64,000 bases of DNA from Terriglobia bacterium. GTDB taxonomy: Bacteria; Acidobacteriota; Terriglobia; Terriglobales; Acidobacteriaceae. The notes under the pieces were generated by a model. The model was not told the DNA's origin, made no database searches, and was given only the letters and a program-made list of their open reading frames with translations. The stretch spans positions 62,001 through 126,000 of the forward strand of contig JAIQGL010000012.1 in assembly GCA_020072585.1 (NCBI GenBank), in the 5' to 3' direction. Position numbers and translations under genes: made by a program. This document shows positions 1 through 64,000 of this stretch, in pieces. Position 1 is the first letter of the stretch; every line of letters starts with the position of its first letter.

Positions 1-76
1 GGTTTTCCAGCTTGGTTGTGAGAGAGTCAGAGGGTGCAGATATATATTCCACGGTGCTCATAACGCCTGTGATAAA

Positions 77-92
77 GGCACTTCAGGTGCCA
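77..92 (-). promoter_or_regulatory. Candidate sigma-54 (-24/-12) promoter reading out of the left edge
   Basis: On the minus strand the 16-mer TGGCACCTGAAGTGCC has the intact -24 hexamer TGGCAC and a -12 GTGC with the obligatory GG-N10-GC spacing. It would drive a gene that lies left of the window. The site is nearly palindromic, so the plus strand one base to the left (76-91) also satisfies GG-N10-GC and could serve the YdcF-like gene at 269. A GCAA/TTGC inverted element lies about 110 bases upstream of the minus-strand reading. Confidence 0.45.
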
Positions 93-199
93 AAATTGAA
101 CGGATGTGGCCAGATAGTCTAAATTAGCAAAGGTCTTTGTTATCTTGGGAGTAGCAGAACTTACGTTAGACGAACCATGGCTTGCCCGTCTGGGAGAGC

Positions 200-216
200 G
201 CAAAGTTTTGCATAGT
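200..216. promoter_or_regulatory. Candidate activator-binding element (copy 1)
   Basis: The 17-mer GCAAAGTTTTGCATAGT contains an inverted repeat GCAA-N4-TTGC. It matches a second 17-mer at 19550-19566 at 15 of 17 positions; that copy sits upstream of two other sigma-54 promoters. A looser relative lies at 34410-34427. Spacing of roughly 100 bases from the -24/-12 site at 77-92 suits an enhancer for a sigma-54 activator. The function is inferred. Confidence 0.45.
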
Positions 217-268
217 TGTTCTGAAACGCTTGCAACTCTGGTTACACATTGAATATTTACACTTAATC

Positions 269-916
269 ATGAGCAGTTCAATCCAATCCGTACCTGCTTT
301 ACCCTCCGCAACCGAACACCGCTCACTTTTGCGGTCAAAGAAGAGGCTCGTTCTGTTAGGGCTGCTGGTTGTCTTTGTGTCCTTTGCCCGATTCGCAGGC
401 CGCGTATTGGTAAGGGATCATCCGGAACGGTCTGATGTGATTGTGGTGCTTGCCGGTGACAGCCAGGATCAGCGTTACCGCCGTGGCATGGAGCTGCTGC
501 GGGCTGGATACGGAAAGCATCTGTTTCTTGACGCATCGTCCGATTCCAATTACTTCGGCCATACGCCAGCCGAATACGCGGAAGCATTTCTCAAGCAGGA
601 TGCCAAAGAGATGGCAGCGCTGGTCAGCGTTTGTCCTTTTGAAGAAGACTCCACGCTGACTGAAACTCGGTTTGTTGCCAGGTGTCTGGAGCCGCTCCAC
701 CCTGCCAGCGTTCTCCTGGTTACTAGTGACTGGCATACGGCGCGGGCGCAGGCTATTTTTGCCAATCGCTTACCGCAGATCCATTGGTCGGTGGCGGCAG
801 CTTTGGATGACCGTCTCTTTGGTGTGCATTGGTGGAGTCATCGGGAGTGGGCCAAGACAACGTTTCAGGAGTGGCTCAAGGTCATTTGGTGGAACACCAT
901 TGACCGTTGGCGGTGA
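269..916 (+). CDS. YdcF/ElyC (DUF218) family membrane-anchored protein
   Basis: Protein of 215 residues starting at the ATG of MSSSIQS. An in-frame TTG at 182 exists, but the stretch before 269 lacks family character. A basic N-terminus is followed by one membrane segment (about residues 25-42) and then a DUF218 domain: DVIVVLAGDSQDQRYRRGMELLRAGYGKHLFL, with SDWHTARAQAIF near the C-terminus. Family members are inner-membrane proteins linked to envelope polysaccharide steps; the reaction is unknown. It is the outermost EPS-block gene seen here. The product of the missing left neighbour cannot be judged. Confidence 0.8.
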   Translation: MSSSIQSVPALPSATEHRSLLRSKKRLVLLGLLVVFVSFARFAGRVLVRDHPERSDVIVVLAGDSQDQRYRRGMELLRAGYGKHLFLDASSDSNYFGHTPAEYAEAFLKQDAKEMAALVSVCPFEEDSTLTETRFVARCLEPLHPASVLLVTSDWHTARAQAIFANRLPQIHWSVAAALDDRLFGVHWWSHREWAKTTFQEWLKVIWWNTIDRWR

Positions 917-1282
917 GCAACCAAAGTTGATCTGCTTTCTCCTATCGTGAAAAGTATTGCACAATTCCTGCTATTGTGGTTCTAGATGTGTGTCTGTAGA
1001 TATTGATAAATATTAATTTAATGGCATTCGTTGGTGGTTGGAATGGCCCATATATTGCACTGATCAAACCAACTTTGCGGAAAAACCCCGTGCCACAGGG
1101 AAATTCCAGAATTACTGAATTACTTGAAGATTGATGTAACACCTCCCCATTTAACTTGGAGGCCGTTGAGGGGGATGCGAGATCCACGTTCCGGGTAAGC
1201 GTACCTGAGAGACCGGAAACATGTTTGCACGTGCGGTCTTTATGACCGTGAGGCGCACTATTCTGGCCCCTAGCAGGTATGG
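917..1282. other. Intergenic promoter region upstream of the acyltransferase/PRODH-like operon
   Basis: A 366-base non-coding stretch. It holds the sigma-54 promoter at 1044-1059 and, 66 bases upstream of that, an inverted repeat CACAAT-N7-ATTGTG at 960-978 that could be an activator site. The predicted leader is about 210 bases long and includes several short dyads near 1225-1255. No riboswitch family was recognised and no convincing ORF is present. Confidence 0.6.
1044..1059 (+). promoter_or_regulatory. Sigma-54 promoter for the acyltransferase/PRODH-like operon
   Basis: TGGCCCATATATTGCA: -24 TGGC, -12 TTGCA, exact GG-N10-GC spacing. It is intergenic and in the right orientation. The expected start site is about 12 bases downstream of the -12 element, giving a leader of around 210 bases before the ATG at 1283. 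Confidence 0.72.
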
Positions 1283-2458
1283 ATGTTTGTGGAGATAGTG
1301 GGTGACGGCCAGTCAGTCAAGCTGATTGCGCCTGGGAGATTCAAGGACAATTCGTCGGCGCCCGCCAATCGCGGTCAATTTACAGCCAGAATTTTCACGG
1401 GCGTGAATCCGTTTCGCGAGCTTGCCTCTGAATGCGCCGGAGTTGAAGAGTTCACAACCACTCCGATGCAATCGCACATTTGGAACTTGGCCTGTGCTGA
1501 GAGCTTTCCCGATGGAGGTCCGGTCCTTGTCACCGTGCAACGGCAGGGCAAGACCGTTGCGTTTGCGCCGTTGTTTCGGCCGCGCGGTCAGAAGCGTTTG
1601 CTCTTCCTCGGTCAGAGCCTGTTCGAACCCACGCTTTTCGCCTATGCGGATGACGAGTCTTGTTATGCTCTTGCCCAGGCCCTGCTCAAGCTGAAAGATC
1701 CCATTTTTTTACGTGACGTGGATGCTTCCTCGCCTATGGTGCCGGCTTTGCAACAGGCTTGCCGTGCCGGTAAGCGCGTCTGCATTACGCGCTCCATGCC
1801 ATCCCATCCCTGGCTCAGGTTGAATGAGAGTTGGAGACGTCCTGAAGAGCATTTGAATTCCGGGCGCAGATCAGACCTGCGGAGAGCACGCAGGATCGCG
1901 GAAAAGAATGGTCTGCTGACATTCCTGAATATCAATCCCGCGCCGGCTGAGCTTGACGAATTATTAACGGAAGTCTTTCGCGTGGAATCGGCAAACTGGA
2001 AAGGGAAAGCCGGTAGTGGGCTGGCCCATGATCCGGCTATCCAGGGATTTTTCCGGCGGTATTGCCAACTCGCGTGCGAGCAGGGAATCTTGCGCATCCT
2101 GCTCATGCGATGCGATGACCAGACTGCCGCTGTGCAACTGGGCGTTGATTACAAGCAACGGTTCTGGTTATTGAAAATGGGTTATGACCAGCATTTCGCG
2201 CGCTGCTCACCAGGCGAACTCCTGATGGTGGAAAGCCTTCGTTTCGCGGCTGAACGCGGCCTGGAAGGCTTTGAGTTCACGGGAACTCGTGAGTCGTGGA
2301 CCCACAAATGGACTGATATGGCCCATCCTTCCGTGTCCGTGAGGATTTATGCCGCCGGTTTTCACGGGCCGATGGAATTCGCTGTAGAGATCACAAAGGC
2401 TGCCGCGCGGCGTGCCGCCAAATTGCTTTTGCGGAAGAAGACGGAAGAAGCCAAATGA
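1283..2458 (+). CDS. FemAB/CelD-like GNAT acyltransferase of EPS locus
   Basis: 391 residues. The C-terminal half fits the Acetyltransf_6 (BioF2/CelD, FemAB-related) fold: SDLRRARRIAEKNG, then a segment reading ARCSPGELLMVESLRFAAERGLEGFEFTG and a terminal TGTRESWTHKWT. Such proteins recur in exosortase-type EPS loci and are thought to transfer acyl or aminoacyl groups; the donor and acceptor here are unknown. It overlaps the next gene by four bases (ATGA), so the two are probably translationally coupled. A second protein of the same type lies at 32977-34197. ATG at 1279 is out of frame; 1283 is the first in-frame ATG. Confidence 0.8.
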   Translation: MFVEIVGDGQSVKLIAPGRFKDNSSAPANRGQFTARIFTGVNPFRELASECAGVEEFTTTPMQSHIWNLACAESFPDGGPVLVTVQRQGKTVAFAPLFRPRGQKRLLFLGQSLFEPTLFAYADDESCYALAQALLKLKDPIFLRDVDASSPMVPALQQACRAGKRVCITRSMPSHPWLRLNESWRRPEEHLNSGRRSDLRRARRIAEKNGLLTFLNINPAPAELDELLTEVFRVESANWKGKAGSGLAHDPAIQGFFRRYCQLACEQGILRILLMRCDDQTAAVQLGVDYKQRFWLLKMGYDQHFARCSPGELLMVESLRFAAERGLEGFEFTGTRESWTHKWTDMAHPSVSVRIYAAGFHGPMEFAVEITKAAARRAAKLLLRKKTEEAK

Positions 2459-3336
2459 AAGCCAAGGTGCGCAAATTCGTATCCAGGCTCTCTACGCCAG
2501 TGTTGCGGCGTGCCGCCAGCTCATATGTCGCCGGGCCGGAAATTGACGATGCACTTCGCGTCGCTCTCCGGATTCAGCGCATGGGCTTTACGGCAACCAT
2601 TGGTTTCTGGAACGGTGACCATGACTCGCCCCGGCTGGTGGCTGATGCGTATTTGCAGTCTCTGGCCGCGATGCCGGGCCGGAACCTGGATAACTTGTGC
2701 ATCAAACTTCCCGCGCTCCAATATTCATACGAGCTGCTTGAGGAAGTGCTGTGCGTGGCAAAGAGGCTCAATGTTCGGGTGCATTTCGATTCTCTCGGCC
2801 TGGAAACCGTGGATCGCACTTTGAGCGTGCTCGACCGAGCGCTATTGACCTATACAAATCTCGGTATCACGTTTCCCGCGAGCTGGAAACGCAGCCTCAA
2901 GGATATTGACTGGGCGATCGAACGCAAATTGCCCATACGAATTGTGAAAGGGCAATGGCCTGACAGCTCCTCGGTAAATTCGGACCAGGACTTCGCCTCT
3001 GCCATACGTCGCCTCGCGGGACGAGTCGCCCGAGTGAATGTGGCCACGCACAATGCAGAACTGGCTCGCCAATCGCTTGAGTGCCTGCACGCCGCAGGGA
3101 CCCGTGGCAACATGGATCTGCTTTATGGCCTTCCTGTTCGGCGGTCGCTCGTGGTGGCGAAGCATTTTGCTGCACCCGTGCGGTTTTACATTCCGTTTGG
3201 TCATGCCTGGCTTCCATACTGCTTTTCCCAGGCGCGCAAGAATCCGCGCATTCTCTTGTGGATGTTGAAAGACTCTTTGTTTTCCAATGGGATTGCATCC
3301 ATGGGAGCAAAGGAGATGCTGTCGAGCCCCAAATAG
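2455..3336 (+). CDS. Proline-dehydrogenase-like protein lacking the substrate arginine pair
   Basis: 293 residues with the order of motifs of monofunctional proline dehydrogenase (FAD-binding beta/alpha barrel): LCIKLPAL (81-88), VHFDSLG (109-115), LGITFPASWKRS (136-147), IRIVKG (161-166), ATHN (197-200) and YIPFGHAWLPY (245-255). Residues equivalent to the family's Lys, Asp and Tyr active-site positions are kept (K84, D112, Y245). The adjacent Arg-Arg that in characterised enzymes grips the proline carboxylate is replaced by Ser258-Gln259. It may bind flavin but probably does not oxidise free proline. ATGA overlap with the acyltransferase suggests a joint role in EPS modification. Family call firm, function unknown. 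Confidence 0.78.
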   Translation: MKAKVRKFVSRLSTPVLRRAASSYVAGPEIDDALRVALRIQRMGFTATIGFWNGDHDSPRLVADAYLQSLAAMPGRNLDNLCIKLPALQYSYELLEEVLCVAKRLNVRVHFDSLGLETVDRTLSVLDRALLTYTNLGITFPASWKRSLKDIDWAIERKLPIRIVKGQWPDSSSVNSDQDFASAIRRLAGRVARVNVATHNAELARQSLECLHAAGTRGNMDLLYGLPVRRSLVVAKHFAAPVRFYIPFGHAWLPYCFSQARKNPRILLWMLKDSLFSNGIASMGAKEMLSSPK

Positions 3337-3650
3337 CGAATGTTATACGAAGTTAAAGTGAATTTTATCCTATATTCCTGACCCATCTCAAGGTAGGGAA
3401 GCTATCTTCCCAGTGTGAAAACATTTTCCTATTTCCATGGTTCTGCCACCGTCAAAGCCAAAAAGAGAGTCGCCCCACAATCCGTCTTAACAAAGTATTT
3501 CTTGTTTGTTTTCAATAATATAAAAAGATTAAACGTGTGGCTGGCGTATGTCCTTAAGTCCATGACCTTCTGGACACTTTTGGCTCTGAACATGCACTTA
3601 TGAGGGATGCAATCAGCACTGAAATCGCTTGTGGCGTTGATGGAGCTTGC
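3337..3650. other. Intergenic region upstream of the sigma-54 activator
   Basis: AT-rich stretch of 314 bases holding the sigma-54 promoter at 3581-3596. An inverted repeat AACAAA-N10-TTTGTT lies at about 3488-3509 and could be an upstream site. A small hairpin GGGAAG-CTAT-CTTCCC at 3396-3411 lacks a T tract, so I do not call it a terminator. The short ORF at 3415 has no ribosome-binding site or family character. Confidence 0.5.
3581..3596 (+). promoter_or_regulatory. Sigma-54 promoter of the activator gene
   Basis: TGGCTCTGAACATGCA has GG-N10-GC spacing, a TGGC -24 element and a TGCA -12 element. Transcription would begin near 3608, downstream of the possible ATG at 3600, so this site argues for translation from ATG 3651. 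It implies that an activator of sigma-54 is itself sigma-54 dependent, perhaps autoregulated. Confidence 0.6.
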
Positions 3651-4763
3651 ATGAAACACACGGTAGAGCAGAATTTCGACTTGCCCCCCGAGTCGGCTAT
3701 TTTTGGCACCTCTGAGGCAATGAAAAAGGTCCAGCGGGATTTGGCCCTGGTAGCCTCGGCAGACGTGCCGGTGCTCATACAGGGAGGGAGCGGCACAGGC
3801 AAAGAGATCATCGCGAAACTGATTCATCGTGCGTCGCCTCTGGCAAAAGGCCCGTACGTGAAGGTAAATTGTCCTGCGATTCCCGATGCTCTGCTGGAAA
3901 GCGAACTTTTTGGCTATGAAAAAGGCGCATTCACTGGAGCGTACACCTCCAAGCCTGGTTTGATAGCTCTTGCCGATGGCGGCACGCTGTTTCTTGATGA
4001 AATCGGCGAACTGAGCCTGGGATTGCAGTCAAAGCTCCTGCAGGTTTTGCAGGATGGAAAGTTTTCCCGCATCGGCGCCCAGGAAGATACGCGATCAGAA
4101 GCGCGCGTGATCTGCGCCACCAATCGTGATCTGAAGCATGAAATCGCCGCCGGGACCTTCCGTGAAGATCTCTTTTACCGCGTCAACGTGGTCAATATCG
4201 CGCTGCCTTCCCTGAGGGACCGTAGCGCTGACATTCCTGAACTGGTTGAATATTTCCGCGCTCATTTCAACATGATGTACAACCGCAAGGCGGCGCCCTT
4301 GTCTGCGTCGCTCCTGCGTCTGCTACAGGCTTACCACTGGCCGGGTAACATTCGCCAGCTGGAAAATCTCATCAAGCGCTATGTGATTCTGGGGACTGAG
4401 GCTTGTATCAGCGCTGATCTGGCTGAGCCCGCGCCGAACACCTTTGACTTTGAAGTTCCTCAGGACGGCCCCGTGCCTTTGAAGAAGATCACCAACCAGG
4501 CCGTACGCCGCCTGGAGCGGGAGATCATTCTCAAGGTGCTGCAGAGCCACCATTGGAACCGTCGTCGCGCGGCGGAGTCGCTCAAGATCAGCTACCGCGC
4601 ACTCCTGTACAAAATTCGCGATGCCGGCTTGTCGCCGAATCGCGCCAACATAACCAGCATGCCGGCTGAAAGCACCAGTCCGGCCAAACATGAAGAGCGG
4701 GACCCTGAAGAAAACGCTGGACCTGTCGAACTCATGCCTATTGCAAAGGTAAGCAATGCTTAA
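3651..4763 (+). CDS. Sigma-54-dependent transcriptional activator without receiver domain
   Basis: 370 residues from the ATG of MKHTVEQ. This start has GGAG seven bases upstream; an earlier in-frame ATG at 3600 has no such site and would precede the predicted transcript start. Central AAA+ domain: Walker A GGSGTGKE, sigma-54 contact loop GAFTGA, Walker B TLFLDEIGE. A Fis-type helix-turn-helix (NRRRAAESLKISYRALLYKI) is followed by a polar tail of about 45 residues. There is no N-terminal sensory domain, so activity may be set by expression or a partner. The HTH closely resembles that of the response regulator at 35950. It precedes the EPS core and overlaps it by eight bases. Confidence 0.9.
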   Translation: MKHTVEQNFDLPPESAIFGTSEAMKKVQRDLALVASADVPVLIQGGSGTGKEIIAKLIHRASPLAKGPYVKVNCPAIPDALLESELFGYEKGAFTGAYTSKPGLIALADGGTLFLDEIGELSLGLQSKLLQVLQDGKFSRIGAQEDTRSEARVICATNRDLKHEIAAGTFREDLFYRVNVVNIALPSLRDRSADIPELVEYFRAHFNMMYNRKAAPLSASLLRLLQAYHWPGNIRQLENLIKRYVILGTEACISADLAEPAPNTFDFEVPQDGPVPLKKITNQAVRRLEREIILKVLQSHHWNRRRAAESLKISYRALLYKIRDAGLSPNRANITSMPAESTSPAKHEERDPEENAGPVELMPIAKVSNA

Positions 4764-6147
4764 AATCGGCGGACAAAGAGTACCCACCAAGACGCTGGTC
4801 CTTCTGGCAAGCGAGAGCTTGTTGATCGTTCTTGGCCTGGCGCTGGCCACGGCGATACGCTTTGCTTCGTCGCGCTGGGAGTACGCAGGCGGACACACCA
4901 TTGCCCGCTTCCTGGTTGTTGCCCTGATGTGTGCCTTCGCCCTTTATTACAACGATCTTTATGACGTTGAGATCATGAAGTCGCGCGGGCGTCTGTTGAT
5001 TGGTCTTTTGCAGGCGCTGGGAGTCACGTGCATTGGTCTGGCTCTGATCTACTACATGGCGCCTGGCATCAGCCTTGGTCGTGGCATCGCAGCACTGGCC
5101 GTGCCCACCATTATGACGTTCATCTTCGCGTGGCGCGTCCTGCTCGATTCCAAAGGTTTCTTCTTTCTCCGCAGTCCGGAACGGGTATTGATTGTAGGTA
5201 CCGGTCCGACCGGTATTACCCTCACCCGCGAGATTTGTTCGCGGCCTGACCTCAACCTGAAGGTCCTTGGCTTCCTCGATGAAAAGGGCGAGAACATCGG
5301 CATGTCTCTGGTCAATCCAGGGATCATTGGCGGTTTGAGTGAACTGGAAGCAATGGTGCGTGAGAAGAATATCGATCGCGTAGTGCTTTCGCTGAAAGAG
5401 CAGCGCGGGCGCATGCCGTATCGCGAACTTCTCCGTCTCAAGTTTGCCGGCGTCAAGGTGGAAGATGCGCATACGGTGTTCGAGAGAATCAGCGGCCGCA
5501 TCGCCCTGGAAAAGCTTTCGCCCAGCTGGCTGATTTTCAATGACGGCTTTCGCAAGAACCGGTTTCTGCTGGCCGCCAAACGCGGCATGGACATTGCAGC
5601 CGCTGTGGTCGCCATCACGCTCACTCTGCCGATCATGGCGCTGGTTGCAGCTGCCATCCTGATTGAGAGCGGACGGCCTGTGCTCTTCCGCCAGAAGCGC
5701 GTTGGCCTCCATGGCGAGCCTTTTGAAATCTTCAAGTTCCGTTCCATGCGCCAGGACGCTGAAAAAGGCGGTCCAAGCTGGGCCACGGACGGTGACAATC
5801 GCATCACCCGGGTCGGCGCGTTTATCCGCAAGTACCGCCTGGACGAACTGCCGCAGTTCTTCAATATCCTGCACGGAACCATGAGTCTGGTGGGTCCGCG
5901 CCCTGAACAGCCGTATTTTTGCGAAATGCTGGATTCCCAGCTTGATTTCTTCTCCCAGCGCCACACTGTACGGCCGGGAGTTACGGGATGGGCCCAGATC
6001 AAGTACCAGTACGGTTCAACCGTGGAAGACGCCAAGAGAAAGCTGGAGCTTGACCTCTTCTACATTAAGCACCTTTCCATTTCATTGGATGTGGCCATCA
6101 TTTTTGAGACGGTCAAGGTCATTCTTCTGGGTAAGGGTGCGAAGTAA
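4756..6147 (+). CDS. Polyprenyl-phosphate hexose-1-phosphate transferase (exosortase-system sugar transferase)
   Basis: 463 residues. Four to five N-terminal membrane segments are followed by a CoA-binding-like Rossmann region (LIVGTGPTGITLTREICSRP), one further membrane helix and the C-terminal bacterial sugar transferase domain: FRQKRVGLHGEPFEIFKFRSM, YRLDELPQFFNILHGTMSLVGPRPE, RHTVRPGVTGWAQIKY. It starts EPS repeat-unit assembly on the inner membrane by loading a sugar phosphate onto undecaprenyl phosphate. Architecture and neighbours match the PEP-CTERM-associated subfamily. It is the first structural gene of the core operon. Confidence 0.92.
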   Translation: MLKIGGQRVPTKTLVLLASESLLIVLGLALATAIRFASSRWEYAGGHTIARFLVVALMCAFALYYNDLYDVEIMKSRGRLLIGLLQALGVTCIGLALIYYMAPGISLGRGIAALAVPTIMTFIFAWRVLLDSKGFFFLRSPERVLIVGTGPTGITLTREICSRPDLNLKVLGFLDEKGENIGMSLVNPGIIGGLSELEAMVREKNIDRVVLSLKEQRGRMPYRELLRLKFAGVKVEDAHTVFERISGRIALEKLSPSWLIFNDGFRKNRFLLAAKRGMDIAAAVVAITLTLPIMALVAAAILIESGRPVLFRQKRVGLHGEPFEIFKFRSMRQDAEKGGPSWATDGDNRITRVGAFIRKYRLDELPQFFNILHGTMSLVGPRPEQPYFCEMLDSQLDFFSQRHTVRPGVTGWAQIKYQYGSTVEDAKRKLELDLFYIKHLSISLDVAIIFETVKVILLGKGAK

Positions 6148-6210
6148 GTGAACGTTTATCTCTTCCGCGGCAATTTGCGGCGGATGGCGACGGAGAGTGG
6201 GAGTAAAGAC

Positions 6211-6861
6211 ATGTTTTCATACAAAAAACTGATGCTCAATACCGTGTTGGTTGGCGCGATGGTCGGCGTTGGCAGCCTGATGGCCCAGACGCAGAGTGCA
6301 AACCTGAAACCGGTTGGTCCCGGAAATACGGAATCCGCAAAGCCTGCTGATACAGCAAAGCCCGTGGCGGCCGTGCCTGCCGGTTATGTGGTTGGCGACT
6401 CTGATGTCCTTCACGTCAATGTCTGGAAGGAGCCGGAGGTTTCCCAGACGGTGGTGGTGCGGACTGACGGCAATATCTCATTGCCGTTGATTAATGAAGT
6501 GAAAGTCAGCGGCTTGACTCCGCTCCAGATCCAGGACCTGGTCGCCGAACGGCTCAAAGGGTTTCTCAATAACCCCCAGGTGACGGTCACCGTAGCGGAG
6601 ATCCGCAGCAAACGCGCCTTCATTACCGGCGAAGTCGCAAGGCCCGGCACCTATTCGCTCAACGCGGAGACGACCGTGCTTCAGTTGATCGCCCAGGCCG
6701 GTGGATTCACGCCCTTTGCCAAGAAAGATAGCGTTGTGGTCCTGCGTACCGAGCAGGGCAAGCAGACGCGTCTCAAGTTCAAGTACAAGCAAGTGGTCCA
6801 GGGTAAACAGACGGAGCAAAATATTGCTCTTCATCCAGGAGATACGGTGGTGGTCCCATGA
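6211..6861 (+). CDS. Wza-like polysaccharide export protein
   Basis: 216 residues from the ATG of MFSYKKLML, chosen because it begins a clean signal peptide ending near SLMAQ and follows GGAG; the upstream GTG at 6148 would add an implausible 21-residue extension. The mature part has a Poly_export domain (YVVGDSDVLHVNVWKEPEVSQTVVV) and one SLBB domain (KRAFITGEVARPGTYSLN). No lipobox cysteine is visible, unlike classical Wza. It probably forms the periplasmic or outer-membrane part of the EPS exit channel. ATGA overlap with the next gene. Confidence 0.9.
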   Translation: MFSYKKLMLNTVLVGAMVGVGSLMAQTQSANLKPVGPGNTESAKPADTAKPVAAVPAGYVVGDSDVLHVNVWKEPEVSQTVVVRTDGNISLPLINEVKVSGLTPLQIQDLVAERLKGFLNNPQVTVTVAEIRSKRAFITGEVARPGTYSLNAETTVLQLIAQAGGFTPFAKKDSVVVLRTEQGKQTRLKFKYKQVVQGKQTEQNIALHPGDTVVVP

Positions 6862-8351
6862 ATATAACTCAACTTACAAAAAAGGCCCTGTTGACTCTGG
6901 CTGCATTCGTGGTGCTGGCTGGCTTGCCTTCGGCACTGGCGCAGAGCGCGGCCGACAATACCAAAGACAAGTCCTCAGATCAGACGGCTCAAACCGCGCA
7001 GACCTCGGCGGCGGACAGCAGCAAGGACAAGGCCGCAGACACCCAGAAGGAAGTTGTCACCAAAGATACCGCGGCTCCCAGCCAGCCATGGTATGCCAAC
7101 AGTCAGGGAGCTTATACCGTCTCTCTTGGCACCGGGCAGTTGATCAGCTTGTTGCCCCAGCCTCGTAATGACCAGACCATACCCAGCGGCGAATACGTTG
7201 AGGGTGAACAGGCTGTTGCCCTGAAGAGCAGAGACTATAAGTACCAGTTGTTTTACGGTGTCTCGGCTTCCAGCGTGTATACCAATAGCCTGGGCGGGGT
7301 TGGCGCGAGCACGGATTTAATCTCCACCTCGATCAATCCGTACCTCGCGGTCTTCATGCCGACCCGGACCGGCCGTTACCTCTTGCAATACTCCACGGTG
7401 GTCAATCCCAATGACACCGCGAGCGGCGGCCCGCAGTCTTATCACTCGGTCGTTCTCAGTGGCACGGGTTCACTGAGCGAGCGCTGGTACTGGACCGCGC
7501 AAAGCAGCGGCAGCTACGGATCAGAGTCTGCCCGCTTGCAGGGACCTCTCAGCTTTCTGGTGGTGGGGGGCACGCCTGTTGCTAATACCACGGCGACGGC
7601 GATTTTGCTGCGCGCCAAGAACGTTGCTTTCAGTGAGAGCAGCGTTGGCCTCGGCTGGCTGAAGAGCCGTCGTGACAGAATCGGTTTTAGCGTCTTCCAT
7701 GTATATACCGGAATCGAAGGTGACTCCACCATTCCACAGTCCTTCGGCACGCACTCCAACGCCGTTGGAGGCAAGCTGGAGTATGTTCGCGCGGTCACAC
7801 CCCGCTTTGACTTGCGCGCCTACGGTGAAGCCGAAACAGTGTTGAACGGTCCGGAATGCAATACCTACGGTGGCGGTATCGGCGTGGGCTTGAAGTTGAG
7901 CCATTCGGTTGAGTTTGACGTGCGTGGCGGCCCGCAATTTGCAACCGACACTTGCGGCTCTCCTCAGTCTGCAAACTTTGCCGCCAGCCTGGTCAAGAAT
8001 TTTGGTCATCAGGACAAAATCTACGCCAGCGTGAACCGCACGTTCACCACCATTGCCCGGCTGGATAGCCGGTGGGAAGACAACGCTGCCGTTGGCTTTG
8101 CCAAGGGATTTCGCCGTTACACCTTCACCACGGATGCTGGCTATCTTCGCGGTGAGCCGATTACCACCGTTGTCCCGGCCTATCAGGGCTACTTTGTGGC
8201 GCCGCGCGTACGTTACAAGATCATCAACAGCATGGGCTTGACCGCGGGTTACCGTTCATTCCACGGCACCGGCGGAAATCTAGTGAGTGGAAATCTTAGC
8301 TACGCAACTGTCGGTATCGAGTGGTACCCGGCGCCGCTGCATTTCCGGTAA
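6858..8351 (+). CDS. Outer-membrane beta-barrel protein of EPS locus
   Basis: 497 residues. The signal peptide ends at SALAQ, followed by a charged Ala/Lys/Asp-rich linker (about 30-80) and a long region of alternating aromatic and polar residues typical of an outer-membrane barrel, ending in an aromatic strand (GIEWYPAPLHFR). I recognise no enzymatic motif. Position between the export protein and the chain-length determinant suggests an outer-membrane secretion or docking role, like the barrel proteins of PEP-CTERM EPS loci. Exact function unknown. Confidence 0.75.
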   Translation: MNITQLTKKALLTLAAFVVLAGLPSALAQSAADNTKDKSSDQTAQTAQTSAADSSKDKAADTQKEVVTKDTAAPSQPWYANSQGAYTVSLGTGQLISLLPQPRNDQTIPSGEYVEGEQAVALKSRDYKYQLFYGVSASSVYTNSLGGVGASTDLISTSINPYLAVFMPTRTGRYLLQYSTVVNPNDTASGGPQSYHSVVLSGTGSLSERWYWTAQSSGSYGSESARLQGPLSFLVVGGTPVANTTATAILLRAKNVAFSESSVGLGWLKSRRDRIGFSVFHVYTGIEGDSTIPQSFGTHSNAVGGKLEYVRAVTPRFDLRAYGEAETVLNGPECNTYGGGIGVGLKLSHSVEFDVRGGPQFATDTCGSPQSANFAASLVKNFGHQDKIYASVNRTFTTIARLDSRWEDNAAVGFAKGFRRYTFTTDAGYLRGEPITTVVPAYQGYFVAPRVRYKIINSMGLTAGYRSFHGTGGNLVSGNLSYATVGIEWYPAPLHFR

Positions 8352-8374
8352 GGCCATGAATCAGGGAGGGAACA

Positions 8375-9916
8375 ATGAACCAGGAAACAAATAACGGGAC
8401 GATGGATCAGATAATGGCCTTTTGGAATTCCGTGCGGCACTATCGCGGCTGGATCTTCCTGGGTACGGTCTTATTTTCGCTCGCTGGATGCACCTTTGTG
8501 ATGTTGATGCCGGACCGCTACAAGGCTTCCACCACCATCCTGGTCGATCCGCAGAAGGTCCCGGAGAAGTACGTCAGCCCCACCGTGAGCTCTGATCCGG
8601 GGCAGCGCTTGACCACGATTACGCAACAGGTGCTGAGCACCACGCGCCTGCAGCAGATCATTGACGATATGCAGCTCTATCCTGAGTTGCGGGGCAAGCT
8701 CTCGCGCGAAGAGCTCATCGAGCTTATGCGCAAGGACATCGCGATCTCGGTGAAGCAGGGCTCATCCTCAGGGCTGAGTTCTTTCAGCATCGAGTATGAA
8801 GGCCGGCAGCGCCAGCAGGTGGCCCAGGTGGCGAACCAGTTGGCCTCCAGCTTCATTGAATGGAACGTTAAGAGCCGTGAACAGCAGGCACAGGATACAA
8901 CTGAGTTTCTGGCCTCGCAGCTGAAGGACGCAAAACTTAACCTGGAGCAACAGGAATCCAAGCTGAGCGCCTTCAAAATGAGCCACCTGGGCGAAATGCC
9001 GGAGCAGCAGACGGGGAACCTCCAGGCGCTCACCCAGCTTCAAGGACAATTCCAGGCCAACGTTGATGCCCTCAACCGCCTGGAAATCGAACGTACGCTC
9101 CTGTCGCGCGGTCTGGAAGGCACAGCCAGCAGCCCGATCAAGTCCGTTCCCGTTGTTACTGAACGCGCCCGGTTGGAAGGCGAACGGCACCAGCTCAAAA
9201 CACAGCTTCAGGATCTGCAAAATCGTTATACCAGCGCGCATCCGGAAGTTGTTGATACCGCGTCCCGCCTGGAGCGCGTGGAGGAGAGACTGAAGCTCTT
9301 GCCGCCCGATCCGCCAATCACGGTGGAAGCGCAGGACAACACCGCCGTGAGCGTTCGGCTCCAGTTGATCGATCGTGAATTCAAACGGCTTACTGAAGAT
9401 CAGAAACGCATTACCGGCCAGATGGCCTCGTATCGCGCCAAAGTGGATGCGGTCCCGGTCCGCGAGCAGCAAATGGCTGAGTTGAATCGCAACTACAGCG
9501 TCTCCAAGGAACATTACCAGTCATTGCTGGATAAAACCTTCTCCGCGGGCATGGCAGCGGACCTGGAGAAAAAACAGCAGGCTGAACATTTCACGATTCT
9601 TGATCTGGCGCAGGTGCCGGAAAAGCCGTTCAAACCCAAGCGCGCTCTTATGTTCCTGGGATCGATTCTGGGAGCGCTGTTTTTTTCGCTGGGGCTCGCC
9701 TATGTAAAAGACATGTTGAATAGCACGCTCAAGTTTGAGCGTGAACTGAAAGCAATGTTGCCCGCCAACGTTCCCCTGCTGGCGGCAGTACCTCAACTAC
9801 AGGTTGCCGCCGATCGCCGGCGCTCAATCAGGTTTGCGGTATTCGCAGTGATCGTTACTCTGGTCGGATGTGCGTTGGAAGCGGGCTTGTATCTGAAGCT
9901 ACATCCGATTTTGTAA
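8375..9916 (+). CDS. Wzz/GNVR-type polysaccharide chain-length determinant
   Basis: 513 residues with a strong ribosome-binding site (AGGGAGGGAA). An N-terminal membrane helix lies at about 28-50 with the Wzz motif YKASTTILVDPQKVPEKYVSP; a long periplasmic coiled coil rich in Gln/Glu fills the middle; the second membrane helix is near residues 425-445 and an extra one near the C-terminus. There is no fused kinase domain; the partner BY-kinase is separate at 20057-20995. It sets chain length and couples polymerisation to export. It matches the exosortase-associated chain-length family. Confidence 0.92.
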   Translation: MNQETNNGTMDQIMAFWNSVRHYRGWIFLGTVLFSLAGCTFVMLMPDRYKASTTILVDPQKVPEKYVSPTVSSDPGQRLTTITQQVLSTTRLQQIIDDMQLYPELRGKLSREELIELMRKDIAISVKQGSSSGLSSFSIEYEGRQRQQVAQVANQLASSFIEWNVKSREQQAQDTTEFLASQLKDAKLNLEQQESKLSAFKMSHLGEMPEQQTGNLQALTQLQGQFQANVDALNRLEIERTLLSRGLEGTASSPIKSVPVVTERARLEGERHQLKTQLQDLQNRYTSAHPEVVDTASRLERVEERLKLLPPDPPITVEAQDNTAVSVRLQLIDREFKRLTEDQKRITGQMASYRAKVDAVPVREQQMAELNRNYSVSKEHYQSLLDKTFSAGMAADLEKKQQAEHFTILDLAQVPEKPFKPKRALMFLGSILGALFFSLGLAYVKDMLNSTLKFERELKAMLPANVPLLAAVPQLQVAADRRRSIRFAVFAVIVTLVGCALEAGLYLKLHPIL

Positions 9917-10000
9917 AAAACTAACGATGCAGCAGCCAAATGGCAGCGCAAAAAACCGACATCCCAGGTCCGGCAAGGAAAATTCGAGGTCCGCATTCCC

Positions 10001-11530
10001 ATGAGCTCGCTCAAAACACTCTATCGGCACTCGTCCCACTATCTGGGTGGGCGAGTGGCCGTCATGCTCCTGGGATTCATCTCCTTTCCTGTGTTTACTC
10101 GGGTGTTTTCTGTTGCTGACTACGGCACCATCAATCTGATTACCAACACCGTCCTGCTCCTGACGGTGCTTTCAAAGTTCGGATTTCAGCATTCTGTTCA
10201 GCGCTACTGTCCTGAGGGCCAGGCGGACGGTGGTCCTGATACGCTACGCCGCTACTATTCCACCCTGTTTTACAGCACTGCGCTTCTTGCTCTTATCTTG
10301 TCGTCGATTTTCATCCTGTCACTGCTCTTTGGCGCCGGACGGCTGTATGGAGTTACCGCCGGCGCGACGCTAATTCTGGCATGCAGTCTGGTAATGATTC
10401 GTTCGCTCCGCTCCATGCAGATGAACCTGATGCAGGTGGAGCATAAGACCCGCCTCTACAACGGCATGGATATCCTCTATAAAGCGCTTTCGATTGCCGT
10501 AGCCTGCGCTCTGCTCTTTTTCTGGCAGAAAACAATCTTCGCATTTTTCCTGGGATTGGTTGTCGTTGAGGGCGCGTTTCTATTGCAATACCTGCCGGTG
10601 CTGGCGCGGCGTCACCTGATTTCTCTGAACATGTTTGATCTGGGCTTTCTTCGCACCGCGGTGGCGTTTTCCTTGCCTCTGATGGCGGCGGAAATCTCAT
10701 GGGTGGTTCTGGATTCAGGAGACCGCTTCTTTATTCAGCATTACATGGGCCCGCAGGCCCTGGGCTTCTATGCTGCGGCGTATGGCATTGCCATCTATCT
10801 GCAGGACGTGTTGATGGCTCCTCTACAGATGGCGCTCTTTCCTATTTGCATGAAGGTCTGGAACACAGAAGGCAAAAAAGCCACACAGGACTTTCTGGCC
10901 CGCAGTTTTGACCAGTTTGTTCTTGTGGCTGTGGCTGTTGTATGTGTTGCCATCGTTACGTCCCGTGATGTGATTGTTCTTCTGGCTTCCCGGAAGTTTC
11001 AGCAAGCGCATACCCTGCTGCCATTTCTGGTGATCGGCCTGGTGCTCTCTGCCGTAACCATTTACTTCCGCCCGGGACTGATGATCTACAAGCGCGCTTC
11101 CAAAATCGCATCCGCCACTTTCTATGCAAGCGTTCTCAACATCGCACTGAATATCGTTTTGCTGCCTCGCATTGGTCTGGTGGGAGCGGCCATTGCCACC
11201 ATGGTCAGCTATGGTGGAATCGTCGTATTCCTCGCATACCAGTCATTGCGGGTGCTTCCGTACAAAATTGAGTTCGCGTCTTTTGCGCGCTACGCAGCCG
11301 TTGGCGGCGTAGCGTCTTGTCTGGTGGCCCTGCTGCCCATAGAGACGCCGTTAGTCAGTGCGCTGGTCAAAGGAAGTTTGATTCTGCTGCTGTACATCGG
11401 CACCCTTTTTGCCATTGACGGCCGGGTACGAACACTCTTAACGCAAGTGTGGGGCGCTGTGACTGGCTGGCTGCAATCGTCCAGCGAGCCCGCATTAAAA
11501 TCCATGCCCGCGGTAACGGAGAGGACGTAA
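10001..11530 (+). CDS. Wzx-like polysaccharide flippase (MOP superfamily)
   Basis: 509 residues with about 12-14 predicted membrane segments and the typical N-terminus of MOP exporters (HSSHYLGGRVAVMLLGFISFPVFTRVFSVADYGTINLI). It would flip lipid-linked repeat units across the inner membrane. Its place just before the polymerase-like gene supports a Wzx/Wzy pathway. The gene is preceded by an 84-base gap after the chain-length gene with no promoter I can defend. Confidence 0.88.
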   Translation: MSSLKTLYRHSSHYLGGRVAVMLLGFISFPVFTRVFSVADYGTINLITNTVLLLTVLSKFGFQHSVQRYCPEGQADGGPDTLRRYYSTLFYSTALLALILSSIFILSLLFGAGRLYGVTAGATLILACSLVMIRSLRSMQMNLMQVEHKTRLYNGMDILYKALSIAVACALLFFWQKTIFAFFLGLVVVEGAFLLQYLPVLARRHLISLNMFDLGFLRTAVAFSLPLMAAEISWVVLDSGDRFFIQHYMGPQALGFYAAAYGIAIYLQDVLMAPLQMALFPICMKVWNTEGKKATQDFLARSFDQFVLVAVAVVCVAIVTSRDVIVLLASRKFQQAHTLLPFLVIGLVLSAVTIYFRPGLMIYKRASKIASATFYASVLNIALNIVLLPRIGLVGAAIATMVSYGGIVVFLAYQSLRVLPYKIEFASFARYAAVGGVASCLVALLPIETPLVSALVKGSLILLLYIGTLFAIDGRVRTLLTQVWGAVTGWLQSSSEPALKSMPAVTERT

Positions 11531-11533
11531 GCA

Positions 11534-12895
11534 GTGCATCTGGGACTGGAACAATTCGTACCGCTGTCACTGTATCTGGCCTCGATCGTCGTGTTCCTGT
11601 TGTCGCTCTTCTGGCGTCCGGAGGTTGGCCTGTATTTCCTGGTTCCGCTGCTTCCGTTGCAGACCATGCGCTACCGCCTTCTCGATTATCCATTGGGCAA
11701 CAAGCTGATCGATCTGATCCTGCTGGCCGTGGTGCTGGGTGCGGTGTTCAAAGGAAATTTCCGCTTCGCCAAAACGCCGATGAACAAGCTGCTCGTGTTC
11801 TTCGGTATCTTCTGTTACGTGCAGCTCTGGCGGGGCGCGTTCTATTTGAATTCTGAGCTGCCGCTTTCCATCAGCGACCCGCGTTTTTCCAACTGGAAAA
11901 ACTACATGGTCATGTTTGTCCTCTTTGCGGTCGTGGTGAGCGTGATCAAGGATGTGAAACAAATCAAGATCATCGTGGTGTTGATGTGCCTCTCCGTTCT
12001 ATTTGTGGACAAGGCCTACTACGGCAACATGAGCGGCAGAGACCTCTCGCATTTCTCTTATGAAGTCCGCGATGGCGGCATGCTGGGTTTTGCGGGAGTG
12101 AACGGCGTGGCCACGTTTGAAGCTGAATTCATGCTCTTCCTGCTGGGTCTGATCGCCTTCCAGAGACGTAAATCACTCAAGCTGGCGCTCTGGGGCTTGT
12201 TTGCCTTCAGCGGTTATTGCCTGCTGTTTTCCTTCTCTCGCGAAGCTTATGCCGGGATCCTGGTGGGCCTGCTATTTCTTGGCCTGATGAAACAACGATG
12301 GGTTTTGATTGCCCTGGTTGCGTTCATGATGTGCTGGCAGAGCCTGGTTCCGGTTTCGGTCCAGGAGCGCATACTCATGACCTATGACAAGAATGAGCAG
12401 CAACTCGACACATCCGCCCAGGACCGCGTGGATATTTGGAATGACGCCATGAATCTGTTTCACCAGAATCCAGTCATCGGCTCCGGATTTGATACTTATC
12501 AGTACCAGCATCGCGTCGGCATTTACACCGATACGCATAATTACTTCCTTAAAGTGATGGTTGAAACTGGGGTCGTGGGTCTGTTCTTCTTCCTCTTTCT
12601 ATTAGGTAAGGCATCACGTCAGGGAGTCAAGCTTTTCTATAGCGCCCGGGACCCTTTTCTCCGTTCGCTCGGACTGGGCTTTACCCTGCTGATGGCCTGC
12701 GTTTTCGTGGTCAATTTCTTTGGCGACCGATGGTTGTATATAGAAGTGAATGGCTTCCTTTGGGTGCTTCTGGCCTGCGTGATTCGCGGGCAGATGATCG
12801 AAAGCGAAAACCTGAAAGAAGCAGTAGCTCCGAGCGTGGAATCTCCTGCCTCACCGCTGCCGTGGGTGAGAGATGAAGAGCCTGCTCTGGTTTGA
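11534..12895 (+). CDS. Wzy-like O-antigen polymerase/ligase
   Basis: 453 residues, GTG start four bases after the flippase stop. About 10-12 membrane segments; a periplasmic loop contains DRVDIWNDAMNLFHQNPVIGSGFDTYQYQHR...THNYFLKVMVETGVVGL, the usual Wzy_C (O-antigen ligase domain) pattern. It probably polymerises lipid-linked EPS repeat units in the periplasm; polymerase versus ligase cannot be told from sequence. Confidence 0.86.
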   Translation: MHLGLEQFVPLSLYLASIVVFLLSLFWRPEVGLYFLVPLLPLQTMRYRLLDYPLGNKLIDLILLAVVLGAVFKGNFRFAKTPMNKLLVFFGIFCYVQLWRGAFYLNSELPLSISDPRFSNWKNYMVMFVLFAVVVSVIKDVKQIKIIVVLMCLSVLFVDKAYYGNMSGRDLSHFSYEVRDGGMLGFAGVNGVATFEAEFMLFLLGLIAFQRRKSLKLALWGLFAFSGYCLLFSFSREAYAGILVGLLFLGLMKQRWVLIALVAFMMCWQSLVPVSVQERILMTYDKNEQQLDTSAQDRVDIWNDAMNLFHQNPVIGSGFDTYQYQHRVGIYTDTHNYFLKVMVETGVVGLFFFLFLLGKASRQGVKLFYSARDPFLRSLGLGFTLLMACVFVVNFFGDRWLYIEVNGFLWVLLACVIRGQMIESENLKEAVAPSVESPASPLPWVRDEEPALV

Positions 12896-12938
12896 GCGCA
12901 TTATTGCGGCACGATATTTGAAGGTGAAATAAAAGTTT

Positions 12939-14954
12939 ATGTGTGGAATCTTTGGACAAATAGGGAACTCACCTGCGGACGAGAAATGCGGGCTGGAGCT
13001 CTATCACCGCGGTCCTGATGACGGCGGACTGAAATACTTTTCTCTTTCCCAGGCCTCCGTCTGGGTCAGCCTGCAGCACCGCAGGCTGTCGATCATCGAC
13101 CTCTCATCGGCCGGCCATCAGCCCATGTGCAATGAAGATGAGTCAGTCTGGATCACCTTCAACGGTGAGATCTATAACTTCCAGGAACTGCGCACCCAGT
13201 TGGCCGCCGCTGGACATCACTTCCGTTCGCACACGGATACTGAAGTCATCGTGCACGGGTATGAAGAGTGGGGCAATGAGGTTGTGCGCAAATTGCGCGG
13301 CATGTTTGCCTTCGCCCTTTGGGACCATCGCAACCGCCGCATGTTGCTGGCCACGGACCATATGGGTAAAAAGCCGTTGTTCTACTCGCACATCGGCAGC
13401 AAGTTTGTTTTCGCGTCTGAGATCAAGGCCATCCTCAAAGCTGGAGTGCCGGCGGAACTCGATCCCGTGGCGCTGCATGACTACCTGACCTACCTCTACT
13501 TCCCGTATCCTTCCACGGCTTACAAGCACATTAGAAAGATGGCGCCCGGATCAGCCATGGAAATCACGGTTGCGCCTGATGGCGAGTTGTGCCGGCGTGA
13601 GTGGAAATATTGGGATGCCGCCGAGACCGCCGGCTCGCCGCTACATATGTCTGATGATGACATGATCGACCGGGCGCGCGAACTGATGGAAGAATCCGTC
13701 AAGCTGCGAATGATCAGCGATGTTCCGCTGGGCCTCTTCCTGAGCGGTGGCCTGGATTCCAGCGCCATCACCGCGTTTGCCTCCAGGAACAGCGCGGAGC
13801 GGGTGAAGACCTTCACTATCGGTTTTGAAAACAGCAAGTTTTACGATGAGCTTCCCGTTGCCAATCTGGTGGCGCAGAAATTCAGGACGGAACACCACAT
13901 CCTGCAGGCTGACGAAGCTTGTGCCGACTACATGACAACGGTGGTGCGGCATTTTGATGAGCCCTTCGGCAATCCCACGGCAATTCTTGAGCACATCATT
14001 ACCAAGCAGATGCGCAAGCATGTGACCGTGGCCATCTCCGGCGATGGCGGCGACGAGCTTTTTGGCGGCTACGTGCGCTATGCCGGCGCCGCGCTGGCCC
14101 GCAAATACCGCCGGTTACCTCAGTTCATCACCAAGGGGCTAGTGGCGCGGCTTTCATCGTTCATGCATGATGCTACGGACGGGCGGCACGGGTTCCGCCG
14201 CGTGCGGGAATTCGCGCAATCGGCATGGCAGGCTGAAGAAGATATGTACATTGACTGGGTCGGCTATTTTTCTGAATCGGAAAAGCGGGACTTGTATGCT
14301 CCTGGCTTTGCCGCGTCCGTTGGTGGCCGTGACTCTGGAGACTTCCTCCGCCAGTTCTTCCGCCGGGGTGCGAAGTTGGACCCAACCAGCCGTCTCGGCT
14401 ATGTGGACGCTGCGTCATTCCTCTGCTGCAACTGCCTGGAATATGCTGACCGCATGTCCATGGCGAACTCGCTTGAGGTGCGCGCGCCGTTTACGGACTA
14501 TAAGCTCTTTGAATTCGCCATGCAGGTGCCGCAGCGCATGAAAGTGCACTACATGACCACTAAGTGGATCACCCGGCAGGCCATGCGTGACATCCTGCCC
14601 CGTGAAGTGCTGACCAAAAAGAAGATGGGCTTCAATCCTCCGCTTCCGCAGTGGATCAACGGGGAACTCAAGCCGGTGATCCGGGAGTTTCTCTCGCCTG
14701 CTGCCATCGAGCGCAGGGGCATCTTCCGTCCGGACGCGGTGCAGGCGCTGATTCGTGACCATCAGGAAAACCGTCGCGATAACGCGCTGAAAATCTGGGC
14801 CCTGCTGATGATTGAAGTGTGGCAGCGCATGTACTTTGATAAACAATCAGAAGAGTCGGTATTGGAGTCTGCGCTTGGCGGGACCAACCGCAAGCCTAGC
14901 GTTACCGTGGGGCACGTGGAGAAACCAAAGGCTGAAGTGATCTGTATCCGGTAG
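12939..14954 (+). CDS. AsnB-like glutamine amidotransferase (exosortase-system associated)
   Basis: 671 residues. It begins MCGIFGQIG with the N-terminal nucleophile Cys2 of class II glutamine amidotransferases. The C-terminal asparagine-synthetase domain has the PP-loop SGGLDSSAI, AISGDGGDELFGGY and a conserved YADRMSMANSLEVRAPF. In exosortase EPS loci this family is thought to amidate a uronic acid or another sugar carboxylate rather than make asparagine. It lies inside the EPS operon between polymerase and glycosyltransferase, which supports that reading. Substrate inferred, family firm. Confidence 0.9.
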   Translation: MCGIFGQIGNSPADEKCGLELYHRGPDDGGLKYFSLSQASVWVSLQHRRLSIIDLSSAGHQPMCNEDESVWITFNGEIYNFQELRTQLAAAGHHFRSHTDTEVIVHGYEEWGNEVVRKLRGMFAFALWDHRNRRMLLATDHMGKKPLFYSHIGSKFVFASEIKAILKAGVPAELDPVALHDYLTYLYFPYPSTAYKHIRKMAPGSAMEITVAPDGELCRREWKYWDAAETAGSPLHMSDDDMIDRARELMEESVKLRMISDVPLGLFLSGGLDSSAITAFASRNSAERVKTFTIGFENSKFYDELPVANLVAQKFRTEHHILQADEACADYMTTVVRHFDEPFGNPTAILEHIITKQMRKHVTVAISGDGGDELFGGYVRYAGAALARKYRRLPQFITKGLVARLSSFMHDATDGRHGFRRVREFAQSAWQAEEDMYIDWVGYFSESEKRDLYAPGFAASVGGRDSGDFLRQFFRRGAKLDPTSRLGYVDAASFLCCNCLEYADRMSMANSLEVRAPFTDYKLFEFAMQVPQRMKVHYMTTKWITRQAMRDILPREVLTKKKMGFNPPLPQWINGELKPVIREFLSPAAIERRGIFRPDAVQALIRDHQENRRDNALKIWALLMIEVWQRMYFDKQSEESVLESALGGTNRKPSVTVGHVEKPKAEVICIR

Positions 14955-14961
14955 GAGAGGA

Positions 14962-16152
14962 ATGGCGGTAATTTTGTTCATGCAATTCGGAAGCGGGATG
15001 GTAAGCGTGGCCAGAGTGGTGTTCTGGCTGGCCGCCCTGCTGTTGTTTTATGTCTATGCCGGCTACCCCTTGTTGCTGGCGGTCATTGGTTTGTTCGTAC
15101 GCCGCCGGCGTACCGAGCCCGGATATTGTCCCCGGGTTTCCGTTTTGATTGCCGCCTATAACGAGGAAGAAGCGATTGAGCGCAAGATACAACAGACTCT
15201 GGCTCTGGAATACCCTGCCGACAAAATTGAGGTGCTGGTGCTGTCAGATTGCTCGAGCGATCGTACTGATGAAATCGTAAACGCATTTCCTGACAGCCGC
15301 GTTCGCCTGATCAGGATGCCGGAGCGTGGAGGAAAGACACTCGCGCAGAACTACGGGATCAAACAGGCCACAGGCGAGATCATCGTGTTTTCTGATGCCA
15401 CCGCCATTTATCAGTCCAAGGCTCTTCTTTACCTGGCGTGCAATTACCAGGATGCCTCCGTAGGCGCCGTGAGCGGCCGGTATCAGTATTTTGATCCCAC
15501 GGAGCAATCCGTGACTGGCCTGGGCAGCGTGGCGTTCTGGAACTATGAAAATCTGATCAAGACGCTGCAATCGCGTATCCGCACTATCACCGGCTGTTGC
15601 GGCTGCATCTACTCGGTGCGCAAGACGGCATACACAGAGCTGCCGGGCGACATCATCAGCGATCTGGTGCAGCCTCTTCAGGCCATCAAAAAAGGCTACC
15701 GCGTACTTTTTGAGGACCGCGCTCTGGCCTATGAAGAAACCACCCAGTCCACGTCGGAAGAGTTTTCCATGCGCGTGCGCGTGGTGACGCGCGCCATGCG
15801 GGGACTGCTCAGCGTCTCAGACCTGCTTCAGCCCTGGAAGTTTGCCTGGCCGGCGTTTCAGCTCTGGTCACACAAAATCATGCGCTGGATGGTACCGCTG
15901 TTTCTCATCACTCTTCTGGCAGCCAACTTCCTATTGCTCGATTTTTCTCTTTATCGGATAACTCTGGCTGTGCAATTGTTCTTTTATGCTGCGGCGCTCC
16001 TGAACATGCTTCTCCCTCTGCATCGTCAATGGAAGCCCCTGGGCATTCCGCTTTTTTTCTGTACTCTCAACGCTGCGGCGCTGGTCAGCATGATTGAGAT
16101 CTGCCGCGGACGTAAATATGTGACTTGGCAGACTGTGAGGGCCCGCCGATGA
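14962..16152 (+). CDS. Membrane glycosyltransferase family 2
   Basis: 396 residues with AGGAGAGG just before the ATG. One N-terminal membrane helix is followed by a GT-A domain (RVSVLIAAYNEEEAIERKI, SDCSSDRTDEIV, FSDATAIY as the DxD-like site, and ISDLVQPLQAIKKGYRVLFEDRALAYEE) and three or four C-terminal membrane helices. Architecture resembles processive or lipid-linked-sugar GT2 enzymes. Sugar specificity cannot be read. ATGA overlap with the formyltransferase gene. Confidence 0.88.
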   Translation: MAVILFMQFGSGMVSVARVVFWLAALLLFYVYAGYPLLLAVIGLFVRRRRTEPGYCPRVSVLIAAYNEEEAIERKIQQTLALEYPADKIEVLVLSDCSSDRTDEIVNAFPDSRVRLIRMPERGGKTLAQNYGIKQATGEIIVFSDATAIYQSKALLYLACNYQDASVGAVSGRYQYFDPTEQSVTGLGSVAFWNYENLIKTLQSRIRTITGCCGCIYSVRKTAYTELPGDIISDLVQPLQAIKKGYRVLFEDRALAYEETTQSTSEEFSMRVRVVTRAMRGLLSVSDLLQPWKFAWPAFQLWSHKIMRWMVPLFLITLLAANFLLLDFSLYRITLAVQLFFYAAALLNMLLPLHRQWKPLGIPLFFCTLNAAALVSMIEICRGRKYVTWQTVRARR

Positions 16153-16934
16153 AAATTGAATTTCTTACCCAGGAAGACTCGCTCTACATCCTGCCGTTTT
16201 TTGAGGAATTTCTTCAGCACTACGCCGGCGACTTTGAGATCACGCGGATCTCATGCTGCCGCGCCATGGGGAAAAGGTCCAGAGTGCAGCTGCTGCAGGA
16301 GCTGAAATGGCTGTACGGTCTGCCCGGACTGGGCAAACTCGTCCTTCAGGCGGGGGTGGCCAAGGCCCTTTCAATGCTTCCGCGAAGCCGCGCATCACAG
16401 CGGTTCTATTCCATTGCGCAGCTCGCCAAGGCCTATGGTATTCCTTACGAGCATGTCGACAATCCGAACCAGCCGGAATTCACAACCGCATTGCAGCAAC
16501 GGTCCCCGGACTTGCTCATTTCGGTTGCGTGCCCGTACATTTTGAAAGAAAAGCTTCTCGGAATTCCGCCCCGTGGATGCATTAACATCCACCACGCGCC
16601 GTTGCCGCGATATAAGGGTATGATGCCAACGTTCTGGCAGCTATATCATGGTGAGCAGCAGCTGGGCGTTACCATCCATTACATGGCGGCCAAGGTGGAT
16701 GAAGGTGACGCTTTGTTGCAGGAATCGTTGCCGGTAACACCTGGGGAGTCTTTGCACAACCTGATTCGCCGCAGCAAGCGCCATGGCGCGCACTGTATGG
16801 CCAAGGTTGTGCGCAGTCTGCAGTCGAATGAAGCAGTGGCAATTCAAATGGACCACGGGCAAGGCAGCTACTTTACCTTTCCCAAACGTGAAGAGGCATT
16901 GGAATTCCGGCGGCGAGGTTTGCGCGCGATATAA
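16149..16934 (+). CDS. Formyltransferase-fold protein, probable sugar N-formyltransferase
   Basis: 261 residues from the ATG that overlaps the previous stop (ATGA). The formyl-transferase core is visible: INIHHAPLPRYKGMMPTFWQLYHGEQQLGVTIHYMAAKVDEGDALLQE, which keeps the Asn-His-Asp catalytic set (N and H in INIHH, D in KVDEGD). It lacks the C-terminal domain of methionyl-tRNA formyltransferase. Position in the EPS operon suggests N10-formyl-THF-dependent formylation of an amino sugar. Alternative: another one-carbon transferase of the same fold. Confidence 0.82.
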   Translation: MKIEFLTQEDSLYILPFFEEFLQHYAGDFEITRISCCRAMGKRSRVQLLQELKWLYGLPGLGKLVLQAGVAKALSMLPRSRASQRFYSIAQLAKAYGIPYEHVDNPNQPEFTTALQQRSPDLLISVACPYILKEKLLGIPPRGCINIHHAPLPRYKGMMPTFWQLYHGEQQLGVTIHYMAAKVDEGDALLQESLPVTPGESLHNLIRRSKRHGAHCMAKVVRSLQSNEAVAIQMDHGQGSYFTFPKREEALEFRRRGLRAI

Positions 16935-16945
16935 GGGTACGAACG

Positions 16946-18061
16946 ATGGCAAGATCATTCACAAGACCGGCGCTACGAACTCAAGGTAAAGCGTTCTGGG
17001 CAAGTTTACTGCGTGCGTCAGGCATGTTGTATCTGGCCAAACGGTGGGTGCAGCGCAACGGAGCCATTGTTCTCACCTTTCATCGCGTATTGACAGACTC
17101 AGAATTGCAACAGACCGCTTCGCTTCCCGGGATGATTGTCCGCAGCCAAACATTTTCCGGCTTCCTGAAGTACGCATCGGAATTCTGTGAATTTATTGAT
17201 GTCGCTTCCGGGCCCGAATGGAAGCCCACTGGGAAGCTCAAACTGGCCGTTACGTTTGACGATGGCTGGTCTGATAATGCGACCGCCGCGTATCCACTTG
17301 CCCGCCAATATAAAGCCCCTATGGTAATTTTTATTGTGCCGGAGAAAACCGGGACCGAGCTCCCGTTCTGGCCGGAGCGCACCGCCGCTGCACTTGATCA
17401 GGATTTGTCCGCGAACGGGGCCGAACACAGCGCGGCCTATATTGAACAAGCCATTGAAAAGCTAAAAGAACTGCCGGCAAGCGAACGGGAGCGCCGCATA
17501 GGCCAACTGACTGCCGCCCACACAGCGCTCCATTCATCGGCGTCAGTGGATAGAACCATGACCTGGGAGCAAATCTCGGAACTGCATGCCGGCGGCGTGA
17601 GGTTTGGCTCGCACACCAGCACGCATGAAATCCTCACCGTGGTGCCCGTGGCCAAGGCCGAAGAGGAGATCGCTGAGTCTCGTGCTCAGATCGAGCAAAA
17701 GCTGCAGGTGCCCTGCTCTCTGTTCTCCTATCCAAACGGAGATTGCTCTGCGCCGGTGCGCGGACTGGTGGTGGATGCGGGCTACAAACTGGCTTTTCTA
17801 AATCAGGATCCTGGCGTCTGGACGCGAGAATGCGATCCTTTTCTTATTCCACGCGTGAATGTGTGTGAGTATCACCTGGTGGATTCTAAAGGGAACTTCT
17901 CCCCGCTCATCTTCGACTATGCGGTTGTTTGGAGCGCGGCCAAGGGGCTGCTGGCGCTGGTGCGCACTACCTATCTGCAAAAACTTCAAAGCTATTGGCA
18001 CACTTGGCTCGCAAAGATTGGGAAGCAGGCCGAGAAAAAGCCGCTGGAAAAATCATCCTGA
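16946..18061 (+). CDS. Polysaccharide deacetylase (NodB domain)
   Basis: 371 residues. NodB motif 1 AVTFDDGWSDN and motif 2 GSHTSTHE supply the metal-binding Asp and His residues; SYPNGD and a later hydrophobic motif follow. A basic, amphipathic N-terminus and no clear signal peptide suggest a cytoplasmic or membrane-associated enzyme. It would remove N- or O-acetyl groups from EPS intermediates. Last gene of the + strand core, 42 bases from the convergent GT4. Confidence 0.87.
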   Translation: MARSFTRPALRTQGKAFWASLLRASGMLYLAKRWVQRNGAIVLTFHRVLTDSELQQTASLPGMIVRSQTFSGFLKYASEFCEFIDVASGPEWKPTGKLKLAVTFDDGWSDNATAAYPLARQYKAPMVIFIVPEKTGTELPFWPERTAAALDQDLSANGAEHSAAYIEQAIEKLKELPASERERRIGQLTAAHTALHSSASVDRTMTWEQISELHAGGVRFGSHTSTHEILTVVPVAKAEEEIAESRAQIEQKLQVPCSLFSYPNGDCSAPVRGLVVDAGYKLAFLNQDPGVWTRECDPFLIPRVNVCEYHLVDSKGNFSPLIFDYAVVWSAAKGLLALVRTTYLQKLQSYWHTWLAKIGKQAEKKPLEKSS

Positions 18062-18103
18062 GAAATGTTTGTGCTCGCCCGATCGCCGGTGATTTTCCTG
18101 AAG

Positions 18104-19375
18104 TTACCGCTTATTATCTCTTTCCGCCAGCAGATCACGATACAAACTGATTAATTTCTTAATCATCGTTTCTGCGCTAAAACGTGTTTGTGCGGCAATT
18201 CGCCCATTCTGCCCGATCTGAAGTGCACGCTCCGGGTTGCGCAGCAGGAAGAGCAGCCGCTCGGCGGCCGCTCCATCGTCCTCTACCGGAACCATAAAAC
18301 CATTTTCGCCATCCTGGATGGCTTCAGGATTTCCGCCGACGCGCGTCACCACTGAAGGAACGCCACAGGCCATTGCTTCCAGCAGGGCGTTACAGAAGCC
18401 TTCACTGCGGGAAAGTAGACAGAAAGCATTGCTCATCTTGAGCAACGGGACGGGGTCGCCAACAAAATCAAGCAGCTTGACGTTCTTCTCCAGCCCCAGG
18501 GAGCGAATCATCTCCTGCATCTTCCGCGAGTACTCTAGTTCGTAGAGACTGCCCGCGACAACGAACACAGCTCCGGGGAACTCACGGCACACGCGCTGTG
18601 CGGTGCAAATCAAGGTGTCAATGCCTTTGACCCGTCTTATATTCGCCACGCACGTGATGATGTGAGATGCGCCAGCGGCCCATTCGGCAGTTGCAAATGG
18701 ATTTGCCTGCGGACCGGTCGCAATGTGCTGAAGGTCGACTCCGTTGTAGACGACTGAAATTTTCCCCGGATCGATGTGATCGGCGTCAATACAAAACCGT
18801 TTGACCTCTTCCGAGACGGCGAGCACACGGTCTGAGAGCCGGTTCACCACACGATAGGCAAGTTCGTGCTTGCTCTTTCGCAGGATTCCCATGTCCCTGC
18901 GTGAAGAGAGCAGCAGCGCGCCGCTCAGCTTGGCGACCAGGCCACCCCAGAGATTTGAAGTCTCAAAATACGTTTGCACAATATCGACATGCTCATCACG
19001 AATCAGTTTGCGAAGCGCCCCTGCGGCCTTCAGAGCGTCAAGATGGTAGACCCTTTTCCATGGGAAGACATGTACTGGCACAGAAATGTTCTTGCGGATT
19101 TCCGGAGTAATGCGGAAGGTGCCAATTGAGCAGCGAACCAGTTCTGGTGGCATGAGCTGCACAACTTTCAGAAGGTTGGTCTCTCCGCCTCCAAGCGCCA
19201 TTAGATGGTCGATGAGAAAAAGCACGTGGGGCCGGGGCCTGGTCTTGTCGGCGGCCATCTCCTGCGCAGAAGCCTCAGCATTCACAGATGCTGGGCTCTG
19301 GGAGGAGTCCCAAACCTGCGATGAAAATTGTTGCATACCATCCATAAGGTCAGTTGGATACCTGGAAGCCTGCAT
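18104..19375 (-). CDS. Glycosyltransferase family 4 (GT-B)
   Basis: Up to 423 residues. GT-B fold with GGGETNLLKVVQ near the N-terminus and the GT4 signature SRSEGFCNALLEAMACGVPSVVTRVGGNPEAIQDGENG near the C-terminus (the EX7E motif). The first 48 residues are polar and poorly family-like, and the sigma-54 promoter at 19393-19408 places the transcript start only a few bases before ATG 19375, so a later start (ATG 19336 or 19258, the latter with AGGAG adjacent) is possible. Cytoplasmic sugar transfer in EPS repeat assembly; specificity unknown. Confidence 0.87.
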   Translation of the reverse strand: MQASRYPTDLMDGMQQFSSQVWDSSQSPASVNAEASAQEMAADKTRPRPHVLFLIDHLMALGGGETNLLKVVQLMPPELVRCSIGTFRITPEIRKNISVPVHVFPWKRVYHLDALKAAGALRKLIRDEHVDIVQTYFETSNLWGGLVAKLSGALLLSSRRDMGILRKSKHELAYRVVNRLSDRVLAVSEEVKRFCIDADHIDPGKISVVYNGVDLQHIATGPQANPFATAEWAAGASHIITCVANIRRVKGIDTLICTAQRVCREFPGAVFVVAGSLYELEYSRKMQEMIRSLGLEKNVKLLDFVGDPVPLLKMSNAFCLLSRSEGFCNALLEAMACGVPSVVTRVGGNPEAIQDGENGFMVPVEDDGAAAERLLFLLRNPERALQIGQNGRIAAQTRFSAETMIKKLISLYRDLLAERDNKR

Positions 19376-19392
19376 ACGTTGCTAAAAGAGAC

Positions 19393-19408
19393 TGCAATTG
19401 ATGAGCCA
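19393..19408 (-). promoter_or_regulatory. Sigma-54 promoter for the GT4 gene
   Basis: Minus-strand TGGCTCATCAATTGCA: -24 TGGC and perfect -12 TTGCA with GG-N10-GC spacing. The start site would fall near 19382, making the leader to ATG 19375 very short; this bears on the choice of start codon for the GT4 gene. Confidence 0.65.
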
Positions 19409-19549
19409 TAGGGTAGCTTAAGCCGTTCTTCGTGAGCACAAAGACGATGTCTATTTTTGAGTTTATTTTCAATGTCTTGCAAGGTTTTATTGGCGCCGGA
19501 CTTGTGGGCCGGTTCATCTGCATATGCCAAGAATCTAGGACATTAACAT

Positions 19550-19566
19550 GCAAGGCTTTGCATAGT
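19550..19566. promoter_or_regulatory. Candidate activator-binding element (copy 2)
   Basis: GCAAGGCTTTGCATAGT, an inverted repeat GCAA-N4-TTGC with flanks extended to ATGCAA/TTGCAT. It differs from the element at 200-216 at only two of 17 positions. It lies about 47 bases upstream of the plus promoter at 19613 and about 140 bases upstream of the minus promoter at 19393, both workable enhancer distances. Confidence 0.5.
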
Positions 19567-19612
19567 AAGTCAAACTTTGCCTCATATGTGATTGATTTTT
19601 CGTGCACAGTTT

Positions 19613-19628
19613 TGGCATCCGCCGTGCA
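19613..19628 (+). promoter_or_regulatory. Sigma-54 promoter for the PEP-CTERM-like microprotein
   Basis: TGGCATCCGCCGTGCA: -24 TGGCA, -12 TGCA, exact GG-N10-GC spacing. It predicts a leader of about 100 bases before ATG 19741. Confidence 0.62.
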
Positions 19629-19740
19629 CCTACAGAGTTGGATTGCAAAAGTCATCCGTGCGCGATTTTGTAACTCTTCCGGGTATGCGCTGAGGCAATT
19701 GTAATCGCCAGAATTGGTGACGAACTCGATGGATGGGAGC

Positions 19741-19977
19741 ATGATGAAAAAGTTTGCCTACTCTATTATTGGAATTTTCTTGCTTCTTATTTCTGGGAGC
19801 GCGTTTGTTGGCGCTCTTGAACTTCATGATGTGATCTCTGGCATTCAGCGTTTTGATTCATTTCCTGAATCTGCGTGGCTGATCGTACTAGGTTCACTCC
19901 TGATTTCCGGAGCTACCTTCCTTCGTCGCAGAAGGGCCGCCCGTATCCGTCAGGTCTCTCAAGGAAGGGCAGCATAA
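19741..19977 (+). CDS. 78-residue PEP-CTERM-like microprotein
   Basis: Start chosen at MMKKFAYS, preceded by GGGAG; an upstream in-frame TTG at 19714 lacks a site. Residues 1-25 form a signal peptide (KKFAYSIIGIFLLLISGSAFVGA). Only about 16 residues follow before Pro42-Glu43, a hydrophobic helix (SAWLIVLGSLLISGATFL) and an Arg cluster (RRRRAARIR, from 62). The tripartite tail fits the PEP-CTERM sorting signal read by exosortases. If both ends are processed, the mature product is a peptide of roughly 16-18 residues. It is monocistronic, with its own sigma-54 promoter and terminator. Function unknown; it may be a matrix or anchor peptide. A plain two-helix membrane protein is the alternative. 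Confidence 0.72.
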   Translation: MMKKFAYSIIGIFLLLISGSAFVGALELHDVISGIQRFDSFPESAWLIVLGSLLISGATFLRRRRAARIRQVSQGRAA

Positions 19978-20001
19978 ATCGGTTCCTGCTTGTTCCTTCG
20001 T

Positions 20002-20029
20002 ACAAAGCCCTCCTCGCGGAGGGCTTTGT
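20002..20029 (+). terminator. Strong hairpin between convergent genes
   Basis: A perfect 12-base-pair stem (ACAAAGCCCTCC paired with GGAGGGCTTTGT) with loop TCGC, followed by TGTTTCT. It stands 25 bases after the microprotein stop and 28 bases after the 3' end of the kinase gene on the other strand, so it may act in both directions. Confidence 0.85.
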
Positions 20030-20056
20030 TGTTTCTATAACAGTTGCCACATCGGG

Positions 20057-20995
20057 TTAATTGCCTTCGGCTTTCGCCGCGGTGGTGTAGCGATAGTATC
20101 CATTGTCCGCGGGTTCTTCGGCCCCATTGAATACCACGCCTGCGATTTTGCGAGGATCAATCTGCGCCAGGACCTTCGTCAGTGACTCACGGGCGGTCTT
20201 GCGGGCCCGGGAAACCACCATCACGCTTTCGCACCGGGCCGCAATCAGTTCAAAGTCAGCCAGGTTCAGGGCCGGAGGTGAGTCAACCAGCACCAGGCGG
20301 AAGGATTCTGCCGCCCAACCCATAAACTCCTTCCAGCGGGGCCCGGAAAACAGCTCTGAGGGCGATGCGGCAGTTTCTCCTGCCGGCAGAACGTAGAGGC
20401 TTGGCACGTCAGTACGCAGTACAGCGGATTGATAAGAACAATCCTTTTCCAGGATCTCGGCCAGCCCAGCCGACTCAGGATCGCCTGCCAGATTTGAGAG
20501 CCCGCGTGTGCGCAGGTCGGCGTCCACCATCAGCACCGGCCAGTTTTCGATCTTGGCGTAGCACAGCGCAAGATTGAAAGTGGTGAGCGTCTTGCCTTCG
20601 CCCTGCGTGGAACTGGTTACCACCATGGAGCGTGCTCCGCTCCGCGTCTGCTGTTTAACCAGACGCGTGCGTAACGTGCGATATGCCTCCACCGCTGCCT
20701 GCATCGTTGGATTGTACTGTGACACAAGAAACGATCTTTCTTCTGTACGGGGCAGGCGAATGCTGCGGCAGTTCTCCAGGCGCCCCGCCGCAACCTGAGT
20801 CGCAACTTCATGCGACTCTTTGAGCGGCTGCAGCAACTGATCCAGGTCCCTTTCGCCGGAATGCGTGGCAGAGGAGCCGTTGCTCTCCATGCTTTGCTTG
20901 AGTGAGCCGACAAGTTCCTGGATATCAACATTGGCCGTTGCCGGAACGGGGTTGATCTTCTGTGCGCTGCGCGTTTCGTTAAAAAATTTGCTCAT
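20057..20995 (-). CDS. CpsD/BY-kinase of exosortase-type EPS locus
   Basis: 312 residues. Bacterial tyrosine autokinase domain with Walker A SSTQGEGKT (128-136) and Walker A' VLMVDADLR (154-162), and a C-terminal tyrosine cluster YYRY close to the end that would be the autophosphorylation site. It is cytoplasmic and should work with the separate Wzz-like protein at 8375-9916 to control EPS polymerisation. The N-terminal 80 residues are low in family character. It lies 52 bases downstream of the partner ATPase and probably shares its sigma-54 promoter. A cognate phosphatase domain is encoded at 22140-23894. Confidence 0.92.
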   Translation of the reverse strand: MSKFFNETRSAQKINPVPATANVDIQELVGSLKQSMESNGSSATHSGERDLDQLLQPLKESHEVATQVAAGRLENCRSIRLPRTEERSFLVSQYNPTMQAAVEAYRTLRTRLVKQQTRSGARSMVVTSSTQGEGKTLTTFNLALCYAKIENWPVLMVDADLRTRGLSNLAGDPESAGLAEILEKDCSYQSAVLRTDVPSLYVLPAGETAASPSELFSGPRWKEFMGWAAESFRLVLVDSPPALNLADFELIAARCESVMVVSRARKTARESLTKVLAQIDPRKIAGVVFNGAEEPADNGYYRYTTAAKAEGN

Positions 20996-21047
20996 GCCTT
21001 CATTGTCCCTGTTTGGATTCTTATAGCCTGTCTTAATTCATTCGATA

Positions 21048-21938
21048 CTAAGAACCTGTTTGTGCCAGCCCGGTCATGGGGCTTGCATTATTGTCCAGTG
21101 TTCCTGAAGAAAGCTGCATTAATCCCATTTCTTCCGCAGCTTCAATCACAAGGTCGGCGCCGATTTTTCTCATTTGACGTCTGAAGCCGATGGCCAGCGC
21201 GTGGTCACAAATCGAGTTGATCAGCCGCGGTACTCCATTCGTGAGCTTGTGTATCTCTTCCAGCGCCGGTGTGTTGAAAGGGCTTTCGCCGCGCAATCCG
21301 GCAACATGCATCCGCTCCGCAATGTAAGCCCTGGACTCCATCAAAGTGAGTGCGCGCAGTTTGGTGACTACGGAAATACGCTGCCGCAATGCCGCCAGTT
21401 CCGGCTTCATCAACAGCGGTAAAAGCTCCGGCTGGCCGCTCAGAATGATCTGCAGTACGTTCACCGGATAGTTGTCAAGATTCATCAGGAGCCGGATTTC
21501 TTCAATCAGCTCCGGCGGCATCAAATGGGCTTCATCAATAATGATCACGACCGCACTGTTGCTCTTATGCGATGACAGCAGTAGTTCGTGCAGCGCGCGT
21601 AAACGGGCCGGCTTGGTGGGTGCAGATGCATGAATCTCAAGCTCATCAAATAAAGATTCAAAAAGTTCATCCGTCGTCAGTGTAGGGTTCACCACAAAGG
21701 CGGTACGCAGCGGACGCTCCGCCGTGGCTTCATGCGACAGGATGTGCTGCAGGCAGTAAAGCAGGGTCGTCTTGCCGGTACCAATGGGCCCAATGGCAAC
21801 TTGCAGACCCTTGCGACCGGCAACACCTTCCACCATGGCGCGCAGCGTATTTCTGTGCGGCTCCGCCAGATGAAGAAATCGAGGATCCGGCGTCAGACGG
21901 AACGGATCTTGTTTTAAGCCATAAAAACTTGAATACAT
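21048..21938 (-). CDS. Exosortase-system AAA ATPase (ExeA-like)
   Basis: 296 residues from the ATG of MYSSFYGLKQDPFRLTPDPRFL, the usual start of this family; the 34 codons before it lie in the promoter leader. Walker A GPIGTGKTTLL, Walker B VVIIIDEAH, sensor region FSGQPEL-like (ILSGQPELLPLL). The family (AAA_22, ExeA/GspA-related) is a constant companion of the BY-kinase in PEP-CTERM EPS loci; its exact role in assembly is unknown. First gene of a two-gene minus-strand operon with the kinase. Confidence 0.92.
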   Translation of the reverse strand: MYSSFYGLKQDPFRLTPDPRFLHLAEPHRNTLRAMVEGVAGRKGLQVAIGPIGTGKTTLLYCLQHILSHEATAERPLRTAFVVNPTLTTDELFESLFDELEIHASAPTKPARLRALHELLLSSHKSNSAVVIIIDEAHLMPPELIEEIRLLMNLDNYPVNVLQIILSGQPELLPLLMKPELAALRQRISVVTKLRALTLMESRAYIAERMHVAGLRGESPFNTPALEEIHKLTNGVPRLINSICDHALAIGFRRQMRKIGADLVIEAAEEMGLMQLSSGTLDNNASPMTGLAQTGS

Positions 21939-21990
21939 GCGTAACCTATTCAGGAACCCTGCTCTAGTGACAGGGAAGCACCTATGTATT

Positions 21991-22006
21991 GGCAAGTGGG
22001 GGGCCA
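21991..22006 (-). promoter_or_regulatory. Sigma-54 promoter for the ATPase/kinase operon
   Basis: Minus-strand TGGCCCCCCACTTGCC: TGGC, TTGC and exact GG-N10-GC spacing. Predicted leader about 42 bases to ATG 21938. A TGTGCAA word lies 79 bases upstream (22085-22091), resembling TTGCACA words near the promoters at 1044 and 25149. Confidence 0.7.
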
Positions 22007-22139
22007 AATTATATGAACTAATATCTTTTATAATCAACAACTTAACTAAAGTTATGCGAAGTCTGTAGGGTTAATTTTTTTATGTGTGCAACATATTTCA
22101 CAATTTGCGCGTGAATTTTCCTTCATCGCAGGAATGTTG

Positions 22140-23894
22140 CTATCGGCCACTGGTAGCAGCGGAAGGAACCCTTGATGTGTAGCTTGTGGCGGCCTTGCTG
22201 TTAGCGATCCAAAGCGCCAGGCCGTCAACACCTGACCGCACCTGTTCGGCGATCTTATGGGTGACGGCCTCTTCGGCGAGATAAGGGTCGGCGATCTCAA
22301 CAGCGGGCTGGCTTCCAAAAAGTCCCAGCAAGGTTGTGTACGCCTCTATCTCCGGGAATTCGCCCTTGAGGCACTTGAGGTTCTCCATATCCATTGCCAC
22401 CACCAGATCGGCGCTTGTCAGCATTTCACGCGTAACGCGCGCCGAACGATGACCTGAGAGATCAAGCCCGAATGAGCTGCCAATACGCAGCATCTTCTCT
22501 GGAGAGTTTCTGCCGATACTTGCATGAAAGCCGGCGGATTCGATTACGATACCGCTGATTCGCTGTTCCGCGAGCTTGGCCGCCAGGGGGCTGCGACAGA
22601 TATTCCCATAGCAAAGGAAAACAATCTTACGGGGGCCGCCCGCGGCCGCCAGACGTTGCAGCAGGGAATGATGGTGCCGCAAGAGCCGCCGCCGAGTTTG
22701 CCAGTTCTGGAATTTGCGGTAGATGGGCCGCAGCTGGTCAGTTATAGCAAGAGCTACGGCGCGTCGTGTGATGCCCAAATCGCGCCAATCAAAGTGGTCC
22801 CAGCTTTCACGTCCTGTAAGCGGCCGCAGAAGTTCCAGAAACGAGCCTGCGCGTGGTCTGGTATGGAGCAGTGGGTCCTGCGGATCTGCTCGTAGATTGC
22901 TTTTGAGCCAGTCTGCATCTGTACGTAAATCACGAGTGTAGTAGTGAACTTTGTAGTCCGGCTGCGGAGGCGGCTGTTGTCCGCGCGCAATCCGCAGCAG
23001 CCCATTGGGGAAATCAACGCCCGCATCGATGGAGAGCGCCAGCGACCCCCACAGGCGCGGATTAATTTCCATCAGCCAATACTGGCCTTTGCCGTCCATT
23101 TTGAATTCAACCATGGCTACGCCATGCCACTTGAGAGCGGTCAGAAGCTTCTCTGCATCGCGCAGCAAGCCGGCAGGCGGGGCAATCGACCGGCGATACG
23201 AACTTGCTCCGCCGGAAAGCGGATACTCGTGCACGCGTTCGTGGGCAAAATGCCAGATTTTCTGCCCGCGGTCGAAAAGAAATTCTGCTCCCACGCCACG
23301 CCCAGAAACGTATTGTTGCTGCTGCACCGGAGTCAGCGGAAGCCAGCGCCGCAACTGTTCCTGGCGCTGTGCTTCAGTTTTCACCACAGCCACGGCAAGC
23401 GTGCGCAGTTCGCCAACGACCGTCACTTTGCTATGTGTGGGCTTAAGAACAACCGGGAATTGCTCAACCTGCCCGATCTCTGACAGCGACGACAGCAAAA
23501 CACCGCCCGGCGCCGGTACGCCCAATTCGCGCGCCAGTTGCCAGGTCTTCTCTTTGTCCAGGGCGATATCCAGCGCGGCATTTCCGGGAATTACGGCTTT
23601 GCGGCGAAGAGGGTCGCTTTCATCCAGACGGCGCAGCATCAGCAGAGACGTTTCGGTGGCCGGGACGATTAACGCATAATTGCGCTGTTTGTCTTCCGCC
23701 CGCAGCCATGCATGAAAATCTGCCGTTTGAGAAGGCTGCTGTAGTTTTCGTGCGGCATAGCGCGAGTGCATTGCCAGGCAATCTTTTGCTTCGGCTGCCA
23801 GATCTATCTGCAAACCCGCGCGCCCCAGGCTCTGCAGGGTCTCCAGCGCTGCCCGGCTATGTCCGTCAAGGACCAATACAGTCATTTTGCTCAT
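22140..23894 (-). CDS. ATP-grasp ligase fused to low-molecular-weight tyrosine phosphatase
   Basis: 584 residues from the ATG that overlaps the upstream stop (ATGA); an earlier start at 23918 would overlap that gene by more. Residues 1-360 form an ATP-grasp enzyme: a pre-ATP-grasp Rossmann part (TVLVLDGHSRAALETLQSLGRAG), PVVLKPTHSK, and the Mg/ATP site WLMEINPRLWGS (about 274-284). After a basic linker, residues from about 422 form a LMW-PTP: P-loop CYGNICRS (Cys428, Arg434) and general acid Asp536 in DPYL. LMW-PTPs such as Wzb dephosphorylate BY-kinases, and one is encoded close by. The carboxylate ligated by the first domain is unknown. Both active sites look intact. Confidence 0.88.
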   Translation of the reverse strand: MSKMTVLVLDGHSRAALETLQSLGRAGLQIDLAAEAKDCLAMHSRYAARKLQQPSQTADFHAWLRAEDKQRNYALIVPATETSLLMLRRLDESDPLRRKAVIPGNAALDIALDKEKTWQLARELGVPAPGGVLLSSLSEIGQVEQFPVVLKPTHSKVTVVGELRTLAVAVVKTEAQRQEQLRRWLPLTPVQQQQYVSGRGVGAEFLFDRGQKIWHFAHERVHEYPLSGGASSYRRSIAPPAGLLRDAEKLLTALKWHGVAMVEFKMDGKGQYWLMEINPRLWGSLALSIDAGVDFPNGLLRIARGQQPPPQPDYKVHYYTRDLRTDADWLKSNLRADPQDPLLHTRPRAGSFLELLRPLTGRESWDHFDWRDLGITRRAVALAITDQLRPIYRKFQNWQTRRRLLRHHHSLLQRLAAAGGPRKIVFLCYGNICRSPLAAKLAEQRISGIVIESAGFHASIGRNSPEKMLRIGSSFGLDLSGHRSARVTREMLTSADLVVAMDMENLKCLKGEFPEIEAYTTLLGLFGSQPAVEIADPYLAEEAVTHKIAEQVRSGVDGLALWIANSKAATSYTSRVPSAATSGR

Positions 23895-24829
23895 GCTTCC
23901 GGCCGGTGCAGCCGCCACGCTGTTAACGCCGCATTTTCAGCGCTGGGAATGCGTGGCAACCGGTGGAGTTCCAGGCTGTCCCGCCGGTCTATTACGCCGC
24001 TCTCCGTGGTTACCGCCGCACGATATATCTTCTTTACTGCTTGATACGCCCGTGCGTCGTAGGATCCGTTCGGATAGCAAAAAAACTCTACTGGCCGCTT
24101 CAGCCGCTGCTCAAGGCAATGCCGGCTTTCCAGCAACTCAAATTCGATTTCCTCCGCAGAGAGGGTGGTCAGAATCGGATGGCTCATTGTATGCGATCCA
24201 ACCGTAATAAGGCCGGAATCAAGCGAAAGCAGATCCTCCCAATTCATCATGTCAAAAGCGGTCTGCTGGGCGGGCGTGGCCTGGAAGTCCGGAGTGGCCT
24301 GTCTTATGATTTGCTCGGCTTCACGGCGTTGCGGCAGGTGCAGTGTCTTCATCCATTCGACGATTCCTTCCACCGAGTTGCCGGGCGCAAGAAGTCTTGT
24401 GCGTAGCTCAGCCAAAGCAGGCGCAGCCAGAGTCTGAAGACGGCATCGCACTTCGTGGTTCCAGAGCCATGTTCCTGCTTCAATCAGTCCCGGACACACA
24501 AAGAATGTAGCCGGCACTTGTAACTGAAGCAAAACCGGATACACAACAGACAGGTTGTTGCGCAGCCCATCGTCGAAGGTCAAAGCAATCGCATTCGCTC
24601 CAGGGGCAGAACCATTTCCGAGTCGATGAACCATTTCTTCCAACGGTACGATCTTGAAATGCCTGGTAAGAAAGCGCAGCTGCGCTGCCAGCGCCTGGGC
24701 TCCTTCCGGAACAATACCGTGATACATCAGGATTCGCCCGCAGTCCTGCCGCCGCGCCATGGCGGCCGAGAATCCGCAATGGAACGAGATCGTGTGCCCG
24801 AATGACTTTAATTCAGCTGAAACTGACAA
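23891..24829 (-). CDS. Polysaccharide deacetylase (NodB domain)
   Basis: 312 residues. RILMYHGIVPEGA near the start, NodB motif ALTFDDGLRNN, second motif GSHTMSHPI, FFCYPNGSYD. It lacks a signal peptide. First gene of a minus-strand pair with the ATP-grasp/phosphatase fusion, driven by the sigma-54 promoter at 24912-24927 (leader of about 70 bases). Predicted to deacetylate a glycan intermediate; substrate unknown. Confidence 0.86.
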   Translation of the reverse strand: MSVSAELKSFGHTISFHCGFSAAMARRQDCGRILMYHGIVPEGAQALAAQLRFLTRHFKIVPLEEMVHRLGNGSAPGANAIALTFDDGLRNNLSVVYPVLLQLQVPATFFVCPGLIEAGTWLWNHEVRCRLQTLAAPALAELRTRLLAPGNSVEGIVEWMKTLHLPQRREAEQIIRQATPDFQATPAQQTAFDMMNWEDLLSLDSGLITVGSHTMSHPILTTLSAEEIEFELLESRHCLEQRLKRPVEFFCYPNGSYDARAYQAVKKIYRAAVTTESGVIDRRDSLELHRLPRIPSAENAALTAWRLHRPEA

Positions 24830-24911
24830 GCCTCAATACTCCATTTTTCAGTGTGACTGTTGAACGTACACACTTCCTCATCGGTACATGGGAAAGTACC
24901 CGAAGGTTCAG

Positions 24912-24927
24912 AGCAGGTGGCATGCCA
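24912..24927 (-). promoter_or_regulatory. Sigma-54 promoter for the deacetylase/ATP-grasp operon
   Basis: Minus-strand TGGCATGCCACCTGCT: TGGCA and CTGCT with GG-N10-GC spacing. Expected start near 24900. Confidence 0.6.
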
Positions 24928-25148
24928 TTTGGGCGCTCAGATCGGGGTATAGACCTATGGAGTAGAATATGGATTAACGTATTGCTTGCAATGAGTTAGG
25001 GATAGAACAGCTAAAATAGGCTGGATTTGCACTCGCCAAAAGACAAAGAGATTGCCCAATCTGTGCAATATTTTTCATCCCAACTGAACTAATTCAGTTG
25101 TCATCATTCTAAGTCATTGAAAATACAGGTTTTTCAATAACAATTTAA

Positions 25149-25164
25149 CGGCAGCAGCGTTGCA
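25149..25164 (+). promoter_or_regulatory. Sigma-54 promoter for the deacetylase/GT operon
   Basis: CGGCAGCAGCGTTGCA: GGCA and perfect TTGCA with GG-N10-GC spacing; only the first T of the -24 element is replaced by C. Expected leader about 55 bases to the TTG start at 25232. Confidence 0.6.
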
Positions 25165-25231
25165 CTCATGTAAAGAGCACCAATGGCGGTAGTGCGGCCA
25201 ATTGTCCGCATAGGGCCTAGGGAGAGGATTT

Positions 25232-26197
25232 TTGAAGGACCAGAACCAAAAAGCCGGACATCTGACGCACGTTCTTAGTGTGGACGTGGAGGACTATTTT
25301 CAGGTGGAGGCCTTTGCTGGATCGGTTGACCGCAAAAGCTGGGACCGATGGCCCTCACGCGTGGTGGCGAGCACCCAACGCGTGCTTGACCTTTTTGATC
25401 AGCACAACACCAAAGGAACGTTTTTCATTGTTGGATGGGTCGCTGAGCGTTTTCCCCATCTGGTGCGGGATATCCAATCCCGAGGGCATGAGCTTGCCTG
25501 CCACAGCTATTGGCACCGCACGGTGTACAGCCTTTCGCCGGAAGAGTTCCGCAAAGATACCCAACAGGCCAAACAAGCAATTGAAAACGCGGCCGGTGTC
25601 ACGGTGCGCGGATACCGGGCCCCGAGCTGGTCTATCACCAAAACTTGCCTTTGGGCGTTAGACATTCTGGCCGAAGAAGGGTTTACCTACGATTCCAGCA
25701 TTTATCCCATTCATCATGACTTGTACGGCGTGCCCGGCGCGAAGAGGTTTCCTTACACGCACGCTTGCACCAACGGTTTCAAGCTGCGCGAGTTTCCTCC
25801 GGCGACGCTTCGCCTTTTAGGCACCAATCTTCCCGTGGCCGGCGGCGGATATTTGCGCATCTTTCCTTCGGCCTGGACAGAACTTGCGTTTCGCACATTT
25901 GAAAAGAACTATCGTGAACAGGTTGTCGTGTACCTGCATCCGTGGGAGCTTGATCCGGAGCAGCCACGAATTGGGGGACCACTCAAATCACGCCTGCGCC
26001 ATTACACTAACCTTCATCGGATGAGCGCCAAGGTCAGCACCGTGCTAAGCCGGCATAGCTTTCAGCGCTTCAGTGATGTTCTGGCCGCGGAAGCCCTGGA
26101 AAATCAGGCCTTGCCGCATGTTGAAGCCAACTCAAATCACCAAGACATTCCTGAACACGCGCAGGCGGCCGCGCAGCAAGGCAGAGGGAACAGGTAA
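25232..26197 (+). CDS. Exosortase-system polysaccharide deacetylase (DUF3473 type)
   Basis: 321 residues, TTG start with GGAGAGG five bases upstream. Signature N-terminus HVLSVDVEDYFQVEAFAGSVDRKSWDRWPSRV; FFIVGWVAERFPHLVRDIQSRGHELACHSYWHR gives the second metal motif; RGYRAPSWSI and VVYLHPWELDPEQP follow, the last being the DUF3473 region. The family marks XrtA/PEP-CTERM EPS loci. Cytoplasmic, with an Asn/Gln-rich tail. It overlaps the next gene by one base (TAATG). Confidence 0.92.
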   Translation: MKDQNQKAGHLTHVLSVDVEDYFQVEAFAGSVDRKSWDRWPSRVVASTQRVLDLFDQHNTKGTFFIVGWVAERFPHLVRDIQSRGHELACHSYWHRTVYSLSPEEFRKDTQQAKQAIENAAGVTVRGYRAPSWSITKTCLWALDILAEEGFTYDSSIYPIHHDLYGVPGAKRFPYTHACTNGFKLREFPPATLRLLGTNLPVAGGGYLRIFPSAWTELAFRTFEKNYREQVVVYLHPWELDPEQPRIGGPLKSRLRHYTNLHRMSAKVSTVLSRHSFQRFSDVLAAEALENQALPHVEANSNHQDIPEHAQAAAQQGRGNR

Positions 26198-26967
26198 TGG
26201 GAACTGCCAGGCAAAATGCAGTCCTTGCGTATCACGAGGTGATGCTTGAGTCGAACTATGCCTACTGCGTCACATCCAGCGCATTTGCCGGGCATCTGCG
26301 GCTGTTTGACTCATTAGCGAAAATTGGACAGCACTCGCCCGTTGAGATCACGTTTGACGACGGCGAGCAATCGCAGCTTCACAATGCGTTACCGCTGTTG
26401 GCTGAATACGGCGTTTTTGCGCGTTACTTCGTTACCCCGGGACTGATTGGAACTGCGGCAAAATTTTTGGGCTGGGACGAACTCAAGACTCTGCAAAACG
26501 CAGGACACTCCATTCAGTCGCACGGCTGGTCACACAAGTTCCTCACTTTTTGCTCTGACGACGAACTTGCGCACGAGCTGAGTGCTTCAAAGCAACTTCT
26601 GGAACAGAAGCTGGGAGTCGCCGTGGATGAGATATCCGTTCCCGGAGGACGCTGGAACCGGCGGGTGATCGAAGCATGTGCGGCTGCCGGATACAGGCGC
26701 GTTTATGTCTCCGATCCCTGGATCGCGACCACCATGTTTGGCATTGAGGTGATCGGCAGGTTCATGGTACGGCGCACCACGACGAACGCAGAACTTCAGA
26801 AGATAGTTCAGAGAGACCACAGCGCGCTCTGGAAGCTGAGAATGCGCTCGCAGGTCAGGCAAGGCATTGTAGGTCTGGTGGGGGACGGGTTGTATCACCG
26901 TCTCTGGTGCCGCTTGACGGGTTACAACGAATTTGAGGCTGCCCGCCAGCAAGATACCCATGATTGA
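26197..26967 (+). CDS. Polysaccharide deacetylase (NodB domain), short form
   Basis: 256 residues. VLAYHEVM at the start, EITFDDGEQSQLHNALPLLAEYG, then SIQSHGWSHKFLTFCSDDELAHELSASKQLLE and SVPGGRWNRRVIEACAAAGYRRVY. Asp and His metal ligands are present. Translationally coupled to the preceding deacetylase, so two enzymes of the same class are made together; they may act on different residues of the glycan. Confidence 0.86.
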   Translation: MGTARQNAVLAYHEVMLESNYAYCVTSSAFAGHLRLFDSLAKIGQHSPVEITFDDGEQSQLHNALPLLAEYGVFARYFVTPGLIGTAAKFLGWDELKTLQNAGHSIQSHGWSHKFLTFCSDDELAHELSASKQLLEQKLGVAVDEISVPGGRWNRRVIEACAAAGYRRVYVSDPWIATTMFGIEVIGRFMVRRTTTNAELQKIVQRDHSALWKLRMRSQVRQGIVGLVGDGLYHRLWCRLTGYNEFEAARQQDTHD

Positions 26968-26979
26968 GAGCAAGAGAAA

Positions 26980-28170
26980 GTGAAACCAGTGAATGTATTA
27001 CAACTGATCAGCAGCGGCGGCTACTACGGCGCGGAAAACATGCTGCTGAATCTCTGCGCGAGCCAGGAGAAAGCCGGCTGCCAGAACAGCTTGCTGCTTT
27101 TCTACAACGTGCATTCGCCTAACGTTGAGTTCTATGAACGCGCCCGGCGGCGTGGCATCAGCGTTCGCATGGTGCATTGCAAGGGCAGAGCGGACTGGCG
27201 CGCCGTGCGGCAGATTGAAGAATATGTCCGGGAAGATTCCATCGACCTTGTTCATACTCATGGTTACAAGGCCGATCTCTATGGATTTCTGGCTGCCTGG
27301 CGGTCTCACAAACCAGTAGTTGCAACCTGCCACAACTGGGTGGGAGGCACGGCCGCACTGGGAATCTACAACCATCTGGACCGCTTGGCGCTCAAGAAAT
27401 TTAACGCCCTCGCGGCAGTGTCGGACGAGGTGGCCGGGCGTTTGCTCGATACCGGCGTGCCTGCGAAAAAGATCCGGACCATCGCGAACGGCATTGATGT
27501 CCAGGCGTTTGAGCGCGGCCAGCCGCTGCCTGCGATCAGCGTCATTGGAGGCAAGGTAGTGGGCATGGTTGCCCGTCTTGATCTTCAAAAGGGTTTTGAG
27601 TATCTGTTGCGCGCGATTCGCGAACTCTGCAACATCTTCTACGCTCTTACGGTGGTGATCGTTGGCGAAGGGCCGGACCGCAAAGCGATTGAAGATATGG
27701 TCAAAGAGTACGGTCTGCAATCGAACGTGGTTCTGGCCGGGCAACAGTCAGATATGCCCGGGGTGTACGCCGCCATGGATATTTTTGTTTTGCCGTCACT
27801 CAATGAAGGATTGCCCATGACAATTCTTGAGGCCATGGCTGCTTCCAGACCAGTGGTGGCTACCAGGGTTGGCGCGATTCCCAGCGTAATCAAGGATGGA
27901 GAAAACGGATTGCTGGTGGATCCCAGGGACACGGACGGGTTGCGGAACGCAATTGCAAGTTTGCTTGCTGATCCTAATCTCTGCCGCCGCATGGGCGAAC
28001 GTGCTCATGACTGGGTCAGCGCGAACTACACTTCTGACGCCATGGCCCTGAAATACCGGGAAATGTACAACGAAGTTCTGGGGTGGCCAAAACTGGCAGC
28101 CATGCCGGCGCGGCGTCTGGATGACCATTCCAACAACGATCATTCCAATATTGATGCGAGGCGCGCGTGA
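26980..28170 (+). CDS. Glycosyltransferase family 4 (GT-B)
   Basis: 396 residues, GTG start. N-terminal VNVLQLISSGGYYGAENMLLNLC; donor-side domain VVGMVARLDLQKGFEYLLRAI and the EX7E region SLNEGLPMTILEAMAASRPVVATRVGAIPSVIKDGENGLLV. Cytosolic sugar transfer in EPS assembly. Short Asn/His-rich tail (DDHSNNDHSNIDA). GTGA overlap with the following GT2. Confidence 0.9.
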   Translation: MKPVNVLQLISSGGYYGAENMLLNLCASQEKAGCQNSLLLFYNVHSPNVEFYERARRRGISVRMVHCKGRADWRAVRQIEEYVREDSIDLVHTHGYKADLYGFLAAWRSHKPVVATCHNWVGGTAALGIYNHLDRLALKKFNALAAVSDEVAGRLLDTGVPAKKIRTIANGIDVQAFERGQPLPAISVIGGKVVGMVARLDLQKGFEYLLRAIRELCNIFYALTVVIVGEGPDRKAIEDMVKEYGLQSNVVLAGQQSDMPGVYAAMDIFVLPSLNEGLPMTILEAMAASRPVVATRVGAIPSVIKDGENGLLVDPRDTDGLRNAIASLLADPNLCRRMGERAHDWVSANYTSDAMALKYREMYNEVLGWPKLAAMPARRLDDHSNNDHSNIDARRA

Positions 28171-29186
28171 GTCCTTTGGAACAAACAGTGCCGGCCGCAG
28201 GAACCTTGCAGCCCATATGTTCGACGACCGTGAGCATCTCAATCATTATTCCTGCACTCAATGAGGAAAGGATGATTGGGCGCTGCCTTGATTCACTGGC
28301 AAGGCTGGCCTTTGCGCGGGAGCGATTTGAAGTCATTCTGGTGGACAATGGCTCGCGCGACAAAACGATTGCCATAGCGGAATCGTTCAAAGACCAGTTG
28401 AACCTCAGGATATTGCAACAGACCGGTGTTCGTATCTCTGGGTTGCGGAATCTGGGAGCCCGTGCCGCACAGGGCGATACCTTGGCATTTCTCGATGCGG
28501 ATTGCCTGCCGGCCAGCGACTGGCTGGATCGCATCCTTGCGTTGGCGGCGTCAGACGGCGCAGGGGTGCTGGGCGCCCACTACTTGCTTCCAGAAGATTC
28601 GACCTGGGTGGGAAGAACATGGCACATCTACCAGGAAGCACCAAAGGCAGGCGAGGTCTCACACATTCCGGCTGGCGACCTGATTATGCGTCGCGAGGAT
28701 TTCCTCAGGCTAGGCGGCTTTGATGAATCCATCCAGACGAACGAGGATTATGAACTTTGTGAACGTGCGCGAGCTGCCGGGATGCGGGTACGTGCGTTTC
28801 CTGAGATTGGTGTAGTGCATCTGGGAACGGCGCAGAGCCTGCGCGCATTTTTTCGCAAGCAGGCATGGCATGGAACACATGTCATCAAGGTTTTTCTGCG
28901 GGATGTGCTCAAATCGCACAATCGCAAGGCGGTGTTCTTTGCCGCTTACACATTTCTGTGCCTGGCTGCGGCACTGCTTGGAGCTGTCTGGATGCTTGGC
29001 TGGCACGGGCCCTGGCTGCTTCCCGTAGCGGCAGTCGCGGCTTTGTGCTTGCCGCCAGCGGCGCTCTCCGCGCGGCAAGTGCTAACCAGCAAAAGCTGGC
29101 TCGATTTCTTTCCTCTATTCATTCTCTACCTCACCTACGGAATCGCCCGCGCCAAGGCTCTTCTGAGTGTAAAGAACTTCTTCTGA
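28167..29186 (+). CDS. Glycosyltransferase family 2 with C-terminal membrane helices
   Basis: 339 residues. GT-A fold: SIIIPALNEERMIGRCLDSL, VDNGSRDKTIAIAES, DADCLP as the metal-binding DxD, GGFDESIQTNEDYELCERARAAG. Two or three membrane helices follow residue 255. The gene is coupled by GTGA to the GT4 upstream and ends the operon; it converges on the beta-helix gene with a 13-base gap. Confidence 0.88.
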   Translation: MSPLEQTVPAAGTLQPICSTTVSISIIIPALNEERMIGRCLDSLARLAFARERFEVILVDNGSRDKTIAIAESFKDQLNLRILQQTGVRISGLRNLGARAAQGDTLAFLDADCLPASDWLDRILALAASDGAGVLGAHYLLPEDSTWVGRTWHIYQEAPKAGEVSHIPAGDLIMRREDFLRLGGFDESIQTNEDYELCERARAAGMRVRAFPEIGVVHLGTAQSLRAFFRKQAWHGTHVIKVFLRDVLKSHNRKAVFFAAYTFLCLAAALLGAVWMLGWHGPWLLPVAAVAALCLPPAALSARQVLTSKSWLDFFPLFILYLTYGIARAKALLSVKNFF

Positions 29187-29199
29187 CCCGCTTGTCTTT

Positions 29200-30933
29200 T
29201 TAGTGGACCACGGCCTTCACATTCCCCGGAGGATTCGGCCGGGTACTGGTGCCCGCGAAAAATTCATAGGCGCCCATATCAAACGCTGCTCCCTGTGCCC
29301 GCAGCACGCCGTCCCTGTCTGTATCGATTGTCGGCCCGGGGTTCGGCTCAAACGGATTCGTCGGTACGATCGTGAGCGCTACATCTCTGGCAGGGCTGGT
29401 TGAAGTAATGTGGTAATCGCCGATTGCGCGGTTGGCAAAGAGCGGGTCCGTCGTTACATTGTTGGTTGTTTGCGTAGGTGCTGCGCCAACGCCAAACCAG
29501 AGATTCTTGTCGCCTGTGATCTGCGTCTTCACGCCGTCAATATAGATCTCACCGGCAAGCTGATAAGAGATATTGTTGCGCAGATTCATGATCAGTGTCG
29601 TGGATGCTCCGCCGGCTACACCGAACGCTCCACGCGATCCCTGCGCATTCGCCGAGTTGTTGGCCGCGCAGTCAGAGAGCGTGTTGTTGAACACATTGAC
29701 TGTTCCACCGCCGGCCGCGCCATTATTCGTAATGTTCGCGAGATAGATGCAGGAAAAAGATGCGCCAAGCTGGAGCGGATCCATGCGGCCAACGTTGTAG
29801 ACCACGTTGTTGTAGGCTTCCACCGGGCCTTTGGAGGGATCGACCGTGGCGAAATTGATTCCATTACAGTTGTCGCCATGAATCAGGTTGTCATGCACAT
29901 GGAGATCGAACTGATTGAAGCCGGTTGTATCGGCAGCGCCGCAGCTCGGAGAGCAAAGCGGTGACGAATGAAACTGCAAAGCGCGACAGGTAAAGTTATC
30001 GTGAATGTGGTTCCAGCCTACGTCCACATGGTTGGAGTCAGTGCTGAAATAAACCGCATGATAAAACTTGGATGACGTGGGATTGATTCCGGCGTTATGC
30101 ACCTCGTTTCCGTAAAACTTGACCTGGTTGCCGCCGCTCATTTCAAAGCAGCCTACCTGGTCGTCGGCTCCCGGACACTGCATCTCGTTGCCAATGATCC
30201 GCCAGCCCGTTCCGCTAACGTCCATCGCTTGCGTGCCACCCACGATGTGTAACTGTGAGATGACCCAATAATCTTCGTCTGTGCCGATATTCGGCGTGCG
30301 AATTCCGTAGTGAAGGCCGCCCGCCACGCCCACCGTCGCCGTTGCGTTGGGATAGGCAACCAGAGCTTTCGGAGCAGCAGCGGTCCCAGAGTTACTGGCT
30401 CCCTGATTGTCCATGCTCAGGTAAGCGGTAAAGTTGTCTTGTGAAGTCTGCGCAACGCCATCCTGGATATAAGCCGTATCGCCGGCCGCAATCGTGTTCT
30501 TTGCTTTGACGATTGTCTTCCATGGCGAGGCAAAGCTGCCTGTGTTCGCGTCATTACCCGTGGTGGCGACGAAAAATATATTGCCGGCTCGTACCGTGAA
30601 AGGCAGACCATTGCTGGACCCATTGCCTGAGACGTTGACGACGATGTTTCCTGTGGTTGCGCCTGCTCCCAGTTGGAAAATGATCTTGCCGTCAGACCAA
30701 AGCGGATAGCTGGCGACTGCACCCGCGCCGACTGTCACGGTCGAGGTGCCTTGCGTGGCCCCAAAGCCCTTACCCCAGATAGTGACCCAGACACCGTTGT
30801 TGTTCTGCCCGCCGGTGTTGGGGCCGCTTTCGAGGTCAGAAAAAAAGATGCGCGGCGGTGCGGCTTGCGCACACACAAATGCAGCAGACAAAAGCAAGGA
30901 CAATAACGAACCGATTTTCAAAAATCTAAGCAT
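29200..30933 (-). CDS. Secreted IPT/TIG plus right-handed beta-helix protein
   Basis: 577 residues from the ATG of MLRFLKIGS, which has TTGGAG upstream and begins a signal peptide ending near FVCAQA. Residues about 25-115 form an IPT/TIG immunoglobulin-like domain (VWVTIWGKGFGATQGTSTVTVGAG). About 125-560 hold Asn/His-rich parallel beta-helix coils (WVISQLHIVGG, VGWNHIHDNF, FDLHVHDNLIHGDN, VFNNTLSDC, LNLRNNISY-like). Such proteins bind or cleave acidic polysaccharides; no catalytic set can be named. No PEP-CTERM tail. Encoded 50 bases downstream of a lipoprotein gene on the edge of EPS genes. Confidence 0.82.
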   Translation of the reverse strand: MLRFLKIGSLLSLLLSAAFVCAQAAPPRIFFSDLESGPNTGGQNNNGVWVTIWGKGFGATQGTSTVTVGAGAVASYPLWSDGKIIFQLGAGATTGNIVVNVSGNGSSNGLPFTVRAGNIFFVATTGNDANTGSFASPWKTIVKAKNTIAAGDTAYIQDGVAQTSQDNFTAYLSMDNQGASNSGTAAAPKALVAYPNATATVGVAGGLHYGIRTPNIGTDEDYWVISQLHIVGGTQAMDVSGTGWRIIGNEMQCPGADDQVGCFEMSGGNQVKFYGNEVHNAGINPTSSKFYHAVYFSTDSNHVDVGWNHIHDNFTCRALQFHSSPLCSPSCGAADTTGFNQFDLHVHDNLIHGDNCNGINFATVDPSKGPVEAYNNVVYNVGRMDPLQLGASFSCIYLANITNNGAAGGGTVNVFNNTLSDCAANNSANAQGSRGAFGVAGGASTTLIMNLRNNISYQLAGEIYIDGVKTQITGDKNLWFGVGAAPTQTTNNVTTDPLFANRAIGDYHITSTSPARDVALTIVPTNPFEPNPGPTIDTDRDGVLRAQGAAFDMGAYEFFAGTSTRPNPPGNVKAVVH

Positions 30934-30983
30934 TGGAACTCCAACTTGGAATCTGACAAAACTGGTAAAAAGTCTCAGGACCA

Positions 30984-31700
30984 TTAAGGCACTGGAATGG
31001 TGACTGTCACTTCCGTGGATGCCGCGCTTTCCGTGCCACTGGTACTTAAAGCAGTGACTACGTAAAAGTATTGTTTCCCGGAAACCGGGGACGTATCCGT
31101 AAACAAAAGCGTGGTTGGTGAAAGTGTCGAGGAAAGCTTCGTATATGGACCGCCACTCACTGAGCTGCGATATACGTTATAGCCCTGCAATGGCGAGGAG
31201 GTGCTTGCGGTCCATGTCACGTCAACCGAGTGCGCAAGCGGAGAAAGGCCTGTACCGGAGAGAGGCACAGAGAGCACGGTTGTGCCGTTACTCACCAGCG
31301 TCAGGCTTCCATTTACCGTTCCTGCGGTGCCAGGATTGAAAACCACTGGAACACTCACACTCTGTCCCGCATTCAGATTAATGGGTGTCGTGATGCCGAT
31401 GGTAAAACCGGATCCTACGATCGTGCCCTGTGTGATCGTGATTGCAGCGGTTCCAATATTGGTGATTTTTACCGTTTGAGTCATCGGCGTATTCAACGCC
31501 TGACTTCCAAAACTAAGACTGCTGGGTGTGGCGGAGAGGCTGGGTGAACCGCCCACCGGCGTGGGAGTGGGACTGGGGCTTGGCGTCGGCGTCGGACCGC
31601 CTGCCGTTTTCGTTCCGCCACAACCAATCGCGCTCAAAATGAAAATAACCAGGACAAAGAAAAGACCGGCTTGCATGGTGGTGTATGTTCTGTTGCGCAC
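30984..31700 (-). CDS. Lipoprotein-like ASH plus fibronectin-III surface protein
   Basis: 238 residues. The N-terminal hydrophobic segment ends in SAIGCGG, a lipobox-like site with Ala rather than Leu at -3. A Pro/Thr/Ser spacer (TPTPSPSPTPTP) leads to an ASH/choice-of-anchor-D type domain (SLSFGSQALNTPMTQTVKITNIGTAAITIT) and a fibronectin-III domain (SVDVTWTASTSSPLQGYNVYRS). Common in Acidobacteriota surface proteins. Probably an outer-membrane lipoprotein that binds matrix; transcribed with the beta-helix gene. M9 is an alternative start. Confidence 0.8.
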   Translation of the reverse strand: MRNRTYTTMQAGLFFVLVIFILSAIGCGGTKTAGGPTPTPSPSPTPTPVGGSPSLSATPSSLSFGSQALNTPMTQTVKITNIGTAAITITQGTIVGSGFTIGITTPINLNAGQSVSVPVVFNPGTAGTVNGSLTLVSNGTTVLSVPLSGTGLSPLAHSVDVTWTASTSSPLQGYNVYRSSVSGGPYTKLSSTLSPTTLLFTDTSPVSGKQYFYVVTALSTSGTESAASTEVTVTIPVP

Positions 31701-32129
31701 CGTAACTCCTCAATCGGGGGACTTCAGATACCGAATACTGATTCGGCCCTGATAGTTCTTCCATCACTTCATCATTTCGACATTTACGTCTCAAGAGGTA
31801 AGTTGCTTGCGCGCGTATCGTTCGATCATGGACCACGCTATGCATGGTCCACTGTCTTTCAGCGACAGCGCGGAGACGCAATGCTTTTTCTCTTCGTGCT
31901 CAAATGCTCGGCCAGAAAAAAATCAAAGTTCCCGGAAAGAAAAAACTGTGAGGGTTGTGCTGGTTATCGCTCAACTCTGCAAGATTGTGGCCAGAGATCT
32001 CCGGCCTGCAAACGCGGGAGTTACAGAGACGTGAAGACGGAAAGGGAGAATCAAAAGTGTAAATACTTCCAGAGGTGGGGCCGAAGAAGTGTAAATTCGC
32101 GATAAGAGATTTATCTGATGCAAACAAAT
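31701..32129. other. Intergenic region upstream of the lipoprotein operon
   Basis: About 430 bases without a credible gene. It holds the dyad TGGACCA-N9-TGGTCCA at 31829-31851, which also gives a GG-N10-GC match on each strand. Small ORFs on the plus strand here have no ribosome-binding site or family character. The right end is the terminator of the methyltransferase gene. Confidence 0.45.
31836..31851 (-). promoter_or_regulatory. Weak candidate sigma-54 promoter for the lipoprotein/beta-helix operon
   Basis: Minus-strand TGGACCATGCATAGCG has the required GG-N10-GC spacing but only TGGxC at -24 and AGC at -12. It is part of a larger dyad. The leader would be about 125 bases. Confidence 0.3.
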
Positions 32130-32159
32130 GCGCAGTGTGTAATATTTTACACACTGCGC
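32130..32159 (-). terminator. Hairpin terminator after the methyltransferase gene
   Basis: Perfect 13-base-pair stem (GCGCAGTGTGTAA paired with TTACACACTGCGC), loop of four, 19 bases after the minus-strand stop at 32178. The downstream T run on the minus strand is short (ATTTGTTT). Confidence 0.72.
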
Positions 32160-32177
32160 TCCGAAAACTACGAGATT

Positions 32178-32951
32178 CTATGAGATGCGCGTCATCTCAA
32201 GACGGAATACGCTCTGCCCGAAGTAGGCAAGGGCCTTGGGTAGGGTGGTGATCCTGGCATAGCGCAGGAGCTTCCCGCTCGTCCAGCTGATGTCGGGATT
32301 GCCAAAGCCGCAGTCGCTGAGAAGTTGGGCCCAATATTCCGGCTGCTGGTGTTTGAACCATTCAATATTCGGTGACATGGGATTACGCATGCCAAGGTCG
32401 CCAAAAACGTTGTGCCGCGCTGCATCCATGATAATCAGCTTGCCTCCCGGCTTCATCATGGCGGCAATATTGCGGAATATTTCTTTATAGTTGCAGACCG
32501 CATCCGCGGATTCGCCCAGGGCAACGCAGCTTTTCTCGTCCAGGTGATTGATGGAGGCTACCGAGAGCACAACGTCAAAATAGTTTTTTCCGCTGTCGAA
32601 ATTCTGCACCGTAACAGGCAGAATCCTGGTCTGGGGAAGATTGAGTTCCTGGGCCATGGTCCGGAATGCCTGGAAGCATTCACTGGAATCGTAGCAACCT
32701 TCCGCCATGGGCTCCAAACCAACTACATCCCGCGCACCTTGCAGAGCTGCCCACAAACACAATATGCCTTTGCCGCAACCTATTTCCAGCATGGTCTTGT
32801 TAGGGAAATCTGTCTTCCCGAATAACTGACCGGCAAAGCGGGCGAAATCAAAGCCGTGGTTCCACAGCCCCATTTTTTTGCCCATTCGCCTGATTCGCTC
32901 GGCCGGCGTAACGGTTGTATCGGTCGGAACAGCCTGGTATGTAGTAGACAT
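32178..32951 (-). CDS. Class I SAM-dependent methyltransferase
   Basis: 257 residues from the ATG of MSTTYQA; the earlier ATG at 33002 would overlap the upstream gene. Motif I MLEIGCGKGILCLWAA, acidic loop VVGLEPMA, motif IV FDVVLSVASINHLD and post-IV MKPGGKLIIMD. It has a long insertion with WFKHQQPEYWAQLLSDCGF. It is probably co-transcribed with the FemAB-like gene upstream (25-base gap) from the sigma-54 promoter at 34219. It may methylate a sugar or an acyl group of the EPS; substrate unknown. Confidence 0.84.
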   Translation of the reverse strand: MSTTYQAVPTDTTVTPAERIRRMGKKMGLWNHGFDFARFAGQLFGKTDFPNKTMLEIGCGKGILCLWAALQGARDVVGLEPMAEGCYDSSECFQAFRTMAQELNLPQTRILPVTVQNFDSGKNYFDVVLSVASINHLDEKSCVALGESADAVCNYKEIFRNIAAMMKPGGKLIIMDAARHNVFGDLGMRNPMSPNIEWFKHQQPEYWAQLLSDCGFGNPDISWTSGKLLRYARITTLPKALAYFGQSVFRLEMTRIS

Positions 32952-32976
32952 TCGAGTTTTTACTCCATTCAAATTT

Positions 32977-34197
32977 TTACTGCGAAGCGCCTGGTGTTTC
33001 ACGCGTTGCGTCGCGCCCCAGCGCGGCCAGCATGCTTGCCGGCAGCTTGCCTTTCAGCCATGTCTTGAACTGCTGTTTTTGTTTTTGTAAAGCCAGATAG
33101 GCCCGTCCCCGGACTGAAGGTCCGGAGAACGAAAGGTTGAGATAGTTTGCCTGGCGGGCGCCAAACTTTGCTTTGTATGCGTCTGATCCCCCCAGAAAAT
33201 CATAGTGATGAGCGCCCGTCCGAATGATCTCTTCCAGAACGTGTGCGCGAAGTGCATATCCGATCTTTTCCGCGGTGTATTTGGGATGAAATCCTTCTTG
33301 CAGCAGAGAAACCGTATCGTTATAGCGAAAGCAGAATTGTGCGCCAACCATCTCGCCGTCCAGAGTCAGAAGCCAGAACTCCAGCCACCCGCGTTGCAGG
33401 AACGCCTTGCTCATTCGGAGATAAAAGTCGCGCCGCTGTGCGCTCGCAAAGGCGCCAGGTTCACCCCGGCCTGTCCAGCGCATCTGGTGCAGGCGAAACA
33501 GGACCTCTAGCTGCTCGTTCAGGTCTTCCACCCGCTCACTGCGTGCAATGCGAACACTAAAGCGCGACTGCAGACGCTTTGGATATCGAGTGAGCAGCGG
33601 ACGAAACGAAGACTCCAGCGTATTGAGATACTGCGGCCATGTTGGCGGCAGGTCGATAACGAAATTTGGCGTGTGCGTTGACTCAACACGCCAGCCGGAT
33701 TCCCGTGCGCGCTGAGACAGATGCCTTGCTACCAGAGAATGCTCAGGCAGTGTTTCCAGCGAGCAGATGTCCCATTTTGCGTCCCGTGCCAGCCATGCGG
33801 TAAATGCCTCCGCGCAATGCTGTTCAAATCCGGGAGCAGTGATGAAACCAAGAGCATCGGAATCTCCTGATCCTGCGCCAACCAGCCGTAATGTCGTGAT
33901 TGGGTAGCCAGGGAATGATGTGTGCTCGGTATACAAAGGGGCAATGCCAACAGTGTTTCCTTTTGCGTCAGAAAAGATCAGGCCTGCCAGCTTCTTGTTC
34001 TTGCCAAAAGCCTGCCACCAGGCGGCTAGCCACTCCGGCGTTTGAAAGATTGAAGATGTTGGATTCTGCTCCAGCAGACTGTTCCATGAGTCACGAAACC
34101 CCTCAAGCTCCTCCCAGTCACCACATGTCCGGACGGACAATGCTGCAACCTTGACGGGTTGCGGTTCGGCAACAGCTTCTGTGTGGAGGGCAGGCAT
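32977..34197 (-). CDS. FemAB/CelD-like GNAT acyltransferase, second copy
   Basis: 406 residues. N-terminal WNSLLEQNPTSSIFQTPEWLAAWWQAFG, middle LAGLIFSDAKGNTVGIAPLY, C-terminal Acetyltransf_6 core (LEFWLLTLDGEMVGAQFCFRYNDTVSLLQEGFHPKYTAEKIGYALRAHVLEEIIRTGAHHYDFLGGSDAYKAKFG). Same class as the product of 1283-2458, so the locus makes two such transferases. First gene of the pair with the methyltransferase. The predicted transcript start leaves only about ten bases before this ATG. Confidence 0.84.
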   Translation of the reverse strand: MPALHTEAVAEPQPVKVAALSVRTCGDWEELEGFRDSWNSLLEQNPTSSIFQTPEWLAAWWQAFGKNKKLAGLIFSDAKGNTVGIAPLYTEHTSFPGYPITTLRLVGAGSGDSDALGFITAPGFEQHCAEAFTAWLARDAKWDICSLETLPEHSLVARHLSQRARESGWRVESTHTPNFVIDLPPTWPQYLNTLESSFRPLLTRYPKRLQSRFSVRIARSERVEDLNEQLEVLFRLHQMRWTGRGEPGAFASAQRRDFYLRMSKAFLQRGWLEFWLLTLDGEMVGAQFCFRYNDTVSLLQEGFHPKYTAEKIGYALRAHVLEEIIRTGAHHYDFLGGSDAYKAKFGARQANYLNLSFSGPSVRGRAYLALQKQKQQFKTWLKGKLPASMLAALGRDATRETPGASQ

Positions 34198-34597
34198 GAT
34201 TTATCCGTCTGTGAGGGGTGCAACTTGATGGCCAAGAACACAAAGGTGATTTGAATGTAAATATATGAAAAAAATATATTTATCCGACAGTACGGAGAAA
34301 ACGAGCCATTCTGCATCTCTCCGAAAATGCAAATATTTTCACATTTGTGACAAATAGAAGGGAGGCCGGGGGCTAAATTTTTCTCCCCAAAATTAACACT
34401 TTTGCACTTGCAAATTGTTTGCATACTGCTCTATAGTACATTGTACCAAAGGACAGTAATAAATTGGCCAAGTGGACGAATGCCAATAGTTTCAGCTAGC
34501 CCCCAAGGTTAAGCATTTTGTGAATTGAAAAAGCTTTTCCTTTAGCGTTGGGAACTTGATGGCGTATCGACGGAACCGGACACCTGGAAGGGGTTTT
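34198..34597. other. AT-rich intergenic region with a sigma-54 promoter and an inverted element
   Basis: 400 bases. It contains the sigma-54 promoter at 34219-34234 (minus) and, about 180 bases upstream of it, TTGCACTTGCAA at 34402-34413 overlapping GCAAATTGTTTGCATACT at 34410-34427; the latter resembles the GCAA/TTGCATAGT elements at 200 and 19550 with one extra central base. A sigma-70-like pair (TTGCAA, TATAGT) overlaps the same place. Nothing else recognised. Confidence 0.5.
34219..34234 (-). promoter_or_regulatory. Sigma-54 promoter for the FemAB-like/methyltransferase operon
   Basis: Minus-strand TGGCCATCAAGTTGCA: TGGC, perfect TTGCA and exact GG-N10-GC spacing. One of the best matches in the window. 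Confidence 0.72.
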
Positions 34598-34816
34598 ATG
34601 AACACAAGCAAGAACCAGCTCGCTTCAACTGGTCGGCAATGCATCGCCATGCAATCTGATGCCTCGCCGAAAAATGAGGATCTTCCAAGTCAGGCTTCAG
34701 CTGGGATCGCGCCAGAGAAGCTGCACCCGTTTCCAATCTACTTCAGCCCCGGGTATTCAGATTATCTGGCATTGCCTTGCGCCGGCGTTTTTCACGGAAA
34801 AGATCTGTTGAGATAG
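34598..34816 (+). CDS. Hypothetical 72-residue protein
   Basis: Start chosen at MNTSKNQ because GGAAGGGG lies four bases upstream; an ATG at 34556 is less well placed. The product is polar in its first half and Pro/Tyr-rich in its second (HPFPIYFSPGYSDYLALPCAG), with no signal peptide and no family I know. It lies alone between the FemAB-like operon and the histidine kinase. It could be a real small protein or a chance frame. Confidence 0.38.
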   Translation: MNTSKNQLASTGRQCIAMQSDASPKNEDLPSQASAGIAPEKLHPFPIYFSPGYSDYLALPCAGVFHGKDLLR

Positions 34817-35017
34817 CCGGCGATCAAAATTGTGCAAGTAGTTGCCATACGTGATAGCCGTCACAGAGCAATTGGTCGATAAATCATAGGATTACGTGGA
34901 AAGATAACCCGTTCCGTACGCAACGTTTTGCACGGTCGGGACACTATAACTATGGATCATGGACCTCTTTTCGAATGCTTGCCCGGATCGGGCATGACGG
35001 TGTGGGTATGAGGAGAG

Positions 35018-35953
35018 ATGGACAAAGAATTCGCTAATACGGCCGGGGTGGAATGCCCGGTGTGTCACTGCACACTCCAGTCGCGGCTTCACATATGCCA
35101 ATGCGATAGGAACGAACCCCAGAAAAAAGTAGTGGAGGTCGTGCCGCCTGAGCGGCGCCGGCGTCAGCTGCGGTGCGGCCACGAAGAAGTGGAGCCATCG
35201 GCATTCCCACTAGTATCAGCAGCGCATGAGTTCAAAACTCCGCTGGTGGTCATGCTTGGATACACCGATCTCTTGTTAAGCGGACATCTTGGCGTTGTCA
35301 ATCAGAGACAGAAGCAGGTGCTGGGAGAGATACAAGAAGGCGCCCAGCGTTTACAAAAATTGATCCAGGATCTTCTTCTGCTCCAGGAACTTAAGGCAGG
35401 ACGTGGAGTGGCGGAGAACCTTGAATCCGCTGCCGTGAATGAAAGTATTAGCGAGATTTTCAACTACTGGTCACCAACCGCTACACAGAAACGGATAAGG
35501 TACCAGTTGCGTCCCTCTTCCGGTGCACAAAGAGTGCGGGTTGAGCCTCTGAAGCTGCAGCATGTCGTATCCAGTCTGATCGAAAACGCGCTGAAGCATA
35601 CTCCGGCGCACGGACTGGTGATTGTTAGCGTGACTACCTGCTTCTGGGAGAGGCGCAAAGCGCAGGCCGAATTCTTATTCAACATGGAACGAAAGGAAAA
35701 CCACAAGACGGACAACGCTGTCCGCATTGACGTAAGCGACACCGGGCCGGGCATTCCGGCCGAGCACCATGACGAAATCTTTGGAGACTTTGTGCAACTG
35801 CCTGGCGGGTCCGCCCGCGGCACCGGGTTGGGACTGGCCATAGCCCGGCGTCTGGTAGAGGCACACGGTGGAGTGATCTGGGTGGAAAGCGAGCCCGGAA
35901 AAGGAAGCAAGTTTTCAGTTGTATTGCCCCAGGCTAATCAGGAGGCCAAGTGA
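35018..35953 (+). CDS. Soluble histidine kinase with N-terminal Cys cluster
   Basis: 311 residues, AGGAG before the ATG. Residues 11-55 hold CPVCHC, CQC and CGH (Cys13, 16, 18, 27, 29, 53), a likely zinc or iron-sulfur site. HisKA box [16 protein letters not shown] places the phospho-acceptor at His70; N box ENALKH, G1 DTGPGIP and G2 [11 protein letters not shown] complete the ATPase domain. No membrane segment or PAS/GAF domain, so it is cytosolic and may sense redox or metal state. GTGA overlap with the sigma-54 response regulator defines the two-component pair. Confidence 0.9.
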
Positions 35954-37383
35954 CAAGCGCGCCAAACATACTTCTCGTCGACGACGAACCAAGTGTCCTT
36001 CGTTATACCAAGACATTGCTCGAAATTGATAACTATCACGTGGAAACAGCAGGTAGCGGGGAAGAAGCGTTGCAGCGCATGAACCGCGGACCTGCGCCGA
36101 ACCTGATTGTGCTTGACCTGGTGATGCCCGGCATGGACGGCCTGCAGACCCTGGAAAGCTGCAAGAAACTCCGTCCTGAACAGAAGGTTGTGATGATCTC
36201 CTGTGTGAATGACACGAATAAGGTTGTGCAGGCGATCAGATTGGGCGCTTCCGATTATGTTACCAAGCCATTTCTTCCGCCGCAGTTGCAGGGCGCAGTG
36301 CGCCGGGCCCTGGGTTCCACTCTTCTGGCCAAAGGGCCTGAAGCAGGCCAGTTGGTCAAGGGCGCCGAGATGGTGGACGAGCTTGACGACGATCTTTTCT
36401 TTTTGGCGGCGAGTCCTGCAATGAAGCAGATTCGAGCGCAGGTAGCGCTTATCGCCAAGGTAAACGTTCCCGTTCTTCTTCTGGGCGAAAGTGGTGTGGG
36501 CAAGGAAATAGTGTCACGCCTTATTCACAAGATGTCCGTCCGCGCTCACCGTTCCATGGTGAAAGTGAATTGCGCCGCGTTGCCTGCCGACCTGCTGGAA
36601 AGCGAGCTTTTTGGCTACGATGCCGGCGCCTTCACTGGCGCAAGCAAGTCCAAGCCGGGAAAATTTGAACTGGCCCATAAAGGCACGATTCTGCTGGATG
36701 AAATCGGCGAGATGAGCGCGGGGCTCCAAGCCAAGTTATTGCATGTGCTTCAGGATGGCACGTTCTCCCGCCTGGGTGGCCGGGCCAATGTAACCGTGGA
36801 TGCGCGGGTGCTGGCGGCAACCAACATTGATGTGAAGAAGGCGATCGCCGAACGCAGACTGCGCGAGGACCTTTACTATCGCCTGAATGCTTTTACCATC
36901 ACGGTGCCTCCGTTGCGTGAGCGGCGTGAAGAAATCCCGGTTCTGCTCCGCTACTACATGAACAAGATGGCGCACCAGTTTGGAAAAAATGCGCCACCTA
37001 TTTCGGAAAAGCTGACCCAGGAGTGCCTCCGTTACCACTGGCCCGGCAACCTGCGCGAGTTGAATAACTTTGTAAAGCGCTATCTGGTGCTGGAAGATGA
37101 AAACATGCTGGTTGACGAACTCCAGAACAAGGCCAAAGAGGGAAGCACTGATAACGGCACAACATCTTCCGGGCACGGTGGATTGAAGGCCCTGGTCCGC
37201 AATTTGAAGGATGACGCAGAGGCCAAGGAAATCCAGCGGGCATTGGATGACTCGAACTGGAACCGCAAAGTGGCGGCTGCCGAGTTGAACATCAGCTATA
37301 AAGCATTGCTGTACAAGATCAAGCAGCACGGCTTGTCACCGGCAGGCAACCGCGAGTTCGGCCTGCGCGCGAAAGCCAATTAA
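35950..37383 (+). CDS. Sigma-54-dependent response regulator (NtrC/PrsR-like)
   Basis: 477 residues, GTG start. Receiver domain [12 protein letters not shown] with phospho-acceptor Asp56 in [11 protein letters not shown] and the conserved Lys in YVTKPF; AAA+ domain with Walker A GESGVGKE and GAFTGA loop; Fis-type [23 protein letters not shown]. The HTH is very close to that of the activator at 3651, so both may bind the same DNA element. Cognate kinase is the coupled upstream gene. In PEP-CTERM systems the PrsK/PrsR pair plays this role; here the kinase is soluble, unlike PrsK. Confidence 0.93.
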
Positions 37384-37421
37384 TAAAGAAAGTGTACGGC
37401 AACCATTTATGAGGTCTATAC

Positions 37422-38393
37422 ATGGCAACGTATCTCGTCACCGGCATTGCCGGTTTTATAGGATCGTCAATCGCGCACGAGTTGGTTAAGCGCGGAGAGA
37501 CGGTTCGCGGGCTGGATGATTTTTCCACGGGAAAGTGGGAGAACATTGAGGACATTAAGGACGATCTCGATTTCCGTGGTGTCAGCCTGCTGGACCAGGC
37601 TGGACTGGCGTCGGCGTGTGACGGCATTGATTATGTTATTCATCAGGCAGCTTTGCCGTCAGTACCAAAGTCCGTGGTTGAGCCTGAGTTGACGCATGCG
37701 GTAAATGTAAATGGCACGCTCAATCTTCTTCTTGCGGCGCGCAACGCTGGTGTAAAACGCGTGGTGTATGCGGCTTCTTCTTCGGCCTACGGAGAGAGTG
37801 AGGTCCTTCCCAAGCGGGAAGATATGCTGCCCCGGCCCATTTCACCCTATGCCGTGCAGAAACTGACGGGCGAGTATTACATGCAGTCGTTCTTCCAGGT
37901 ATACGGACTGGAAACGGTGAGCCTGCGCTATTTCAATATCTTTGGTCCGCGGCAGGACGCCAATTCGCAATACTCCGGCGTGCTGGCAAAGTTTATTACG
38001 CAGATGCAGCAGGGGCAGTCTCCCACCATCTTTGGGGATGGCGAGCAGAGCCGCGATTTTACTTACGTCGGCAATGCCGTTCAGGCCAACCTGAAGGCAT
38101 GTCTTGCGCCGGCGAAGGAAGTATCGGGAAAAGTTTTCAACATTGCCACGGGCACGCGGTTTTCACTGAAACAAACATTTGAAATCCTGCGCAAGATCAT
38201 CGGCTTTTCCGGTCCGGTGAAGTTCGCCGAGCCACGCACTGGAGACGTGAAGCATTCTCTGGGAGACATATCCCTGGCGCAAAAGCACCTGGGATATTCA
38301 GCGGATGTGAGCTTTGAAGAAGGACTAAGGCGTACCGTCGAGTGGTATCAGGAATCCGCCGCGCCCACACCGACGCTTGCTACGCACGGATGA
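37422..38393 (+). CDS. NAD-dependent sugar-nucleotide epimerase (UDP-glucose/GlcNAc 4-epimerase type)
   Basis: 323 residues. Extended SDR: nucleotide site TGIAGFIGSS, SSSAYG, catalytic YAVQK, and SLRYFNIFGPRQDANSQYSGVLAKFI typical of WbpP/GalE-like enzymes. It supplies an epimerised UDP-sugar for EPS synthesis. It follows the response regulator by 38 bases and ends the EPS block. Confidence 0.88.
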   Translation: MATYLVTGIAGFIGSSIAHELVKRGETVRGLDDFSTGKWENIEDIKDDLDFRGVSLLDQAGLASACDGIDYVIHQAALPSVPKSVVEPELTHAVNVNGTLNLLLAARNAGVKRVVYAASSSAYGESEVLPKREDMLPRPISPYAVQKLTGEYYMQSFFQVYGLETVSLRYFNIFGPRQDANSQYSGVLAKFITQMQQGQSPTIFGDGEQSRDFTYVGNAVQANLKACLAPAKEVSGKVFNIATGTRFSLKQTFEILRKIIGFSGPVKFAEPRTGDVKHSLGDISLAQKHLGYSADVSFEEGLRRTVEWYQESAAPTPTLATHG

Positions 38394-38442
38394 GCTTGTC
38401 TGTTTGAGGCATAGCAAAGATACGTTTGTGTTTCGGATTTCC

Positions 38443-39012
38443 CTATTCGCCGCTCAAATCGCCACGGGCGGCGATGGCGCTTCGCGTGGTCCAGACTGGA
38501 GCTGCATTTTCCGGAGCACCCACATAGCGCAAAAACCGGGGACGTCCCCGCCTTTTCCAATAAGTGGATTGATACGACGATGTTTTCACCCCGGAACGCA
38601 GGGCGCTTAAGAACGTAGTTTCTTTTGGGTCGACGATGATTCCCACGTGACCACGCCACACGATCAAGTCTCCAGCTTTTGGGTGAACGACCCGCCTGAA
38701 TCCTTTGGTTCCCGCGTAGAGAACTCTTGAAGGCGTATATCCGTAATAGAGTCCGGCTTGCTCATAGAGGTACTGCACAAAGTGAGAGCAATCCAGCTCT
38801 GTTTCCCGTATCTGCGTTCCCATCAAAAGCAAGAGACTTTTTGAGTCAAGCCTTTCTCCCGGCAACCCCGGGGCCTCAAAGTTGTTGGTAAACTTTGTTA
38901 TCGCAGGCCGGATCATCTTCTGGGCTGCTAATGGCATAGTCGTTCCACCAAGAATGACTGAGAGACAAAACCCAAACAACGCCGTTTTTTGAGTACACCG
39001 AAACATAGGCAT
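38443..39012 (-). CDS. Secreted NlpC/P60 peptidase
   Basis: 189 residues. Signal peptide to about residue 30 (VILGGTTMPLAAQ), then an NlpC/P60 domain with catalytic Cys75 in ELDCSHFVQYLYEQAG and His122 in GDLIVWRGHVGII. Likely a periplasmic murein peptide hydrolase. It converges on the epimerase gene with no terminator that I can identify. Confidence 0.85.
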   Translation of the reverse strand: MPMFRCTQKTALFGFCLSVILGGTTMPLAAQKMIRPAITKFTNNFEAPGLPGERLDSKSLLLLMGTQIRETELDCSHFVQYLYEQAGLYYGYTPSRVLYAGTKGFRRVVHPKAGDLIVWRGHVGIIVDPKETTFLSALRSGVKTSSYQSTYWKRRGRPRFLRYVGAPENAAPVWTTRSAIAARGDLSGE

Positions 39013-39121
39013 ACCGTCTGCGCGGTATTAGAGGTTCGATGCGGCTTTTATTGAATTGAGAGCTGGATTTTGCTGTTTGTTTTCGAAATGCACCAGATGC
39101 AGCAGGGCGCGGATAGGATGG

Positions 39122-39694
39122 CTAGTCCGCTTTAAGGTGCGAAATCATTTCGTAGGTCTTATCAAATTCTGCTTTCAAGACGCGATCGGGAGCAGTAAGC
39201 CCCGACACTACCTGGCGGGCCCATTCGAAATATTGCTGCTTCCTCTCCAGGCTCCAGCCGACGGGCGGGCTGGCCAGGATAGAGCGGAGATTGGAGATTT
39301 TGTCGGCCAGCTTGAGCTTTTGCGCGCGCTCGGATTTCTTGTGCGCGTTCCGCACCTGCAAGTCTTTGCGCGTCTCTTTGGGGAGTGACTTGTCGTCGGT
39401 CACTTCGGCGACCAGACCGGCAACGTCGGGGCCGAACCGCTCTTCCAACTCCTGCAAGGTGACGCCGGTGTCTTCAACTGTGTCATGCAGCAGCGCCGCC
39501 ATCACCAGTTCAACGTCCAGCTCTTCACTGCTTGCCGCGATCAACTCCGCCACTTCAACCAGATGATTGAAGTAAGGTTCGCCGCTTGCTCCCTTACGCT
39601 TTTGCTGGGCATGCTTCTCTGCGGCAAAGCGCGCAGCAGCCAGGATTCGCTGGACTGAAGCGGCGGAGCCGGGTTGCTTTGGCGTTGCGGCCAT
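39122..39694 (-). CDS. HD-domain small alarmone hydrolase-like protein
   Basis: 190 residues from the ATG of MAATPKQ, preceded by AGGAAAA; an earlier in-frame start at 39793 adds non-family sequence. RSH-type hydrolase domain: RKGASGEPYFNHLVEVAELI, metal-binding HD in ALLHDTVEDTGVT, KLKLADKISNLRSI. No synthetase, TGS or ACT domain, so it fits the MESH1-like (p)ppGpp hydrolase group. Confidence 0.85.
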   Translation of the reverse strand: MAATPKQPGSAASVQRILAAARFAAEKHAQQKRKGASGEPYFNHLVEVAELIAASSEELDVELVMAALLHDTVEDTGVTLQELEERFGPDVAGLVAEVTDDKSLPKETRKDLQVRNAHKKSERAQKLKLADKISNLRSILASPPVGWSLERKQQYFEWARQVVSGLTAPDRVLKAEFDKTYEMISHLKAD

Positions 39695-39794
39695 GAATTT
39701 TCCTCGCACACTTGGTCGCTGATACAAAGCATTGTCGCTCTTTTGCACGGCACTTTTCAAACAAGAGGCCGCGGGGTGCCACCTCGGCAGCAAG

Positions 39795-40307
39795 CTAACG
39801 CCGCTGTGCGACGACGATTTTTGCCGTCGTTATGGCCTGACCAACATGCCGCTGAGTGTGGTCGGCCACATGGACGAGCAGTCCCCCAACGGACGTTGGG
39901 AGTTGTTTCTTTCCGACCGTGCGTTCTTCTTCCAGCTGTTCGCTTGAAAAAGAACGGATGCGTTTACCGCTTTTGGCAATCGCCACCACAAGCTCGGCCA
40001 GCAATTCGTTTCGGCTGCCCGATGGATCCATTTCGCCCTTCATGATCGAAATTTGCTCTCCGGAAAGCTGGTTGCCCTCAGCGTAGGTGAGCAGGCGGTC
40101 CATGCTACGCGCGATATGGCGAAGATGAAACGCCACCGGCGCGATCCCGCCGGGGCGGGCATGCAATTCTTCGTCGCTCAGGCCGTCGCACCAGCGCTCC
40201 AGGTCTTCCTTGGCCAGTTCCAGCGCATGAAGCACAGCCCTTTGTGCTGCCGGTACATCCTCCAGCGTGCCTCGCAGCCAGGGTTCGGGTAATTCGCTCT
40301 TTTGCAT
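39795..40307 (-). CDS. DinB-like four-helix metal-binding protein
   Basis: 170 residues. Histidines in HLRHIARSMDRLLTY and HVADHTQRHVGQAITT form the expected triad of DinB/YfiT proteins. Family members are thiol-dependent transferases or stress proteins; substrate unknown. Adjacent to the alarmone hydrolase on the same strand. Confidence 0.8.
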   Translation of the reverse strand: MQKSELPEPWLRGTLEDVPAAQRAVLHALELAKEDLERWCDGLSDEELHARPGGIAPVAFHLRHIARSMDRLLTYAEGNQLSGEQISIMKGEMDPSGSRNELLAELVVAIAKSGKRIRSFSSEQLEEERTVGKKQLPTSVGGLLVHVADHTQRHVGQAITTAKIVVAQRR

Positions 40308-40429
40308 CCTGTCAGGTCTCCGTCATTAATACGGTACAACAAAGCAGCGGTGAAAGCGGAAATCCAGACTGAAATTGACTTCAGGTGGTCAGGTAGCTAG
40401 GCTGGGCGAATGCTGTGGGAGCAAGACAG

Positions 40430-41560
40430 ATGAACGGCAGCGGACAGGAGTCCGGGGTCTCCGCGGTGGTGCTTGCGGCTGGAATGTCGCGCCGTATGGG
40501 TACGCCCAAACAGCTGCTTCGCATCGGCGGAGAGACGATCCTGGAGCGCACGCTCAGAAACGTTCGGTCGTCCTCGGTCCAGGAAATTGTTCTGGTGCTC
40601 GGGTTTGCCGCGGAAAGCGTGGAGAAAGAGATCACTACCGAGCGCGTGAAGGTCGTGCATAACAAAGACTATCAGCAGGGCATGGGCACATCACTGCGTG
40701 CCGGGCTTGCGGCGGTGGCCCCCCAGGCGAGCGCGGCGTTGATCGTGCTGGCGGACCAACCTTTTGTCCGCCCGGAGACGTTGAACAGTTTGATCGCCTG
40801 CCACCAGGAGTCAAAGCCGCAAATCATCATTCCGATGTACAGGGGCTTTCGCGGGAATCCGGTGCTGCTGGATCGCTCCGTATTTCCAGAGCTGAAAGAA
40901 CTGAATGGCGACGTTGGCTGCCGGGCGATCTTTGGCAGCCATACTGAAAACATCTGCAAGCTGGCAGTGGATGACCTCGGCATTCTTCTGGATATTGATA
41001 GCCCGGAGGAATATCAAAAACTCGAGAAAGCTTACAAAGCGCGGAGTGAGGCGGTCGGTACGGAGAGTGCGACGTTGGAAAGCAGGGGAACCCTGCCTCC
41101 CGGACGCGCGGAGTTGGTTGTAGCAGGCCGTGATGCCGTTGCCCTTGCATTGGTGAGATTCGGCCGTCTTTTAAACTTCACGGTAACGATTGTTGATCCG
41201 TTGCTGACATTGGCTGAGGTGCAGGACGCAGACCGAATCCTGCGCGAGCTTGATTTTCGATTGCTGCCGCCGGATGGCGAACGCTATGTAGTGGTCGCAA
41301 GCCGGGGACAATTTGATGAAGAAGCAGTTGAGCAGGCATTGCACGTGGATGTTCCTTACGTCGCACTGCTGGCCAATAAGAAGCGAGCGGAAGAGATTGT
41401 ACGGAGCCTCAAAGCGAAATTGTGTCCGGCCGACAAGCTGGCAGCAATACGCGCCCCCGCAGGGCTCGACATTGGCGCTGAAAGTCCGGAAGAAATTGCG
41501 TTGAGCATCATGGCGGAGATTGTCGCGAAGCGGCACAGCAAGGGAGAAGAAAGCACATGA
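40430..41560 (+). CDS. MocA-like nucleotidyltransferase fused to an XdhC Rossmann domain
   Basis: 376 residues from the ATG of MNGSGQE, with GGAG eight bases upstream; a GTG at 40415 is an alternative. Residues to about 200 form a MobA-like nucleotidyltransferase (VVLAAGMSRRMGTPKQLL, LADQPFVRPETL, YRGFRGNPVLL), the molybdopterin cytidylyltransferase type. The C-terminal part from about 220 is the Rossmann half of XdhC (AELVVAGRDAVALALVRFGRLLNF, RAPAGLDIGAESPEEIALSIMAEI). It would convert Mo-MPT to the cytosine dinucleotide cofactor and pass it to the CO dehydrogenase encoded nearby. Confidence 0.87.
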   Translation: MNGSGQESGVSAVVLAAGMSRRMGTPKQLLRIGGETILERTLRNVRSSSVQEIVLVLGFAAESVEKEITTERVKVVHNKDYQQGMGTSLRAGLAAVAPQASAALIVLADQPFVRPETLNSLIACHQESKPQIIIPMYRGFRGNPVLLDRSVFPELKELNGDVGCRAIFGSHTENICKLAVDDLGILLDIDSPEEYQKLEKAYKARSEAVGTESATLESRGTLPPGRAELVVAGRDAVALALVRFGRLLNFTVTIVDPLLTLAEVQDADRILRELDFRLLPPDGERYVVVASRGQFDEEAVEQALHVDVPYVALLANKKRAEEIVRSLKAKLCPADKLAAIRAPAGLDIGAESPEEIALSIMAEIVAKRHSKGEEST

Positions 41561-42300
41561 GAATTCGTTGGGCGCGGAATGTTTTTTGTCTTTGTTTGAG
41601 CATCCTTGCCCTCTGCGCTGCCTGCTTCGGGCAGAAAAAAGCGGATGAATGGGCCATCAGCAACGCAATGATTGGCCCTGACTCGCCCATCGAGGTTCGC
41701 GCCGGGAGCTCTTATCATGCGCAGGCGATGTACCCGGTGCCGGATGGGCCGTTATTCCCGTTGAAGGCAACTGTTGCGTGGTCCATTGCGCCGGCTGTTA
41801 AAGGAATTTCCGTCGATGCGAAATCTGGGAAGATCAGCGTGGATGCGGACGTGAAGCATGGCGCAACCACGACCGTCCATGCGGATGTCTCAGGTGGACG
41901 GCGCAAGTTAATAGCTAAACTCTATGTGTTCAGACCGGAAGAAAATCCATTGATCGGCAAATGGCGTGTTGATCAAAAGGTCGCTTGCGGTGAAGCGCAG
42001 GAACTGAAGACGGCCACTTCTACTCCTCGCTCCCTCTACACAATGGACTGGAACTTTCATGTTGACCAGCAGTTCTGGGTAGGCAGGACAAATAATATTG
42101 CGGCTGGAGTAAGGCGTAGCGGGACCTATGAATTCGACCTGAAAACAGCCACGATCACGCTCGCCACCAAGTGGCCGGCAACAACACCAGTCTCCAGTTG
42201 GAGCTTTTTGCTAAAAGATGACGGAAAAACACTGCTGCTACGTCCCTCAGCGCCTGAAAATAATCTGGAACCGGGATGCAGTTATGTATTGCGCCGTTAA
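41557..42300 (+). CDS. Secreted hypothetical protein
   Basis: 247 residues, coupled by ATGA to the MocA-XdhC gene. Signal peptide ending near CAACFGQ (not a standard lipobox). The mature part has a Big-2-like beta segment (VAWSIAPAVKGISVDAKSGKISVDAD) and a C-terminal lipocalin-like beta region (LIGKWRVDQKV, WSFLLKDDGKTLLLRPS). I cannot name a function. Confidence 0.65.
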   Translation: MRIRWARNVFCLCLSILALCAACFGQKKADEWAISNAMIGPDSPIEVRAGSSYHAQAMYPVPDGPLFPLKATVAWSIAPAVKGISVDAKSGKISVDADVKHGATTTVHADVSGGRRKLIAKLYVFRPEENPLIGKWRVDQKVACGEAQELKTATSTPRSLYTMDWNFHVDQQFWVGRTNNIAAGVRRSGTYEFDLKTATITLATKWPATTPVSSWSFLLKDDGKTLLLRPSAPENNLEPGCSYVLRR

Positions 42301-42308
42301 GACACTCA

Positions 42309-43163
42309 TTATTTAAGATCGCATTGCCGAATGACTTTATCAGTCGCTGCAACTTCCTTGCGCGTGGGTTCAACCTCAATCCTTTGCCTGGCTTGTTTCA
42401 GCGCTACAGCGCTTCCGCCGCGTTTCACGGCCACGATCTGACTCATGATGCTAAGAGCAATTTCTTCTGGACCGGCAGCTCCAAGATCGAGCCCGGCGGG
42501 GGCCCAGACGCGCTCGACTTTTTCCGGCGCAACGCCCTCGGCCAGCAGGTAGTCCAGCACCAGGTGTGAGCGATGCGCGCTGGCGATGAGCGCAACATAG
42601 GCTGCTTCACCTTCCAGGGCCTTTTGCAGCCAGAGGTGATCGTTCTTGTGCAGCGTGGCAATCACAACATAGGTACTCGGACTGAACGAGATTTCGGCGA
42701 CATCGAAGTCTTTGTCGATGATGCGATGCGCGTCAGGGAAGTTTTCTCGTGCGGCGGATGGATCATGCACGGTCACGGCGAAATTCATCAGATGCCCAAG
42801 ACGCGCCAGTGTTTCTGCAATCCGTCCGTGACCGGCAATGACCAGCCCAGGCTGGGGCAGTACGGGCTCAATGTAGACGTCCATCATTCCTCCGCAGGGC
42901 ATGCCCACGCCCAGGATTTCATCCTGCATGTCCAGCGTAATGAGTTCCGGCTTTTCTGAACGGATGCAGCGCAGCGCCTCACTGCGGACCGCGCTCTCCG
43001 CGCAGCCGCCGCCCACCCATCCCATCACCACCCTGCCTTGCGAATCGATCAGCGCTTTGGAGCCGCGCCGCGCCGAAGACGAGCCTTCCACGCGGACGAC
43101 TGTGGCAATGGCAAATGGCCTGCGCTGGGCCGCGAGTTCCGCCGCTTTGGAATAGAGCTCCAT
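42309..43163 (-). CDS. XdhC family molybdenum-cofactor insertion factor
   Basis: 284 residues from the ATG of MELYSKA. N-terminal XdhC/CoxI domain (FAIATVVRVEGSSSARRGSKALIDSQGRVVMGWVGGGCAESAV) and C-terminal Rossmann domain (GLVIAGHGRIAETLARLGHLMNF, WAPAGLDLGAAGPEEIALSIMSQIVA). XdhC proteins bind and hand over sulfurated Mo cofactor. Divergent from coxM across 187 bases. Confidence 0.88.
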   Translation of the reverse strand: MELYSKAAELAAQRRPFAIATVVRVEGSSSARRGSKALIDSQGRVVMGWVGGGCAESAVRSEALRCIRSEKPELITLDMQDEILGVGMPCGGMMDVYIEPVLPQPGLVIAGHGRIAETLARLGHLMNFAVTVHDPSAARENFPDAHRIIDKDFDVAEISFSPSTYVVIATLHKNDHLWLQKALEGEAAYVALIASAHRSHLVLDYLLAEGVAPEKVERVWAPAGLDLGAAGPEEIALSIMSQIVAVKRGGSAVALKQARQRIEVEPTRKEVAATDKVIRQCDLK

Positions 43164-43350
43164 CCTGTACCGCCTTACGCGTATCATATTCTTTAGCGTC
43201 TTGGGAGTTCAACGCCGACCAGGTTGCGGCGACCTCCAGCCGCCAGCGACTTTCCCCTGTCCCGTTCGCTGTGGTATAAGGGACGCCTCTCCGAATAGCG
43301 TCCCGAGCTGTTCGTCGCTATCGATATTTTGATGTTGAAAGAGGTGGACC

Positions 43351-44220
43351 ATGATCCCGCCAGCTTTCGAATATCTCCGGCCCAAGACCGTCCCAGAAGC
43401 CGTGGCCCTGTTGCAACAACATGGAGACGACGCCAAGATCCTGAGCGGCGGACAGAGTCTCATACCCATGATGAAGCTGCGCCTGGCGCGGCCCAGCCAT
43501 TTGATTGACATCAATCGAATTTCCGGGCTTGCCTATATCAAAGAGGACGGCGGCTTCCTGAAAATTGGCGGTCTCACGCGCGAAGCGGAGCTGGAAGGAT
43601 CCGACGTGGTGCGGGCCAAGTATCCGCTGCTGCTCGACACGGCGACGGTGATCGCTGATCCGCAGGTGCGAAATTTGGCAACGGTCGGCGGCAACCTTGC
43701 CCATGGCGATCCCGCAAACGATCACCCGGCCACCATGCTGGCGTTGGGAGTGCAGATTGTCGCTACCGGAGCTAAGGGCGCGAGAGTGATTGCAATCGAC
43801 GATTTCTTTGTCTCGCTGTTCACCACGTCCCTGCAGCACGACGAGATTCTCACGGAGATTCGTATTCCCAGCCCTCCACCGCGGAGCGGTGGAGCTTACG
43901 TCAAGCTGGAGCGTAAAGTCGGGGATTTTGCCACTGCCGCAGTGGCGGTCCAGCTCACATTGGACGATAAAGGCGCGGTGCAGAAGGCAGGGATTGGGTT
44001 GACTAACGTCGGTGCGACGCCTATCCGGGCTAAGAGCGCTGAAGACGCGCTGCGTGGCAAAAAGCTGGATGCGGCGACGATCGGGCAGGCAGCACAGCTC
44101 GCGGCGGACGCAGCACAGCCCGGCTCTGACCTGCGCGGGCCGGCGGAATACAAGAAAGGTCTCATCAAAGAGCTCACCAAACGTGCGCTCACCCGCGCCG
44201 CGGAGCGGGCGGGCAAATAG
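43351..44220 (+). CDS. coxM: Aerobic CO dehydrogenase medium (FAD) subunit
   Basis: 289 residues, AGAGG before the ATG. FAD-binding motifs [14 protein letters not shown] and [17 protein letters not shown], followed by the CO-dehydrogenase flavoprotein C-terminal domain. It takes electrons from the Fe-S subunit. First gene of the cox operon. Confidence 0.92.
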
Positions 44221-44255
44221 CAGCTCCCAAAAAGACAGATGGAGGGCAAGGCGCG

Positions 44256-44741
44256 ATGGCGAAGAAGGAACTGATCAAGCTCAAAATCAACGGCAAGGAG
44301 CGCGAGGCTGCGGCAGAGCCCAGGCTGTTGCTGGTGCACTTTATCCGTGAAGCGCTGGGGCTGACGGGGACGCACGTCGGCTGCGACACAAGCAACTGCG
44401 GCGCCTGTACCGTGATCATGAACGGGAAAACCGTGAAGTCGTGCACCGTGTTCGCGGTCCAGGCAGATGGCGCCGAGGTCATGACGGTGGAAGGCCTGCT
44501 CCAGAACGGCGCGCTCCATCCCTTGCAGGAAGGATTCAAAGAGGAGCACGGGCTGCAATGCGGCTTCTGTACGCCAGGAATGCTGATGTCAACGTATGCA
44601 TTGCTGCAGAAGAATCCGCAGCCGAGTGAAGAGCAGATACGCTGGGGAATCTCCGGCAATCTTTGCCGCTGTACCGGGTATCAAAATATTGTTAAGGCCG
44701 TGCAATTCGCCTCCAAAAAGATGGCGCAAGGAGGTAAGTAA
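44256..44741 (+). CDS. coxS: Aerobic CO dehydrogenase small (2Fe-2S) subunit
   Basis: 161 residues. Plant-type 2Fe-2S cysteines Cys43, 48, 51 and 63 ([10 protein letters not shown]) and the second cluster set Cys102, 105, 137 and 139 (CGFC, CRC). All eight ligands are present. One-base overlap (TAATG) with the large subunit. Confidence 0.93.
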
Positions 44742-47092
44742 TGCAGAAGACAAGCGCAGAAATCAGCGGCATGGGACACTCGATGAAGCGCAAAGAGGAT
44801 TCACGCTTCATCCAGGGCAAGGGCAATTATGTTGACGACGTGAATCTTCCCGGGATGGTCTACGGGCACATGGTGCGCAGCCCCTATGCGCACGCGCGTC
44901 TGAAGAGCATCAACACTGATGCCGCCAAGAAAGTGCCGGGGGTTCTGGCCATCATCACCGGCGAGGACCTGGCCAAGGCCAATTTGGCGTGGATGCCGAC
45001 CCTTTCCAACGACAAACAGATGGTGCTGGCCACGGGCAAGGTGCTGTTCCAGGCGCAGGAAGTGGCATTTGTGGTGGCGGAAGACCGCTACGCCGCCGCC
45101 GATGCCGCCGAACTGGTGGAAGTGGAGTACGAAGAGTTGCCGGTGCTGGTGGATCCGCACAAAGCGATGGATGCCGACGCGCCGCTGCTGCGCGAAGACC
45201 GCACGGAAAAAAACAATCACATATTCCATTGGGAAGTAGGTGATAAAGCCGCCACCGACAAAGCCTTCAAGGAGGCGGCGGTGGTTTCCAAGGTGAATGC
45301 CCTGTCGCCCCGCTGCCATCCGGCGCCGCTGGAAACCTGCGGCTGTGTGGCTGATTTCAACAAGGCCACGGAAAAACTCACCGTCTGGCTGACCTCGCAG
45401 GCGCCGCATGTGCATCGCACGGTGTTTGCTCTGGTAGGCGGCATTCCTGAGCAGAACATCCGCATTATCTCACCGGATATTGGCGGCGGGTTCGGCAACA
45501 AGGTGCCGGTGTATCCGGGCTATGTGTGCGCGGTAGTGGCTTCGCTCACGCTGGGGCTTCCCGTAAAGTGGATTGAGACCCGCTCAGAGAACCTCCAGTC
45601 CACGGGGTTTGCCCGGGACTATCACATGACCGCTGAGATCGCTGCCGACAAAGAAGGAAAAGTGAAGGCCCTGCGGGTGAAGACACTGGCCGATCACGGG
45701 GCCTTCAACGCCGCCGCCCAGCCCACCAAGTTTCCCGCCGGACTGTTCAGCATCTGCACCGGCTCCTATGAGTTTCCGCAGTCCTTCTGTGAAGTTGATG
45801 GCGTCTATACCAACAAAGCGCCAGGGGGCATTGCCTACCGCTGCTCGTTCCGCGTGACCGAAGCCGCTTACCTGATCGAGCGCGCCATGGACGTCCTGGC
45901 CGACGATCTGAAGATGGACCCGGTGGAGCTGCGCAAGAAGAACTTTGTTCCCGCAGCCAAGTTCCCTTACAAATCACCGCTCGGCTGGACCTATGACAGC
46001 GGGGACTACCACGCCGCCATGAAGCTGGCGCTCGATACGATCGGCTATGACGCCCTGCTCAAAGAGCAGGCGGAAAAACGCAAGAAGGGCGAGCTGATGG
46101 GCATCGGCATTTCCAGCTTCACGGAGATTGTGGGTGCTGGTCCGGCGCATACGTTTGACATCCTGGGCATCAAGATGTTTGACAGCGCCGAAATCCGTAT
46201 CCATCCCACGGGCAAGGCGATTTGCCGCATGGGCACCAAGAGCCAGGGTCAGGGTCATGAGACCACGTACGCGCAGATCGTCGCGCAGGAGCTGGGAATC
46301 CCGGCGAAAGACGTGCAAGTGGAAGAAGGCGACACCGATACCGCTCCTTACGGGTTGGGAACGTATGCCAGCCGCAGCACCCCAACCTCCGGCGCGGCCA
46401 CGGCCATGGCTGCACGCAAGATAAAAGAGAAGGCGCGCAAGATCGCGGCCTTCCTGCTGGAGGTGAGCGAACAGGACCTGGAATGGGAGCCGGGCAAGTT
46501 CTTTGTGAAGGGTGCGCCTAGCAAAGCCAAAACCATTCAGGAAATAGCTTTTGCCGCTTACACGAATATTCCGCCCGGTCTGGAAGCCGGCTTGGAAGCA
46601 GTGGACTATTACGATCCGCCAAACCTGACGTTCCCGTTCGGCACCTATATCGCCGTCGTCGATATAGACAAAGGCACGGGCGAGATCAAAGTCCGCCGTT
46701 TTGTTGCGGTGGACGATTGCGGCAACATCATTAATCCGATGATCGTGGAAGGCCAGATCCATGGCGGCCTGACCGAAGGGTTTGCCATTGCCTTCATGCA
46801 GGAAATCGGATACGACGAAAGCGGCAACGTGCAGGGCGGCACCTTCATGGACTACCTGATACCTACGGCGGTCGAGACGCCCCACTGGGAGACGGGCAAG
46901 ACCACGACCCCGTCGCCCCATCATCCGTTCGGGGCAAAGGGCATTGGGGAGTCGCCGAACGTCGGTTCGCCGGCGGCTTTCGTCAACGCCGTGGTGGACG
47001 CGCTCTCACATTTGGGAGTGAAGCACATTGATATGCCTATTACACCGTGGAAGGTGTGGAATATCCTAAAGGAGAAGGGAATCACGGGCTAG
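44741..47092 (+). CDS. coxL: Form I aerobic CO dehydrogenase large (Mo-Cu) subunit
   Basis: 783 residues. The active-site loop reads AYRCSFR (365-371) with Cys368, the diagnostic form I motif whose cysteine bridges Cu to Mo; form II enzymes have AYRGAGR. The catalytic Glu lies in GAKGIGE near the C-terminus. It oxidises CO with water to CO2, giving electrons to the quinone pool. With coxM and coxS intact, the enzyme should be functional, consistent with scavenging of trace atmospheric CO. Confidence 0.95.
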   Translation: MQKTSAEISGMGHSMKRKEDSRFIQGKGNYVDDVNLPGMVYGHMVRSPYAHARLKSINTDAAKKVPGVLAIITGEDLAKANLAWMPTLSNDKQMVLATGKVLFQAQEVAFVVAEDRYAAADAAELVEVEYEELPVLVDPHKAMDADAPLLREDRTEKNNHIFHWEVGDKAATDKAFKEAAVVSKVNALSPRCHPAPLETCGCVADFNKATEKLTVWLTSQAPHVHRTVFALVGGIPEQNIRIISPDIGGGFGNKVPVYPGYVCAVVASLTLGLPVKWIETRSENLQSTGFARDYHMTAEIAADKEGKVKALRVKTLADHGAFNAAAQPTKFPAGLFSICTGSYEFPQSFCEVDGVYTNKAPGGIAYRCSFRVTEAAYLIERAMDVLADDLKMDPVELRKKNFVPAAKFPYKSPLGWTYDSGDYHAAMKLALDTIGYDALLKEQAEKRKKGELMGIGISSFTEIVGAGPAHTFDILGIKMFDSAEIRIHPTGKAICRMGTKSQGQGHETTYAQIVAQELGIPAKDVQVEEGDTDTAPYGLGTYASRSTPTSGAATAMAARKIKEKARKIAAFLLEVSEQDLEWEPGKFFVKGAPSKAKTIQEIAFAAYTNIPPGLEAGLEAVDYYDPPNLTFPFGTYIAVVDIDKGTGEIKVRRFVAVDDCGNIINPMIVEGQIHGGLTEGFAIAFMQEIGYDESGNVQGGTFMDYLIPTAVETPHWETGKTTTPSPHHPFGAKGIGESPNVGSPAAFVNAVVDALSHLGVKHIDMPITPWKVWNILKEKGITG

Positions 47093-47093
47093 C

Positions 47094-47735
47094 ATGGCAG
47101 TAAAGATTGAAAAGACGTTCCGGGTGGATCAGCCGACAGACAAAGTCTGGGCTTTTTTGAGCGATCCCAGGAAGGTTGGCGCATGCGTGCCCGGAGCGGA
47201 GATCACGGAGCAGGTGGACGAGCGCACTTACAAGGGCGCAATCAAGGTGAAAGTGGGGCCAAGCGTTACTGACTATAAGGGCGAAGTCCAGATCGTGCGG
47301 CTGGACCAGGCGTTGCATGAGATTGAAATCCTGGGCAAAGGCCAGGATGTGAGAGGCAAAGGAAGCGCGTCCATGAAGATGACAGGCAAGGTGCATGCAC
47401 TTGACAGCGGGAGTGAGGTCACCAGCATCTCTGAACTCAATGTTGTGGGTATACTGGCACAGATGGGCTCGCGAGTGATCAGCGAAGTCTCAAACGTTAT
47501 GTTTGAGCAATTTCTAAACAACTTTCGCAAGCAGCTCCAGTCACCGGACGCAGCGATTGGAGAGACAAGCACTGCCACTGCAAAGCCGATCAGCGCAGTG
47601 GGAGTAGCGTTTTCGGCTTTGAAGGCAACTTTTACCAGGCATTCAAGCAGCGAAGAAGCTAAAGCCGACCTGGCCAAATCCGATTCAGCGCCGCCCGTTC
47701 CGGACAAACCTAAAGACGATTCCGGCGGCAAGTGA
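47094..47735 (+). CDS. coxG: CoxG family SRPBCC membrane-recruitment protein
   Basis: 213 residues. SRPBCC fold (VDQPTDKVWAFLSDPRKVGACVPGAEI, GKGSASMKMTGKVHAL) with a C-terminal hydrophobic/charged tail from about 150. CoxG helps tether CO dehydrogenase to the membrane. It starts one base after the coxL stop. Confidence 0.9.
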   Translation: MAVKIEKTFRVDQPTDKVWAFLSDPRKVGACVPGAEITEQVDERTYKGAIKVKVGPSVTDYKGEVQIVRLDQALHEIEILGKGQDVRGKGSASMKMTGKVHALDSGSEVTSISELNVVGILAQMGSRVISEVSNVMFEQFLNNFRKQLQSPDAAIGETSTATAKPISAVGVAFSALKATFTRHSSSEEAKADLAKSDSAPPVPDKPKDDSGGK

Positions 47736-48643
47736 TGCCGTCCCCGACTCTCCCAAAAGGCAAGACGATCCACGATCCGGGTGGGCTGGCAAGCAGCTTT
47801 GAGCAGCTTGGTTACATCACTGATCCCGCGCTCGCTACGGCGATTTTTCTAGCGGTGAATCTCGCCAAGCCGTTGTTGCTGGAAGGTCACGCGGGGCTGG
47901 GCAAGACGGAGGTCGCAAAGGTCCTGGCGCAGTTTCTGGGCACTCGGCTGATCCGGCTGCAATGTTATGAGGGGCTCGACGTGAATTCCGCGGTCTACGA
48001 GTGGAACTACCAGAAGCAGCTCCTTGCCATTAAGATTGAGGAGCGGACCGGCCTATCGGTCGAGGAAAAAGAGAAGCATATCTTCAGCCGCGATTTTCTG
48101 ATGGAACGCCCGCTGCTGCAGGCGATCCAGGAAGCAGAGTCTTCACCGGTGCTGCTTGTGGACGAGGTTGACCGCGCCGATGAAGCGTTTGAAGCGTTTC
48201 TGCTGGAACTGCTATCGGACTATCAGATCAGCATTCCGGAGCTGGGAACGATCAAAGCCAGGCATCTGCCACTGGTGATTCTCACATCGAACCGCAGCCG
48301 CGAACTGGGCGACGCTCTCAAACGCCGCTGCCTCTACCACTGGATCGACTATCCCAGCCTGGAAAAAGAGATGAAGATTGTGGCGGCACGGCTGCCGGGA
48401 ATCGCGGAAGAGTTAGAACGGCAAATTGTAACGTTTGTGCAGGCGGTGCGGCGGCTGAACCTGATGAAGGCCCCCGGCGTGGCGGAGACGCTGGACTGGG
48501 CCCGGGCGCTCAAGTCCCTGGGAAAGACCAGTCTGGACACCGGATCGGTGGAAGATACGCTCGGCTGTCTTTCCAAATCCATGGAAGACTCGGCAAAGAT
48601 CAAGGCTGCCGGGATTGAGACAATGCTGACGGAAGTTGGTTGA
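47735..48643 (+). CDS. coxD: CoxD MoxR-type AAA+ ATPase
   Basis: 302 residues from ATG 47735, overlapping the coxG stop; a GTG three bases earlier is possible. Walker A GHAGLGKTEVAK, Walker B VLLVDEVDRAD, arginine-rich sensor LTSNRSRELGDALKRRCLYHWIDYP. CoxD is needed for assembling the sulfur- and copper-containing active site. Confidence 0.9.
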   Translation: MPSPTLPKGKTIHDPGGLASSFEQLGYITDPALATAIFLAVNLAKPLLLEGHAGLGKTEVAKVLAQFLGTRLIRLQCYEGLDVNSAVYEWNYQKQLLAIKIEERTGLSVEEKEKHIFSRDFLMERPLLQAIQEAESSPVLLVDEVDRADEAFEAFLLELLSDYQISIPELGTIKARHLPLVILTSNRSRELGDALKRRCLYHWIDYPSLEKEMKIVAARLPGIAEELERQIVTFVQAVRRLNLMKAPGVAETLDWARALKSLGKTSLDTGSVEDTLGCLSKSMEDSAKIKAAGIETMLTEVG

Positions 48644-48645
48644 GT

Positions 48646-49791
48646 ATGGTGACTCCCGGAGTTCAGGGCCTGGATCTGAGCATCATTGAATTTTGCCGGT
48701 TTGCCCGAGAGCGCGGGCTCTCCACGGGGGTGAAGGAGAGCCTGGATGCGTTGCGAGCGGCCAGTGCGGTAGGAATCGCCGGGCGGGAGAACTTGAAATT
48801 TGCGCTGCGGGCGGTACTGTGCTCGTCAAAGGCGGACTGGGAACTTTTTGACGACGTATTTGAAACGTTCTGGAATCGATCAGAGTCAGGCGACTGGGCG
48901 CGGAAGCCGGGCGGCAAACGCAACAAGAATTCGAAGGAAGATCGGCCGCAGCAGGACAATGCCGGGCTGGCGCTCATGGGACAGAGTAGCTCTTCCAACA
49001 CCGAAGGCGAAGGCAAGTCGGTACTGGGTGCAAGCGGGCAGGAGCGGCTCAGGAAAGCAGATTTCTCTGAATTGGCGCCCGCCGATCTGGCTAAGCTGGA
49101 GCGGATTTCACTGCGCCTGCTGCAGCAGATGAGCTTGCGGCTCTCGCGCCGGACTAAGAACATGGCAGCGCAAGGCAAAGTTGATCTGCGCAGGACCATC
49201 CGGCGGAACATCGGACGTGGAGGCGATCTGATTGATCTCAGTTTCCGCAACCGGAAGTTGCAGCAACTGAAGCTGGTGATCGTGCTGGATGTGAGCGGTT
49301 CGATGAATCCGTACAGCATCTTCTTTGTCCGGTTTGCCTACGCGCTGCAAAAATATTTCAAGCGGGTGGATACTTTTCTGTTCAGCACCCAGCTCACGGA
49401 AATCACCTCGGCGCTGCGGGCGCGGCAATTGCGAGATGCCATGGAGTCACTGGCGCAGCAGGCGGCCGGATGGTCAGGCGGAACAAAGATCGGGGACTCA
49501 TTGCGAGACCTGAACACGCGTCATGGACGAAAACTTTTCTCCCGCGATACAGTGTTCATGGTCCTCAGTGACGGTTGGGACACCGGTGATCCGGCCACGC
49601 TGGCAGAGGAAATCAGCGCCATCAAACGCCGCGTGCGCAAGCTGATCTGGTTGAACCCGCTGCTGGGAATGGCGGACTATCAGCCCGTCACTCTCGGCAT
49701 GAGCGCAGCGCTGCCGTACATCGATGTCTTTGCTCCGGCCCATAACCTGGATAGTTTGCTGAACCTGGAGATGCATCTGAAGCGCGCATGA
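48646..49791 (+). CDS. coxE: CoxE VWA-domain protein
   Basis: 381 residues from ATG 48646; the TTG at 48640 overlaps the previous stop and is the alternative. A C-terminal von Willebrand A domain has the MIDAS motif DVSGSMNPYS. MoxR/VWA pairs act together as chaperones; CoxD and CoxE mature CO dehydrogenase. Confidence 0.9.
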   Translation: MVTPGVQGLDLSIIEFCRFARERGLSTGVKESLDALRAASAVGIAGRENLKFALRAVLCSSKADWELFDDVFETFWNRSESGDWARKPGGKRNKNSKEDRPQQDNAGLALMGQSSSSNTEGEGKSVLGASGQERLRKADFSELAPADLAKLERISLRLLQQMSLRLSRRTKNMAAQGKVDLRRTIRRNIGRGGDLIDLSFRNRKLQQLKLVIVLDVSGSMNPYSIFFVRFAYALQKYFKRVDTFLFSTQLTEITSALRARQLRDAMESLAQQAAGWSGGTKIGDSLRDLNTRHGRKLFSRDTVFMVLSDGWDTGDPATLAEEISAIKRRVRKLIWLNPLLGMADYQPVTLGMSAALPYIDVFAPAHNLDSLLNLEMHLKRA

Positions 49792-49862
49792 GGTGCGGCT
49801 GCGCCGCCAGAAGCATCCGGCAACGGCTGAACGGCTTTTTAAGAAGTAACATAAGCAGGACA

Positions 49863-50867
49863 ATGATGTTTGATCAGTTCCTCAAGAAAACGACGGAATT
49901 AGTGACCCGCGGAGATTCCTTTGTTACAGCCACGGTCGTTCGTTGCCAGTCTCCCACTTCCGGCAAGCCGGGAGATAAAGCAATCATTCATGCTGACGGC
50001 AAAATCTGGGGATGGATTGGCGGCGGCTGCGCGCAGCCGGTTGTGATCAAGGAAGCACTGAAGGCACTGGGTGATGGCCGGCCCAAACTCGTGCGCATCA
50101 GCCCGTCCGCCAACAATCCGGAAGAGGGAATTGTGGACTACACCATGACGTGCCATAGTGGCGGTGCGCTGGATATCTATCTTGAACCAGTGTTGCCCAA
50201 ACCGCGGATCCTGATTCTTGGCCGGTCGCCGGTCGCGCGAACGCTGGCGCAACTAGGCAGCACGATTGGATATACGGTTGTGGTTGTGTCTGCTGATGCA
50301 GCAGCAGAAAACCCTGCCAATGCTGAGATCGTCGAGACGCAGGATTTCAACCTGGAGCGTGTGACGATCACTCCGCAGACGTTTGTAGTGGTCGCAACGC
50401 AGGGCGAAGGAGACGAGGAAGCGCTTGAGCAGGCAACCAGGACCAATGCAGCTTACATAGCATTTGTCGCGAGCAAAACCAAAGCAAGGAAGGTGTTCGA
50501 ACATCTGCAATCACGAGGTGCTAGCTCTGACAAAGTCAGCCAGATACGGGCGCCTGCCGGGCTTGACCTGGGGGCCAGGTCGCCGGAGGAGATTGCAGTC
50601 AGCATTCTGGCGGAGATCATTCAGATACGAGCCAACGCCGCGAAAGAGGCGGCTCAATCCGAGCCCGGATCTTCTCTCCCTGTGATTAACGACGAAGCGA
50701 AAGATCCTGTCTGCGGGATGATCGTGAACCAAACCAAAACGAAGTATCAGGCCGACTACCAAGGCAGGATGTTCTATTTTTGCTGCGCTGGATGTAAGCA
50801 GACCTTTGAGCAGTCGCCACAACGCTATCTTGTGACTGCCAGCAATGTGACCTTTAGTGATGAATAG
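49863..50867 (+). CDS. CoxF-like XdhC protein with C-terminal YHS domain
   Basis: 334 residues from ATG 49863 (ATG 49866 also possible) with AGGA upstream. XdhC N-domain (ATVVRCQSPTSGKPGDKAIIHADGKIWGWIGGGCAQPVV) and Rossmann domain (RILILGRSPVARTLAQLG, RAPAGLDLGARSPEEIAVSILAEI). From about 278 a YHS metal-binding domain follows (DPVCGMIVN and FCCAGCKQTFEQSPQRYL). The Cys pairs may bind copper or another metal, fitting a Mo-Cu enzyme. Last gene of the cox operon. Confidence 0.86.
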   Translation: MMFDQFLKKTTELVTRGDSFVTATVVRCQSPTSGKPGDKAIIHADGKIWGWIGGGCAQPVVIKEALKALGDGRPKLVRISPSANNPEEGIVDYTMTCHSGGALDIYLEPVLPKPRILILGRSPVARTLAQLGSTIGYTVVVVSADAAAENPANAEIVETQDFNLERVTITPQTFVVVATQGEGDEEALEQATRTNAAYIAFVASKTKARKVFEHLQSRGASSDKVSQIRAPAGLDLGARSPEEIAVSILAEIIQIRANAAKEAAQSEPGSSLPVINDEAKDPVCGMIVNQTKTKYQADYQGRMFYFCCAGCKQTFEQSPQRYLVTASNVTFSDE

Positions 50868-51826
50868 CAGTTGCCAATGGGACACTACAACAGGCCTGCA
50901 AGTATCTTCCGGAAGAATAGGTTTAGATAGTGGTCTTCGTGGTCTTGCTAACCGGAGACCACCCAGCTTTGTGAAGTATAAGTGGTCTGCCTTCATATAT
51001 AGCCAGATAATATACCGATATATCGAAGTAATTGTGTTTAGGCTATATACCTGGTTTTGGAATACTGGTAGCAGAGGAAGCGTGTTTTCGTTTCCCTGGC
51101 CTTTGTTTTTGCATGTCGCTGCCTGTTCCTGGCAGCCGCATGCTTGTGGCCTGCTGAAGCCTTTTGCTCATCCGCAAATCTACCTCAGGCATGTTCAGGA
51201 ATCTGGGCGGGGCGCAGCAGGGCATGCCCCATGCTTTTTGGCAGGCAGTTTTTATAGCTGACTTGGGATTGGTCCACACTTTTTCTCTATGTGCTGAAGC
51301 TGGAGTGTTTGGCAGAAATCCGGGCGGCGGCTGTGGATAATCCAATGGGACACGGTTCTTCATGAGCAGGTCTCCTCATACAGCGCAGAAGACCCGTCAC
51401 TTTGAGTTCACGGTGGCGGGACTGCGCATTTGCTGCTTGAACAGCCCCTAACTTGCGCGCAATTATATTGCTAAGTAACTCTAGCTACTAACTCAAAATA
51501 GTACAACGTAGATATGGCGAACCTATGTGACAGAGCATGGATGAAAAATGTAAATGCGCAGGGGACTCAATGGGATGTCATTGGGTGGTTGTTAGTGGTT
51601 GCCAGTAATCTCAGACGGACTCAACATTCGTCCAAGCTTGCTTGAGCTTGGTTAAACTCCATCGGTCCTGATCTCTAGATTAGTAAATACTAATAAGTCT
51701 GCGTTTTTATTTTTTTATTAGCAAATATTAATGTCACATCAGTAATCACTAGTTGAGTTCTCTTTGTTCTTTTTAATACACCGATTAAGTTGCCTGGGAT
51801 AACTTATCAAGATACGAGGTGTTTGC
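50868..51826. other. Long intergenic region with tandem inverted repeats near its right end
   Basis: About 960 bases. The left part (51043-51363, minus) has an open frame of 106 codons with GGAG eight bases before its ATG and a Pro/Lys-rich product that I do not recognise; I do not call it a gene. The right part is AT-rich and holds two near-identical dyads at 51679-51694 and 51717-51732 just upstream of the gene at 51827. No RNA gene was recognised. Confidence 0.45.
51679..51732. promoter_or_regulatory. Two tandem operator-like dyads upstream of 51827
   Basis: ATTAGTAAATACTAAT (51679-51694) is a perfect inverted repeat ATTAGT-N4-ACTAAT. ATTAGCAAATATTAAT (51717-51732) matches it at 14 of 16 positions. 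Start-to-start spacing is 38 bases. The TAGTA/TACTA core resembles BlaI/MecI-type operators, and a blaI-like gene lies 680 bases downstream. Confidence 0.45.
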
Positions 51827-52246
51827 ATGACGGATAAAACCCAGGGCGCGCTTTCCGGGCGCCTGCGACAGCTTTCCTCCGAACTTCGTGATGTTGGTCT
51901 TGCGCTTAAGGAGGGGGCAACTCCCGAACTGCAGCTACTGCAGGAATTTCGACAGGTCCTGGACAATGTTCGTATGGCAGCATGGACCGTAAATGAGTTA
52001 CTCAATGCAGCGGAGTTACAAAAAGATACTGACAAGGTGTTGTCTTTTCTTGCAGCGGAGCGGCTGCGTCGATCAAACCAGATGCTTAAGGACTTGTGTG
52101 CAGATCTCAATGACCAGGGTGTTACCTGGCAAACCAATGGCGTGCATGGGCTGTTTGAGACCGTGAACGTCCTCCAGGTGCAGCTTAGCAAGCTCATCAA
52201 CCAAGATCGGGGCTGGTTTGAGAAGGTGAGTGATTCCAGCAGGTAA
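51827..52246 (+). CDS. Hypothetical helical protein
   Basis: 139 residues, almost wholly alpha-helical and leucine-rich with heptad character (LSGRLRQLSSELRDVGLALKE, LQLLQEFRQVLDNVRMAAWTVNELLNAAE). No signal peptide, membrane segment or known motif. Small cytosolic proteins like this occur in Acidobacteriota without assigned function. The operator-like dyads before it suggest control by the BlaI protein encoded downstream. Confidence 0.7.
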   Translation: MTDKTQGALSGRLRQLSSELRDVGLALKEGATPELQLLQEFRQVLDNVRMAAWTVNELLNAAELQKDTDKVLSFLAAERLRRSNQMLKDLCADLNDQGVTWQTNGVHGLFETVNVLQVQLSKLINQDRGWFEKVSDSSR

Positions 52247-52326
52247 GCGATTTCCAATCATTAACAAGAAAAATAAGACGTTTAAAATCAATGATATAAA
52301 TGCCTATCCAAATTTTTGATCGAAAA

Positions 52327-52344
52327 TAACTAAAGAATTAGTTA
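52327..52344. promoter_or_regulatory. Operator-like inverted repeat upstream of blaI-like gene
   Basis: TAACTAA-AGAA-TTAGTTA, a 7+7 inverted repeat about 70 bases before the repressor's GTG start. It shares the words ACTAA and TTAGT with the dyads at 51679-51732, in opposite half-site order. Autoregulation is inferred. Confidence 0.4.
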
Positions 52345-52413
52345 CTATTTCATTATTGCTGCGTCTATATAGCTAAAGGAAAATCTTTCAAGGGAAGCAA
52401 GGAGCCGAGGGCT

Positions 52414-52800
52414 GTGCCGCCGAAAAAATCGCCAACATTAACTGAAGCTGAGTTGCGCCTCATGGAGGTGTTGTGGCAGAAGGGGCCAGCGACGGTCCAT
52501 CAAGTTCTGGAGGCGCTTCCGGCCAAGTTTCCCCTGGCGTACAACTCTGTGCTCACCACGATCCGTATTCTGGAAAAAAAAGGATATGTACAACACGTAA
52601 AGGAAGGGCGAGCGCACGTGTACGCACCCCTGGTCGGCAAGCAGGAAGCCACACGCTTTGAGATCAAAAATCTGGTCGGACGCTTTTTCAAAGATTCCCA
52701 TGAACTACTGGTGCTCAACCTTCTGGAGGACAAGAGCATCAATGCAGATGAGCTCACGCGGCTGAGACGGCTGGTGCAGGAGCAAAGGGAGAAGCCATGA
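52414..52800 (+). CDS. BlaI/MecI family repressor
   Basis: 128 residues, GTG start. Winged-helix N-domain (LTEAELRLMEVLWQKGPATVHQVLEALPAKFPLAYNSVLTTIRILEKKGYV) and a short C-terminal dimerisation helix. BlaI proteins repress until cleaved by a partner M56 protease, which is the next gene (ATGA overlap). Confidence 0.9.
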   Translation: MPPKKSPTLTEAELRLMEVLWQKGPATVHQVLEALPAKFPLAYNSVLTTIRILEKKGYVQHVKEGRAHVYAPLVGKQEATRFEIKNLVGRFFKDSHELLVLNLLEDKSINADELTRLRRLVQEQREKP

Positions 52801-54188
52801 ACTTTGCCCCTAATCTTCATGGGATTGCTGTAGCGGCCTCAGAGCGACTGTTGTACAGCGCGGTTGCCGGTACACTACTCGCCGTTGCTGTCTGGTCCTT
52901 ATTGCAACTTTTCCCCAAAAGAGATTCCCGGACCAGTTTTGCTGTATGGTTCTCAACCTTACTGGCCACCGCGATCTTACCCTTGTTGAGCGTGCACTCG
53001 GATGGCACCGGCGCCACCCAGAGCACGCCGCATGCACTGGTCACGGTTTCGGCGTCGTGGGCCTGGTACATCTTTCTTGCCTGGGCGATCCTGGCATTGG
53101 CTGGTCTGGCTCGCGTGGCCGTAGCGACCTTACAGGTGCGTAGGTTGCGTGCTGAAACAGCGCCTGTGGATATGAATGGGCTCCCGGCGGACGTGCGGGT
53201 TTTGATCGAAGAGTTCCAGCAATCTCGCCCTGTATCCTTGCTGATCTCGCGTCGGTTGGAAGTGCCCACAGCAATTGGCTTCCGCAAACCGGCCATCATT
53301 TTGCCTGCGTGGCTGTTGGAATCCACGCCTGCGGAAGAGTTGAAATACATTCTTCTACATGAATTGGCGCACCTCTCGCGCCGAGACGACTGGACCAACC
53401 TGACGCAGAAAATCTTGAAGGCGCTGATGTTCTTCCTGCCCAGCGTCTGGTGGATTGAGCGCAGGCTCTCCATGGACCGCGAAGTGGCCTGCGACGATGC
53501 CGTACTGGCCCGTTCCGGCACGCCGCGCGGATATGCTGAATGCCTTGCTCGCGTGGCGGAAAGAAGTTTCTTGCGGCGGCAGCTTGCGCTGGCACAGGCG
53601 GCGGTGGGCCGCATGCGCCAGTTAACCACGCGCGTGGCGATGATTCTGGATCCCGACCGGCCACGGATGACGCGCTTTTGGAAGCCTGCCATTCCTGCGG
53701 TAATCGTGCTGACAGCACTTTGCGCTTTGCCGGCTTCTTTCACGCCATCACTGGTCAGTTTTGCCGATGGTTCAGCGAATGCGCAGGAGTTGTTGGCGCA
53801 AACGCATCACGAGGCCGAGCCTCAACTGATGCAACCACAGATAGTCCCGGCAAATGCCAACGGACAAGCAGTCCATGTTGTAGAGGCATCTCTGCGAATG
53901 AATAACAACGTAGCTCCATCCGCCAGAAACGGTGTACGCCCGTTGCGGCGGAATACGGCTCGCACGCGTCCGGCGCCGGTGCGTAAGACCCTGGATCCCG
54001 CGCCTCTAATGGAGATTGCACGCAATCAGCTAGTGGAACCGCAGGAATATGTGACCGTCCGCGAAGAAATGTACTTTGTGGTGACACAGCAAACGCCGTC
54101 CGGAGAGCAGCAGCGCTGGCAAGTCCATCTTGTGGAAGTAAGCGTGCAGCCGCAAATCAAGCCAGTAATTAAACCTCGCAAAATCTAA
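52797..54188 (+). CDS. M56 (BlaR1-like) membrane metallopeptidase without beta-lactam sensor domain
   Basis: 463 residues. Three or four membrane segments; zinc motif HELAH (188-192) in ILLHELAHLSRRDDW, and the downstream REVACDDAVL glutamate region. The periplasmic C-terminal part (about 320-463) is Pro/Gln/Ala-rich with no penicillin-binding motif, so the signal is not obviously a beta-lactam. It should cleave the BlaI partner on sensing an envelope signal. Confidence 0.88.
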   Translation: MNFAPNLHGIAVAASERLLYSAVAGTLLAVAVWSLLQLFPKRDSRTSFAVWFSTLLATAILPLLSVHSDGTGATQSTPHALVTVSASWAWYIFLAWAILALAGLARVAVATLQVRRLRAETAPVDMNGLPADVRVLIEEFQQSRPVSLLISRRLEVPTAIGFRKPAIILPAWLLESTPAEELKYILLHELAHLSRRDDWTNLTQKILKALMFFLPSVWWIERRLSMDREVACDDAVLARSGTPRGYAECLARVAERSFLRRQLALAQAAVGRMRQLTTRVAMILDPDRPRMTRFWKPAIPAVIVLTALCALPASFTPSLVSFADGSANAQELLAQTHHEAEPQLMQPQIVPANANGQAVHVVEASLRMNNNVAPSARNGVRPLRRNTARTRPAPVRKTLDPAPLMEIARNQLVEPQEYVTVREEMYFVVTQQTPSGEQQRWQVHLVEVSVQPQIKPVIKPRKI

Positions 54189-54288
54189 ACATATGCTGCG
54201 TCAGCGCTGGATGACAGCTCTAACTTATTAAAACTAAATAACTAGTTGTGATTGTTACGCAATCAAAATACACGGAGAAAAGAGCAAC

Positions 54289-55842
<1,554 letters not shown>

Positions 55843-55862
55843 CACCTCTCTATCAACTGGCG

Positions 55863-55894
55863 GGCGCACTTCCTAAAAGGGGTGCGCCTTTTTT
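55863..55894 (+). terminator. Rho-independent terminator after the DegQ-like gene
   Basis: GGCGCACTTC pairs with GGGTGCGCC region (seven Watson-Crick pairs extended by G-T pairs) around a short A-rich loop, followed by TTTTTT. It lies 20 bases after the stop codon. Confidence 0.85.
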
Positions 55895-56097
55895 GTCCTG
55901 TAGTGCGGACGGACTCCGCCTCTACAGGCGCCAAAATTAAGGGGGTAACCTCAGGTCTGAGTCGGAAGTCGCGGTCAATCAGTTTGAGGGACACGGTGCT
56001 CCGGGTCTTTTGTCCTAAGGTGAATGGCTGGCATGGGGGCACAGAACCCGAGCCTACGTAGTAACATGCGAGTAGAAGCCTTTGGAGAGATTTGATT

Positions 56098-56832
56098 GTG
56101 GCGACAAACGGCACTGAATTTGAATCCGTAAGGACCGTCTCGGTCGTACGGCATTACAAGCTGGGGCGCACGCTCATCCCCGCAGTGGATGGCGTAAGCC
56201 TGGCGGCTGGACGCGGCGAATTTATCGCTCTGCTGGGGGCGTCCGGGTCAGGTAAATCAACCTTGCTGAACCTGATTGCCGGGCTGGACCGGCCGGATTC
56301 CGGGGCGATCGTGGTGGAAGGCTCTGACCTGGCGACGATGTCCTCTGAACAGCTTGCGCAATATCGGCGGCATACTGTGGGAATGGTTTTCCAATCATTC
56401 AACCTGGTTCCGACCATGACGCTGTATGAGAACGTGGAGCTGCCTATGCGATTTGCCGAGGTAAAACGTAAAGAACGCCGTGCGCGCGGTGTGGAAGCGC
56501 TGGAGCGCGTGGGGTTGGGTGATCGTATGCAACACCGTCCAAGTGAGATGTCCGGCGGAGAGCAGCAGCGGGCCGCGCTGGCGAGAGCGCTGGTCAACCG
56601 TCCTAAACTTTTGCTGGCGGATGAGCCCACGGGCAATTTGGACTCGAAGACAGGCAAGGAGATCATGGACCTGATCCGCGAGCTGAATCGTACGCTTGAG
56701 ATGACCGTGATCATGGTCACGCATGAGCGGTCTTTGGCGGAGCGATACGCCAACAGGCTGGTCTTTCTGGGCGATGGCAAACTGGTGGGCGAATCAGTGA
56801 ACGAACTGGAAAAGATTGGAGCCACGCGGTGA
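56098..56832 (+). CDS. MacB/LolD-type ABC transporter ATPase
   Basis: 244 residues from GTG 56098, spaced eight or nine bases from GGAGAG; TTG 56092 is the alternative. Walker A GASGSGKST, signature MSGGEQQRAALARAL, Walker B LLLADEPTGNLD, H-loop VTHE. Drives the coupled permease (GTGA overlap). Substrate unknown; the family moves lipoproteins, peptides or toxins from the inner membrane. Confidence 0.92.
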   Translation: MATNGTEFESVRTVSVVRHYKLGRTLIPAVDGVSLAAGRGEFIALLGASGSGKSTLLNLIAGLDRPDSGAIVVEGSDLATMSSEQLAQYRRHTVGMVFQSFNLVPTMTLYENVELPMRFAEVKRKERRARGVEALERVGLGDRMQHRPSEMSGGEQQRAALARALVNRPKLLLADEPTGNLDSKTGKEIMDLIRELNRTLEMTVIMVTHERSLAERYANRLVFLGDGKLVGESVNELEKIGATR

Positions 56833-58274
56833 GAGCTTACGATCTGATTGAGTTGGCTGGACGCAATCTGCGGGAAGCGGGCTTGCGCAATTCGCTTACA
56901 ACTTTGGGTATTGGCGTGGGCGTGGCGTCACTGGTGGCCATGCTGTCACTCGGGATCGGCCTGCAAAAGCTGGCGACACGGCAGCTGGGGCGATCGGGGT
57001 TGTTTGATACCGTTGTGGTCACGTCACGCCAGGATTCGCGTGGGCCGCGGTTTGCGCAGGCAGCTCCGGTTACCGGCCAGGCCAAACCGCTGGATGACGC
57101 CGCCCGCCGCAGTTTTGAGCAAATGCCGAACGTGGCGGAGGTCTATCCCAACTTTAGTGCCGTGGGTGACGTGCGATTGGAGAGCAACAAGAGCGGCAGC
57201 CACTTTACGGTAGTGGGGACGTTGCCGCAGTCGGCACGCAACAGTGAGTCATTTGACGATGTTCAAGGCAGCTTCTTTTCCGCAAACGACGCGCAGGAAG
57301 TGGTCATCCTGAGCGACTTTGGCCGTGAGTTGCTCGACCTGCCGAGGGAACCTCGCGGTTCTGACTTGAAGCTGACGCAGGACCAGGCAGACCAGCTTCT
57401 GGGCAAATACGTTGTGCTGCGCTACCACAAGCGTGAAGCCGGTGAGAGTGCGCCGCTGAGTGGTAAAGCCACAAAGAAAAAAGGAGAGTCCGATCCAGAC
57501 GACATCGATAACGGTGACGCCACGCAAGCCGAGGACACGCAGTCTTTTAATCTGGTTCCACAGCAATTGAAACTGAAGATTGTGGGCATTGTTTCCAGCG
57601 AACCGAACCGGGGACTGCGGCAAGGCAGAACGCCGGTTTTTCTGCCGCTGGCGCTGGCTGAGTCGCTGGACATGGTGCAGGCCGGGGAGCTATGGAGCAC
57701 ACTGCGTCCGTCAGAGACCAAGATCTATATTGCCCTGATTGTGCGCGTGGCCAAAAGCAAAGCCGTGGCGCAGGTGGAAGAAGACATCAAGAAACAGGGA
57801 TTCAGCACGTTTTCCATTCTTGATGCATCGAAAGGCATCACGCGCTTTTTCACTTTTCTGGACCTATTTCTAGGAATCTTCGGCAGCCTGGCGCTGGCGG
57901 TAGCGTCACTCGGAATAGTGAACACGCTGGTAATGGCGATTCTGGAACGACGGCGCGAGATTGGGATTATGAAGGCCCTGGGCGCCAGCGATGGCGATGT
58001 AAAGAGAATATTTTTCTTTGAAGCCGGGTCCATGGGTTTGCTGGGTGGCGCGCTGGGAGCAGGTCTGGGCTGGACGATTGGCCGTGTGATCAACTTTGCT
58101 ACCAACATCTATCTGCAACGGCAGGACATAAAACCCGAAAATTTCTGGGTAATACCGCCGTGGCTTGTGGGAGCGGCGCTCGCCTTTTCAATATTTGTGA
58201 GTCTGTTCGCTGGATTGTATCCGGCGTCGAGAGCTGCAAAGCTCGATCCGGTGCAGGCTTTGAGGCATGATTGA
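56829..58274 (+). CDS. MacB/FtsX-type ABC permease
   Basis: 481 residues. One N-terminal membrane helix (NSLTTLGIGVGVASLVAMLSLGIG), a large periplasmic MacB_PCD domain with a charged insertion around 210-235 (TKKKGESDPDDIDNGDA), and three C-terminal FtsX helices including REIGIMKALGASDGDVKRIF and a terminal YPASRAAKLDPVQALRHD. Pairs with the upstream ATPase as a type VII exporter. Confidence 0.92.
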   Translation: MRAYDLIELAGRNLREAGLRNSLTTLGIGVGVASLVAMLSLGIGLQKLATRQLGRSGLFDTVVVTSRQDSRGPRFAQAAPVTGQAKPLDDAARRSFEQMPNVAEVYPNFSAVGDVRLESNKSGSHFTVVGTLPQSARNSESFDDVQGSFFSANDAQEVVILSDFGRELLDLPREPRGSDLKLTQDQADQLLGKYVVLRYHKREAGESAPLSGKATKKKGESDPDDIDNGDATQAEDTQSFNLVPQQLKLKIVGIVSSEPNRGLRQGRTPVFLPLALAESLDMVQAGELWSTLRPSETKIYIALIVRVAKSKAVAQVEEDIKKQGFSTFSILDASKGITRFFTFLDLFLGIFGSLALAVASLGIVNTLVMAILERRREIGIMKALGASDGDVKRIFFFEAGSMGLLGGALGAGLGWTIGRVINFATNIYLQRQDIKPENFWVIPPWLVGAALAFSIFVSLFAGLYPASRAAKLDPVQALRHD

Positions 58275-58280
58275 GCAAGC

Positions 58281-58358
58281 AGCAATTAGCAATCAGCATT
58301 CAGCCAAGGCTGGTTCACCGCGAGGGCCTGAGTGCTGATTGCTGAATGCTGACTGCTT
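58281..58358. repeat. Inverted heptad-repeat element overlapping a start codon
   Basis: Left arm has three 7-base units (AGCAATT, AGCAATC, AGCATTC) from 58281; right arm has their complement-like units (GCTGATT, GCTGAAT, GCTGACT) from 58334. TCAGCATTCAGC (58293-58304) pairs perfectly with GCTGAATGCTGA (58341-58352). The ATG of the next gene (58346) lies inside the right arm. The hairpin could end the ABC transcript or hide the start codon. Confidence 0.7.
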
Positions 58359-59209
58359 CCAGATACCTGGCTTTATTTTTCTTCTTGTTTATTACGGTCA
58401 ATGCTCTCGGCGCCTCGCGCGTGCAATGCGGCGCGATGAAGAGCAAATATGTCCCTGGCCGCATCGGTTACTGCGCCATGCTGCCGCCCAGCTATGACGC
58501 CAAGCCGGGCAAGAAGTTTCCCGTGCTGTATTTTCTGCATGGGCTCGGCGGAGACCAGAGCTTTCTGGCTTCCAGCGGCGCTTCCAATCTGATTGAGGAA
58601 GCATGGGACGACAAGCGGCTGGGCGAATATGTGATCATCACGCCTCAAGGCGAGACTTCCTTTTATATCAATTCGCGCGACGGACACATTCTGTACGAAG
58701 ATTTCTTTGTGCGCGAATTTGTGCCGCAGATGGAACGGCGCTTTCGCCTGATTGGTGACCGTTCCGGCCGCGCCATCGGCGGAATTTCCATGGGCGGCTA
58801 CGGAGCGTTGCGCTTCGCCTTCAAATATCCCAGAATGTTTATTTCCGTGGGCGCGCACATGCCGGCGCTGCTGGAAGAGCTTCCACACGGATCGGCGGGG
58901 GCGGGACTGGGAGCTTTTCTGGGAATAGCGTTCGGTTCGCCCCTCAATGAACGTTTCTGGAAGGAAAACTCGCCGTTTGTCTTTGCGCGAACCACGAACC
59001 TGCAGGGCCTGAAGATTTATTTTGATTGCGGCGACCACGACAATTATGGATTCGACGGCGGCACGCGCCAGATGGACAAACTGCTGACTGCGCGTCACGT
59101 TGATCATGAAGCGCATATCTATCCCGGCAGCCATGACTGGCAATATGTGTCCCAGCATCTGGAAGAATCACTGGAATTTCATTCGCGCGCGTTTGGGTTG
59201 ACCAAGTAA
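58346..59209 (+). CDS. Secreted esterase-D-like alpha/beta hydrolase
   Basis: 287 residues. Signal peptide-like LALFFFLFITVNALGASR; lid and core PVLYFLHGLGGD; nucleophile Ser148 in GGISMGGYGAL; a C-terminal His in YPGSHDWQYV. PF00756-type carboxylesterase/feruloyl-esterase family. The only workable start lies within the heptad repeat and lacks a ribosome-binding site, so initiation may depend on the upstream gene or a structure. Confidence 0.83.
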   Translation: MLTASRYLALFFFLFITVNALGASRVQCGAMKSKYVPGRIGYCAMLPPSYDAKPGKKFPVLYFLHGLGGDQSFLASSGASNLIEEAWDDKRLGEYVIITPQGETSFYINSRDGHILYEDFFVREFVPQMERRFRLIGDRSGRAIGGISMGGYGALRFAFKYPRMFISVGAHMPALLEELPHGSAGAGLGAFLGIAFGSPLNERFWKENSPFVFARTTNLQGLKIYFDCGDHDNYGFDGGTRQMDKLLTARHVDHEAHIYPGSHDWQYVSQHLEESLEFHSRAFGLTK

Positions 59210-59225
59210 TATCTTTGAAGAAACT

Positions 59226-59723
59226 ATGAGATGGTTAATAACATTGCTGGCGCTGGCCGGGATAATCGCTGCTTCGTTCGCATTGAGAGAGCACTACCGC
59301 AGGGAAGCTTCGCCCTGCAGCATTAATGAGAAATGGGACTGCGGTACGGTGAACAAGAGCTCCTTCGCAGAGATTGGCGGTGTTCTCGATTTGGTTTTGC
59401 ACCGGGATCAGATGCAGCCCGATTACAAAGAAGTCGGATTCGCATGGCTTCGCAAAATTCCCGTGGCTGATATTGGCATTGGGGGGTACCTGCTGCTGGG
59501 GGCATTGGCTTTTATGAGACGGTGGCGTCTGCTGGTTGTGGCGGCAGTTCCAGCGCTGGCGTTTTCATTCTATCTGTCCCACATTGAGAAAGATGTCCTG
59601 GGAGTGTGGTGCATCTATTGCGTAATGTCGCTGGGGATCATTTTTCTGCTTACCGTGTTTTCTGTAGTTGCTTTGGTGGTGGACCTGAAAAAGTCGCAGT
59701 ACGGCGGCGCAATCCCGACCTGA
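59226..59723 (+). CDS. Vitamin K epoxide reductase-like membrane protein
   Basis: 165 residues, four membrane helices. Cys31 and Cys39 in the first loop (CSINEKWDC) and the redox motif CIYC (Cys129, Cys132). VKOR homologues reoxidise a DsbA-like partner using quinone; no fused thioredoxin domain is present. It follows the esterase by 16 bases. Confidence 0.86.
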   Translation: MRWLITLLALAGIIAASFALREHYRREASPCSINEKWDCGTVNKSSFAEIGGVLDLVLHRDQMQPDYKEVGFAWLRKIPVADIGIGGYLLLGALAFMRRWRLLVVAAVPALAFSFYLSHIEKDVLGVWCIYCVMSLGIIFLLTVFSVVALVVDLKKSQYGGAIPT

Positions 59724-59853
59724 TAACAGAGCGCGATTGCCTCAGTTGCCGGTTGGACGGACTGCGCAGCCGCTTCCGTGGCCAGCGCCTCAATTACGGC
59801 GATATTTTTAGAAGATCGTCAGGCAGTGCGGGACGCTGCTTAAGATATTCTTG

Positions 59854-60633
59854 TCACGATCGAGTCAGAGAGACCAACGCATTTTCAACCTGCTTCCACA
59901 CCGCTGATCCAGGATCAACGATCTCAAAATGGCCAATACCGGGCAGCGTGATCAGCTCAACGTGCTCTCCAGCCTGTTTCTTTTTGTCGGCGTAACTTTT
60001 GCTGATTTCATAGGGAACAGAATCGTCAGACGTGCCGTGAATCAGCTTTTGAGTGGCATGTGCAATAGTACGTTCAGCCGGAGAAGCTTCACGATAGTGG
60101 TCTGGAACTTCGTTGGGAGGGCCGCCAAGAAATGCCGCAGCGGCGTCATTGCTCAGGTGCAGTTCCCAGGCACGGCGAAGGTCGAGCACGCCTGCAAGCG
60201 AGAGCACGCGCGTTACTGAGCTTTCAAACGCGGCGAGACACAGGGCAAGGTGGCCTCCGGCGGAGTGTCCGGCGATGCAGAGTCTCTTGAGGTCGAATCT
60301 GGTGATGGAATCGCTTTTGTGCTCGAGCAAAGCCCGGTAAGCGCTACGGATGTCCTCAAACGTTCCCGGCCACCCGCCGCCCGGGTTTCCCACGCGGCGG
60401 TATTCCACATTCCAGGTTGCGATGCCGGTCTTCTTCAGCGCGTCACAGAGATGCCCAGCGTACGTTAAGTCGTATTTAGCGCGCCAGTATCCACCGTGAA
60501 TGAAGAAAACCACCGGATGAGGCCCTTTGTCTGCGGGAACACGTATATCCACAAATTGATTTTGGTCCTGGCCGTAAGAAAACCGCAGATCGGGATCAGG
60601 TGGCTTCTTGCTGAGGATGGCTTCGCTTTGCAC
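59854..60633 (-). CDS. Alpha/beta hydrolase (BD-FAE/kynurenine formamidase-like)
   Basis: 259 residues. Oxyanion motif HGGYW, nucleophile GHSAGGHLAL, acid DDSVPY and a late His in GIGHFEIVDP complete a serine-hydrolase triad. No signal peptide. Similar to small-ester or formamide hydrolases; substrate unknown. Confidence 0.84.
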   Translation of the reverse strand: MQSEAILSKKPPDPDLRFSYGQDQNQFVDIRVPADKGPHPVVFFIHGGYWRAKYDLTYAGHLCDALKKTGIATWNVEYRRVGNPGGGWPGTFEDIRSAYRALLEHKSDSITRFDLKRLCIAGHSAGGHLALCLAAFESSVTRVLSLAGVLDLRRAWELHLSNDAAAAFLGGPPNEVPDHYREASPAERTIAHATQKLIHGTSDDSVPYEISKSYADKKKQAGEHVELITLPGIGHFEIVDPGSAVWKQVENALVSLTRS

Positions 60634-60694
60634 GAAAGAAGTATAAAACAGCGCCGGTTCATGGTTATCAGCGAGAACTTGCGCAGGTGAATCA

Positions 60695-60719
60695 CGGGCA
60701 GGCCCCGATGGCCTGCCCG
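60695..60719 (-). terminator. Hairpin after the serine-rich protein gene
   Basis: Perfect 10-base-pair stem (CGGGCAGGCC with GGCCTGCCCG), loop CCGAT, 20 bases downstream of the minus-strand stop at 60739. No T tract follows, so termination is only likely. Confidence 0.5.
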
Positions 60720-60738
60720 AGTTTACGCAAAAGCGATT

Positions 60739-61560
60739 CTATTTTGGCCGGGATGGCCCAGCGTCTGAATGCGATGGTGCGGAGGACTGTGCTGGAGAAG
60801 ACGGTGGACTATAGCTTGATCCTGACGAGTTATAGCTGGAACTGGAAGACGAACTGGAATTCGACGACGAACTTGAATTGGACGACGAAGAGCCTGAAGA
60901 ACTGGATCCCGAAGAGCTTGAGCCCGACGACCCTGAACCTGAAGACGTATTGGAACTGGTGGATGATCCAGAACTGCCGCCAGAGCCCGAGGACGACGAT
61001 CCGGAGCTATGGTCAGAATGATGATGACGAGATGAGCCGGAATTGCCTGCGCTTCGTGTGTCTCCGGCATCGCCATCATCGTGACGTCCACCTCCATCGC
61101 CGGGATGCTTGGGCGGATTGTGGGCGACTGGCGGATTAGGGGGCGGGTTTTTGGGCGGATGTTTATATGGCCTGTCAGGGTCAGAATAACGATCGTTCGC
61201 GTTGCTTTGATAGTTGTCCCTGTCGCATGAAGCGTTTGCTCGGGGCTGGACACCAAACTGATTTGCACGCGGATTGCAGTTATCCAGTTGAGCATGCCGC
61301 TGGTCGCGTAACTGGCGGAGTGCGAGTTCTTGTTGGTTTTTTAGATCGCGGCAAACGTCAGCGTTTTTGCCGCTGACCCGGCGACATTCGGCCAGTTCGT
61401 TGTCCTGGCGTTGGTGCAGGCTGTTGATCTGGTTGTCAAGATTGGCTTTCAGCTCTCGACAAGGATTTGGCAATTTAGGGTCGCGCGCGAAAAGAAGCCC
61501 TGGCGTAACCAACAGGAGGGTCCCGACTGCAAGAGCGTGAGCTATCTTATGCTTTTTCAT
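60739..61560 (-). CDS. Secreted protein with coiled coil, Pro-rich spacer and Ser-rich tail
   Basis: 273 residues, AGGAGG eight bases before the ATG. Signal peptide to about residue 25 (VTPGLLFA). Residues 28-95 form a Cys-containing helical region (CRELKANLDNQINSLHQRQDNELAECRRVSGKNADVCRDLKNQ). A Pro/His/Asn spacer (about 125-165) leads to a tail of some 90 residues that is mostly Ser with Gly and Asn. Low-complexity tails like this are cell-surface or matrix features. No known domain; function unknown. Confidence 0.78.
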   Translation of the reverse strand: MKKHKIAHALAVGTLLLVTPGLLFARDPKLPNPCRELKANLDNQINSLHQRQDNELAECRRVSGKNADVCRDLKNQQELALRQLRDQRHAQLDNCNPRANQFGVQPRANASCDRDNYQSNANDRYSDPDRPYKHPPKNPPPNPPVAHNPPKHPGDGGGRHDDGDAGDTRSAGNSGSSRHHHSDHSSGSSSSGSGGSSGSSTSSNTSSGSGSSGSSSSGSSSSGSSSSNSSSSSNSSSSSSSSYNSSGSSYSPPSSPAQSSAPSHSDAGPSRPK

Positions 61561-61784
61561 GACAGCATGCCTCCTAGGCGACTACTATTTAGCTCCCGCA
61601 TGAAAGAAATTGCGAGTTTTGATTTATGAAGTTTGGTTGAGAAGGATTGCAGATTGCATTTTCTTGGGAGAGTTGGGGGCGGGGTCGCTTTCAGCGGCGC
61701 AGATGGAACATCTTGATCTGGCAAGGGGATAGCAGTGTTCCGCGCTTTCCTGCAAATTACCGCCAAAGTTGTTAGAATTTTGAG

Positions 61785-63845
61785 GTGGAACCATCTTTAC
61801 TCACCCGCACTATCCAGAAGCGCCCCGACAAATGCAAGTTTGAAGGACGCATCCTTTTTCTCACAGAAGATCCAGAGCTGATCCGCCGCCAGCTTGCCGG
61901 GGAAGACCTGCCGTGGGACACCAAGAACCCGCAGAACAATCCCAAACTGCGCGATGACATCTCCACTGACGAGATTACGCCGGCGCACATCTGCTTCTTC
62001 TTCGATGAAAAGCTGGGCGAGTGGCCTTATACTGGCCTGAAGTGTGGCAATGAGGTGCCCATCAAGCGTGGCGATGTGAAGCAGGGTGGCTTTGTGGCCG
62101 CAGTGAGCGGGAAGCGCCGCGGCAAGGGGTCCAGCCGTGAGCAGTCGCCCTATGCCGAATTGTGTGCGGGGATCAAGCTGGTGATCGCGGAAAATATTGA
62201 GCGCATCTACAAGCAGAACTGCCAGAACCTGGGCGTGCTCACGTCAACGGACTTCAGCCTGATCGATAAAGTTCGCGGCGGCGAAGAGATTCCCCTGAGG
62301 AAATTCACGGAAGGCGAAGACGATATTACCCGGCAGGTGATCGAGTATGGCGGATTATTTCCGTTCAATGTGGCGCGGATGCAAAAGAAAGTTTTTCTTC
62401 CGCCTATCACCACCGCCAAGCGGCCCATGACGATTGCGGAGAAGATCTTTGCCCGTCACATGATGAATGCCGCGAACGAGCAGGGAGTCAGCTACGTGAA
62501 GCCGGCAGACTCTGGATTTGCGCGTACCGATCTGCGTTTCAGCCACGAGTACGTGACTCCTATGTCGGCTATCTTCTTCGAGCATTTTGTGGGTAAGGAT
62601 GCCAAGGTTAATGATCCCTCTACCATACTTTTTTTCCGCGACCATCTGACTTTTCTTGACGAAGTCATCTCAGAAGAGAAGAAGAAGATGGGACTGCTGG
62701 ACCTTGCGGGACAGCTCAAATACAAACAAGAAGATTTTGCGGCCAAGCAGGGAATTAAGCTGCATGGCGAGTTGAAGGACCGCAAAGGATCAGAGGGCAT
62801 CTGCCATTCCATTGTGGCGGAGATGTATGCGCTGCCGGGGCAGATGAACGTTGGATCAGATTCGCACACGCCGCACGTGGGCGCGGTAGGCTGCATTGCA
62901 TTCGGCATCGGGACCACAGACGTTTTCAATTCGTGGATCACGAAGGACGTTCGCGTCAAAGTTCCCGAGTCAGTCAAGGTGGTTGTTCGCGGAAAGCGGA
63001 AGCCCAACGTTACGGCCAAGGATTACATCCTGCTTCTGCTCAGCATGGAGTACATCCACAGCGGCAAAGCGCTGGCCAAGGTTATGGAGTATTCCGGCGA
63101 GGCCATAGAGGCGCTGAGTGTGGATGAGCGTGCCACCATGACCAACATGGCGGCGGAAATCGGCGGTTTTACCGGTATTGTTGCGCCCGACCAGAAGACG
63201 GTCGAGTTTCTGATGGAGCGTCGCGGCATGTCACGGACCGAGGCGGAGAAATTGTGCGAAGGGCTCTATAGCGATCCGGATGCGCAGTATGCCCACGTGA
63301 TTGAGTTGAACGCCGACGAGATTACTCCGATGATTGCCACGCCGGGCGATCCAGGCAACGGCAAGTATATTCGTGACCTGCACACGCCTGTCCCAGTGGA
63401 GATCGCTTACGGCGGCACGTGCACCGCGGGCAAAAATGCCGATATGGATATGTATGCTCAGGTCCTTTCTGAAGCATTGCAGTCCGGCAAGCGTGTGGCG
63501 GATTCCTGCAAGTTTTATATTCAGTTTGGTTCACAGGAAACGCGCGAGTACTGCGTACGCAAAGGCTATCTGGATATTTTCAAGCAAGCCGGCGCCACTG
63601 TGATTGAGCCGAGTTGCGGCGCGTGTATCAATGCGGGGCCAGGAGTTTCCACGCGGTCGGACCAGGTGGTGATCAGCGCACAGAACCGCAATTTTCCTGG
63701 CCGCAGCGGCCCCGGGCTGATGTATCTTGCCAGTCCATATACGGTTGCTGCCAGCGCCGTGGCCGGATACATTGTGGAGTTCGAGCCCAACGGCAGGGAA
63801 GCAACATCTTCCGGCATTGCCATGGAAAAGCAGGGGAGAAAGTAG
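61785..63845 (+). CDS. Aconitase/isopropylmalate-dehydratase family protein with N-terminal swivel domain
   Basis: 686 residues, GTG start (MEPSLLTR). The swivel (LeuD-like) part comes first (about 30-170: SGKRRGKGSSREQSPYAEL and LGVLTSTDF). The large LeuC-like domain follows: VGSDSHTPHVGAVG, Fe-S ligands in GGTCTAG and PSCGACINAGPG. This order is reversed relative to AcnA; AcnB also has swivel first but carries a HEAT domain, absent here. All three cluster cysteines are present. Substrate may be citrate, homocitrate or isopropylmalate. Gene upstream region 61561-61784 shows nothing definite. Confidence 0.85.
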   Translation: MEPSLLTRTIQKRPDKCKFEGRILFLTEDPELIRRQLAGEDLPWDTKNPQNNPKLRDDISTDEITPAHICFFFDEKLGEWPYTGLKCGNEVPIKRGDVKQGGFVAAVSGKRRGKGSSREQSPYAELCAGIKLVIAENIERIYKQNCQNLGVLTSTDFSLIDKVRGGEEIPLRKFTEGEDDITRQVIEYGGLFPFNVARMQKKVFLPPITTAKRPMTIAEKIFARHMMNAANEQGVSYVKPADSGFARTDLRFSHEYVTPMSAIFFEHFVGKDAKVNDPSTILFFRDHLTFLDEVISEEKKKMGLLDLAGQLKYKQEDFAAKQGIKLHGELKDRKGSEGICHSIVAEMYALPGQMNVGSDSHTPHVGAVGCIAFGIGTTDVFNSWITKDVRVKVPESVKVVVRGKRKPNVTAKDYILLLLSMEYIHSGKALAKVMEYSGEAIEALSVDERATMTNMAAEIGGFTGIVAPDQKTVEFLMERRGMSRTEAEKLCEGLYSDPDAQYAHVIELNADEITPMIATPGDPGNGKYIRDLHTPVPVEIAYGGTCTAGKNADMDMYAQVLSEALQSGKRVADSCKFYIQFGSQETREYCVRKGYLDIFKQAGATVIEPSCGACINAGPGVSTRSDQVVISAQNRNFPGRSGPGLMYLASPYTVAASAVAGYIVEFEPNGREATSSGIAMEKQGRK

Positions 63846-63914
63846 CTCCAATTAAACATACCCAGCCAGCCAGACAGTGCTCCACGCTGCGGTCCTGACG
63901 TATTTCTAATTTCT

Positions 63915-64000
63915 ATGTGTGGACGATACCGGCTTACCGCCAAAGAGAGATTTATTGCAGAACACTTCAATCTTGAAGAGAGCGAGGTGCAGTGGACGCC
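63915..64000 (+). CDS. SRAP/YedK (HMCES) family protein, 5' end only
   Basis: The ATG at 63915 opens a frame of 28 codons that runs off the window: MCGRYRLTAKERFIAEHF and on. The MCGRY start, with catalytic Cys2, is the hallmark of SRAP proteins, which form a thiazolidine crosslink with abasic sites in single-stranded DNA. The rest is beyond the edge. Confidence 0.75.
   Translation, partial: MCGRYRLTAKERFIAEHFNLEESEVQWT

Follow-up and report, generated by a model that had tools for sequence, protein, structure and literature searches.

How a protein made of little else than sorting signals could serve exopolysaccharide (EPS) production, and what would read its tail, are the questions raised by a short gene in the window, the 64,000-nucleotide stretch of DNA analysed here. 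PEP-CTERM proteins are generally held to depend on an exosortase, and most of them have a sizeable domain for display at the surface. The product of this gene has almost no mature domain at all, and its genome has no detected exosortase.

A short, conserved gene

The open reading frame at 19741-19977 (+ strand) begins with the ATG at 19741 or with an alternative Met codon at 19744, and its 78-residue product reads MMKKFAYSIIGIFLLLISGSAFVGALELHDVISGIQRFDSFPESAWLIVLGSLLISGATFLRRRRAARIRQVSQGRAA. Residues 1-25 (19741-19815, +) form a putative Sec signal peptide, recognized by eye, in the orthologue alignment and as a predicted helix; the hydrophobic N-terminus ends in AFVGA/LE and, as judged by eye, the predicted cut falls after Gly-Ala (VGA/LE). 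A 16-residue middle, LELHDVISGIQRFDSF, follows (residues 26-41; 19816-19863, +) and is partly conserved in the alignment. Residues 41-65 (19861-19935, +) constitute the PEP-CTERM-like tail, with FPES, a hydrophobic helix and RRRR, as delineated by alignment, dN/dS and a family model; in this part Pro-Glu precedes a hydrophobic stretch of 18 residues, after which comes RRRRAARIR. This is the anatomy given in the preliminary description, and the sequence bears it out, as it does the view that the product consists almost wholly of export and tail signals; the context of Pro-Glu is FPES, not PEP. AlphaFold, run on the single sequence, predicts two helices (residues 2-39 and 43-76; mean pLDDT 77.5).

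Orthologues were sought in 300 genomes of the family with the single protein as query. Three strong matches were obtained, all in the same genus, for which nine genomes were sampled, the window's own (G000) included. Identity to the window's microprotein is 80% in G106, 76% in G170 and 57% in G211. In all three the gene occupies the same place in the same EPS locus, between a tyrosine autokinase and a GT4 glycosyltransferase; EPS loci of relatives were the places in which the preliminary description had proposed to look for it. Among the four orthologues full-length dN/dS amounts to 0.10-0.27, indicative of purifying selection. The tail is the best-conserved part (0.03-0.11, with dS of about 1-2 in five of the six pairs). 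Constraint is weaker in the middle, at 0.11-0.56 for pairs with a finite dS, and values for the signal peptide vary from 0.15 to 1.17. Conservation of the middle, proposed earlier as a check, is partial, with five residues that are invariant in the four orthologues (L26, E27, H29, F38 and F41). Ala stands at position -1 of the predicted signal-peptide site in all four. The loss of the tail in homologues had been named as one of two observations that would speak against the assignment; the helix and the Arg tail are kept throughout, Pro-Glu in three of the four, and Pro-Glu-Pro occurs in none, the exception G211 having His-Glu through replacement of Pro by His. The open reading frame is a real, conserved gene.

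Other matches in the family were weak. Four of them, located within 10 kb of an exosortase, belong to neighbourhoods of ordinary large PEP-CTERM proteins, and a single match in Verrucomicrobia, from a scan of named genomes, was judged to be due to chance. Inspection of 25 other family loci for short PEP-CTERM-like open reading frames beside the ATPase gave one implausible frame only; the larger neighbourhoods of G015 and G063 contained large PEP-CTERM proteins only, and that of G018 none.

The EPS locus and its control elements

The window contains an XrtA-type EPS cluster. Two models exceed their curated cut-offs, namely TIGR03013 (4756-6147) and TIGR03006 (25232-26197, +), the latter corresponding to the XrtA system polysaccharide deacetylase. 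Several XrtA/PEP-CTERM models match below cut-off, among others those for the ATPase (TIGR03015; homologue at 21048-22040, -), the chain-length protein, the export protein, the tyrosine kinase and the amidotransferase. The link to EPS suggested in the preliminary description is thereby substantiated, the microprotein gene lying inside this locus and at the same place in three relatives. Its downstream neighbour, which is convergent, encodes an XrtA-type tyrosine autokinase (20057-20995, -; TIGR03018 below cut-off, TIGR01007 passed) and keeps its place in the orthologous loci; the upstream neighbour, a GT4 glycosyltransferase gene (18104-19375, -), lies on the opposite strand. This gene layout fits the monocistronic unit described earlier. 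Two genes from the autokinase, 22140-23918 encodes a 592-residue protein, also conserved in the orthologous loci, which combines an ATP-grasp/carbamoyl-phosphate-synthase-like region (about 47-320) with a Wzb-like low-molecular-weight tyrosine phosphatase region (about 431-549).

Three elements frame the microprotein gene. A predicted sigma-54 -24/-12 element, TGGCATCCGCCGTGCA (19613-19628, +), has no mismatch to the pattern drawn from the orthologues. Upstream of it, the inverted repeat TGCAAGGCTTTGCA (19549-19562, +), a candidate activator site, is kept in all four genomes that have the gene. Downstream, the predicted intrinsic terminator (20002-20029, +), with a 12-pair stem and a T-rich tail, is kept in the four orthologues, and in G170 both sides of the stem have changed, from CCCTCC/GGAGGG to CCCTTC/GAAGGG. 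Promoter and repeat were combined in the composite pattern TGCA-N5-TTGCA, 35-65 bases, TGGCA-N7-TGC. It matches once per genome in the four gene-bearing genomes, always just upstream of the microprotein gene; there is no match in the other five genomes of the genus and none in a control with the reversed pattern. Since the pattern was derived at these loci, it is bound to occur there; that it has a single match per genome does not follow from its derivation. As judged from sequence conservation, none of the three elements is a product of chance, and the promoter, the activator site and the 12-bp terminator of the preliminary description all stand as predicted features.

Ahead of the deacetylase gene, on the + strand (25064-25164 overall), stand a repeat of similar kind (25064-25077) and an element resembling -24/-12 (CGGCAGCAGCGTTGCA, 25149-25164); both are also present in G106 and G170. 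Because both genes are preceded by such elements, the microprotein gene and the deacetylase operon probably belong to one regulon. Two products are candidates for the activator. One is the response regulator at 35950-37383, part of a histidine kinase and sigma-54 response regulator pair (35018-37383, +); it is PEP_resp_reg-like (TIGR02915), scoring 351 bits with the cut-off of 502.6 not reached, and its PrsR-type likeness is by architecture only. The other, an alternative candidate for the repeat on the basis of profile matches and locus comparison, is a second sigma-54-dependent activator (3600-4763, +).

Such an arrangement has precedents. The PEP-CTERM genes described together with EpsH/XrtA (PMC1569441) share with the microprotein gene a single-gene unit, a long upstream region, a sigma-54 promoter and an upstream activator-like motif, and their products share with it the tripartite tail, the putative signal peptide and the XrtA-type EPS locus. 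The upstream motif pair was reported for Proteobacteria only, and its motif 1 ends in TTTACA, whereas the repeat found here reads TGCAAGNNTTTGCA (PMC1569441). In Aquincola, the EPS-linked PEP-CTERM gene pepA depends on RpoN, and its sigma-54 promoter has been mapped (PMC9850573). It resembles the microprotein gene in the promoter, mapped for pepA and predicted here, and in the link to EPS, but its product is larger, is involved in floc formation and comes from a host described with a PEP-CTERM/exosortase system (PMC9850573).

The class of the tail

The C-terminus of the microprotein has the tripartite order of a sorting tail: motif, hydrophobic helix and basic cluster. General models do not assign it to the PEP-CTERM class. 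On TIGR02595 the window's protein scores 12.4 bits and its orthologues 12.6, 12.5 and 13.7 bits, all below the cut-off of 16, and the Pfam PEP-CTERM model reported no match for the window's protein; the comparison with PEP-CTERM models called for in the preliminary description has therefore yielded no hit over cut-off, an outcome on the side of refutation, unlike that for the homologues. The LPXTG anchor model TIGR01167 (cut-off 15.9) is passed by the window's protein (18.7 bits) and by two orthologues (18.5 and 18.8 bits) and failed by G211 (12.6 bits). This cross-match is not surprising, because the PEP-CTERM and LPXTG logos have their tripartite build in common (PMC1569441). An LPxTG or LPxTA motif is absent, the tails reading FPESA or, in G211, FHESG.

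A more specific answer comes from a model built on nine PEP-CTERM tails of exosortase-linked proteins from the same family; that these tails were picked by pattern limits its weight. The four orthologue tails score 17.0, 17.2, 13.7 and 15.2 bits. In a scan of 8,594 six-frame segments (595 kb) the four orthologues come immediately after the training set, with 13.0-17.0 bits, and no other non-training segment exceeds 7.4 bits. When the tail or the helix of the G000 and G211 proteins is shuffled, no more than 1 in 1000 shuffles attains the original score. The likeness sits in the helix, LGSLLxxGATFLRRR, and goes beyond mere hydrophobicity and arginines.

The claim of a PEP-CTERM-like tail is thus upheld by the family-specific model (13-17 bits versus 7.4) and not by the general ones (12.4 of 16 bits). 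The designation 'PEP-CTERM-like' holds at the level of sequence, because the family-specific scores lie above those of all other non-training segments. The tail class is not beyond doubt, because the LPXTG anchor model scores above the general PEP-CTERM model. Compared with PEP-CTERM proteins (TIGR02595), the microprotein has FPES for PEP, a score below cut-off and hardly any mature domain. Since this score falls short and the exosortase that such proteins call for was not detected in its genome, it is not classed as a member, and may still work like one.

Candidate readers of the tail

With a probability of about one half, the gene encodes a PEP-CTERM-derived microprotein, co-regulated with EPS synthesis, whose tail is a recognition helix and not a mere anchor. 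According to this proposal, the gene would be transcribed by sigma-54 RNA polymerase while EPS is made, with the help of an activator that binds the upstream repeat, and the XrtA-type deacetylase operon would probably be turned on at the same time. The product would be exported by Sec and its signal peptide removed after Gly-Ala. The remainder would comprise a 16-residue periplasmic segment, which holds the invariant Glu, His and two Phe, a single inner-membrane helix and a cytosolic Arg cluster. A partner within the EPS machinery, or some processing enzyme, would then read the tail. That something probably reads the tail sequence follows from its near-invariance at a level of divergence where silent sites are near saturation. 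An EPS partner or another enzyme is a more likely reader than a canonical exosortase, because none is detectable in the genome. Enzymes unrelated to exosortases do read tripartite tails, as in the case of myxosortase (PMC11980579) and rhombosortase (PMC3237569); unlike MYXO-CTERM and GlyGly-CTERM proteins, the microprotein has neither their signature Cys nor their Gly-Gly motif.

The closest competitor, possible but clearly less probable than recognition by an EPS partner or another enzyme, is a true exosortase substrate, in which an undetected divergent enzyme would cut in the Pro-Glu region and link the 16 residues to a lipid or a glycan, which would give the EPS matrix a tiny anchored peptide. 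The conserved, PEP-CTERM-like character of the tail speaks for it. Exosortases exceed the PF09721 cut-off in 114 of 200 family genomes. Within the genus only G050 does so, and by a narrow margin (29.7 bits). The window's own genome, 96.8% complete, gave no exosortase with PF09721 at E values up to 10 and nothing convincing with the divergent G050 enzyme as query; HMM and signature searches of its complete EPS contig, and of the portions retrieved from the G106 and G170 contigs, likewise gave none. Together with the loss of Pro in G211, one of the four orthologues, these searches weaken the exosortase-substrate reading, so that the lipid-linked peptide, matrix primer or sorting decoy of the preliminary description stands as a conjecture. 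With the G050 query a single further exosortase turned up in the genus, that of G153 (55% identity); the remaining seven genomes gave no convincing match. Both enzymes (L107:15671-16708 in G050, L153:3485-4513 in G153) exceed the TIGR04178 cut-off of 23, with 42.1 and 40.9 bits, respectively, and their catalytic Cys, Arg and His are in register with those of canonical exosortases. PF09721 is blind to the G153 enzyme, so a further divergent exosortase could escape in the same way and its absence from the window's own genome is unproven. In both G050 and G153 a conserved long secreted-type protein adjoins the divergent exosortase.

These two genomes also encode one short protein each, of 82-83 residues, whose N-terminus resembles a signal peptide and whose tail reads LPEAG (G050) or LPESG (G153); its gene is flanked by those of an FAD oxidoreductase and of the TIGR03006 deacetylase. 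The short protein and the divergent exosortase co-occur in exactly the same two of the nine genomes, a coincidence with a chance of 1 in 36 for independent genomes, which they are not; this pairing counts in favour of the exosortase-substrate reading. In G050 some 60 kb of a single contig separate their genes, which in G153 lie on different contigs. The LPESG/LPEAG tails reach no more than 2.8 and 5.1 bits on the family PEP-CTERM model. Common descent with the protein encoded in the window (type A) is not claimed, because the alignment covers the tail only (hhalign, 85%). A broader and still more tentative idea is that EPS-linked, nearly all-signal microproteins are dedicated substrates of divergent exosortases, which would place a peptide of about 16 to 33 residues on the envelope or matrix; the pairing is by co-occurrence in G050 and G153, and an unseen counterpart would have to exist in the window's genome.

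It is rather unlikely that the product is an ordinary small membrane protein that keeps its N-terminal helix, forms a two-helix hairpin and regulates an EPS enzyme, for instance the tyrosine kinase encoded next to it or the chain-length protein, its sorting-tail likeness being convergent. The two helices predicted by AlphaFold, an unchanged position next to the kinase gene in all four genomes and the failure to find an exosortase are consistent with such a hairpin, but the helix-specific likeness to family PEP-CTERM tails, far above background and shuffles, and the conserved signal-peptidase-like Gly-Ala site argue against it.

Recognition by a class-D-like sortase, with FPESA read as an LPxTA/LPxTG-type signal, is improbable. 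The tripartite build and the LPXTG_anchor model, passed by three of the four orthologues, recall LPXTG/sortase substrates (TIGR01167), and the window's genome has two PF04203 sortases. However, the canonical Leu and Thr are missing, G211 fails the model, neither sortase is on the EPS contig, and no sortase was found with PF04203 in G153, which carries a similar microprotein. On contig C43 of the window's genome (L141:7683-10045) a sortase gene stands beside that of a protein ending in LPQTASPLPLLGLLGFGSVFTAFALRGFRKGH, whose own LPQTA tail suggests a dedicated substrate. That the gene is a decaying relic of a PEP-CTERM protein after exosortase loss, as the frequency of exosortases in the family, their rarity in the genus and the lost Pro of G211 might suggest, is very improbable and largely refuted by full-length dN/dS well below 1 in every comparison, by selection that is strongest in the tail and by the conserved promoter, activator site and terminator.

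A conserved and specifically regulated protein that is nearly all signal, its tail most constrained in a genome where no exosortase is detectable, sets tail recognition apart from cargo delivery and can serve as a minimal system in which to find out what reads such a tail. The genus itself allows a natural comparison, some of its genomes having a divergent exosortase and the others none that is detectable. Elsewhere in the window, 40415-50867 resembles, by eye only, a molybdenum hydroxylase cluster, with CoxL/CoxM-like, CoxG-like, AAA ATPase, VWA-type and XdhC-type proteins and a MobA-like/XdhC-like fusion.
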